From Desulforudis sp. (lineage in GTDB: Bacteria; Bacillota; Desulfotomaculia; Desulfotomaculales; Desulforudaceae), in NCBI GenBank assembly GCA_003604975.1, contig QZIR01000025.1:1-43332 (forward strand): a stretch of DNA of 43,332 nt, given 5' to 3'. The notes beneath the pieces are model-generated. The model was not told the origin of the DNA. It saw only the letters and a list, made by a program, of their open reading frames with translations, and did not search any database. Shown here piece by piece: positions 1 through 43,332 of the stretch. How positions within the stretch are numbered: the stretch's first letter is position 1; every line of letters starts with the position of its first letter. Made by a program: the position numbers and the translations under genes.

Positions 1-401
1 TGAAATCGTCCTCAACGGAGCGCTGCTCCGCTTCCGGGCGATTTCACAACTCATCCTTGCCCAGAATATTTTTCTCTCGATCTCGCGACGACGTTCATTG
101 TGCAAGAGGCTCTCCATACAGTCATTGTGCAGAATTGCCCCGGCCGCTGTCAAATACTTCATGCATTATGCCGGATTTCCACACTGTAAAGAACAGCCCG
201 GCACAATTAGAGCGCAGCGTATTTACCTCATAACCTATTGAAATCACATCAACAGATACTCGATGTCGGGCGTTGTGCGCCCTTCTCGGTTTCCCGGCGC
301 AAAAAAGTGTTGCTAATGCGAAATAGACGTTGCGTTGTGCAACACACGGGAGTACCATCTGAAAAAAAACGTACCCGCTCCCCGACAGAACGCGCCCAGC
401 T
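1..401. other. Non-coding region upstream of the sensor kinase, with a nested hairpin
   Basis: No convincing gene is seen in this stretch. At its left edge bases 1-8 (TGAAATCG) pair perfectly with 39-46 (CGATTTCA). Inside this, 16-21 (CGGAGC) pair with 25-30 (GCTCCG), giving a nested stem-loop that could be a REP-like element or the terminator of a gene beyond the window. The promoter of the two-component operon should lie in the right half, but no clear -35/-10 or sigma54 -24/-12 pair could be fixed. The reverse-strand reading frames here have no recognisable motif. Confidence 0.5.
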
Positions 402-1844
402 ATGCCCAGCCGCATAAACATAAAAAATAAAATCACCTTCAGCTTTATCGCGCTGTTGCTCATGATGTCGGCCACGGCGATCATCGCCTACCTGCTGGTC
501 CAGCAGGTGGAGCGCAAGCTGTACCGGGTTGAAATCATAGACAATTTCCTCAACCTGACCCTGGAACTTCGCCGCTACGAAAAAAACTATTTTCTCTATC
601 ACCTTGAGGAGGACTACCTCGACAACGTCCAGTACCTGGACAGGCTGGACGAAACGGTCCGGAAAAACAATGACGTCTTCACCGCCTCCCCCTCCGAGGT
701 GGAGGCCGACCAGGTGGATAAGGTCTTGTATTCCTACAGAAAAAACATGAGTCAGCTCCACAGCCTCATCCTGGTGCTGGGCACGGAGACCCAGACCACG
801 GAAAGGGAACATTTGCTGGAGGCGATCCGCGAGAGCGGCAAAAAGCTGACCCTGATCGCCGAACAGATGGCCGGCAAGGAACGGGAGTCGATTCAGAATC
901 TCCTGCAGACCAGCTGGTCCGTCCTCTTTTCCACCACCGGCACGGTCATCATTATTTCCTTCCTCGGGGCCATGCTCCTCCGGGAAAAGATCGTCAACTC
1001 CCTGAAGCTCCTTGAGGGGTATACCAGAAAAGTCGCGCACGGCGAAATGGTGGCCCCTCCCGAACAGCGGGCGGAAGAAGAAATTCGCTCACTGTTCCAG
1101 GCATTTACCCGGATGAACAATGAACTTCATCTCCGGCAGCGCCAGATGGTCCAGTCGGAAAAACTTGCCTCCTTAGGGACACTCCTGGCCGGTGTGGCGC
1201 ACGAACTGAACAACCCGCTCTCCAACATTTCCACTTCCGCCCAGATCCTTTCCGAGGAAATCGACAACCCGGACCGCGAATTTCACCACACCCTGGTCAA
1301 GCAGATCGAGGAGCAGACGGACAAGGCCCGGGACATCGTCCGGACCCTGCTCGAATTTTCCAGGACCGGCAAATTCAAAAAGCAGGAACTCAACTTAAAC
1401 GATGTCGTTTCCAGCGCCATTCGCTTGCTGCGCTCGGAGATACCCGCCGAAATGGCCATTGAGCTGGACATCCCCGCCGATCTGATGGTGTGGGTGGACA
1501 AACAGCGGATGCAGCAGGTATTCCTCAATCTGATCAAAAACGCGATTGACGCCTGCGGCAACCATGGAAAAATATGGATCAGCGCCAGGGACTTTCTCAG
1601 CGAAGGCAACAAAGAGATAGAGATCCTGGTTTCCGATTCCGGTCCGGGCATCCCGCCCGAGGACCAGAAAAAAATATTCGACCCCTTCTACACCTCCAAG
1701 GATGTCGGCAAAGGCTCGGGACTCGGGCTGTTCATCGTCCATGACATCATTGAGTCCCACGGTGGCGCGATTACCGTGGACAGCAGAGTGGATGAGGGGA
1801 CCACCTTTATCATCTGGCTTCCCGGAGAAGCACCCACGCCATGA
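402..1844 (+). CDS. Membrane sensor histidine kinase (NtrB-like)
   Basis: This 480-aa kinase has a transmembrane helix near residues 12-33, a helical periplasmic sensor region (about 35-170) and a second membrane helix at about 173-193. A HAMP-like linker with coiled coil follows. The HisKA phospho-acceptor box is GVAHELNNPLS with His267. The HATPase_c domain shows NLIKNAIDAC (N box), DSGPGIP (G1) and GSGLGLFI (G2). The His-Glu-Leu-Asn-Asn-Pro type box and the sigma54 regulator encoded next door place it with NtrB/AtoS-like kinases. Its stop overlaps the regulator start by 4 nt (ATGA), so the two are translationally coupled. The ligand cannot be told. No good Shine-Dalgarno precedes the ATG at 402, so the start is the least sure part. 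Confidence 0.9.
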   Translation: MPSRINIKNKITFSFIALLLMMSATAIIAYLLVQQVERKLYRVEIIDNFLNLTLELRRYEKNYFLYHLEEDYLDNVQYLDRLDETVRKNNDVFTASPSEVEADQVDKVLYSYRKNMSQLHSLILVLGTETQTTEREHLLEAIRESGKKLTLIAEQMAGKERESIQNLLQTSWSVLFSTTGTVIIISFLGAMLLREKIVNSLKLLEGYTRKVAHGEMVAPPEQRAEEEIRSLFQAFTRMNNELHLRQRQMVQSEKLASLGTLLAGVAHELNNPLSNISTSAQILSEEIDNPDREFHHTLVKQIEEQTDKARDIVRTLLEFSRTGKFKKQELNLNDVVSSAIRLLRSEIPAEMAIELDIPADLMVWVDKQRMQQVFLNLIKNAIDACGNHGKIWISARDFLSEGNKEIEILVSDSGPGIPPEDQKKIFDPFYTSKDVGKGSGLGLFIVHDIIESHGGAITVDSRVDEGTTFIIWLPGEAPTP

Positions 1845-3199
1845 ATACCCAGCAGAAAATCCTGATCATCGACGACGAGGCCATTGCCCTGCAGAACCTC
1901 ATGCATGTTCTGAAAAAGGAAGGATATTCCGTCCTCGGCACCCAGAACAGCACCGAGGCACTGGAGTTGCTGGTCAGGGAACGGTTTGACCTGGTCCTCA
2001 CCGACCTCAAGATGGAAAAAGTCGACGGCATGCAGATCCTGACCCGGACCAAGGAACTGTATCCGGATTCCGAGGTGATCATGATTACCGGCTACGCCAC
2101 CTTGGAGACGGCCATTGAGGCGATGAAGCGGGGCGCTTACCACTACATCGCCAAGCCCTTCAAGCTGGAGGAGGTGCGCAAGGTGGTCAAGGAGGCCCTG
2201 GAAAAGGTGAGCCTCAAGCGGGAAAACATCACCCTGAAAACCCAGCTCAAGGCCTTCACCAACACCTCCGGCATCATCACCGCCAACAAAAAAATGAAGT
2301 CGATCCTGAGCATGGCGGCCCAGGCGGCGATCAGCGACAGCAACATCGTCATCAGCGGGGAATCCGGCACCGGCAAAGAACTGCTCGCCCGGTTCATTCA
2401 CGCCTCCAGCCCGCGCCACCATGGCCCCCTGCTCTCCCTCAACTGCGGCGCCTTCAACGAGGAACTGCTCACCAACGAACTGTTCGGCCATGAAAAAGGG
2501 GCGTTTACCGGCGCCAATGCCCACAAGATCGGACTCATCGAGCAGGCGAACGGCGGCACCCTTTTCCTCGACGAGATCACCGAGATGCCCTTGTCCATGC
2601 AGGTCAAGCTGCTGCGGGTCCTCCAGGAAAAAGAGGTCCTTCCCCTGGGCGCCACCAGACCGGTACAGGTTGATGTCCGCTTCATCGCGGCAACGAACCG
2701 AAACCTGCAGGAAGAAGTCCAGAGCGGCAGGTTCCGCAATGACCTCTATTTCCGGATCAACGTCGTCTCCTTCACCCTGCCGCCGCTCTCGGCGCGAAAG
2801 GACGACATTCCGCTCCTGATCCAGCATTTTCTGCAGAAATACAGCGCGTCGATGAAAAAGAAAGTGACCGGCATTTCCCCGGCGGTGGCCGATATCCTCA
2901 CCGACTACGACTATCCCGGCAACGTCCGCGAGCTGGAAAACATCATCGAACGGGGAGTGGCGCTGACCGGCGGGGAAGTGATCGAAGTGGATCAGTTGCC
3001 CGACGATCTGCGGGGCATGATCTTCAAGACCTTCCGCCGGACCGACGGCGGCGGCATTCCCTCCCTCGAGGATCACGAAAAGGCCTATATCCAGTGGGTG
3101 CTCAAGGAAACCGAGGGGAACAAGACCCTGGCGGCGCAGCACCTGGGAATCGACCGGGTCTCCCTCTGGCGCAAATTGAAAAAGTACGATCTTTCCTGA
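1841..3199 (+). CDS. Sigma54-dependent response regulator (NtrC/AtoC family)
   Basis: This 452-aa protein has the standard three-domain order. The receiver domain spans about 1-120, with acidic residues D11-D12, phospho-acceptor Asp55 and the conserved Lys in IAKPF. The AAA+ sigma54-interaction domain covers about 140-380, with Walker A GESGTGKE (173-180), the GAFTGA loop (220-225) that contacts sigma54, and a Walker B in TLFLDEI. A Fis-type helix-turn-helix sits at the C-terminus (GNKTLAAQHLGIDRVSLWRK). It should activate sigma54 promoters after phosphorylation by the kinase encoded immediately upstream. The start ATG overlaps the kinase stop. The target genes are not evident within the window. 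Confidence 0.93.
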   Translation: MNTQQKILIIDDEAIALQNLMHVLKKEGYSVLGTQNSTEALELLVRERFDLVLTDLKMEKVDGMQILTRTKELYPDSEVIMITGYATLETAIEAMKRGAYHYIAKPFKLEEVRKVVKEALEKVSLKRENITLKTQLKAFTNTSGIITANKKMKSILSMAAQAAISDSNIVISGESGTGKELLARFIHASSPRHHGPLLSLNCGAFNEELLTNELFGHEKGAFTGANAHKIGLIEQANGGTLFLDEITEMPLSMQVKLLRVLQEKEVLPLGATRPVQVDVRFIAATNRNLQEEVQSGRFRNDLYFRINVVSFTLPPLSARKDDIPLLIQHFLQKYSASMKKKVTGISPAVADILTDYDYPGNVRELENIIERGVALTGGEVIEVDQLPDDLRGMIFKTFRRTDGGGIPSLEDHEKAYIQWVLKETEGNKTLAAQHLGIDRVSLWRKLKKYDLS

Positions 3200-3232
3200 C
3201 GGCTGCCGGCGAAAGGCGGCAAAGAAAACAGC

Positions 3233-4558
3233 TTATTCGCGGGCGGCGGAGGTCATCGGCGGCTCAAAGCATTCATAACGGTTGCGCCCCTTTTTCTTGG
3301 CCTCGTACATGGCGATATCCGCATGCTGCATCATGGTGTTTGCATCGGCGCAATCATCGGGATAGATGCTGATGCCGATGCTGGCCCCGATGGAGCAGAC
3401 ATGCCCGTCCACCACCATGGGCTCGTTGAGGAGTTCGATGGTCTTCTCGGCCACATAGCGTGCGCCTTCCACCGAATCGGTGCTTTCCAGAAGAATAACA
3501 AACTCATCCCCGCCCAGCCGGCACACGCTGTCCGAGGCTCGGAGCATCTTTTTCAGCCGCTGGGCCACTTCGAGAAGGACCTTGTCGCCCACGGCATGAC
3601 CGTAATTGTCATTGATCGGCTTAAACCGGTCCAGATCGATGAAGAGCAGGCAGATGATCCGGTCCTGGCGCTTGGCCAGGGAGATGGCCTGCGGCAGCCG
3701 CTTGTTGCAGAAATTCCGGTTGGGCAGATTGGTCAGGGAATCATGGTTGGCCATATACCTGATCAGTTCCGCCGCCTGTTGCCGTTCGGTGACGTCCTGA
3801 AAAACCAGAACCGCGCCGACAAGACGCTTTTTTTCAAGAATCGGGTCGGAACGACAGTCCACCGGAAAACTTCTGCCGTCCTTGCGCAAAAACCTGAGCT
3901 CGTCATAGTGAAAGGACTCTTTGGCCGCCCCTTCCCGGAAAAACGGGCAGCAGTCCACATCAAAATCATCGGTGCCCGGCTTTGACGCCTTAAAAACTTC
4001 TCGATACGGACGATCCAGGATTTCCTCCTGGGTGTAGCCGAGCATCTTCAACGCGGCGGGGTTGGCAAAACTGATCTTCTGCCCGCCGTCCACCCCGCAG
4101 ATACCATTGGCGGCCGCATCCAGGATCATTTCGTAGTTACGGGTCAGTTCCTCGATTTCCAGCCGGGCGTGGTGGGCATTGATGATATATCTGATCCGGT
4201 TGCGCAGCACCGGCCACTGGATGGGCTTGCGGATCAGGTCCACCGCCCCGGCGCTGAAGGCGCGATCTATGGATTCATCGTCTTCCAGGGCAGTGATCAT
4301 GAGGACCGGCGGCGGATTGTCCAGGGAAGACTTGAGGTGTTCGCAGACCGAAAGGCCGTCGATCCCCGGCATGGCGATATCCATGATCACCAGGTCATAG
4401 GAGGAAGCGGCCATTCTCTGCAGGGCTTCAGCACCGTTCGTTGCTTCGACCACCCCGTACTCTTCGCCCTCAAGAAACTGTTTGAGCAGCATCCGCAGGA
4501 TCTCGTCGTCATCGACAATCAATACGACCGGTTTCCTGCGGGTTTTGGACAAGGTCAT
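3233..4558 (-). CDS. Response regulator diguanylate cyclase (REC-PAS-GGDEF)
   Basis: This is a 441-aa cytoplasmic protein. The receiver domain has VDDDE near residue 15, phospho-acceptor Asp60 and the RKPI lysine. A PAS domain with C-terminal PAC covers about 136-260. The C-terminal cyclase domain has an intact GGDEF motif (349-353) and an RxxD inhibitory site (R340, D343) five residues upstream, so it should make cyclic-di-GMP from GTP and be product-inhibited. I chose ATG at 4558, which has AGGAAG 8 nt upstream. A longer frame from TTG at 4633 would add 25 residues with no motif. It lies 118 nt downstream of the hybrid kinase, whose HPt domain is a plausible phosphate donor. That pairing is an inference. 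Confidence 0.9.
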   Translation of the reverse strand: MTLSKTRRKPVVLIVDDDEILRMLLKQFLEGEEYGVVEATNGAEALQRMAASSYDLVIMDIAMPGIDGLSVCEHLKSSLDNPPPVLMITALEDDESIDRAFSAGAVDLIRKPIQWPVLRNRIRYIINAHHARLEIEELTRNYEMILDAAANGICGVDGGQKISFANPAALKMLGYTQEEILDRPYREVFKASKPGTDDFDVDCCPFFREGAAKESFHYDELRFLRKDGRSFPVDCRSDPILEKKRLVGAVLVFQDVTERQQAAELIRYMANHDSLTNLPNRNFCNKRLPQAISLAKRQDRIICLLFIDLDRFKPINDNYGHAVGDKVLLEVAQRLKKMLRASDSVCRLGGDEFVILLESTDSVEGARYVAEKTIELLNEPMVVDGHVCSIGASIGISIYPDDCADANTMMQHADIAMYEAKKKGRNRYECFEPPMTSAARE

Positions 4559-4676
4559 CTTAACTGCTTCCTGGATCGAATTTTGATGGCGTCGGAAAAG
4601 TCCGATCTCCTGCGTTGTGACGGGTTCGGCCAATGGTTACAATTATGACATTCTTTCTGGTATTGTGGAGGAAAAC

Positions 4677-6380
4677 TTATGTTTTGGCAAGCTCTTCTTC
4701 GAGAAAATCGGCCAATGCGGCCGCTTCTTCTCTGATCTGGTCGAGGAGCTGGGCAATACCGTCGAGCCTGCTGTTTTTGGCCAGATTCTCCACTCGATAA
4801 CAGAGATCCGCCAGGCATGCCCCGCCAAACTGACTGCTGCTGCCTTTCAGGGTATGGGCCACCCGGCGCACCTGCTCCAGATCCTGCTCTTCGGCCGCCT
4901 CTACCAACTGGTAAATCCGCTGGGGCAGGGAATCGAGAAAAACCCTGATCACCGGATTGATGTTCCCCATGTTCTGCCGAAGTTTGGCCAGGACCTTCGC
5001 ATTTATCCTGACCGCCGCGCCCTGCTCCTTTGGCGCGACTTCGTTCTCCCCGCCGCCGGCTTCATGCCGTGCCGACACCACCTTGAGACCTGATCCGGGC
5101 AGCCAGCTGTCCAGAGCCCTCTGTAATTTGTTGAAATCAATGGGTTTGACCAGATAGTCGATCATGCCCACCTCCTTGCAGTGCTGGCGGGTCGCCGGGG
5201 TTGCGTCGGCGGTCAGCGCGATGACCTGCGGATGTTTTCGACCCGACTCCACGGCCTGGGCATGGATCCTGCCGGTGGCTTCAAAGCCGTCCATGATCGG
5301 CATCTGGCAGTCCATGAAAATAAGGTCAAACTCCTCATCCCGAGCCATCTCCACCCCTTCCAGTCCGTTTTTCGCGATGCGCACCCTGGCGCCCGCGGTC
5401 TGCAGAATCATCTTCAACACGAACTGATTGGTCGGATCATCCTCAACGATCAGGATCAACGCCCCGCATTGGGCATCAGGGGACTCGGCTTCCACGACCG
5501 TAAACTGTTCCTCCCGGGCACCCTCGCTCAAGGTAACGATTTCCGGCCCGGCGGCATCGCTGCCGGCCACAACCGGCAGGGGCAGGGTGAACCAGAAGGT
5601 GCTGCCCTGGCCAGGGGTGGAGGTTACCCCGATCTCGCCGCTCATCAGCTCAATCAACTTCTGACAGATGGAAAGGCCGAGGCCGGTCCCTCCGTAGCGG
5701 CGGGTGGATGAACTGTCCACCTGGGAAAACGGCTTGAACAGGCGGTCCAGCTTATCGGGGGCAATCCCGGGGCCGTCGTCCCGCACCTCTATCCGCAGGG
5801 TTTCCTTGCCGCCCTCCCCGGGGAGACTGCGCACCCGGAGCGCCACAGACCCTTTTTCGGTAAATTTGATGCCGTTGCCCACCAGGTTCAGGAGAATCTG
5901 CCGGATCCGGTAACTGTCGCCCAGATATCGCCGGGCGACCTCCGCGTCGATTTCCGCGTACACCCGGACATTTTTCTTCTGACCGGCCACGCCGTACATG
6001 GTCATCAGTTCGGCAATCAGGGCGCGCAGATCAAATTCGGCGACATCCAGCTCCATCATCTCCGCCTCGATCTTACTGAAATCGAGCAGACTGTTGATCA
6101 GGGTCAGCAGATTGCGGGCCGAGGCCAGGATAAGCCCGGTAAAATTTTTCTGTTTGGCGTCGAGTTCGGTATCCAGCAGCAATTCGGTGAGGCCGATGAC
6201 CCCGTTCATCGGGGTGCGGATTTCATGGCTGATCATCGCCAAAAAATCGCTTTTGGCTTTGTTGGCCGCATCCGACTGCCTGGAGACCCTGAGCAGCCTG
6301 GCGTTTTCATCGCGGAGTTCGGCAAGGGCATCCTGCAGAACGATCACCTGGTTTCGGAGTTTTTCCAGTTCTTCGCTCAT
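4677..6380 (-). CDS. Soluble hybrid histidine kinase with receiver and HPt domain
   Basis: This 567-aa protein has no membrane segment or PAS domain. A short coiled coil (1-40) leads into HisKA with FLAMISHEIRTPMNG and His52. The HATPase_c domain follows (N box LLNLVGNGIKF near 164, DDGPGIAP, GGTGLGLSI). A receiver domain (about 307-425) has acidic EDD near 313 and Asp357. The C-terminal HPt domain has VAHTLKGSSSQFGG with His509. All four phosphorelay residues are present, so a full His-Asp-His relay is expected. The gene begins 6 nt after the helicase stop (TGA TGGATC ATG), so the two are probably co-translated. The diguanylate cyclase regulator downstream is its likely output. Lack of a sensor domain suggests input through a partner protein. 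Confidence 0.92.
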   Translation of the reverse strand: MSEELEKLRNQVIVLQDALAELRDENARLLRVSRQSDAANKAKSDFLAMISHEIRTPMNGVIGLTELLLDTELDAKQKNFTGLILASARNLLTLINSLLDFSKIEAEMMELDVAEFDLRALIAELMTMYGVAGQKKNVRVYAEIDAEVARRYLGDSYRIRQILLNLVGNGIKFTEKGSVALRVRSLPGEGGKETLRIEVRDDGPGIAPDKLDRLFKPFSQVDSSSTRRYGGTGLGLSICQKLIELMSGEIGVTSTPGQGSTFWFTLPLPVVAGSDAAGPEIVTLSEGAREEQFTVVEAESPDAQCGALILIVEDDPTNQFVLKMILQTAGARVRIAKNGLEGVEMARDEEFDLIFMDCQMPIMDGFEATGRIHAQAVESGRKHPQVIALTADATPATRQHCKEVGMIDYLVKPIDFNKLQRALDSWLPGSGLKVVSARHEAGGGENEVAPKEQGAAVRINAKVLAKLRQNMGNINPVIRVFLDSLPQRIYQLVEAAEEQDLEQVRRVAHTLKGSSSQFGGACLADLCYRVENLAKNSRLDGIAQLLDQIREEAAALADFLEEELAKT

Positions 6381-6386
6381 GATCCA

Positions 6387-9300
6387 TCAAAAAAGTGAGA
6401 GTTGTCGGCCGGCGGACTTTCGCCTTCTCGAGGACGGCGGGCCGTCCAGCGAGGTAAAATATGAACCGGGGATTTCCCGGAGAAACCTTGAGGGTTGCCG
6501 GGCCGAGGCATGCCCATCCATGAACCGGGAACGGGCATGACTCAGGCAGAGTATCTCCCTGGCCCTGGTCATGCCGACGTAAAATAATCGCCGCTCCTCC
6601 TCCAGGTGTTCCGCTTCTTCTTCAGGACTAAGCCGGCCGCGGGGGGCCAGCGGCAAGAGTCCTTCCTCGACCCCCACCAGAAAAACCGCCCGGAACTCCA
6701 GACCCTTGGCGGCATGCAGGGTCATCAGGGTCACCGCATCCGCCCGCTGATCATAGACCACCGAATCACTGTAGCGCTGGAGATGATCGGCAAACCCGGA
6801 CAGGGATGAGCCGAAGGTTTCGGCCATGCGCAACAGGCGGACGATTTCTTCGTTATCCTCGGAGAGGCTGTGGTGCGCGACCGCCAGCCGCAGGGCCGGA
6901 ACAAGGCCCTTGCCGGCGGCGCTCTCCCTGATTCTCCCCAGCAGCGCATCCATCTCCGCCAGACGGCTGACGGCACCCGCGGGTAATGCTGACCGGCCGG
7001 CAAGGACAACCGGCCAGGGATCTTCGCCGCCGCCGGCCAGCAGCTGTTCCACCCTGGACAGGGTTGCTCCGCCGATCCCTTTTTCTTTTCCGAGCAGGGC
7101 CAGCAGCCCGGCGCCGTCCAGGCGGCCGGCGGCGAGCAGCACCCATAAATAGAGCTCAAAGGTCGGCCCGGTGAGATAGAACGGCCGCAGATCAACGACC
7201 TGGACCGGAAAACCGTGTTCGGCGAGTTCGCGGGCAAGCGGTTCCGCCTGGCGGCCGGTCCGGTACAGCACCGCGATATCGCCCAGAGCATACGCATCCC
7301 CACCCGATCCCAGCCGGTCGATCTCGCGGTGCGAGGAACCGCCGATGAGGGACTCGATCCGCCGGACAAGAAAAGCGGCTTCGTCGGACGACGAGTCCAC
7401 ACAGATTTCATGCAGGCGGCCGGGGGGGGCCGATGCCGCTTCGTTGCCGATCCGGCTTTCCGGCCGGCGGTTATGGGCGATGAGCGCGCCGGCGGCGGCG
7501 ACAATGGCGGCACCGCTTCGATAATTGCGCCGGAGCACATGCTGCTCGGCCGCCATGTCTGAGGCGAACTGAAAGAACCAGCGGGGACTGGAGCCGCGGA
7601 AGCCGTAGATCGCCTGATCCGGATCGCCGATGGCAAAGACCGGCGAGGTCGCGGCCAGAGTCAGGATCAACCGGTACTGGCTTTCGCTCAGGTCCTGAAA
7701 CTCGTCCACCAGCAGATGGCCCGTCCCCATGCGCATGGCGGCCGCCGCAGCGCCGTCTTCCCGGAGCAGGGCCTGCGCCGCGGGCACCACCTGATCGATA
7801 TCAATGAGGCCATCGCCACGGAGTCGGGTGAAATAAGGAACCAGGGCCGGCGGGGGCACGGCGGCATCCTCGGTCTTCTCCAGAAAATCATGGAGCTGCC
7901 GTTCCAGGTCCGCGAGTTCATCCTCGCTCATGCCGGGATCGTGCAGGCGCAGGAGCCGGCGGCGCTGTTCCGGTCCGGCCACCTGAAGTCCGGGCTGCTC
8001 CCTGCGCAGCCAGCGCAGGCAATAACCGTGCAGGGTGCCGATGAAAACCGCGGTTTCCGGTCGCAGTTCCGCGACCAACCGGTCCCGGAGCTCATCCGCC
8101 GCCCGGTTGGTGAAGGTGATCACCGTGCAGGGCGTCTGTCCCTCCCTGACCAGACGGACTACCCGCTGCACCAGGGTGTGGGTCTTGCCGGTACCGGGTC
8201 CGGCCTTGACCAGGATATGGGAAGCAAGGCTCGTCACCGCTGCCTGCTGTTCCGGATTCAGCACCCTCGCCGCCCCTTCCGTCTGGGCCTCCTTGAGCGC
8301 GCCGGGCCGCTCCGCCCTAACCCGCCTGACCCTTGTGGGCCGGGCAGCCGCAATTTCACCAAACAGCAGGCGCTGGCCGCCGAAGGACCTACGCTCCTCT
8401 TCGCTGAACACTCTGATTTTTCCGTACTCCCCGTCATAGCCAGCGGTCCTGATCACCCGGCCGCTCCGCACCCGCTCGATGGCTTCGGCCAGATGCGGGG
8501 AAGTCTCGTCGGCAACGGTCCCGATGTCGGCGGTGAGGAGCAGGGCCAGTTCCGAACCGTACTGCCGGATCAGGCGACCATAGGCCCCGGTAACGCCCTT
8601 GGTCGCCGGACCGGCATCAAGCATCTCGCCGAGGAGTTCCGCCAGCGGCACCAGACTGTGAACCTTGGGCGCGCCGGGCGGATAGCGCGGGACGTCTCGA
8701 TCGGCCAGTTCCATGACCCGGTTCAGCACACCCACGGTAAGGGGTCGCCGGCACACCGGGCAGATTCCCCCTGCCTGGCGGGTTGCAGGCGGCTCCATGC
8801 TCACCCCGCATTTGCGGTGGCCGTCGGCGTGATATTTGCCCTCTTCCGGGTAGAATTCGATGGTCGCGGCAAAACGCTGCTCGCCGCTGTCGCTCACCGG
8901 CCGGCGCAGTGCCTCACGCAGGGAAGGGAAATCAAAGCCAGTGGTCAGGATATTGGCCTCCCGGCCGAGCTTGGCCGGCGAGTGGCAGTCGGAATTGGAG
9001 ATGAGGGTGAATCGGTCCAGGGCGGAGATCAGGCGGTTCATGTCCGGGTCTGAGGACAGGCCTGTCTCCAGCGCGAAAATCTCGTGGCTGAGGTCGCCGA
9101 AGCACTCCTCGATGGCGTCAAAGCCGGACTTGGAACCGAACAGGGAAAACCACGGCGTCCAGATATGAGCCGGGACCAGAAAACCCTGCGGGGCGTTTTC
9201 CAGAACGATTTCGAGAAGATCCCGGCTGTCCAGGCCGAGAATGGGGCGGCCGTCGGCCTCAAGGTTGCCGATGCCGGCAAGGACGGAGTTGATGCGTCTG

Positions 9301-9665
9301 ACCGAGGCGAGATCCGGGGCAAAGAGAATATTGTGCACCTTGCGCACTGCCCCGCCCCGCTTGTAGATGGAACTGATTTCCGCGGTCAGGACAAAACGGA
9401 GAGTGCTGATATCCACCTGCACGCCAGGCGGCAGCAGACCGTCGGGTACGGCGCACCGTTCCGGCTTCAGCCGGTGGAACCCGGGCTCGGCTTCGGTCAG
9501 ATTCTCAGCGATCTGGCGCAGCCAGCCGGGGTGGGTGAAGTCGCCGGTACCCACCACCTGAATCCCCTTAACAGCGGCCCAGGCGGCAAGGCCCTGAAGA
9601 TGACTGGTCTTGCTCGTCGCCCGCGAAAACAGGGAATGGATATGCAGGTCGGCTATATAGCGCAA
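6387..9665 (-). CDS. Endonuclease Q-like PHP domain fused to UvrD/Rep-type helicase
   Basis: This is a 1092-aa two-part protein. The N-terminal half (about 1-430) resembles Endonuclease Q, a PHP-fold nuclease that nicks 5' of deaminated bases and abasic sites. It has the metal motif DLHIHS (D6, H8, H10), SDCHSP near 225-230 and a zinc-ribbon-like group (C286, C302, C305). The C-terminal half (about 470-1092) is a superfamily 1A helicase. It has Walker A AGPGTGKT (488-495), motif II LLVDEFQD, motif III GDPDQAIYGFRGS, motif V TLHAAKGLEF and motif VI FYVGMTRARE. A role in lesion incision coupled to unwinding is inferred. The start is TTG at 9665 with GGAGAGG 5 nt upstream. It lies 27 nt after nadD in a same-strand gene run. 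Confidence 0.88.
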   Translation of the reverse strand: MRYIADLHIHSLFSRATSKTSHLQGLAAWAAVKGIQVVGTGDFTHPGWLRQIAENLTEAEPGFHRLKPERCAVPDGLLPPGVQVDISTLRFVLTAEISSIYKRGGAVRKVHNILFAPDLASVRRINSVLAGIGNLEADGRPILGLDSRDLLEIVLENAPQGFLVPAHIWTPWFSLFGSKSGFDAIEECFGDLSHEIFALETGLSSDPDMNRLISALDRFTLISNSDCHSPAKLGREANILTTGFDFPSLREALRRPVSDSGEQRFAATIEFYPEEGKYHADGHRKCGVSMEPPATRQAGGICPVCRRPLTVGVLNRVMELADRDVPRYPPGAPKVHSLVPLAELLGEMLDAGPATKGVTGAYGRLIRQYGSELALLLTADIGTVADETSPHLAEAIERVRSGRVIRTAGYDGEYGKIRVFSEEERRSFGGQRLLFGEIAAARPTRVRRVRAERPGALKEAQTEGAARVLNPEQQAAVTSLASHILVKAGPGTGKTHTLVQRVVRLVREGQTPCTVITFTNRAADELRDRLVAELRPETAVFIGTLHGYCLRWLRREQPGLQVAGPEQRRRLLRLHDPGMSEDELADLERQLHDFLEKTEDAAVPPPALVPYFTRLRGDGLIDIDQVVPAAQALLREDGAAAAAMRMGTGHLLVDEFQDLSESQYRLILTLAATSPVFAIGDPDQAIYGFRGSSPRWFFQFASDMAAEQHVLRRNYRSGAAIVAAAGALIAHNRRPESRIGNEAASAPPGRLHEICVDSSSDEAAFLVRRIESLIGGSSHREIDRLGSGGDAYALGDIAVLYRTGRQAEPLARELAEHGFPVQVVDLRPFYLTGPTFELYLWVLLAAGRLDGAGLLALLGKEKGIGGATLSRVEQLLAGGGEDPWPVVLAGRSALPAGAVSRLAEMDALLGRIRESAAGKGLVPALRLAVAHHSLSEDNEEIVRLLRMAETFGSSLSGFADHLQRYSDSVVYDQRADAVTLMTLHAAKGLEFRAVFLVGVEEGLLPLAPRGRLSPEEEAEHLEEERRLFYVGMTRAREILCLSHARSRFMDGHASARQPSRFLREIPGSYFTSLDGPPSSRRRKSAGRQLSLF

Positions 9666-9692
9666 GTCAACCTCTCCAAGGTTGGCAGGATG

Positions 9693-10373
9693 TTATTGAC
9701 CTGGGCGGCCATGGTCCGATGACCCGTAAAGGCCATGCGCCCGGATATACCCGATGACCCTGTCCGGCAGGAGCCCGGTCACCGGTTTCCCCTGGACGAG
9801 CAATGCCCTCACCTGGGAAGATGATACCTGAATCGCCACATCCGGTAAATGGATTATGCGAAATCCGTCCTCCCGTTGCCAGGTCTGCCTGGCGGGATCA
9901 TGGCGGAAAACGCCGGGCAGCCCGGCGACCCGGGCGGCCATGTCCGCAAGGGGATAGCCGGGCCGGGCGACCACGATAAGGTGGGACAGGGTGAACAGCT
10001 CGGAGTAGTGGTACCAGAGATGGATTTCGGCAAACATGTCGGCGCCGATGACCAGAAAAAACTGGCTGGCACCGAGGCGGCGATGCAGTTCCCGAAGAGT
10101 ATCGACGGTATAGGAGGGGGCGGGACGTTCAGCCTCCAGGGCGGAAACCGAAAACCTCGGGTCTTCACCCACCGCGGCCTCCAGCATGGCGAGACGGTGA
10201 CCGAAGGGGGTCAGGGCGCGATCTTTGTGCGGGGGTGCGAGCGCGGGAACAAAGAGCAGCAGATCCAGATTGCAACGGTCGAGAACGGTTCGGGCCACGG
10301 CCAGATGACCTTCATGCACCGGATCAAAGGTGCCCCCCAGGATGCCGATTTGCTGTGCTATTTCAGGATCCAT
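9693..10373 (-). CDS. nadD: Nicotinate-nucleotide adenylyltransferase
   Basis: This 226-aa protein joins nicotinate mononucleotide to AMP from ATP, making deamido-NAD in NAD biosynthesis. The N-terminal motif GILGGTFDPVHEGHLAVA carries the nucleotidyltransferase GxFxPxHxGH signature. Near the C-terminus SSSQVRALL matches the family SSTxIR motif. The frame is open to 10460, but ATG at 10373 (protein start MDPEIAQQIG) gives the normal family length and has GGAAGGGG upstream. It sits between proA and the EndoQ-helicase gene. The order obgE-proB-proA-nadD is common in delta-proteobacteria. The rsfS gene that often follows nadD is absent here. Confidence 0.93.
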   Translation of the reverse strand: MDPEIAQQIGILGGTFDPVHEGHLAVARTVLDRCNLDLLLFVPALAPPHKDRALTPFGHRLAMLEAAVGEDPRFSVSALEAERPAPSYTVDTLRELHRRLGASQFFLVIGADMFAEIHLWYHYSELFTLSHLIVVARPGYPLADMAARVAGLPGVFRHDPARQTWQREDGFRIIHLPDVAIQVSSSQVRALLVQGKPVTGLLPDRVIGYIRAHGLYGSSDHGRPGQ

Positions 10374-10482
10374 TCGCCACACCCCTTCCTGACTGATACC
10401 CATCGGGGTCGTACAAACACGCTTCGCAAGAAGGAGCGTACGGCAGCCAGCCGATACCAAGACCGACCCTGATCAGGAACAG

Positions 10483-11748
10483 CTACGCCCGGACCTCGCC
10501 GTCACCGTAGACAATGAATTTCCTGGTGGTCAGTTCCTCAAGGCCCATGGGGCCGTAGGCATGCAGCTTGGTGGTCGAGATGCCGATTTCCGCACCCAGA
10601 CCGAACTGGCCGCCGTCATTGAACCTGGTGGAGGCATTGACCATCACCGCCGAAGCGTCCACCTCGCGCAGAAAGCGCTGGGCATTAGCATAGGAGCGAG
10701 TCACGATCACCTCGGTATGCTGGGAACCGTATTGCTCTATGTACCGCATGGCCTCGTCCATACTGTCCACCACCTTGACCGCCAGGATCAGATCCAGAAA
10801 TTCGGTGCCCCAGTCGCCGTCGGCGGCCGCGGTCATCTCCGGCACGATGGCCTTGCTCCGTGGACAGCCGCGCAGTTCCACCCCGGCCTCCCGCAGGGCG
10901 GCGGCCATTGCCGGCAGCAACGACGGGGCAATCCCGCGGTGCACCAGGAGCCCTTCCAGGGCGTTGCAGACCCCGGGCCGTTGCACTTTACCGTTTATGC
11001 AGATTCTGACCGCCATGTCGATATCCGCATCCTGATCCACGTAAACATGGCAGACCCCCTTGTAGTGCTTGAGTACCGGGATCCGCGAGTTTTCCGCGAC
11101 GAAACGGATCAGTCCCTCCCCGCCCCGGGGGATGATGAGGTCGATGGACTCTTCCTGGACCAGGAGCACGTTCACCGCCTCGCGATCGGTGAAGGGAATC
11201 ACCTGCACGCAGGCCGGATCAAGGCCTTCCGCGGCCAGGGCCTCTTGCAGGACTCCCGCCAGGGCCAGGTTGGAATGAATGGCCTCGGAACCGCCGCGCA
11301 GCAGTACCGCGTTGCCGGCCTTGAGGCACAGGGCCGCCGCGTCGATGGTCACGTTGGGCCGGGACTCGTAGATCATCCCCACCACCCCGAGGGGGACCCG
11401 CATCCGGCCCACGGTGATGCCGCTGGGCCTACGCTTCATCTGTTCGACCTGGCCGACCGGGTCGGGCAGGGCCGCCACTTCGCGCAGCCCCTGCACCATG
11501 GAGTTGATCACTTTTTCACTCAACGCCAGCCGGTCGAGCATGGCCGGGGACAGCCCCTTGCCTCTGCCGGCGGCAAGATCAAGCTCATTCTCCGCCGCAA
11601 TCGCCTCGCGGCGGGCGAGGAGCGCCTCGGCGGTCCTGAGCAGCACCCGGTCTTTGACCGGGGAAGGCACGGCGGCCAGGGGCCGGGATGCAGCCCTGGC
11701 TTTTTTCGCCATCTCGATCACCGATGCCCTGATGTCCTTGCTTTCCAT
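10483..11748 (-). CDS. proA: Gamma-glutamyl phosphate reductase
   Basis: This 421-aa cytoplasmic enzyme reduces gamma-glutamyl phosphate to glutamate semialdehyde with NADPH, the second step of proline synthesis. Recognisable blocks are VPLGVVGMIYESRPNVT, LRGGSEAIHSN and IPRGGEGLI. The catalytic Cys lies in PGVCNALE, and ASTRFNDGGQFGLGAEIGIST is near the C-terminus. The length is normal. Two ATGs stand in tandem directly after the proB stop. I chose the second (11748), because the AAAGGAG inside the proB tail is then 6 nt away. It forms an operon with proB, whose unstable product it uses. Confidence 0.96.
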   Translation of the reverse strand: MESKDIRASVIEMAKKARAASRPLAAVPSPVKDRVLLRTAEALLARREAIAAENELDLAAGRGKGLSPAMLDRLALSEKVINSMVQGLREVAALPDPVGQVEQMKRRPSGITVGRMRVPLGVVGMIYESRPNVTIDAAALCLKAGNAVLLRGGSEAIHSNLALAGVLQEALAAEGLDPACVQVIPFTDREAVNVLLVQEESIDLIIPRGGEGLIRFVAENSRIPVLKHYKGVCHVYVDQDADIDMAVRICINGKVQRPGVCNALEGLLVHRGIAPSLLPAMAAALREAGVELRGCPRSKAIVPEMTAAADGDWGTEFLDLILAVKVVDSMDEAMRYIEQYGSQHTEVIVTRSYANAQRFLREVDASAVMVNASTRFNDGGQFGLGAEIGISTTKLHAYGPMGLEELTTRKFIVYGDGEVRA

Positions 11749-11751
11749 CAT

Positions 11752-14009
<2,258 letters not shown>

Positions 14010-14010
14010 T

Positions 14011-14042
14011 CACCCCATCCCTCTCCCAGGGGGAGAGAGGGT
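14011..14042 (-). repeat. Hairpin of the dispersed CCCTCTCCC / GGGAGAG type in the obgE leader
   Basis: CTCTCCC (14021-14027) pairs with GGGAGAG (14031-14037) around a 3-nt loop, preceded by CACCCCATCC. Short C-rich hairpins of this kind are scattered between genes in many proteobacterial genomes. It lies within 20-40 nt upstream of the obgE start and could affect its ribosome access. Only one copy is seen in this window. Confidence 0.5.
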
Positions 14043-14052
14043 TTCCACCCCC

Positions 14053-14095
14053 AAAAAAAAACTCGACCATCAAGCAGGCTTGAGGTCGAGTTTTT
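14053..14095 (-). terminator. Strong bidirectional intrinsic terminator after rpmA
   Basis: AACTCGACC and GGTCGAGTT form a GC-containing stem (about 14060-14068 with 14084-14092), extended by TCAAG/CTTGA around a CAGG loop with one bulged A. An A-run on the left and T-run on the right flank it, so it should work on either strand. On the minus strand it ends the rplU-rpmA transcript before obgE. Confidence 0.8.
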
Positions 14096-14105
14096 CTACT
14101 CTCTC

Positions 14106-14130
14106 AAATCAGGTCACCGGGACCTGATTT
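14106..14130. other. Perfect 10-bp inverted repeat between rpmA and obgE
   Basis: AAATCAGGTC (14106-14115) and GACCTGATTT (14121-14130) are perfect complements around a 5-nt loop. There is no T-run on either side, so this is more like an operator or an RNA processing hairpin than a terminator. A smaller palindrome CCGAAATTCGG follows at 14145-14155. Confidence 0.6.
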
Positions 14131-14167
14131 CAGCAGGATCCTCTCCGAAATTCGGATCGGCCGAAAC

Positions 14168-14425
14168 TTATTGGGGGGGATACACACTCACCCGTTTGCG
14201 GTTGCTGCCGAAGGATTCAAATTTGACCACGCCGTCGATCTTGGCGAACAGGGTATAATCCTTGCCGCAGCCGACATTGGCGCCGGGATGAATCTTCGTG
14301 CCTACCTGGCGCACCAGAATATTGCCGGCCTTGACCACCTGGTCGCCGAACCGTTTCACGCCGCGCCGCTGTCCTTTACTGTCGCGGCCGTTCCGTGAAC
14401 TGCCGCCCGCCTTTTTATGTGCCAT
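14168..14425 (-). CDS. rpmA: 50S ribosomal protein L27
   Basis: This 85-aa basic protein sits near the peptidyl-transferase centre of the 50S subunit. The N-terminus [20 protein letters not shown] and the block [19 protein letters not shown] are diagnostic. There is no N-terminal extension of the kind cleaved in Firmicutes. It follows rplU by 30 nt on the same strand and is followed by the strong terminator at 14053-14095. Confidence 0.98.
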
Positions 14426-14455
14426 GCTGGTATCCTCTTATCTCTCGATTCAAAA

Positions 14456-14767
14456 TCAGGCCGCAATTTCTTCGATAACCAGGGCGGTGAAGTGCTGGCG
14501 ATGGCCGCGCTTCAAACGATAGCCCTGCCGCCGCCGTTTCTTGAAGACAACGACCTTCTTTGCCTTGCCCTGCTCGGCGATCTTGGCAACAACCTTGGCA
14601 CCGGAAACCACCGGGGTGCCGATCTTGACATCCTCGCCGTCAACAACCATCAGGATGTCGGCCAACTCCACGGTGTCACCGACATTGCCCGCCAGTTTTT
14701 CCACGTGCAGTTTATCACCGGGAGCCACCTGATACTGTTTGCCGCCGGTGCGAATGATAGCGTACAT
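14456..14767 (-). CDS. rplU: 50S ribosomal protein L21
   Basis: This 103-aa ribosomal protein binds 23S rRNA and contacts L20. It begins [18 protein letters not shown] and carries [17 protein letters not shown] near the C-terminus, both typical of L21. A GGAGG lies just before the ATG at 14767. The same reading frame is open for a long way upstream, but that part runs through the barrel gene and its spacer and is not part of L21. It is the first gene of the L21-L27 unit, with promoter-like sequence at 14817-14853. Confidence 0.98.
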
Positions 14768-14816
14768 GAAGTCCTCCATATAGAACAAGCTCAAGTCAAT
14801 ATGCTTTGTTGGCAGA

Positions 14817-14853
14817 ATTATAAATATAACTACAAAACGGCAACAACTGTCAA
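14817..14853 (-). promoter_or_regulatory. Candidate sigma70 promoter for rplU-rpmA
   Basis: Read on the minus strand, a perfect TTGACA (14848-14853) lies upstream of TATATT (14823-14828, 19-nt spacer) and of a perfect TATAAT (14817-14822). The TATAAT also pairs with TTGTTG at 14841-14846 (18-nt spacer). The AT-rich spacer and its position about 50-85 nt before the rplU start fit a strong ribosomal-protein promoter. Which hexamer pair is used cannot be decided by eye. Confidence 0.55.
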
Positions 14854-14876
14854 GAGCAAATTTATATTTTGTCGGA

Positions 14877-16127
14877 TCAGAAATAGTACCGGTACTCCAG
14901 GGCAACGCGCAGAGGCTGCATCCCCAGCTCCGAGCCCATGGACTGGGCGTCCGGCTCCTTCCCCGCTGGCAGGGTGACCTGCAACGCCAGCTCCGCCTCA
15001 TCGGCCAGGGAATAGACCGCGTAGCAGGAAACCGAATGGGAATGATCCGACCAGTTGCGCAGAAAGAGCAGCTCGCCGGTGAGCAGCGGCGAAAACTCGT
15101 AGCCCATGGCAAAGGCCGAGTAGTGTTGGCCCAGGTAGCCCGGCGCAAGGGCGCTGGATGCGAGGGCCTGGTCCGCCTCCGCAATGGAGTCGTAGCCGAA
15201 GGAATTGTACATCTGCTCCAGGCGTACGGTGAGACTGCTGGCAAAACGGTGTTCCAGGCCAACGCTCAACACAGAGCCGCTGGAATCCGTGTCCTGATGG
15301 CTGTCGCGAAAGTGCCCTTCGGCCCGAAGGCCGAGCCAGTCGTTCAACTCGCCCTGCAGGGAGGCACCGACAATATTGTCTTCCCGGACCACGCCCGCCA
15401 GCATGCCCCACTCAAGACGGCCGGCCGATCGGACATAACGGCCCAGGAGCGAGGTGTGCTGCCAATCCGGCTCCCGGCGCCAGCCGTTGGCCGAATCGGG
15501 GTCCTCCTCATAGCCCAGGACACCGACCAGCGAAAACTGGGTGAGGTCGGCCAGCCGGTGTTCATATCTGAGGGCGTCGACCCCGGGTTTGTAGACGCGG
15601 TAGAACTGCTGCGGAGCAAAGGGCGCGAAGAAATCATTGGGACTGAACGAGGAGGTGACCGTGAACTGCACCGGCTGCCGGCCCAGGGTCAGGGCGCTCC
15701 TCTCCGTACCCCAGGTCAGGGAGCCGGTATCCAGGACCAGGTCGGCCCGGGTGTTGCCGCTTTCGTGCTGCTCCTGGGAAAACAGGGAGCTGCGCTCGAC
15801 ATCGGACGGCGCAAAGCCCCCCGTCGGGAAGACTGAGCGCACGGTCCGGATATTCTGCAGGATATTCAGCCGGCACCGCAGCCGCTCGCCGGCATAGCCG
15901 TCGGCAAGAAGGCGCAGGTCGCCGCTCCACAACACGTCATGGCGCTCACCAGCCAGCCAGCTATTCCCGGGGTTGACTGCCGCCCCCAGCCCGGCATTGA
16001 ACGATCCACTGACACTGAGACCGTACTCCTCCCCGGTGAACTGATACAGGGCCAATCCCTGCACCGGATCGAGGACCAGGACAAGGAAGAGGAGCGCGGC
16101 CGGTGACCTGCGCGGCAATCTGCTCAC
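14877..16127 (-). CDS. Outer-membrane beta-barrel protein of the ABC operon
   Basis: This 416-aa protein starts with a basic, hydrophobic signal peptide (RRSPAALLFLVLVLDPVQG). It then has alternating amphipathic strands rich in aromatic residues and ends in RYYF, a terminal Phe signal for BAM-dependent outer-membrane insertion. I do not recognise a named family; it resembles alginate-export or phosphate-porin-like barrels only in general character. Its start overlaps the ABC ATPase stop by 4 nt (ATGA), making it the last gene of the five-gene operon. Context suggests it receives or passes on the substrate moved by the FtsX-type transporter. That is inference. Confidence 0.75.
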   Translation of the reverse strand: MSRLPRRSPAALLFLVLVLDPVQGLALYQFTGEEYGLSVSGSFNAGLGAAVNPGNSWLAGERHDVLWSGDLRLLADGYAGERLRCRLNILQNIRTVRSVFPTGGFAPSDVERSSLFSQEQHESGNTRADLVLDTGSLTWGTERSALTLGRQPVQFTVTSSFSPNDFFAPFAPQQFYRVYKPGVDALRYEHRLADLTQFSLVGVLGYEEDPDSANGWRREPDWQHTSLLGRYVRSAGRLEWGMLAGVVREDNIVGASLQGELNDWLGLRAEGHFRDSHQDTDSSGSVLSVGLEHRFASSLTVRLEQMYNSFGYDSIAEADQALASSALAPGYLGQHYSAFAMGYEFSPLLTGELLFLRNWSDHSHSVSCYAVYSLADEAELALQVTLPAGKEPDAQSMGSELGMQPLRVALEYRYYF

Positions 16128-16819
16128 TTCCTGCCCTCGTCTGCCGCCAGCCGTCCGTCCCGCAGACGGATCAGCCGCCGGGCCCGGTCCATGACCCGCT
16201 GGTCATGGGTGGAAAAGAGAAAGGTCACCCCCTTGTCCCGGTTGAGCTGCTCCATCAGGTCCAGGATGGTGGCCGCCGCCTCGGAATCGACGTTGGCGGT
16301 GGGCTCGTCCGCCAGGACAATGGCGGGTTCTGAAACCACGGCCCGGGCGATGGCCACCCGCTGCTGCTGACCGCCGGACAGCTCGTCGGGCCGACGGTCG
16401 GCATAGTCGGCCATGCCCACCTCGCGCAGTACGGCCATGACCCGTTCCTTTCGCTCAGCAAGCGGGACGTTCTGCAGGGCCAGGACAAACTCGGCGTTCT
16501 CGTAGGCGGTGAGGACCGGGATCAGGTTGTAGGACTGGAAGACAAAGCCCACCCGGTCCCGGCGGAAACGGGACAGCGCTCCCCGGCTCAGTTCCGCCAG
16601 ATTGCGCCCTTCCAGGTACACCGCGCCCTCGGTGGGCGCGTCCAGGGCGCCGATCATGTTAAGAATGGTGGTTTTGCCCGAACCGGAGGGGCCGCACAGG
16701 GCGCTGAACTCCCCGGCCCGGATATCCAGGTCCAGCCGATCCACCGCCCTGACCTCGACATTGCCCTGCCGGTACACCCTGCTCACCCCGGCAAGGCGGA
16801 CAATCTGCTCCTCGTTCAT
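16124..16819 (-). CDS. ABC transporter ATP-binding protein (LolD/MacB type)
   Basis: This 231-aa ATPase has Walker A CGPSGSGKTT (from residue 42), signature LSGGQQQRVAIARA, Walker B IVLADEPTANVD and the switch His in STHDQRVM. The sequence and length fit the LolD/MacB/FtsE group that energises FtsX-type permeases. It starts one base after the upstream permease stop and overlaps the barrel gene downstream. With the two permeases it should form a membrane complex driving mechanotransmission-type export of lipid or lipoprotein. Confidence 0.93.
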   Translation of the reverse strand: MNEEQIVRLAGVSRVYRQGNVEVRAVDRLDLDIRAGEFSALCGPSGSGKTTILNMIGALDAPTEGAVYLEGRNLAELSRGALSRFRRDRVGFVFQSYNLIPVLTAYENAEFVLALQNVPLAERKERVMAVLREVGMADYADRRPDELSGGQQQRVAIARAVVSEPAIVLADEPTANVDSEAAATILDLMEQLNRDKGVTFLFSTHDQRVMDRARRLIRLRDGRLAADEGRK

Positions 16820-16820
16820 C

Positions 16821-18062
16821 TCATTTCTCCTTGATGCTCTGGGCCGGCAGGACCCGCCCGGCGCGGATGGCCGGATAGATGCCCGCGGCCAGGGTCAGCA
16901 GAAAAACAGAGGCGAGGATGGCCAGCGCGCTCTCCCGAAACAGCCGCAGTTTAAGCACCGGGTCGACCAGGACCCCGCCGGCGCTGTAGTCCTCGCCCAC
17001 CAGACCGCTGAGATCGATGCCGGTCCGGCTCATGTAATAGAACCAGGGCGCGGTGAGCACGATCCCCAGCACCACCCCCAGGCAGCCGAGCCACAGGGAT
17101 TCCACCAGGACCAGCCGCGCCACCTGGGACGGCGCCATGCCCACAGCCAGCATGATCCCGAACTCCCGGCCCCGCTCCAGCACGCTCATCAGCATGGTGT
17201 TCATGATCCCGGCGGCAATCACCAATCCCACCAGCAGCTGCATCAGGTAGTTGAACAGCCGGTCCACGGCGATGAGGCCGGCCAGGTCCGCCTGGGTTTC
17301 GCGCCAGGTCAGGACTTCCATTTCCTGCCCGCTGCTCAGCTTGCCAGCCAGGGTCGCGCGGATGTCCGCCACCCGCCGCAGGTCATCGGTGTACACTGCC
17401 AGAAGCGTTGCCCCGCCCGGTCCATAGCCCAGGGTCTGGCGCAGCCGGTTAAGTGGCACAAGGACAATACCGGAATCCGCCGCATGGTCGCCGGTGCGGA
17501 ACACCCCGCTGATCCGCAACAGCTCGCTGGCCAACTCGCCGTCCTTGTCGGTGACGGTGATGACCATCTTCCGGCCCGGCCGCAGATTGAGCTTTTTCGC
17601 CATTTCCGCGCCGATCAGCGCGCCGCGGCCGTCCGCTTCGGCAAAAAGGCTGCCTGCGACAACGGAGCGCAGGAAAAAATTATGCTCCGTGCCCTCCAGG
17701 GCCGGATCAATGCCCATGAACATCCCGCCCGCGCTTTTGGCCCCGGCCGCAAACATGGCCTGGCCCATGATTCGGGGATAGGCGCCGGTGACCCGGGGCA
17801 GCCCGGCGGCCGTATCCCGCAGCCCACCGGCATCCCGCAGCCAGCGGGAGAGGCTCGGCCGGTCGTTGTACCCCTCCTCGGCCACGCTCACATGACCGAG
17901 GCCCATGATCGTGCTGGTGTTGATCATATTGGTATAGGAATAATCGCCGGAGCCGGTGAGGGTGACCGCCAGGAAAATGCCGAGGGCCACGGACAGCGAA
18001 GTGATCAGGGTCCGCCGTCGATTGCGCGATAAGCTCCGCCAGGCCATGGTATTGAGTCGCAT
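16821..18062 (-). CDS. FtsX/LolE-type ABC permease, second of pair
   Basis: This 413-aa inner-membrane protein has an N-terminal transmembrane helix (LITSLSVALGIFLAVTLTGS), a large periplasmic MacB-like domain (about 45-280) and three C-terminal helices. The FtsX hallmark MLMSVLERGREFGIMLAVG lies between them. The frame is open to 18206, but that extension overlaps the preceding gene. I therefore chose ATG at 18062, 8 nt after that gene stops, giving MRLNTMAWRSLSRNRRRT. It is paired with a similar but not identical permease, suggesting a heterodimer like LolC/LolE. Confidence 0.9.
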   Translation of the reverse strand: MRLNTMAWRSLSRNRRRTLITSLSVALGIFLAVTLTGSGDYSYTNMINTSTIMGLGHVSVAEEGYNDRPSLSRWLRDAGGLRDTAAGLPRVTGAYPRIMGQAMFAAGAKSAGGMFMGIDPALEGTEHNFFLRSVVAGSLFAEADGRGALIGAEMAKKLNLRPGRKMVITVTDKDGELASELLRISGVFRTGDHAADSGIVLVPLNRLRQTLGYGPGGATLLAVYTDDLRRVADIRATLAGKLSSGQEMEVLTWRETQADLAGLIAVDRLFNYLMQLLVGLVIAAGIMNTMLMSVLERGREFGIMLAVGMAPSQVARLVLVESLWLGCLGVVLGIVLTAPWFYYMSRTGIDLSGLVGEDYSAGGVLVDPVLKLRLFRESALAILASVFLLTLAAGIYPAIRAGRVLPAQSIKEK

Positions 18063-18070
18063 GGTCGGGC

Positions 18071-19294
18071 CTACCGGTGATGGATGGCCCGGACCGGGCT
18101 GAGCAGGGCCGCCTTCAGCGCCGGATAGCAGATGGCGACAAGGCCCACGATATAGAGAAAGAGGATCGGCAACAGGACGGAGGCCGGGGTGACCCGGCAA
18201 TACCACTGCGGCTCAAAGGCCACCCCGGCGATGGTGGAGGACTCCTTGACCAGGAAGGAGAAATCCAGCGGTTTTTTGGCAAAATAGAAAGAGACGGGCA
18301 GGCCCGCGGCCAGGGCAAGCAGCGAGGCCAGCGTTATCTGGAGCAGGGTTTCCCATACCACCAGGCCGAAGAGGCGGACCCCGGAAAAGCCGATGGCCTT
18401 CATCACCCCGAACATCGGGATCCGCTCAAAGACCCCCATGAGCATGGCGTTCATAGTCAGCATCCCCACCGCGGCATAGATGATCAGGAGCATGATGGCC
18501 AGCGAGACGTCGGACAGGTCAAGGAGCCGGGCCAGGGTCGGCTGCAGCTGCCGCCAGCTTTTCACCTCCAGATCCGGAAACAGCCCGGCAAGCGTTTCCG
18601 TTGCCGTGTCCAGGGGCAGGGCCGGGTCGGCGCGCAGCAGCACGATCTCGTGCGCCCCCGCCTCCAGGGCGAAAAAGTCCCGGAAGTCCGCGGCCGGCAT
18701 GAACAGGCCCGCCCGGTCGATCCCCTGCCCCACCGATTTCAGGATCCCCCGGACCGTAAAGAGGTCATTGGCCATGGAGCCGTCTGCGGCCTGGCCGACC
18801 AGCACCAGCTCATCGCCGGGCCGCACGTCCAGGATGACCGCCAGTTGCTGGCCAAGGACCACGCCCCGGCGCTCGCCGGGGACAAGCCAGCTCCCTGCTT
18901 TGATATGGCGGTGCAGGCGCACTACCCGCGCCTCGACCTCCGGCTCGATTCCGCGGATGGCGACCCCGGCGGAATTCTCTTTTGCCGCGGCCAGGCCGCC
19001 GCCGAGCAGCCGTGCCGACCCGGTGAATCCGGCCGCTTCAGCCCGGAGGAGAGCAGCCGCCGGATCAGGAATACGAGTGTACAGGTCGGGATCGTCGCGA
19101 TAGCCCGGCGCATGCATCTGCACTTCCCCCATCTCCATGGAGACGACGTTGGTCTCCATGGCCTGCATCCATCCCTCCAGCAAGCCGGCATAAAAGATCA
19201 TGATCGCCCCGGCAAAGGCCATGGCCAGGATCGTCACCCAGGTCCGGTGACGGTAGCGGCGGATGTTCTTCCAGGCAAGGCTCAGCACCAGCAT
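18071..19294 (-). CDS. FtsX/LolC-type ABC permease, first of pair
   Basis: This 407-aa inner-membrane protein begins LSLAWKNIRRYRHRTWVT, followed by a transmembrane helix, a periplasmic domain (about 45-265) and three C-terminal helices. The FtsX-like block MLMGVFERIPMFGVMKAIG is present. It lies 3 nt after the LolA-like gene and 8 nt before the second permease. The two permeases share layout and differ mainly in the periplasmic domain, as expected for a heterodimer with one ATPase gene. Confidence 0.9.
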   Translation of the reverse strand: MLVLSLAWKNIRRYRHRTWVTILAMAFAGAIMIFYAGLLEGWMQAMETNVVSMEMGEVQMHAPGYRDDPDLYTRIPDPAAALLRAEAAGFTGSARLLGGGLAAAKENSAGVAIRGIEPEVEARVVRLHRHIKAGSWLVPGERRGVVLGQQLAVILDVRPGDELVLVGQAADGSMANDLFTVRGILKSVGQGIDRAGLFMPAADFRDFFALEAGAHEIVLLRADPALPLDTATETLAGLFPDLEVKSWRQLQPTLARLLDLSDVSLAIMLLIIYAAVGMLTMNAMLMGVFERIPMFGVMKAIGFSGVRLFGLVVWETLLQITLASLLALAAGLPVSFYFAKKPLDFSFLVKESSTIAGVAFEPQWYCRVTPASVLLPILFLYIVGLVAICYPALKAALLSPVRAIHHR

Positions 19295-19297
19295 GGG

Positions 19298-20113
19298 CTA
19301 CATCCTGCGCAGCTGCATCAGGGAAAACAGCGAATCCGGGAGGTCGACGTCGAAATCAATGGCCTGGTAGGTCATCTCGGTGAATTCACCGGGCTTGTCC
19401 GCGGGCACCATGCGCAGAACCACCGGCAGCAGCCGACCGCCCATCTCCCGGATATCGAGAAAATCCAGAGTGCGGGCCAGGGTCATCTCCTCGTCATAGT
19501 AGCGGGAGACGAGAGGCAGCAGGTCGCCGGCCCGGACGACGATGACGATCTTGCCCCAGACCACCGGGGCTTCGGGTTTGGGAATCAGGGCGAACTCGAC
19601 GATCTCCTGACCGTCGAGGGTTCCCTCAATGGTGATTTCCGGGTCATAGTCCTCGGCCAGGCGTGACTCCTTGACCAGGTCGTCGTTGGTGAAGTGGCTG
19701 CCCATCCAGGAGCCCATCATCATCCCCGTGGTCAGGCGGATCACCCGGTCGGTCTTGGGCAGGTAAGTGTAGAGGGTATCGTCGTTCTTGAGGCTGACCG
19801 TGCCCTTTTCCTTGAGCGGCGAGACAATGCGGACCAGGGATTTCTCCCGCCCCTTGGTCCAGCTTTCCATGACCATGGTCCGGGTATAGTGCTCGGTCTT
19901 GACCACCATCCGCAGGGTGGCGGTGGAGGAGGTGGAGCGCCACAGGTCGTCGATCCGGGCGAGGATCTCACGGGCCCGTTCCGTTTCTCCGTTGGCGGCA
20001 TCCGCCATCCTGCACAGCGGACCGAAAACGACCAGGGCAAAAAGAAGAAGGAAAAGCCCCGCGCTCCGTACCGACGGCCGCCCCGTCCCCCTTTTTGCTC
20101 CACTGTCCGGCAT
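19298..20113 (-). CDS. Periplasmic outer-membrane lipoprotein-sorting protein (LolA-like)
   Basis: This 271-aa secreted protein has a signal peptide (SVRSAGLFLLLFALVVFG, cleavage probably near MADA-AN). The mature part looks like the LolA_like family: SWTKGREKSLVRIVSPL, DTLYTYLPKTDRVIRLT and GSWMGSHFTNDDLVKES. Such proteins have an open half-barrel that shields acyl chains in the periplasm. The frame extends to 20161, but ATG at 20113 has AAAGGAG 5 nt upstream and gives a clean signal peptide. It leads the five-gene operon. Context suggests it is the periplasmic shuttle between the FtsX pair and the barrel; the cargo is unknown. Confidence 0.88.
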   Translation of the reverse strand: MPDSGAKRGTGRPSVRSAGLFLLLFALVVFGPLCRMADAANGETERAREILARIDDLWRSTSSTATLRMVVKTEHYTRTMVMESWTKGREKSLVRIVSPLKEKGTVSLKNDDTLYTYLPKTDRVIRLTTGMMMGSWMGSHFTNDDLVKESRLAEDYDPEITIEGTLDGQEIVEFALIPKPEAPVVWGKIVIVVRAGDLLPLVSRYYDEEMTLARTLDFLDIREMGGRLLPVVLRMVPADKPGEFTEMTYQAIDFDVDLPDSLFSLMQLRRM

Positions 20114-20356
20114 ATGTTCTCCTTTGATCACGGTGCTGTTTCCTCCACGCGATTTCTCCAAATATTGTAGCCGTTCTCCGACAATTCCTCAAAAGGATAT
20201 CTGATTACCACTGAAGCTCAGCAATCCGGGAGACAGATCGGAGTCTCCGCTTACCTGAATTCTTCCGCCAACCTCAGGGGATTGAATTTTTTTCGCGCCA
20301 GAGAAGCGAAAATCATTCTGTCCCCGAATATCTATTTTCTTGCAAAAGATATCAGG

Positions 20357-20369
20357 AATAATTATCATT
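20357..20369 (+). promoter_or_regulatory. Possible Fur-like operator upstream of rubredoxin
   Basis: AATAATTATCATT matches 11 of 13 positions of the inner part of the Fur consensus (AATGATAATCATT). It lies about 60 nt upstream of the rubredoxin start, in the divergent spacer shared with the LolA-like operon. The stretch is AT-rich, so chance is a real alternative. Confidence 0.3.
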
Positions 20370-20429
20370 AAAAAACGAAGCCGGGGTTGCCTTGCGGCCC
20401 CTCCAGACACTTTTGCTCAAGGAGACACC

Positions 20430-20588
20430 ATGCAGAAATATGAATGCCCTTGCGGTTATGTGTATGATCCTGAAACAGGCGATCCGGACAACGGCATCGA
20501 GCCGGGAACGGCTTTCAAGGATCTGCCGGATGACTGGGTCTGCCCCAAGTGCGGCGCTGAAAAAGAACACTTCTTCCCGGTTGACTGA
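20430..20588 (+). CDS. Rubredoxin
   Basis: This 52-aa electron carrier holds one iron in a Cys4 site. The second knuckle is standard ([14 protein letters not shown]), and the middle [20 protein letters not shown] is typical. The first knuckle reads YECPCGY, with C6 and C8 one residue apart instead of the usual two, so the loop is one residue short. ATG at 20430 is preceded by AAGGAG. Rubredoxins in anaerobes feed rubrerythrin, superoxide reductase or rubredoxin:oxygen oxidoreductase; none of these is in the window. A terminator follows at 20602. Confidence 0.93.
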
Positions 20589-20601
20589 TTTTCCTCCACC
20601 C

Positions 20602-20640
20602 GTATCCGGACCCTGTTCCCCCCGGGGTCCGGATACATTT
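20602..20640 (+). terminator. Intrinsic terminator after rubredoxin
   Basis: GTATCCGGACC (20602-20612) pairs perfectly with GGTCCGGATAC (20626-20636) around a C-rich loop and is followed by ATTTAT. The T-run is short, so termination may be partial. Confidence 0.65.
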
Positions 20641-20852
20641 ATCCCGCACCCCGCAGGCCCCCTGTCCCCATAGGCTTTCTGCGTTCCCCGCAAGCCCTGA
20701 CCCGCGGAACAATGGCGGGAGAAGGCCTCCGTGACCATCCCCTCAGTTCATACCGGCCGGCGGCCGCCCCCCATCCCGTTGTTCCTCTTGTATCGTGCCC
20801 GTTGATACGCTATCATTAACGTAACATCATCCACATCCTTTCGGAGGGCCGC

Positions 20853-21557
20853 ATGGACAGAACAATCCGCTCCTTTCTCGCCGGCATCACCGCTGTTCTT
20901 ATTTTCCTCTCCCTGCCCTGCATATCCCGGTCCGCCGACTTCACCCGACCGGATGAACTGGTGATCAAAAGCGAGGCCGTCCTCAAGAGTTTCCTGGCCG
21001 ATCCCAACATGCAGTGGCTTCGGTCCAACCTCCATCAGGCCCAGGGTATTTTTATCGTGCCGCAGATGGTGCGCGGCGGATTCTTCATCGGCGGCTCCGG
21101 CGGCAGCGGCACCCTCCTCGCCAAGAATTTCAAAACCGGCCAGTGGAGTTTTCCGGCCTTCTACACCATGGGGTCCGTCTCCCTGGGCTTGCAGATCGGC
21201 GCCGATGTCTCGGAGATCGTCCTGCTGGTGATGTCCAGCAAGGGCATGAAGGCTATGCTGACCACGGAATTCAAACTGGGTGCCGATATTGCCATCGCCG
21301 CCGGCCCGGTGGGCGCCAGTGCCAAGGCCCAGCTTGCAGACATCGTTGCGTTCGGCCGAGCCAAGGGTGCCTTTGTCGGGCTCGCGGTGGACGGCGCAGT
21401 AATCGCCCCGCGCTATGAATGGAACACTCTGTACTACGGCAGGGATGTTCTGCTCGGCGATATCCTGGTCAACCAGAGCGTGACCAACCCTCAGGCCGAC
21501 GGTCTGCGCGGGGCGTTGCCCCGGGATGAGCGCAATGCGAAACCTTTGGGCAGATAA
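20853..21557 (+). CDS. SYLF/YSC84-domain lipid-binding protein, secreted
   Basis: This 234-aa protein has a signal peptide (LAGITAVLIFLSLPCISRSA). One SYLF (Ysc84) domain fills the rest: AQGIFIVPQMVRGGFFIGGSGG, GLQIGADVSEIVLLVMSSKG, LGADIAIAAGPVGASAKA and a C-terminal RYEWNTLYYG. SYLF domains bind phosphoinositides in eukaryotes; the bacterial ones are secreted and of uncertain role. TCGGAGG lies upstream of the ATG. The FecR-like gene begins 39 nt downstream on the same strand, so it may be the first gene of that cluster. Confidence 0.88.
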   Translation: MDRTIRSFLAGITAVLIFLSLPCISRSADFTRPDELVIKSEAVLKSFLADPNMQWLRSNLHQAQGIFIVPQMVRGGFFIGGSGGSGTLLAKNFKTGQWSFPAFYTMGSVSLGLQIGADVSEIVLLVMSSKGMKAMLTTEFKLGADIAIAAGPVGASAKAQLADIVAFGRAKGAFVGLAVDGAVIAPRYEWNTLYYGRDVLLGDILVNQSVTNPQADGLRGALPRDERNAKPLGR

Positions 21558-21596
21558 CGCCGGAGCGATTCGCCATCCACACCCCCGGAGGAAACC

Positions 21597-22043
21597 ATGT
21601 TCAAATCGATCACTTTGCTGCTTCTCGTTTTTTTCCTTTCCGTATCCCCCCTTGTCGCCATGGAAGAGTCGGCGGGCTCATTCAAGAACCTGCAGGGGAC
21701 GGTCAATGTCCAGCGCCAGGACAGCATGATGCCCGCACAGACGGGCATGAAAATCTATGCCCGGGACCACATCATCACCGGCGCGGATGGCTCGGCAGGG
21801 ATCATTTTGCAGGACAACACTATTTTCTCCCTGGGGCCGAACAGTCAGCTCGCTCTGGAGGAGTATGTTTTTTCTCCGGAACAGGGTCGTTTTTCGCTGC
21901 TGGTGAACATGATCAGAGGCACCTTTGTCTACCTCTCCGGGGTTATCGGCAAACTCTCCCCTGATTCCATCAAGCTGGAAACTCCGGTGGGAACCATTGC
22001 CATCCGCGGCACCCGCTTTGCCGCGAAAATTTCCGGCGAGTAA
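21597..22043 (+). CDS. FecR-domain periplasmic protein
   Basis: This 148-aa secreted protein has a signal peptide (SITLLLLVFFLSVSPLVA) and one FecR domain. The usual pieces are GTVNVQRQ, GMKIYARDHIITGADGSAGIILQDNT and the C-terminal LETPVGTIAIRGTRF. It has no N-terminal sigma-regulator segment and no membrane anchor, so it is not a classical anti-sigma factor. It is preceded by GGAGG. FecR domains of this kind are found beside OmpA lipoproteins and CHASE2 proteins in many proteobacteria, which is exactly the arrangement here, so a signal-sensing complex is a reasonable inference. Confidence 0.88.
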   Translation: MFKSITLLLLVFFLSVSPLVAMEESAGSFKNLQGTVNVQRQDSMMPAQTGMKIYARDHIITGADGSAGIILQDNTIFSLGPNSQLALEEYVFSPEQGRFSLLVNMIRGTFVYLSGVIGKLSPDSIKLETPVGTIAIRGTRFAAKISGE

Positions 22044-22105
22044 CGGCTGTTCGCACCCTCTCTTGCCAGTTATCACGACCCTTCATTACGACCTGGAGAA
22101 GACCA

Positions 22106-22708
22106 ATGAAACACCTTGCCGCATTCCTGCTCTATGCCGGCCTGATCGCCCTCCTGTTCGGTTGCGCCTCCCCCAACGTCTTTGTCCTGCTGCCGGACCA
22201 GGACGGTCAAACAGGCAGCATTGAAGTGATCAATACCAAGGGAAGTCAGACCATTGCCCGGCCGGGCGAAACCATTGCGGTCGCCTCTGCCGACCGTGCA
22301 CCAAAAACGGTTTCGGCCATGAGCGAAAAAGAGATCAAACGCACCTTCAAAGACGCCCTGGCCGCCGAGCCAAGCCCGCCGGAGATTTTTCTCCTCTACT
22401 TCCACAGCGGCACAAGCCGGTTGACCGACCAGGCCGCCGGCCTGCTCCCCGACATTCTAGCGGCCATCAAAAACAGAAAATCACTGGACATCAGTGTCAT
22501 CGGCCATTCGGACCGGGCCGGCTCCAGAGACTATAATCTTGCCCTGTCGACAAAACGCGCCGAGCAGGTCCGCGATCTCCTGGTGGCCGGAGGGGCCGAC
22601 GCGCAAACCATCGCCGTCACCTCCCACGGCGAGGGCAACCCCCTGATCCCCACCGCCGACGACGTCGAGGAGCCCCGAAACAGGAGGGTTGAGGTAGTGG
22701 TCAGATGA
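22106..22708 (+). CDS. OmpA-like peptidoglycan-binding lipoprotein
   Basis: This 200-aa lipoprotein has lipobox LLFGC with Cys20. The C-terminal OmpA domain (about 90-200) shows FHSGTSRLT, VIGHSDRAGSRDYNLALSTKRAEQV and EEPRNRRVEVVV, matching peptidoglycan binding through the Asp and Arg of this fold. The N-terminal part (21-85) is unrecognised. Its stop overlaps the start of the CHASE2-HD-GYP gene by 4 nt, so both are translated together. It probably anchors the sensor complex to the cell wall. Confidence 0.9.
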   Translation: MKHLAAFLLYAGLIALLFGCASPNVFVLLPDQDGQTGSIEVINTKGSQTIARPGETIAVASADRAPKTVSAMSEKEIKRTFKDALAAEPSPPEIFLLYFHSGTSRLTDQAAGLLPDILAAIKNRKSLDISVIGHSDRAGSRDYNLALSTKRAEQVRDLLVAGGADAQTIAVTSHGEGNPLIPTADDVEEPRNRRVEVVVR

Positions 22709-24735
22709 CACCCGGCAGGACGTCCCCCCCTTGGCGGGGGCTCATCCTGCTCCATGGCTGCGGCATCACCCTGCTGGCCTGTATTTTTTTCATCTACCGC
22801 CCGGCCCTGCTCACCTTGGCCGAACACAAGGTGTACGACTCCATGCTGCGAGCGCTGCCGCAACACGCAGCGACAAGCAACCCGGTGGTGGTCGACCTGG
22901 ACGAACGATCTCTTGCGGAGTTCGGCCAGTGGCCCTGGCCCCGCTACCGGGTCGCCCAGCTGCTGGACAAGCTGAATCGGCTCAAAGCCCGGTCCGTCGG
23001 CCTGGACATTCTTTTTGCAGAGGCGGACAGGACTTCCCTCCATATCCTGCAACAGGAACTGCAGCGTGATTTTGCCGCCACTCTCGATATTTCCGGCCTA
23101 CCCTCGGATCTGGCCAACAATGATCGCACCCTGGCGCGAGTCCTGGCCCGGGGCCCCTTTACCCTGGGCTACAAGTTCCTCTTCAGCCCGGACGGGCCTT
23201 CCGCCGGGGCGGCGCTGCTCCATCCCGTCTCGATTGCCACCCATTCGGACGGGAAGACGGCTCCCCCCAGTTTCTTCTCCGCGACGGGGGTCATTGCCAA
23301 CATTCCCGAACTGGCCGGAGCCGTTTCCGCCTCCGGTTTCCTCAACTATCCCGCGGATGAAGACGGGGTGCTGCGCCGGGTCCCCCTGCTCATCAGATTC
23401 GGGAATCAGGTCTATCCCGGCATGGCCTTGGCCACGATCATGCAGGCCATGGGCGAAAAAACCGTTGTCCTGAACATGGCCCACGGCCATCCTCAGTCGA
23501 TCAAGCTCGGCAAGCACCATATTCCGGTCGATACCGCCGGCAATCTGCTTCTCGCGTTCCGGACCGGCCACCCCTCGTCCGTTTCCGCTAGCGACATCCT
23601 GCGGGGCACGGTGGACAGGTCGCGAATAGAAGGCAAGGTCATCCTGGTGGGCACTTCCGCCACCGGCTTGGTGGACACGCATTCCACGCCCCTGCATAAA
23701 CATTTTCCCGGGGTCGCGGTCCATGCCACAGTTATCGACAACATTCTGTCCGACCGTTTTCTTTCCCGGCCCGCCTGGGCGAACGGCGTCGAACTGGGCC
23801 TGGTCGTCCTGCTCGGCATGCTGTCAACCTTCATCCTGGCCGAAGCGCAGCCGTTTTTCAGCCTGCTCATTGTCTTCTGCGGCGGCGGAGGCCTAGGGCT
23901 CGGCTCATTCCTTTTACTGCGGGAAAAAGCCATCTTCCTTAATCCCCTTCTCCCTGTCGTTGTGCTGTTCGTCAATTTCGCCATGTTGAATCTGCTGAAA
24001 TTCTGGCGAGAGAAAAAAGAGGTGCAAAAACGAACCAGGGAACTTGTGCTGGCCCAGCAAACGACTATTCTCAGCATGACCGCCCTGGCCGAAACCAGAG
24101 ACAATGAAACCGGCGAACATATCCTCAGAACCCAGCATTATGTACGGGCGCTGGCAGAACACCTGGCCACCCTGCCCCACTATAAAAAAATCCTCGACCC
24201 CCCGACCATAGATATGCTCTTCCGCTCGGCACCTCTGCACGACATCGGCAAGGTCGGAGTAGCGGACAGCATCCTCCTCAATCCGGGCAAACTCGACGAC
24301 GAAGACTACGCCGCCATTCAGAAGCATACTGTGTACGGTTACGAAACCCTGCGCAAGGCGGAGTCTCTGCTGCAAAATGAACAGGGACATTCCTTTTTAC
24401 GGATCGCCGGAGAAGTCGCCCACAGTCATCATGAAAAATGGGATGGCTCGGGTTACCCGAGGGGATTGCGTGGTGAAGAAATCCCGCTGGCCGGCCGGTT
24501 GATGGCCCTGGCTGACGTCTACGACGCGCTCATCTCGCCACGGCGTTACAAGCCCGCCTATTCCCACGATCAGGCAGCCAGGATCATCAAGGAGGGCAGC
24601 GGTAGCCATTTTGACCCGGAAGTGGTCCAAGCCTTTCTGGCCGTTGAGGACACCTTCCGGGAAATCAGTCTCCGTTTTGCCGATACAAAGGTGATCGGTC
24701 ACCCCTCACAGCGCGCTGATAAAGCTCGCGAATAG
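22705..24735 (+). CDS. CHASE2 sensor with HD-GYP cyclic-di-GMP phosphodiesterase
   Basis: This 676-aa membrane protein has one N-terminal transmembrane helix, a periplasmic CHASE2 domain (about 40-350: VDLDERSLAEFGQWPWPR, VGLDILFAEADR, VILVGTSATGLVDTHSTP) and three helices (about 370-440). The cytoplasmic HD-GYP domain shows HDIGKVGVADSILLNPGKL and HHEKWDGSGYPRGLRGEEIP, with the metal-binding HD and the GYP signature intact, so hydrolysis of cyclic-di-GMP is expected. CHASE2 is more often coupled to adenylate cyclase or kinase output. The partner FecR and OmpA proteins are encoded just upstream and probably modulate it in the periplasm. Confidence 0.92.
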   Translation: MTPGRTSPPWRGLILLHGCGITLLACIFFIYRPALLTLAEHKVYDSMLRALPQHAATSNPVVVDLDERSLAEFGQWPWPRYRVAQLLDKLNRLKARSVGLDILFAEADRTSLHILQQELQRDFAATLDISGLPSDLANNDRTLARVLARGPFTLGYKFLFSPDGPSAGAALLHPVSIATHSDGKTAPPSFFSATGVIANIPELAGAVSASGFLNYPADEDGVLRRVPLLIRFGNQVYPGMALATIMQAMGEKTVVLNMAHGHPQSIKLGKHHIPVDTAGNLLLAFRTGHPSSVSASDILRGTVDRSRIEGKVILVGTSATGLVDTHSTPLHKHFPGVAVHATVIDNILSDRFLSRPAWANGVELGLVVLLGMLSTFILAEAQPFFSLLIVFCGGGGLGLGSFLLLREKAIFLNPLLPVVVLFVNFAMLNLLKFWREKKEVQKRTRELVLAQQTTILSMTALAETRDNETGEHILRTQHYVRALAEHLATLPHYKKILDPPTIDMLFRSAPLHDIGKVGVADSILLNPGKLDDEDYAAIQKHTVYGYETLRKAESLLQNEQGHSFLRIAGEVAHSHHEKWDGSGYPRGLRGEEIPLAGRLMALADVYDALISPRRYKPAYSHDQAARIIKEGSGSHFDPEVVQAFLAVEDTFREISLRFADTKVIGHPSQRADKARE

Positions 24736-25055
24736 CAATCGACCGAGCAACGGATGCCAGGTGATCAACAATCGGAAGGAAGGATATGAAGGCTGGAGCC
24801 GCCGCTGATGAAAAAAATTTCAAAGGGACTTGATTTTACGCTTGAATTAAAAAAGCAAAATTTCAGATATTGGATATACCTGGGAGGTATCTCTGAATTT
24901 CATTATAGATCAATAAAATCGGTTGGTTATAATTAACAGACAAAAATTGTGATGCATAAATTTACTATACAATCGCTATAAATTGTGATTATCAGTAAGG
25001 CTTGGCGTAAAAATTAAAATTTCTCAACACTGAAAACTCACAAGAGGAAATGGCA
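24736..25055 (+). promoter_or_regulatory. AT-rich spacer with a direct repeat and a possible 42-codon ORF
   Basis: The spacer is sharply more AT-rich than its flanks. AAATTGTGAT occurs twice on the same strand (24944-24953 and 24980-24989, 36 nt apart) and contains TGTGA, the half-site of CRP/FNR-family regulators. TATAAT occurs at 24928-24933 without a good -35. A 42-codon ORF runs 24808-24936 (start MKKISKGLDF, end KSVGYN) with a weak GGAG upstream. I cannot tell whether it is translated. The spacer most likely carries the promoter of the small lipoprotein gene. Confidence 0.35.
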
Positions 25056-25289
25056 ATGAAAACATTAAATAAAATTCTCGTGCTCCTTTGCGGATTAGCC
25101 TTTCTCACTTCTTTTTCCGGTTGCAAAGAACAGGGTCCGATGGAAAGCGCTGGCGAAAAGATCGATCAATCGGTTGAAAAGACACAGGAGAAGATGGAGG
25201 ATATTGGCGATACAGTGCAGGATAAGGCCGAAGAGCTTGGTGAACATATTGAAGAGGCAAAGGAGGATATGCGGGATACCAGCAAATAA
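25056..25289 (+). CDS. Small helical lipoprotein
   Basis: This 77-aa protein has a lipoprotein signal ending TSFSGC (Cys near residue 23). A wholly charged helical tail follows with repeats of the type KIDQSVEKTQEKMEDIGDTV, rich in Glu, Lys and Asp. It resembles small stress-associated or entericidin/YtxH-like surface lipoproteins in style, but no specific family is claimed. Two in-frame ATGs occur. The second (25056) is preferred, because AGAGGA then sits 8 nt upstream. The leader contains the AAATTGTGAT direct repeat, suggesting regulated expression. Confidence 0.75.
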   Translation: MKTLNKILVLLCGLAFLTSFSGCKEQGPMESAGEKIDQSVEKTQEKMEDIGDTVQDKAEELGEHIEEAKEDMRDTSK

Positions 25290-25419
25290 TTCGCTTTTGC
25301 CATCAAAATGGCACCCACTAGCACTACCAATCTTCAGCAAGATGGGTTGAGAGATCGGCTACCCCAGTTAGTGGAAATCAGAAAAGAAAACAATGTCTTC
25401 TGACGGAAAGGAGGGGGTC

Positions 25420-26451
25420 ATGTCGCGGAAATACGGAAGGAGAATTTGTTCTTGTATTTTCATCATTCTCGCCATCTTGGCCGGGCCATTGCCAGGATTC
25501 GGCTGGGCAGCCGACCTCCCCGGCGCCACTGATCATCCGCTGATCAAGCGTTTCGGCGGGTCGGAGATCGTGGCCTACGATTCCAAGCGCTTCGAGATCT
25601 ATGAACTGCAGACCTCCACCTTCAAGCGCTACGACCTGGGGACCAAGAGACGGGAGTTCACCCAACCGCCCCTGCAACTTGAGGGCGCCCTGACGCGGAT
25701 CTGGTATGAAACGACCGGCGAGGCAAGCTCCACCGAGCTGCTGCGCAACTACCAGAACGAGCTCAAGTCCCAGGGGTTCACCATCCTCTACGATTCCACC
25801 CAGGACCCGGCAGCCACCAACTGGACCAATTTTCTCGCCTCCTACAGCACAACCGATATCAAAACCAGCCGCAGCCATTATATTTTCTTTGCCGCCGACA
25901 AGAGCGGTATCCGGGTTTCGAGCGCGAAACTGGAGCGTCCTGAAGGCGATGTCTACGTATATCTCACGGCTGTCCAGTGGGCCAAGGATGACTCCGTCTA
26001 CAAAGCGAAAAAGGGTGCCTATATCGCGGTTGATATCATCACTGTGCAGCCCATGACCCAGAACATGGTGACGGTGAGCGCCGACGAGATGGCAACGGCC
26101 ATCAGCAACACGGGCCGGATTGCCCTCTATGGCATCCTTTTTGACACCAACAAGGCCGAGATTAAGCCTGAATCGCGACCCGCCCTTGAAGAAATCGCCA
26201 AACTCCTCCAGAAGGAAACGGCCATGAAGCTGCACGTAGTGGGTCACACCGACAACGTCGGCGGCTACGACTCAAACCTGGGGCTTTCCAGACGCCGGGC
26301 CGAGGCGGTGGCGACCTCCCTCTCCAAGGAGTTCGGAATCGCCGCGGATCGCCTCACCGCAAACGGGGTCGCCTATCTTGCCCCGGTGGCGGTCAACACT
26401 ACGGAAGAAGGTCGCGCCAAAAACCGCCGGGTGGAGCTGGTCCCCCAGTGA
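25420..26451 (+). CDS. OmpA-family outer-membrane protein with DUF4892-like N-terminus
   Basis: This 343-aa secreted protein has a signal peptide (CSCIFIILAILAGPLPGFGWA). The N-terminal domain (about 35-215) resembles DUF4892 (LIKRFGGSEIVAYDSKRFE, YFF-type strands). The C-terminal OmpA domain (about 235-343) shows LYGILFDTNKAEIKPESRP, VVGHTDNVGGYDSNLGLSRR and AKNRRVELV. ATG at 25420 has GGAGGGGG just upstream and is preferred over the in-frame ATG at 25393. It should sit at the outer membrane and hold peptidoglycan. The gene stands alone, with about 75 nt to the next gene. Confidence 0.88.
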   Translation: MSRKYGRRICSCIFIILAILAGPLPGFGWAADLPGATDHPLIKRFGGSEIVAYDSKRFEIYELQTSTFKRYDLGTKRREFTQPPLQLEGALTRIWYETTGEASSTELLRNYQNELKSQGFTILYDSTQDPAATNWTNFLASYSTTDIKTSRSHYIFFAADKSGIRVSSAKLERPEGDVYVYLTAVQWAKDDSVYKAKKGAYIAVDIITVQPMTQNMVTVSADEMATAISNTGRIALYGILFDTNKAEIKPESRPALEEIAKLLQKETAMKLHVVGHTDNVGGYDSNLGLSRRRAEAVATSLSKEFGIAADRLTANGVAYLAPVAVNTTEEGRAKNRRVELVPQ

Positions 26452-26527
26452 TCGCCTGCCGCTTTTCATCGTTACCACCTCGCCACCAGCAAGACATACC
26501 TCGAAAAACCGCTTGGAGGAAAACGTT

Positions 26528-27013
26528 TTGAAAAACTGCATAAGAATGGCGTTTCTGATCATTTCGTTTTCCCTCATTTCCTGTTTTCACCCCGCTACAC
26601 CCGATGACGATCTGGCGAGCGCAATAGTACTCGGCGATATTGCCGCGGTTCAACAGGCACTGGATCGCGGAGCGAATGTAGCAAAAGTCTATCAGGATGG
26701 GTCGACACCCCTGATGCAGGCGTGCAGAGAGTACAAGAATTACCATGGCGAAGCCGGCGCGGATGTGGCTGTTGAGGTGAAGGCAGACCTCACCAATTCC
26801 GAAGCCAGCATGGACGCTCAGGTTCGCAATGCGCACGCCTCTCGCTCGTCACACAAAGTGAAAGGCAATCCGGAGCTTGTGAAACTCCTCATTGCCAGAG
26901 GAGCGGATGTGCATGCGAAGGACAAGGAAGGCCAGACCGCGCTTTCGCTCGCGATCAGGAACAATCTGCCGGAGATCGCGGAAATTCTGAGGGAAGCGGG
27001 CGCAAAAGAATAA
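26528..27013 (+). CDS. Ankyrin-repeat lipoprotein
   Basis: This 161-aa protein reads from TTG at 26528, which has GGAGG 8 nt upstream; no suitable ATG precedes the signal peptide. The lipoprotein signal ends SLISC. Ankyrin repeats follow: DDDLASAIVLGDIAAVQQAL-DRGANV, DGSTPLMQAC, then after an insertion VKLLIARGADVHAKDKEGQ and TALSLAIRNNLPEIAEILRE. The insert between repeats (about 70-110) is charged and of unknown role. It ends directly before a GA dinucleotide run (about 27011-27028). It is the last gene that looks native to the chromosome before the island. Confidence 0.82.
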   Translation: MKNCIRMAFLIISFSLISCFHPATPDDDLASAIVLGDIAAVQQALDRGANVAKVYQDGSTPLMQACREYKNYHGEAGADVAVEVKADLTNSEASMDAQVRNAHASRSSHKVKGNPELVKLLIARGADVHAKDKEGQTALSLAIRNNLPEIAEILREAGAKE

Positions 27014-27082
27014 GAGAGAGAGAGAGAGGTTCTTGCTGCATATTCCAGGAAGATCATGCCGCCATTGCTGAGTGTTTGCTTT

Positions 27083-27109
27083 ACCACCACGAAAAGTCAT
27101 CTTCCCGCT
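27083..27109 (+). repeat. Left copy of an imperfect direct repeat flanking the island
   Basis: The segment from ACCACCACGAAAAGTC onwards matches the segment from 43234 at 23 of 27 positions, in the same orientation. The minus-strand reading is EDDFSWW here and EGDFSRWF there, so the two could be remnants of the same mobile-element end. The match is short and imperfect. Confidence 0.4.
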
Positions 27110-27274
27110 CCCCTCTATCGCATTGCACAATTTCGGAAACCGAAAAAGAAAAAGGGCCGAATTTCGGATCTTTTTGGACAGTATCGAACGATACTGAATG
27201 TGCGCTGAGGTCAATCGAACTGGATGTGCAACCTGCTAAAATCACACACTTTATAAAAAATGATAAATAAGGAA

Positions 27275-27297
27275 AGCCCCCAAAAGAGCCCCCAAAA
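27275..27297 (-). repeat. Tandem TTTTGGGGGCT repeat
   Basis: On the minus strand TTTTGGGGGCT occurs twice with 12-nt periodicity (27287-27297 and 27275-27285). Iterated G5 elements of this kind are reminiscent of integrase arm-binding sites near attachment sites. That is recall-based inference without an integrase gene to support it. Confidence 0.4.
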
Positions 27298-27569
27298 TAA
27301 TTTAGGTCTAAAGAAAAGACCTCGATCAAATATCAATCATTCCTTCTTATACAACCCTCCCCCTCATTCAGACATCATGACCATACTACTGACAGGATAG
27401 AGGTAAATATTGAGAGGTCTTACTGCATGCTACTGCTCGATGTTCTTCAGGGTCCCCATGTTCATGGCCACACGCAATTTATGTGGGAAACGTATGAGCA
27501 CGGTACCCAACTAAATCGCCTGCAGCCTGTCTCAGGCAGATGGCTCGAACGGATTCGGCGAGTCCCTGT

Positions 27570-28808
27570 TCACGACTTTGTGACCACGTAGACTTCGCTC
27601 GCCGCTCCGAGGGTGATGACCGCAGGCTGCTGTCGGTCTTCGGCATCCAAGACAATTGCAGCACCAAGCACACGCAACCGGGCACCGACTTGAAAATCGA
27701 CCCCTTCCTTTGTTCGAAGGACAGCAGATTTTCCGTCCTGAATGTTGCTTGATAGCTGGACCCGAGCATCCCAACTGGACGGTCCGTGTCGTCCCGTAAC
27801 CGTGAGTTCTATGTCTCCGAACCGTGCGTCGACATGAGGTTCATTAATCATTCGCTGTGTCTTAGCAGTCCAGTACTCGGAGCAGAGCTGCCGTACGCCG
27901 CAGCACGGGCAGTGATCGATACCAGGGCGTGCCTCCGGGGGTGATTGAGACGCCGCTTTCCGTGCGCCCTCATCCCGAGCGACGATGATATCCTCGATGG
28001 AATCGATTTCCTCATAACTAGGAGCAGCGACCTCAACCTCACCGTTTTCGTACGCAAGCACCAGACGATCGGCGAGCCGTCGCGTTGGGTTCAATTCCGT
28101 GTCGCGACTCCAGAGGAGCGCGTAAATCTGGAGTTGGAGTTTATGATTCTCGTGTTGAACACCTGTTTTGAAATCAGTAATCTCACATCTTTCCGGTGAG
28201 AGGACGAGTAAGTCCGCTCTACCTCTCCAGTGGATCTTATTTGCTCGAAGCCCAACTTCAGGGAATACACCCATAGTCAACGGTCCGAGATTCCTTGCCC
28301 TGCTCTCCTTACTCTTAGCCCGAGGTACTGCTTCAGGCAGCAATCGTATACGACTAAACATATTCTGTGTTCGAGTCCGAAGATCTGGTGCCTGCGAACG
28401 CAGAAAACGACTGACTGACTCGAGAAGTCCCTGTGCCCGAGGGTTATCGGCAAAACGGCCCAGAACCTGATCGGCACATTTGTTGATAATAGTTGTATAA
28501 CCTCCGAGACTTTTCATGACATTGAAAACGGCTGGATCTTGGACCGAAGCGCAGCCAGCACTGACCAGACCCTTCATAATTGTCTCAAGTGCTAGGTGCA
28601 CTACGCTACCAGCCGCCGTACTAGGTTGCACACTCTGCGGATATCCGCGCCCCTCCCATATCTCGGGATAGTGTGCTGCGCCAAGCGCCCAACGACGTGG
28701 ACAAGACTCAATCTCCGAGAGCGTAGTAAACGTCATCTCTTTCGGTAGGTCGGGCCACGTTGCTGGAACGTCCGTCGTCCCTGTCACCGCATATCCGGGC
28801 ACTATCAT
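27570..28808 (-). CDS. PD-(D/E)XK nuclease with Cas4/AddB-type four-Cys cluster and extra C-terminal domain
   Basis: This 412-aa protein has the RecB-family nuclease core: GSVVHLALE (His71), RADLLVL (Asp199), EITDFKTG (Asp212, Lys214) and QLQIY (Gln225, Tyr229). Four cysteines bracket it, C36 in SCPRRWALG and C300, C303, C309 in CPCCGVRQLC, the layout of iron-sulfur nucleases such as AddB, Cas4 and Dna2. Residues ~325-412 form an added beta-rich domain, perhaps OB-like. All catalytic residues are present. The gene starts 17 nt after the big helicase with AGGGAGG before its ATG, so it is the last gene of the Druantia-like operon. It probably supplies DNA end processing or degradation; that role is inferred. 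Confidence 0.85.
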   Translation of the reverse strand: MIVPGYAVTGTTDVPATWPDLPKEMTFTTLSEIESCPRRWALGAAHYPEIWEGRGYPQSVQPSTAAGSVVHLALETIMKGLVSAGCASVQDPAVFNVMKSLGGYTTIINKCADQVLGRFADNPRAQGLLESVSRFLRSQAPDLRTRTQNMFSRIRLLPEAVPRAKSKESRARNLGPLTMGVFPEVGLRANKIHWRGRADLLVLSPERCEITDFKTGVQHENHKLQLQIYALLWSRDTELNPTRRLADRLVLAYENGEVEVAAPSYEEIDSIEDIIVARDEGARKAASQSPPEARPGIDHCPCCGVRQLCSEYWTAKTQRMINEPHVDARFGDIELTVTGRHGPSSWDARVQLSSNIQDGKSAVLRTKEGVDFQVGARLRVLGAAIVLDAEDRQQPAVITLGAASEVYVVTKS

Positions 28809-28825
28809 ACATGACCTCCCTATGA

Positions 28826-31800
28826 TTAGCCTATGCGTTCAAGCAGAGTCGCGGTTGCACTGGGGAGGTTTCTTCGCACAACGAGCTCATCGACAAGTAT
28901 CACAGGTGTAGTGACGGAGAACTCCTTGAGATCACGTAGCCCTGGATCGGACGGATCATCTGGCGTTAGCGGACCATGCAGCCCTATGACAAAATTCTTC
29001 CCTGGTCCCGTTGAAGCCAGAATCGGAGCGACTATGTTACCTAACCCTGGGATAGACAGCAGCTTATCCCGCTCCAAACATAGGCCGTCGAGACCTTGAC
29101 GTTCCAGATCTTGGAAAAGCAGGTCCGTAGACCGCTCGAGGCGCGCTGCATCGAGCGTCGGTGCCGTTTCTCGCAATAAGAAGCGCAGGAGGCTCGCACC
29201 CACATAGCGATCGAGGAGATCATGCTCGAACTTGTTCTTGTAGCTCCGAAGGCAGCGATAACAAGATCGATCACAGTTTTCGGGACAGTCTTCTAGGATC
29301 TGCAGAGCGTCTTCGAAAACGACCAGGCCAAGACGACCGACTCGCTGTGCGAAGCCGGCGCCTCCGGGTAATGTGTCATACAAATAGATCTCGGCCTCCC
29401 GCCCGTTGCGCCCCTCGGAGGTGAGCGCTGGCCTATACTCGGCCTGCAACTCCGTGGCTTCAAGTTCAAGTCTCGCACATGCAGCCTTCGTGAGCGCCTC
29501 GCTGATCGTCCGAAGAGCGACGTCAGTCGCTAACAAGCTTGGTGTCAGCGTAAGAGGTGGCTTCACGCTAATGGACACGAGAAGTACGTCACTGATAAAG
29601 TCGGTCCCTAGTACAATCCCTTTGGCCGCACCGCCACCCGAACAATTAGCATCTCTCGGATCGGGGTACGGCTTTCTGTGCGCCGCCCCGACCACCCCTT
29701 TGGGCAATGCTGTCGGTTCGATAAGCCCACACTTCGTACAGTATGTGTACCCCTCTTCACGTGGCCCTCGGTTTGTGACTAAGAGATGCTGCCGTGTGTT
29801 GTGTATTCGGATGTTAGCATTCAGCTTGTTCCACTTGGACTCGTCCGGCGGTGTGGGCATAGTTAGTTTCGCTCGTGTGGCGTAGCTCCGGGCCGGTTGA
29901 TCATCAGGCGATGTCCCCTCCTCCTTGCCCACCGGGTGCGCGAAGCCAGGAGGCCGCAGCCAATATTTCGCTGGACCGAAAGTGCCTACACCACCACAGG
30001 CCTCGCAATCCTTTGTCTCTCCTCGGCTTCCTTCTTCGAGTGTCGTAGTCCGAGCGTAGTGGCAGTATCGGCACTCGTAGTAGAGCCGCCTAGCCTGCCA
30101 GGCACGATAGCGGTCGCTCCGCATCGGCGAATAGATGGCACCGGAGGTCCAGAGTTTGCTTCCAATCCACACCTCCTTACCTGGGGCGTACTGTGACAAC
30201 GCTACAGGAAGTCCTTGCGAGGGTGTGAATCGAAATGCTGGCCGGTAGTGAGTCGTTCGATCTGGATCGAACACGTGAAAGGTTGCTACATCTGTTGGGA
30301 AGGCGTAACGCGGCAAGACGCCCTTATAGAGAAGTCGATCTAAAAGGTTCTCAGACGCTGGATTCCTCCCCGGTCGCTCCTCACCCTCCTCGTCGGGAGC
30401 CTCAAGGCTGGTGCCGCCGTCCTCGCCTTCTACCGCCTCTGACACAGTGCCTCCGACATCCGTTTTGTCAACAGTAGTGGGGTCGAACTCAATCGCCTCG
30501 TCGATCGGTCGCAGAGTATCTTCGATAAGCATGTCGAGAAGCTGCTGGCGATCAGATGCAGTGATCTCGCTCGGGATCCATGCTGCAACATCAGCCTTTA
30601 GGTTCGCTTCGTTCGATCTCAACCACTTTTCTAGATCGATCCGGTTCAAAACTTTTCGGGGGTTTTTAAAGTCTTGAACAGTCCCTAACACCGCAAACAA
30701 GTGAGGTTGGGCCTCCGGCTCAATCTCCGGAAGCCTAGCTTGATGATACCTCTGCAGCAGGTATGCCGTGACATGACGTCGGGCTATCTCAGCATTATCG
30801 AGCGTGAGGGTCGGATCATCAACGGCGCCCCGGATCATCTGATCTGGATGCGTAAAATAATGCTCGTCGTGGCTATCAGCGCTTCCGAATGCTGTCACTG
30901 TAGCCACCGCATTTCCGCGCCTGCCTGCGCGACCAGCTCGCTGCTGGTAGTTTGCACGGGCTGGTGGCATATTGCGGAGCGAGACTCCCGATAGTGTTCC
31001 AATGTCGATACCAACCTCCATTGTCGTTGTGCATGATAGAACATCGATCGCAGGCCTCTCGCGACCTGTGTCCTCAGGGCCCAGATCCACATCTTGGAAT
31101 AAAAGTTCGTGTTCTTCTGCCTTTGAGAACACCTCACCGGCCTGGGCAGTATTAAGCTGTGCCGTATGCTCAGCCGCTATGAGAGCCATCGGGGGTGTGG
31201 GAGGCGTCCGCAGCGCCTCAATCGTACTCGCCCTGTAGTACCCCTTCCGAGCTACAAAGACTGGATCATTGTCGGGATCGATGGATGTAGCGGCATCATT
31301 GCCGCAATTGACGCATGTCGTTCGTCCAGGGAAAGGGCGCTGAGCTGTCCGGCAGGACTGACAGTAGGCCCAGGTGCCACCGATTTCAAGCGATAGTTCA
31401 CCACCCTTCAACCGGAACTTTCCGGGCGCGGTTTGCTCAGCAAACAGCCCAAGAAGCCGAGGCACCCATTCCTTGTCGAACAATCTTCGCGCCTGTATTT
31501 CGCGAATTATCCGATTGATGGCATTGAACTTGCCTGACCTAGGCTGGACGTCCCTTAGCCACCACGCTGGTGGCATACGGCTTAACCAGAAGCCCGGGCG
31601 GTTCCAACAGCGTAGCCAAGCCCTCGCAAGGGCTATCTTCTCGTCAGGAGACTTCGCGTATTGAGGAATATCAGGAAGCGCGTGGACTTTGGGAACGTGC
31701 CTGGGGCACTCGATGATTGACGCGAGCGCCAGCGACTCGAGTCCATAGTAGCGATCCGCGAGGGACTTCGTGATCGCTCGAAGCAGCGATTCAGGTGGCG

Positions 31801-34378
31801 CCGATCCCCGGAGTCGCACCAGGAGTTGCAGAAGGGATGTTTCCTGAGTCAGGGCTCCGCTCCTAACTTCCTCCTCGACGATGTTTTCATCTTGGAAGCT
31901 CTCCCCTACCTTTAATTCCGGTCGAAGGCGAACCCCCATTTCCTTCGCAGCAATCAGCACTCCAAGGTAGAGGTCTTCGAGTGAAAGGAGGTTTGCGACG
32001 ACCGGAGAGTTAGCAAGGCGCGCGTATCCAGAAACGATCAGTGGACGGAGAGCATCCTGGGTCGAGTATGTTTGCAGATTCGGAGCGAGCCGCGCCGCCG
32101 TCTGCCGTGAGTCCGAAAAGACAAGAACCTTCCTTCCACGAAGAGGGGCGAGCCGTGTCGCAGGTACGGGACTCGGGGGCTGTACCTGGATCTGTTTGGC
32201 AATCAGCGCTTGGAAGGGTTGGTCGCCCTTCGTCTGATGATCTTGAACGGAGGAACGTCCGAAAGCGGCACTTTCGCCGCAGACTCCGCACGGCCGAAAC
32301 TCACCCGGTGCAGTGTTGCGAGGCTCGTCGTCCGCCTCAGGCAAGGCCGAACGTCCAGCGCGTATGTAGACCTGCCGGTTACGTGGTCCAAGATCCTGGG
32401 GGTTCATTCGACCAGTCACGAGGTCGTATTCTGCAGGCTCGACTGACTCAATAAAAACCGGTTTTTCTAAGAGCAAGTCGATGGGCGCGAGTTCGTCGAC
32501 TTGCCCCGTGAGTGTGCGAAAGGCTCCTCCTGGCTCAGACCAGAGAAAGTTTGGTTCATCGACATCATTCGTGTATGCACGGCCGTAGGCTGTGCCACAG
32601 TTACGGCATGTGTAGAGTTCTAGTACACGCGCTCCACATTCGCATGTGTCCCGCGGCTGGCTGAACAACTTCCCAGCGGGACCGCCGCGTTGTTCTGTGG
32701 GGAGGCTCGAACACTGGGGGTCCATGCAGACCCAGAGGCCAGCGAGTCCACGATAAAACGAGTGTACTCTGCAGGGTAGCAGACCCGGCTCTGTAGAATC
32801 TCTCCTCGCAATGCTACCAAGCGCTATCAGATTCGTGACCGCCCGAGCGGCGATGTCAACAGGAACGCTGCTGTCGAACAGTGCTCCTCCGAGCGAGTCC
32901 ACCGGCTGAGCCTCGCTCATGGTGATGTTGATCAAGTTCGCCATCGGCGCGAACGAGACCAAGGCGTCGTAGAGCGAGCGCCGTAGCTCCCACGGTCGAT
33001 CAATGTTCCGGTATTCGAGGAATGATCCGATCTGTGAGAGACGCACATCGTCGCTATCAGCATCGTAGAACGCTAGCAGGTCTATCGCGTCCAGTGCAGC
33101 AACGTCCTGCACTTTTCCCTTGTCCGCACCCGGTCGAAGGAGGAGGTCTCCTTCGACTTTCCGGAAGTCTCCAGGGTCCTTCCCACTAAGTTGCGCGCCG
33201 AACCTCAGGGCGTAGTCGGCATCCTTGAAGCTCGCGCTTGTGCAAATCACCTGTAGGCGATCTGCTGAGATACCCAACCGCATGCGGAGCCGTCGGATCA
33301 GTAGAGCTACCTCGGCACCCGCAGCTCCACGATAGAGGTGAGCCTCGTCGATGACGAGAAGGAATCGTTCTTCAGGATTCGCGTGCAGCCAGTCTCGCGT
33401 GTTATCAAAGATTGGGCGCTCGAGCGGTCTCATTAGCATGTACTCTAGCATGGAGTAGTTCGTCACGAGAATGTCAGGCGGCGCCTTGTGGACCTCGTGG
33501 CGCGTGAACAGCTCAGGATCGCCAGGAAGAGTCACGCACCGTTTGAAAGCGCCACTTCTCGCATCCCGCCACCGAGAGCCTCTACTGCCATACCAGGAGA
33601 GAAGATCGGGCTTGGCTGGCCACTTCCCGCGTTTTTTCAACTCGCTCACGAGCGCATCAGCTGCCTCCTGCTGGGGGGACGCGGGGCCCCGAGCAATTTC
33701 CAAATTGCGTACATAGTACTTCCCAATAGAAAGCAGGCGGTCTTTGTCCTTATCCTCGTTACGGACACCAGGGTAAAGAGTCCGGCTGGTGTACCTCGCG
33801 AACCGTGCGGGGCGCCCAGACCACTCCACGAACTTCTCGACGATCCTTGGGTCGCCAAAGAGCAACCTCAAGCGTCCGAGTTGATCGTTTACAAGTGCAT
33901 TCATTGGGTAAAGTACCATCGCGCGGACAGCTGGAGTTTTACCAAACTCCCGGCCCTTGCTCTTTGCTTCCCGCGCCAGCTTACCCAATATCGGCAGAAG
34001 AAAACATTCCGTCTTACCCGAACCTGTTCCTGTCATGACAACAAGGCTCCGCCCCTCAACGAGCGAGAGCTTAGTGGAAATCGCTTGATGCTGGTAAGGC
34101 GGGTCGTGGATGAGCAGCCCGAGTTCACCCTCCACCTTGGACACCGCTGAAATAACCTCAAGTGTGGCGGGGTCGAGGCCAAGATCTCGAAACGCGACAC
34201 CCGTCTTATACCGAGGCGTACTCTCCAGGTACGGACGCTGATGGATCACCCCAGACTCTTCCAAGAGTCGCCGCCGCTGCGCTACCAGGATCGGATTACT
34301 TATATGGTAAGTAGCCTCAATATAGTCTTCCAGCGCATGGTGAAGTTGTTGAATGGTCTCCCCGATAGTCAGGGACAT
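28826..34378 (-). CDS. Giant DEAD/DEAH-type helicase with DUF1998 C-terminus (DruE-like)
   Basis: This 1850-aa protein has Walker A TGTGSGKT (Lys122), motif Ia [20 protein letters not shown] box [12 protein letters not shown] (344-347) and a helicase C domain with [13 protein letters not shown]. Motif [14 protein letters not shown], lies near residue 1146. Several zinc-type Cys pairs occur (CECG, CRNCG, CGVCG, CQSC, CVNCG, CRYC, CEACGG, CTKCG). The C-terminus shows [19 protein letters not shown] near residue 1700, the DUF1998 mark. Size and layout match DruE of Druantia. DrmA and DrmB of DISARM also carry DUF1998 but are shorter and have different neighbours. Its ATG has GAGGAGG upstream, 22 nt after the 360-aa gene. 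Confidence 0.85.
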
Positions 34379-34400
34379 ATAGTCCTCCTCATCATGGTCG

Positions 34401-35483
34401 TTACTTACTTCCCGTTATTTCCTTAAGCCACAGCACTTCCCTTACGAAGCGAACCTCTTCCTCGAGTTCGGCTTCCGCCACTCGATATGCGAACAGGCAC
34501 CCCGGAGCTACCAGCGGCTCACCGATTGCATCCCATCTGCGGCGAGCCCACATCGGGACAGGTGAGAAGAACTCAATCACTCGCGTGTCCTCCGGACCAG
34601 GATGTATTCTGAATCGCTGAGGCTCCCCACGCTGAGCATCAATCGCCATTTGTAGATACCATGCCTCGTCACATCCTCGCCATCGACTTCCTGTGATTGG
34701 TAAGTCAATGAGGCGTTCCGGGTTTCCGTTGCTCATTTTTACATAGCACCAAAGATCCGCGCCGTAGGCTTGACTTCGACGCGCGACAAACCGCCCTGAC
34801 TGGGTGAGTGGCTTTACCCACCTCCCGCGGTAGTAAAGTACTCCCCGCGCAGTATCCAGAAGCGATAGCCCAGGGACGTCACGAGAAGGCTGTGCTGAGT
34901 CCAGCAGTTGGTTGAGATGTGCAACATGCTGCGCGGATGTCTCAGGTAAAGGGGCCCTCAACCAGTCTTTGTACGAAATCTCGATGAGGCCTAATTGGAG
35001 GAGTTCAGAGCGCAGATCCTCTCCCTGAACAGGGCTCAGGCGCCGCAGGTGGTTTATGTACTCAATACGTTCCTCAAGATCTTCGGGGAGTGCGGAGAGT
35101 TGATCCGACGTGACGCCAATCAGGATTACAGATCCACTTTCTCGGAAGACGAAGCTGGCGGGGGCTGCGTACAGGAGCGCCGAGGCTTTACCCCCCGAAT
35201 CTCTCTCTACATCACTGTGCTCGAGAATGTCGCCATGCGCGATTATTGCCTCAAGGGTCTCTTCCACAAGGCCTTTAATAGAATCAAGGTCATCGACGAG
35301 GCCCCGCAGCGGACGCACCACGCCCCGCACAAGTGTGGGAGCGGTGCAAGGGCACAGGAAACTCGCCATCCTTCGTATAGCACCCGAAATCGCTTCGACC
35401 GATGCGAGATCAAGCGTTCTAGGGTCAAGTCCCAATTCGGCCACCTTCTGTGCGTTGACCTCTGCGGCGCTGAGTTGTCTCAT
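34401..35483 (-). CDS. Unrecognised 360-aa protein of the Druantia-like operon
   Basis: I do not recognise this protein. It has no membrane segment and no nucleotide-binding motif. Features are [20 protein letters not shown] near residue 45-65, a middle segment [39 protein letters not shown] and an acidic C-terminal tail. ATG at 35483 overlaps the stop of the 984-aa gene by 4 nt (ATGA), with GGAG 6 nt upstream; an in-frame TTG at 35495 is less likely. The coupling suggests the two products act together. By position it could stand where DruB-D stand in Druantia type I, but I cannot show homology by eye. Confidence 0.72.
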
Positions 35484-38434
35484 TTCCAACTCCAACTTGC
35501 GTATATTTCACCTGGTGCCACCCGCGAATCAAGATGCCAGTGGGTCGTGATGACCAAAAATCTCGCTGCTCTTGCTAAAGAAGGGACCTCAAATAGTCGA
35601 GCAACCCCTGTACGAAGGTCCTCGCCAGCCCACTCCTCGACTTCCGCGGGGGCGCTAGCGAGCCTGAGCGCCAATTCGGAGAGCCACATTGGGTTTTTCG
35701 CTCCTGTAGGCCTAACTCGGCGGACGACCGAACGGCTGATAATGATCTCTCGACGCGGCCCTGGTGATACGACATGGAACTTCGTAGCGAGAGAAGCCAT
35801 ATGTTGTACTCGCTTATCGCAAGTTGTGGCGGAGAGTGCAGGACAGGCAGAAACTAGTTCAAATCCGATGCTAGCCTCTTCACGACGTTTGGAGATTTCT
35901 TGCTTCAAATTAGTACGTTTTGAAGGATTGTTTTCCGCGAATATCTCCGCCGTCGCCCAGGTTTCACCCCCGATCAGCCGAAATATGTGCAGTGCGAGGG
36001 TGCGGAGGACGTCGCGCTGGAAAATCATTGAGAAGAGGTCTCCTGGAAGTCTCGCACTGCCCCAGGTCCTGGCAGCCGAAACTAGGCGAAGGACAGAATT
36101 CGTCGAGCGCTCTCTCGCGTCGATGAACGGGTCACATTGAAGATCGACCAAAGCCCGAACCGAGGGCGGAATGATAACAGCAGCAGAGTACCGCCCCTGG
36201 CGGGCTACATATAGACCGCCTTCGGTCGGCACTTCGTAGGTAGTTGCGGGCTTGAGCGGCTGCTCGGTTAGTGGTGCCTCGAACGCCATTCGCAAAACCT
36301 GTGGTGGGGTGTCGTACCCACTATCGTCCAGTAAGCGTGCCACATGGCTCTTGCCATTCCGGTGGACAGCCCATCGGAGTGGAGTAAATTCGCGCTCGCA
36401 TCGGACTGAAAACGCACCAAGTTCATCGCACGTGAACTTGATATCGCAGAGCCGAGCCGTGTCGTAGGCGAGTTGTGCCTCTCGTGTCTCTTTGAAGTAT
36501 TTCTCGAAGTGAAGCCTCCAGAAATCCGGAGTCACAGGGAGAGTGATAGGCGGGAGATCCTTAATCAAAGTGATCTCGCGGGCCTCATTTTCTCCCAGCG
36601 ATACAGAACACTTGACTTTACGACCCGTGGGACCCAGCAATGAAATCTCAACACGTCCCTCCCAGAGCTCTTCAATTGTGGGCGAAGGAGGATCGATCAG
36701 AACTACTAGTGGACCGTTAGGGCTAATGCCCGGGGACCATGGCCGAGCCTCTCGGATTCGCATCACGACATCGAGATCGCCGAGCGGCTCAACTTCGGCA
36801 GACGAAGTGATACGAGTAGATAAGCGGATAGTGTGGAGGCCTACAGGAAGCTGCGGAAGCTGAACGAAGATCGGCTCGCCAGGAGTTAGAGACTTCAACT
36901 CGAGAGAGATGCTCGGCATTGCTTCCATTGAGACGAGGAGTGATGAGATCGGGTGGTCCGTTTGGATGGCGAGGCATGGGCGCTCTGATGCCAACCACTC
37001 GCCATGACCTTCACCGTCCCATACGACCGCACCTAGACCAGCAGGCCAGACCTCGATGGTCTTCGCCTGCACAAGCCCGAGGCGGCGTAACGCTTCATCC
37101 CAGTCCTCGGTGAGTGCAGTTGGTAGTTCTAAGATTGCTGCGTGTACACCCTTACACTCAAGATCAATAGGTTGAACGTAATTATTAGACGATATGGGTC
37201 CTGCGGTCGTGATTATGATGTAGTGATGGCCGGGTCGAACGCGTAGGCTGCGCGATTCATATGCTAGGCCATCAGATGCAATCTTGAAGAGCCAGATTGG
37301 TCCGGGACGAAGGAGGCACTCCGTCCGGAGCAAATATTCGAGGAGTGCGTCTTTCTGCTCGAACTGGAGCAGCACCTCATCATTGCTAGGCCACAGAGAC
37401 AACTTGATACTTTGAGCGCCGTGAAGGCAACGACCTCGCGCAAGGGGGCGGCCTGACATACCCGCGACTAAACATCGTGAGCCCATAAGAATGTCGCGAG
37501 TGTTGGGAAATCTAAGGAGTAAGTGTGAGAGATCTGGAATTTTGAGAAACACCTCCCAGCGCGATGCATCAGTAGCGTTGGGTCGAAGTACGAGGGATGG
37601 CTCGATGCCCAGCGCAGCTACTTCAGTTCGCGCTTCCTCGGGTCGACGAGCCGAAACCGAACCCGTTCTGTGTCCAAGTGCTTGTCCGCTGATTTTCATC
37701 CGCTCCTGAGCAAAACGGCGTGCACCGCTCAACCACTCACGTGCCCGGCGCTCTCGATCAAGATCCGCACTGATCCTTTTCAGAGTTGCAGGGTGTATGA
37801 GGCTATCGGTCACGAGTTGACCCTGCAGTAGCAGAGCCGCGGAGATTTGGCCGACCAGATCTGTCTCTTGTGCAAAGTTTTGAAAACGCGAGGTCCCGTT
37901 CCAACTCCTGGCTGCGATATACTCGCCTAGCTTATGCGGCGATTCAAATAGATCTGCAGAGAAAGAGTGACGAATTTCGTAGAGGATACGAGCGAGTTGA
38001 CGCTGGAGGTCCTGGGGTAGGATGGCGTGCGTGATTGGCCAGCAGATGATGGAGAAGTGTTCGGCCCAAGCTCCCGATGGCCGAGCGCCTCTGAATTTAT
38101 TCTGGAACATCCGAAAGCAATTGCGAATCCAGTAGCGGTCTCCATGAACGGTCCAACCTGGTGTCTGCTCCTCGAAAGTCTGCCAGTACTCGTCGCCGGA
38201 GTATTCATAACCAAGCTCAGCGGCATAGACTATCCATGCTAGCGCGTGTTCTTCAAACGGGGGATTTTGCGCGATATGCTTATGTATTGATGCTCGTAAT
38301 GCTTCGATTTCAGGGAGTTTCAGGTTGTGCTCTAGGGCGAACAGAGGTCGGCCACCCGCATTTCCTCTAATTGAGGCAAGTTCTCGAAAGTGGTCCCCAA
38401 GGCGACGTCCCCAGTGTGAAAGATCGCCGTTCAC
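35480..38434 (-). CDS. Unrecognised 984-aa protein of the Druantia-like operon
   Basis: This long soluble protein is unrecognised. Residues 1-260 look helical (EEHALAWIVYAAELGYEYSG, then WTVHGDRYWIRNCFRMF). The middle (about 300-700) is strand-rich with Trp, Gly and Pro turns, suggesting several beta-sandwich-like repeats. The last part is mixed and ends SWSWK. No Walker, DEAD, nuclease or methyltransferase motif was found. It starts with GTG 6 nt after the DUF4338 gene stops, with a weak GGAAA, and overlaps the 360-aa gene. Both junctions imply coupled translation in the operon. It may be a scaffold or recognition subunit replacing DruB/DruC; this is inference from position only. Confidence 0.72.
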   Translation of the reverse strand: MNGDLSHWGRRLGDHFRELASIRGNAGGRPLFALEHNLKLPEIEALRASIHKHIAQNPPFEEHALAWIVYAAELGYEYSGDEYWQTFEEQTPGWTVHGDRYWIRNCFRMFQNKFRGARPSGAWAEHFSIICWPITHAILPQDLQRQLARILYEIRHSFSADLFESPHKLGEYIAARSWNGTSRFQNFAQETDLVGQISAALLLQGQLVTDSLIHPATLKRISADLDRERRAREWLSGARRFAQERMKISGQALGHRTGSVSARRPEEARTEVAALGIEPSLVLRPNATDASRWEVFLKIPDLSHLLLRFPNTRDILMGSRCLVAGMSGRPLARGRCLHGAQSIKLSLWPSNDEVLLQFEQKDALLEYLLRTECLLRPGPIWLFKIASDGLAYESRSLRVRPGHHYIIITTAGPISSNNYVQPIDLECKGVHAAILELPTALTEDWDEALRRLGLVQAKTIEVWPAGLGAVVWDGEGHGEWLASERPCLAIQTDHPISSLLVSMEAMPSISLELKSLTPGEPIFVQLPQLPVGLHTIRLSTRITSSAEVEPLGDLDVVMRIREARPWSPGISPNGPLVVLIDPPSPTIEELWEGRVEISLLGPTGRKVKCSVSLGENEAREITLIKDLPPITLPVTPDFWRLHFEKYFKETREAQLAYDTARLCDIKFTCDELGAFSVRCEREFTPLRWAVHRNGKSHVARLLDDSGYDTPPQVLRMAFEAPLTEQPLKPATTYEVPTEGGLYVARQGRYSAAVIIPPSVRALVDLQCDPFIDARERSTNSVLRLVSAARTWGSARLPGDLFSMIFQRDVLRTLALHIFRLIGGETWATAEIFAENNPSKRTNLKQEISKRREEASIGFELVSACPALSATTCDKRVQHMASLATKFHVVSPGPRREIIISRSVVRRVRPTGAKNPMWLSELALRLASAPAEVEEWAGEDLRTGVARLFEVPSLARAARFLVITTHWHLDSRVAPGEIYASWSWK

Positions 38435-38440
38435 TTTCCG

Positions 38441-39634
38441 CTACCAAGTCGGCCCTGGCCCACCGTTCTGCAGGCACTCTATTATCTTACACCGTTCGAA
38501 ACGCTTGTAACGCTCGTCACGCTCGGCCCGTGGGATCACCCAACGATTCAGGCAGTACTGAGAAATCTCAGCAAGTGGCATGGTGCAGGATCGCACGTTT
38601 CTGTGCTTCCCTAATAGTACTTCACGCCAGTTCATTGCCAAAGGAATAGCATAGACCTCGCGTTCAATCCCGTGCTTTAAGATTGTATTGCCATTTATGC
38701 CAAGTTTCTCAAGCGCCGCTCTGGCTACACGGATCTTCCAATTTGGCCCCATCCCAAACCGATGACCTGATGCATATGGGTGTCCTTGGGCCTCAAGATA
38801 CGCGCGCAATGATTCAAAAATTTCACCGGAAAGATGGAAATGGCCAAATCCTTTTGTGATGCCAATTCGCATAAAGCGTGGCCCATCGGGGACAGCAAGG
38901 CGATTGTAGATTGATGATCTCCCAAGCGCAGAAGTCGTCGTCAGGAGCACCAGTCGTGCGCGGTTCTCGTTTCCGCTGATGACTGCCCGGAGACCGAGGT
39001 ATTTACGTTCATAGGCGGCTTTGATTTCATCGCTACCTATCATCGCAGCCACAAGCTTGCCGCCAATGAGCATAGAATATGGAGGGAGCGCTCCGAGCAC
39101 ATAGGCATCCATGACATGGACTAGGCGCTGGCGACGATCATTATGGGTCCATCCAACCCACGCATCTCGGGCTGAGAGGTTAAAAACCGGGTCTCCAAGG
39201 GCGAGTAGACCGATGAGGCAGCCGTTCTGCCGGTCCCGGACAAGGAATCGAAGCCTCCGCCCGAAGCCCTGAGAGACAGGAACCGACCAGAGCAGGCATG
39301 CGAGACGAAACAGACGTGATTCAGTTGTATCAGCCTTGACCTCTATAAGTTCCGGATTGATGCGGGCTGGATCAACCTCCCACCCATTTGCAAAGTTCTT
39401 AAAAAGTTCTGGCCTGCAGGTTGCTATGAACGACTTGTTCTGGTCCAGGACTTCCTGGCGATGCATTGAATGGAGATCGCGAATCCTCTGCTTCGAAATC
39501 TCTCCCTCTACGAAGTAACCTTTACAGTTCTTGGTGAATCCAAGATCTAAAAGGCGCTCATGAATCATCTGGTGCAACAAATGCACTTCTTTCGCAGGCT
39601 TATTTGCCACACCATCTGTCTCACACTTACTCAT
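38441..39634 (-). CDS. druA: DUF4338 protein, Druantia DruA-like
   Basis: This 397-aa protein fits the DUF4338 family that defines Druantia type I (DruA). It has RRLRFLVRDRQNGCLIGLLA near 127-145, FNLSARDAWVGW (151-162), VMDAYVLGALPPYSMLIGGK (174-193), a following SDEIKAAYERKYL, and LVLLTTTSALGRSSIYNRL (228-246). Biochemistry of the family is not established. The frame is open to 39733, but ATG at 39634 has GGGAGGAGG upstream and gives the usual family length. It is the first gene of the five-gene operon that ends with the nuclease. Codon use is less GC-biased than in the housekeeping genes, suggesting transfer. Confidence 0.8.
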   Translation of the reverse strand: MSKCETDGVANKPAKEVHLLHQMIHERLLDLGFTKNCKGYFVEGEISKQRIRDLHSMHRQEVLDQNKSFIATCRPELFKNFANGWEVDPARINPELIEVKADTTESRLFRLACLLWSVPVSQGFGRRLRFLVRDRQNGCLIGLLALGDPVFNLSARDAWVGWTHNDRRQRLVHVMDAYVLGALPPYSMLIGGKLVAAMIGSDEIKAAYERKYLGLRAVISGNENRARLVLLTTTSALGRSSIYNRLAVPDGPRFMRIGITKGFGHFHLSGEIFESLRAYLEAQGHPYASGHRFGMGPNWKIRVARAALEKLGINGNTILKHGIEREVYAIPLAMNWREVLLGKHRNVRSCTMPLAEISQYCLNRWVIPRAERDERYKRFERCKIIECLQNGGPGPTW

Positions 39635-39794
39635 GCCTGCCTTGCCTCCTCCCTGAGGCTCCCCACTGTTGTGAGTATGAGATATCCCCTGAGGTGAAAA
39701 TGTTCCGAGGATTGGGGAATAATTGTCAGTCAATTAATTATGATACTTTATATGTCCTATATCAGGAAAGAACTATTCAGGGGAGGTTTCAACA
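39635..39794 (-). promoter_or_regulatory. AT-rich leader of the Druantia-like operon
   Basis: This 160-nt spacer between the DUF1156 remnant and druA is AT-rich around 39715-39765 (ATTGACTGACAATTA and TATCATAATTAA on the minus strand). It is the only likely promoter region for the five downstream genes. No -35/-10 pair with good spacing could be fixed. Confidence 0.4.
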
Positions 39795-39983
39795 TTATCC
39801 GGCGGATTGAACCTGCGGTATGCCGGATGGCTTTAATACGTAGTTTAATACCTTGTTTTCAGGATAGTACCTGGTTTCCCGTTTTCTGCCACCGAAGTCA
39901 TGCTGACCGGAGACCTTGTTGATGGCCTCCAGCGGCAGGGCCACCTCGATGAGTGTTTTTTTACCGGGTTTTTCAGGAGACAT
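39795..39983 (-). pseudogene. Truncated start of a DUF1156 DNA methyltransferase
   Basis: The 62-codon frame opens with KKTLIEVALPLEAINK, the conserved start of DUF1156 adenine-specific methyltransferase proteins, preceded by a good AAGGA. After about 20 residues the match ends, and the expected HPSTLHLWWARRPL block is missing. What follows is unrelated and runs into a stop. It sits 17 nt after rloB, so it was probably the next gene of that operon. The breakpoint lies near 39920, close to where the Druantia-like operon begins. DUF1156 proteins occur in phage-defence gene sets. Confidence 0.65.
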
Positions 39984-40000
39984 ATATTCCTTCGGAAGAT

Positions 40001-40666
40001 TTATTTTTTCAAGTCGCGCAGATAAGCCACCAGATGATGCATCAGAGTCGATGGGTTGTCACTGCCACACTCTGCTGTATGATTTTCCAACCGGACAGCG
40101 TGAGTTAGGGCATTCGGCAGTTTATCTGCAAGGGCTTGAAAAAGACCAGTCACTCCCTTCTCGTATCCGGGTATGTGTCGCTTCAGATCTCTGATGACTG
40201 CGGCGCAGATGGAACCTGACGAACCGGTGGAACCGAAGGGCCTGGAGGTATAAACAAAGTGGAGGAGCAGCCAGATCTCGAAACAGGGAACAGAAGTGAT
40301 AGCGGCAATGGAAACATCCCTGCCCAGCTTCACTGTCTGGATTCGATTCAGGGCCTCTGTATAGGTTGGGTGGCGGTCCCGGTCGAAGACACAGAAAATC
40401 CGGTTGTATTTTTTCTCCCGCCGGTACTCGGTCAGGGCAAAATTCACAACACTGCGTGGCGATGAGCCGCACTCATCACCGGCAATCCGGATGTTGGCGG
40501 TGCTCAGTTTGAAGGCATCGCGAAGTTCTTTTAAATAGTTCGGTTCAGTCTTGCCCCCTTCGCAGACGATCAACACCACATCATAAGGCTCACGCTTTTG
40601 TGCCTCTCGACGCAGGGCAGCGGCTTTTCTTGCCTTTCTCCGGTGAAAAAGCTGATCCGGCGCCAT
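40001..40666 (-). CDS. rloB: RloB-like protein (AbiLii-type, Toprim-related)
   Basis: This 221-aa protein matches the RloB family: basic N-terminus (RRKARKAAALRREAQKRE), IVCEGGKTEPNYLKELRDAF at about 33-52, FDRDRHPTYTEAL and SVPCFEIWLLLHF. The acidic Glu and Asp-x-Asp positions recall a Toprim-type metal site. Its start shares one base with the rloA stop (TGATG), giving tight coupling. RloA/RloB pairs correspond to the AbiL abortive-infection type and are found in restriction and defence loci. Function with RloA as a phage-triggered effector is inferred from family knowledge. Confidence 0.85.
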   Translation of the reverse strand: MAPDQLFHRRKARKAAALRREAQKREPYDVVLIVCEGGKTEPNYLKELRDAFKLSTANIRIAGDECGSSPRSVVNFALTEYRREKKYNRIFCVFDRDRHPTYTEALNRIQTVKLGRDVSIAAITSVPCFEIWLLLHFVYTSRPFGSTGSSGSICAAVIRDLKRHIPGYEKGVTGLFQALADKLPNALTHAVRLENHTAECGSDNPSTLMHHLVAYLRDLKK

Positions 40667-41931
40667 CAGAGGGCAGCCTCGCTGGTATACGGCAAGGCAC
40701 CGTAGCGGCCGTTGAGATACCCCTTTTGCAGGGCTTCCCCGGCCCTGGGCTTAAAATCGGTGAGAGGGTAGAGATTGCTGGCGTTGGCCTGATCCTTTTC
40801 CACGAACCAGACCTGGTCCCGCCGAACCAGATCCTGGTCCAGAAGGGATGTGTCATGGGTGGTGAAGATCAACTGCCCGTTGGCCTGATTGGTTTTGCTG
40901 GCATGAAACAGGGAAAGGAGAAACCGCATGATCTGCGGATGCAGGCTGGTATCAAGTTCGTCAGCAAAGAGGATCTTGCCCTGGGCCAGGATGTCGAGCC
41001 ATGGGCCGGCATAGGCGAAGAGCTTGCGGGTGCCATCCGATTCTTCCTCCAGGGGGAGATGGACGGAAAGTTCACCGCCCCGCACCGGATGGAGGAAGCC
41101 CACGCGCATGGTCTTCTTGCCGTCCATTTTCTGGCGGAGATCTTCCTTTACGGCCTCCGGCCAGTCTGGAGGCAGGTCCTCAACCGAGAAATCCCTGGTT
41201 TCCATGACGATATCGGAGATGCTGATGTCGGCTTCATTCATGAAGGCGAGGATGTGTTGTTTCTTCTCCTCGTCCTGGCAGACCTTCATGCTGTAGCTCG
41301 GATTAAGCAGCATCCCGTGCCCGATGACAAAGAGCCGCTGGAACCAGGTGAAGACCGGCTTGAGCTGTTCACTGTTCCACTGGATGGCCGTGGAAAGAAA
41401 CAGGGCATTGCTCCTGGTCATCTCCTGCCACTGCTTCTTGCGGCCGATGAAGCGACTGCCGAAATACCATTCATAGCCGCGGTCCGGCAGGAACGTCCTT
41501 TCAAACCAGCGCTGGGAACGCCCTTCTGGATAGGCGATCAGCCATTCGTTGGTCACCCGTTCCCTGGTTGCGGCAAAACCGTACTGATAGCGGACACCTT
41601 CCTGGATGAACTGCACTTCGAACTCACTGGGACGGGACGGGCCAAGCTCATTGAACAGGAACGGGTTGACCGCGATCTTTTCGCCTTCCTGACGCTCCTT
41701 GGCCGAGGAAACGACAAACTGCTTTACAAACCCCATAGCGCGGATGAAGTTGCTTTTGCCGCCGGCATTGGGGCCGTAAACAACTGCCGAACGAAGCAGC
41801 CTAGGCAGCCCCGAAATCGGGCTGTCAAATGTATTGGTCTCCAGCAGGTCTTTTTGGGGAGTTGCAGTCAACGAAAGCTTCCGAGGCTCCCAAAAGGACC
41901 GATAATTGGCTACGCTGAACTCAATAAGCAT
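40666..41931 (-). CDS. rloA: RloA-like AAA ATPase (AbiLi-type)
   Basis: This 421-aa protein is an SMC/ABC-like AAA_21 ATPase. It begins MLIEFSVANYRSFWEPRKLS, with Walker A YGPNAGGKSN (Lys59), an SDGTRKLFA signature-like block, Walker B ILFADELDTSLHP and switch His in FTTHDTSLLDQ. Length and pattern fit RloA/AbiLi. It is followed at once by rloB. AGGA lies 8 nt before the ATG. Its leader overlaps the decayed end of an AbiEi-type antitoxin gene. The base composition resembles the chromosomal genes more than the Druantia-like operon does, pointing to a separate acquisition. Confidence 0.87.
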   Translation of the reverse strand: MLIEFSVANYRSFWEPRKLSLTATPQKDLLETNTFDSPISGLPRLLRSAVVYGPNAGGKSNFIRAMGFVKQFVVSSAKERQEGEKIAVNPFLFNELGPSRPSEFEVQFIQEGVRYQYGFAATRERVTNEWLIAYPEGRSQRWFERTFLPDRGYEWYFGSRFIGRKKQWQEMTRSNALFLSTAIQWNSEQLKPVFTWFQRLFVIGHGMLLNPSYSMKVCQDEEKKQHILAFMNEADISISDIVMETRDFSVEDLPPDWPEAVKEDLRQKMDGKKTMRVGFLHPVRGGELSVHLPLEEESDGTRKLFAYAGPWLDILAQGKILFADELDTSLHPQIMRFLLSLFHASKTNQANGQLIFTTHDTSLLDQDLVRRDQVWFVEKDQANASNLYPLTDFKPRAGEALQKGYLNGRYGALPYTSEAAL

Positions 41932-42016
41932 GGCAACAATCCTGCAAAATGAGGGGGAAAGGATATAATCCGTTTTTTATCAATATCCATATATTATCCT
42001 CATACTCTGCCAAAAA

Positions 42017-42252
42017 TCAAATTTTAAAAAGAAAAATGCAAAAAATCTGCAGAAAACAAGACGAGAATTGCTCATATAAGTCATAAACCCCATGACAGAC
42101 GCGGCGAATTTTGCCCGCCTTAGCAAGACTGGAAAGCGCTTGATGGATATTGTCCTCTCGCCGAATTCGGCAAAAAAATCTAACTTGGTAAAGGCCCAAC
42201 CCCTACCACGCCCGAATATCCTTGAAAGTATTTTATGTTCAACAGGTTGCAT
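42017..42252 (-). pseudogene. Frameshifted, truncated AbiEi/DUF6088-type antitoxin
   Basis: From ATG at 42252 the frame reads MQPVEHKILSRIFGRGRGWA, then FTKLDFFAEFG, the winged-helix N-terminus of DUF6088/AbiEi-like antitoxins. The next family block, DNIHQALSSLAKAGKIRRV followed by CHGVYDLYEQ, is present but in another frame. The switch falls near 42155 at GGCGAGAGGAC and is explained by loss of one G from a G run. After YDLYEQ the family sequence stops, so the 3' part is also lost. No AbiEii nucleotidyltransferase toxin gene is found nearby. Confidence 0.7.
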
Positions 42253-42309
42253 AGGAAAACCACGGCTATTTTTTTCAGGAAAAATAATGACTTTTCCTGA
42301 AAAAAGCAT

Positions 42310-42661
42310 AGCATTGACAAAGTGTCATTCGGAATCTCGAGAAATCATCCCGGTAAAGGTCCGAAATAAGCCGACTTTGGGAATATTGTCTTTGTCGTGC
42401 ACTGCGGCAGCCCCTGCATCGGACATGTTTCGGATCTCAATAGTTCGGATCCGCCGGTCAATGTTCGAACCCAGTGGGACAATGTTCGGACCTGGCTGGC
42501 AACTGGGGGCCTGCGGCCATGCCCCTCTTTTTCCAGTCAGCAGGCCGGTGCAAACTGGCCACAGGTAATCAGGTTGTCAGCCACGTCCTGCTACAACTTA
42601 TAGGGAGTTATACAGGGTTATAGTATCGTATACGACAAAGTCCATATAACTTTGGCACCAT
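42310..42661. other. Non-coding stretch with iterated TTCGGA motifs
   Basis: No gene is supported. TTCGGA-type hexamers occur at 42429-42434, 42444-42449, 42464-42469 (TTCGAA) and 42485-42490, spaced 15, 20 and 21 nt, three of them within an ATGTTCG-like context. Iterated ~20-nt repeats like this are found at the ends of IS21-family elements, but no transposase is present. The plus-strand frame across it shows only these repeats in translation. Confidence 0.35.
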
Positions 42662-42832
42662 CTATACCAGGCGAATCCTCGCGGTGAGCAGTTCCTGCTT
42701 CCTTTCGAAGATGGCAATGGCCGCATCCACCGTTTTCTCCTCCACAATATCCTGTTTCTGCGCGGCGCGATCCCGAATGGTCTCATGTTTCCGGTTTCCG
42801 CCGCCATGCTGAAAAACCTGGTACATAGACAT
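42662..42832 (-). other. Short open frame of unknown nature
   Basis: A 56-codon frame (MSMYQVFQHGGGNRKHETIR, ending LLTARIRLV) with GC-biased third positions like the chromosomal genes. It may be the tail or fragment of a lost gene. No family is recognised, and there is no clear ribosome-binding site. Confidence 0.25.
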
Positions 42833-43332
42833 GAACCAATAGAAAAATTTATTCAATTGATATCGATATATTATATATGCCATGCGCAATTTTTTTGGCC
42901 TATAACCCCTGTGGGGATGGCTCCGCCGCAATGTTGATCAGTTGGGTTTTGAGGGCGGATTCACGAGAAAAGAATAAAAAAAACGCCAAGCCTTTGAACC
43001 CGAGCCCCGCCGGAGGCAAACGCCCTTTCGCCTTCGCCACCTGAAGGTGCAGCATGGAAAGAGAAAGAGAGCAAGGCTGCGAGCTGGCGAGCACCCGCAG
43101 GGCCTGGCCTTGCTGGCTTTACCTTGCCATGCTACTGGGGAATTTGGAGGGTGGGCGGATGAAGCCCGGGTCCGCGCTGCGTTAGATTGCCCAACGGTCA
43201 GCTTGTGCCGCCGTGGCCGATGGTCCGGCTCGAACCACCGCGAGAAGTCACCTTCCCGATTCGCCCCCTTTGCTTTCAGCGTGGGACTGTTCACCGCTGC
43301 TATCCTCCGGCTGCATCCGTACCGGTCCAGGA
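42833..43332. other. Right end of window, no supported gene
   Basis: A reverse frame of 118 codons (42938-43294) is open but is rich in Ser, Arg, Pro and Cys and has no motif; I take it as spurious. The stretch includes the right copy of the imperfect direct repeat (43234-43260). GC content rises again here, and the end may belong to a mobile-element end or to the chromosome beyond the island. Confidence 0.3.
43234..43260 (+). repeat. Right copy of an imperfect direct repeat flanking the island
   Basis: Starts ACCACCGCGAGAAGTC and agrees with 27083-27109 at 23 of 27 positions in the same orientation. If both are real borders, they enclose the whole set of defence genes and remnants. Confidence 0.4.

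Follow-up and report, generated by a model that had tools for sequence, protein, structure and literature searches.

Druantia type I belongs to the tested antiphage systems; Doron et al. (2018) reportedly defined it as the gene set druABCDE. Bell et al. predicted that the C-terminal Vsr nuclease domain of type I DruE is inactivated (PMC12458937), and how type I Druantia destroys phage DNA is unexplained, this domain being predicted dead. For type III, Wu et al. described DruE as a helicase-nuclease that acts on ssDNA-containing intermediates, and they proposed DNA processing by DruE as the common Druantia core, with partner proteins deciding activation (PMC13192584).

The sequence analysed here (the window) is a stretch of 43,332 nucleotides from Desulforudis sp. 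(contig QZIR01000025.1). The reading of its ORFs confirmed an operon of five co-directional genes at positions 27570–39634 (Table 1). It represents a real Druantia type I variant that occurs across phyla, with one unmodelled subunit (P984) and an optional, intact-looking nuclease. On balance, we take the operon for an antiphage system related to type I and distinct at subtype level, in which P984, DruA and DruD would activate, DruE would translocate and the nuclease would cut. Its interest lies in the lack of a known working cutter in standard type I Druantia: in a relative with its own intact-looking nuclease, one can test directly whether DNA cleavage downstream of DruE constitutes the effector step.

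Table 1. The five genes of the operon in the window and the regions predicted in P984
Feature	Position	Strand	Description
druA-like (DUF4338)	38441..39634	-	397 aa, ATG at 39634; longest ORF 430 aa, TTG at 39733
P984	35480..38434	-	984 aa, GTG start; occupies the place of DruB and DruC
druD-like	34401..35483	-	360 aa; PADLOC DruD1
druE (DruE1 type)	28826..34378	-	1850-aa YprA/DUF1998-family helicase
Cas4/AddB-like PD-(D/E)XK nuclease	27570..28808	-	412 aa; four conserved Cys, C-terminal OB-like domain
P984, helical N-terminus (model)	residues 1-275
P984, alpha/beta region (model)	residues 275-455
P984, Ig/FnIII-like beta-sandwiches (model)	residues ~457-760
P984, helical C-terminus (model)

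Gene order and Druantia families

The first-pass annotation had described five minus-strand genes with short overlaps or gaps, and this layout stands. The spacing is 6 nt between druA and P984; P984 and druD overlap by 4 nt (ATGA); a 22-nt gap precedes druE and a 17-nt gap the nuclease gene. AGGAGG stands before the druE ATG and GGGAGG before that of the nuclease. Promoter and terminator scans stayed close to chance level. Three of the five genes match the PADLOC models for DruA, DruD and DruE1, at 469, 388 and 1953 bits, respectively. The Pfam matches in the operon are DruA, DEAD, Helicase_C, MZB and PDDEXK_1, and a search of its proteins against NCBIfam gave none above the cut-off.

The product of druA matches PADLOC DruA1 at 468.7 bits and Pfam DruA (PF14236) at 283.6 bits, which upholds its earlier assignment to DUF4338. 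The 360-aa protein, earlier listed as unknown, belongs to the PADLOC DruD1 family, with full-length matches to PDLC00010 (388.3 bits) and a score of 359.3 bits for PDLC00012. That it is related to E. coli DruD depends on the name given by PADLOC: BLAST found no recognisable similarity between the two, and hhalign gave at most 2.5% against DruD of E. coli, Pseudomonas putida and loci L032 and L033, though in register over about 230 columns. Since the DruD1 models fit this group of loci so well, its DruD is probably already among the PADLOC type I seeds; P984 and the nuclease are not. PADLOC 2.0.0 has no model for these two proteins, so such loci would probably be scored as incomplete type I.

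DruE matches PADLOC DruE1 at 1952.6 bits over residues 2–1847 and Pfam DEAD, Helicase_C and MZB, as expected for the DruE-like DUF1998 helicase first described here. Across 12 full-length homologues, the motor motifs Walker A (TGTGSGKTE), DEAH, TSAS and QRaGRAGRR lie in conserved blocks; the last 120 aa, after the Cys-rich MZB motif, contain no invariant (D/E)-x-K, and the C-terminal nuclease-like region of DruE itself appears inactive. DISARM (DrmA plus DrmB) was rejected as an identity for the operon, since the best DrmA score was 42 bits against 1953 bits for DruE1.

The type I references were E. coli strain 165 (L048, annotated druABCDE), P. putida pKF715A and two genomes of the same order as the window. 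The E. coli locus resembles the window in DruA (45% identical), DruE1 (33%), a DruD-family protein and the order A ... D E; it differs in having DruB and DruC where the window has one 984-aa protein. In the DruE tree, a clade with 100/100 support unites the window, 11 other P984 loci and Nitrosococcus watsonii, apart from DruE of E. coli and P. putida, although several long branches leave the deeper branching order unsure. This clade and the matches to the DruA, DruD and DruE1 models agree, in outline, with the first reading of the locus as a divergent Druantia or a new subtype.

When 84,980 species genomes were scanned for close relatives of P984, 19 loci in other genomes emerged, distributed over Planctomycetota, Acidobacteriota, Gemmatimonadota, Chloroflexota, Omnitrophota, Fermentibacterota, Desulfobulbus and others. 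In 16 of the 19, P984 is preceded by DruA, and DruD and then DruE follow it in all 14 loci that extend far enough. This order is not due to chance, since unrelated genomes from many phyla share it, mostly at 47–82% protein identity. The druA-P984-druD-druE order is thus conserved elsewhere, but the fifth gene is not a fixed part (7 of 13 loci). A survey of 398 genomes from the window's phylum for DruD, and one of 199 genomes from the L003 phylum for P984, added nothing to the loci found before; the system is therefore rare. On the N. watsonii plasmid NC_014316.1 (L022), in which PGAP names only DruA, the genes shared with the window encode DruA, a 955-aa P984 homologue (34%), DruD (PDLC00010, 490 bits) and DruE (56%); unlike the window, it has no nuclease gene.

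Some of these loci show features of their own. L009 and L010 have a longer, more distant DruA (682–689 aa). DruD of L010 (6849–7911) seems frameshifted, with two tblastn pieces in different frames, and may have decayed or reflect an error of sequencing. ORFs flanking the operon in two unrelated phyla (L009, 6190–7773; L012, 11405–12943) have N-termini that, by eye, resemble GHKL (gyrase B/Hsp90-like) ATPases. In two Chloroflexota loci, ORFs that look nucleotidyltransferase-like, again by eye, immediately precede druA (L018, 538–1395; L019, 7120–7911).

The nuclease gene

The nuclease matches Pfam PDDEXK_1 at 61.7 bits and PADLOC Cas4 at 36 bits. In seven homologues, H71, D199, D212-F-K214 (D-x-K), Q225 and Y229 are invariant, as are C36, C300, C303 and C309. 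We take the H/D/DxK residues with the four cysteines to mark Cas4/AddB-type PD-(D/E)XK enzymes with an Fe-S cluster; the protein probably has such a cluster and, given its conserved catalytic motifs, looks intact. Its structural model is of moderate quality (pLDDT 69) because it was built from seven sequences. The model aligns with the Cas4-family protein ACE1 (Z 12.6, 3.7 Å, 222 residues), with AdnA (Z 11.6) and also with AddB, Dna2 and MGME1, and the top Foldseek matches are Cas4 and MGME1. A sequence search for relatives of solved structure gave none. Residues 327–412 align with the OB domains of RPA, BRCA2 and CST (Z about 8); the label OB-like is tentative, since these matches are tied with unrelated complement domains.

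The PDDEXK_1 match, the four cysteines and the predicted Cas4/AdnA-like fold confirm the Cys4 PD-(D/E)XK nuclease of the first-pass annotation. The enzyme shares the core and predicted fold with Cas4, AddB-AdnA and MGME1, and the four cysteines with Cas4 and AddB; the C-terminal OB-like domain and the operon with DruE are its own. PADLOC 2.0.0 includes a PD-(D/E)XK model, DruK, whose match to this nuclease is weak and partial (43.3 bits, positions 106–243 of 326). At E≤1e-12 among 297 genomes, DruK found only the member of this nuclease family in genome G449 and two partial matches in frames of about 1000 aa. DruK and this nuclease belong to the same superfamily, but with 43 bits over part of the model an identification as DruK is doubtful. 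The earlier statement that the published set has no dedicated nuclease holds for the standard type I loci of E. coli and P. putida, where no nuclease gene follows druE, and for the account of Bell et al. (PMC12458937); DruK and the type III DruE helicase-nuclease (PMC13192584) limit it.

Thirteen loci, the window and N. watsonii included, have sequence beyond druE and can be judged. The nuclease gene lies directly after druE in seven (the window, L002, L003, L009, L012, L013 and L017), with its start no more than about 50 nt from the stop codon of druE, and is missing in six (L004, L005, L018, L019, L020 and N. watsonii), among them complete four-gene loci. No replacement fused to DruE was seen in the loci that lack it. 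Five of these six genomes have no full-length homologue elsewhere, with one partial match of 22 bits; plasmid records, including those of N. watsonii, have none, and outside the locus the 11 genomes searched gave nothing but two weak partial matches. Divergence of the nuclease tracks that of DruE across the seven loci (r=0.85; as high in 5 of 2000 permutations) and also that of P984 and DruD. The DruE tree demands at least three gains or losses of the gene, for example one gain and two losses. In L005, the sister of the nuclease-bearing L009, a transposase-like ORF was recognised by eye beyond druE.

Always next to druE and diverging with it, yet missing in some loci, the nuclease looks like a co-inherited but optional subunit; its absence from six of 13 loci means that it is not essential to the architecture. 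The first proposal of a nuclease added as a component in its own right holds insofar as the gene is present and intact-looking, and was overstated as to a fixed part.

In the mechanism that we favour, DruA, P984 and DruD would form a recognition and activation assembly that loads or licenses DruE on phage DNA with exposed ssDNA. DruE would act as an ATP-driven DNA translocase or helicase. In about half of the loci the nuclease, with its probable OB domain for ssDNA, would ride with DruE and cut the strand that DruE exposes; where the gene is missing, host nucleases or a replication block may serve instead. That the nuclease would supply the cutting step is suggested by the absence of conserved nuclease residues from the DruE C-terminus and by the published accounts of type I and type III DruE (PMC12458937; PMC13192584). 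No phage assay of a P984-type arrangement appears in the literature found.

A possible, if somewhat doubtful, alternative is that DruE, DruA, P984 and DruD make up the complete defence, and that the nuclease plays an accessory part in processing or against escape, trimming DNA ends after DruE, for example. The complete four-gene loci and the repeated gains or losses in the tree agree with this, and standard type I (E. coli) works without such a gene; on the other hand, wherever the nuclease occurs it is directly after druE and shares its history.

The P984 family

P984 has no credible match in PADLOC 2.0.0, Pfam or NCBIfam, and so keeps its initial listing as a protein without assignment. The family is not described in the literature found, which did not extend to the tables in the supplements of Doron et al. 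and Bell et al.; an earlier mention in such a table is possible. With the 360-aa protein in the DruD1 family, one protein, and not the two first supposed to replace DruB–D, stands where DruB and DruC stand.

The operon could also be ordinary Druantia type I, with P984 as a fused and diverged DruB-DruC and the nuclease as a frequent passenger, which we think unlikely. P984 occupies the same position and has a similar total length, DruB and DruC together measuring about 1000–1190 aa in four loci; the nuclease, for its part, is missing in six of 13 loci, but co-diverges with DruE where it occurs. PADLOC gave no DruB or DruC match for P984 or its N. watsonii homologue; in P. putida pKF715A, the scores were 762 bits for DruB, 902 bits for DruC and 386 bits for DruD. 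The profile comparison proposed at first was run with hhalign: the P984 family against DruB and DruC stayed below 1% in every comparison, in line with an altered middle of the operon, whereas for the 360-aa protein the low hhalign values stand beside a DruD1 match of 388 bits that removes it from the unknowns. The N-terminus of DruB carries a CoiA_N-like zinc motif, a match not given by any P984 member, and the coiled-coil-like centre of DruC has no counterpart in the P984 model. We therefore rejected the fusion on the PADLOC models and hhalign, with the caveat that BLAST can barely recognise DruB and DruC from one accepted or likely type I locus to another, as between Pseudomonas and those of the window's order; since they are so poorly conserved, a remote homology with P984 stays conceivable. 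The hhalign comparison does find P984 relatives in other systems, at 99.8%.

Other identities of P984 were considered. A ZorC-type EH_Signature in its N-terminal domain was rejected, with Pfam matches in 0 of 18 members and no PADLOC ZorC match for P984. A search for a phage or viral-contig origin gave no relatives, and a sequence search for relatives of solved structure gave none. The model of P984 has a mean pLDDT of 75.7, and no catalytic fold was recognised in it. A fold search of the PDB with it gave common sandwiches of the Ig/FnIII type and nothing else (Z up to 8.5); these matches mainly cover the sandwich part and are uninformative on function. The natural reading of this model is that P984 may be a scaffold or a sensor.

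Searches of plasmids revealed distant P984 relatives in Leisingera, Paracoccus, Rhizobium and Azospirillum. Aligned together, three of them matched the P984 profile at 99.8% (E 3.8e-30, 754 columns), and shuffled controls reached at most 0.2%. The Leisingera (L036, 11188–28886) and Paracoccus (L053, 17824–34500) plasmids carry a composite locus, apparently unmodelled as a unit, in two blocks on opposite strands. One strand encodes the P984-like protein and an SNF2 (DpdE/BrxHII-like) helicase; the other encodes a weakly DruD-like protein, a NERD-UvrD nuclease-helicase, a 2050–2090-aa DruE1-type helicase (1528 bits in Leisingera) and a DUF4338 protein. The SNF2 and NERD-UvrD genes and the two blocks distinguish this locus from the window.

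DISARM-like loci with a P984-like protein occur in Rhizobium ruizarguesonis TA1 (L052, 4823–19879) and Azospirillum ramasamyi (L037, 3389–16991). As in the window, this protein lies beside YprA-family helicase genes, but split DrmA (682–702 bits) and DrmB (282–291 bits) replace DruE, UvrD and NERD-UvrD are present, and no DruA or DruD is annotated; the Rhizobium TA1 locus additionally has an SNF2 helicase gene.

NERD belongs to the PD-(D/E)XK superfamily (PMC12458937). The P984 family thus occurs with DruE-type as well as split DrmA/DrmB helicases, in each case near a nuclease of that superfamily, and gives Druantia and DISARM-like systems a second common component besides the helicase. As a tentative proposal, P984 may be a shared adaptor or sensor of YprA-helicase defences in at least three helicase contexts, in which a separate PD-(D/E)XK-superfamily enzyme would supply the missing nuclease (Cas4-like here, NERD-UvrD there). 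The three would be the Druantia variant, the DruE1 composite of Leisingera and Paracoccus, and the DrmA/DrmB loci of rhizobia and Azospirillum.

Genomic surroundings

The G+C content is about 0.51–0.58 across 24–42 kb of the window and mostly 0.57–0.66 over 6–24 kb, a dip consistent with an acquired island. Housekeeping genes lie at 9.7–14 kb and encode an Obg GTPase, an amino acid kinase with a PUA domain and a cytidylyltransferase. That the operon serves DNA repair or the maintenance of a mobile element, around an MrfA/YprA helicase, is very improbable: these helicases do include repair branches (PMC12458937), but the DruE1, DruA and DruD families come from a defence system that has been tested, the spread over phyla is patchy, and an AbiL-type pair adjoins the operon.

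This AbiL-like pair, a second defence module, lies directly upstream of the operon on the minus strand (40001–41931). One gene encodes an AAA_21 ATPase (AbiLi 326 bits, also AriA 128 bits), and the other encodes an RloB/AbiLii-like protein (RloB 123 bits). In addition, the genome of the window contains two more large DruE/YprA-type helicase genes, with open frames of 1770 and 1579 aa, on contigs C24 (about 15934–19908) and C59 (about 2445–7106).
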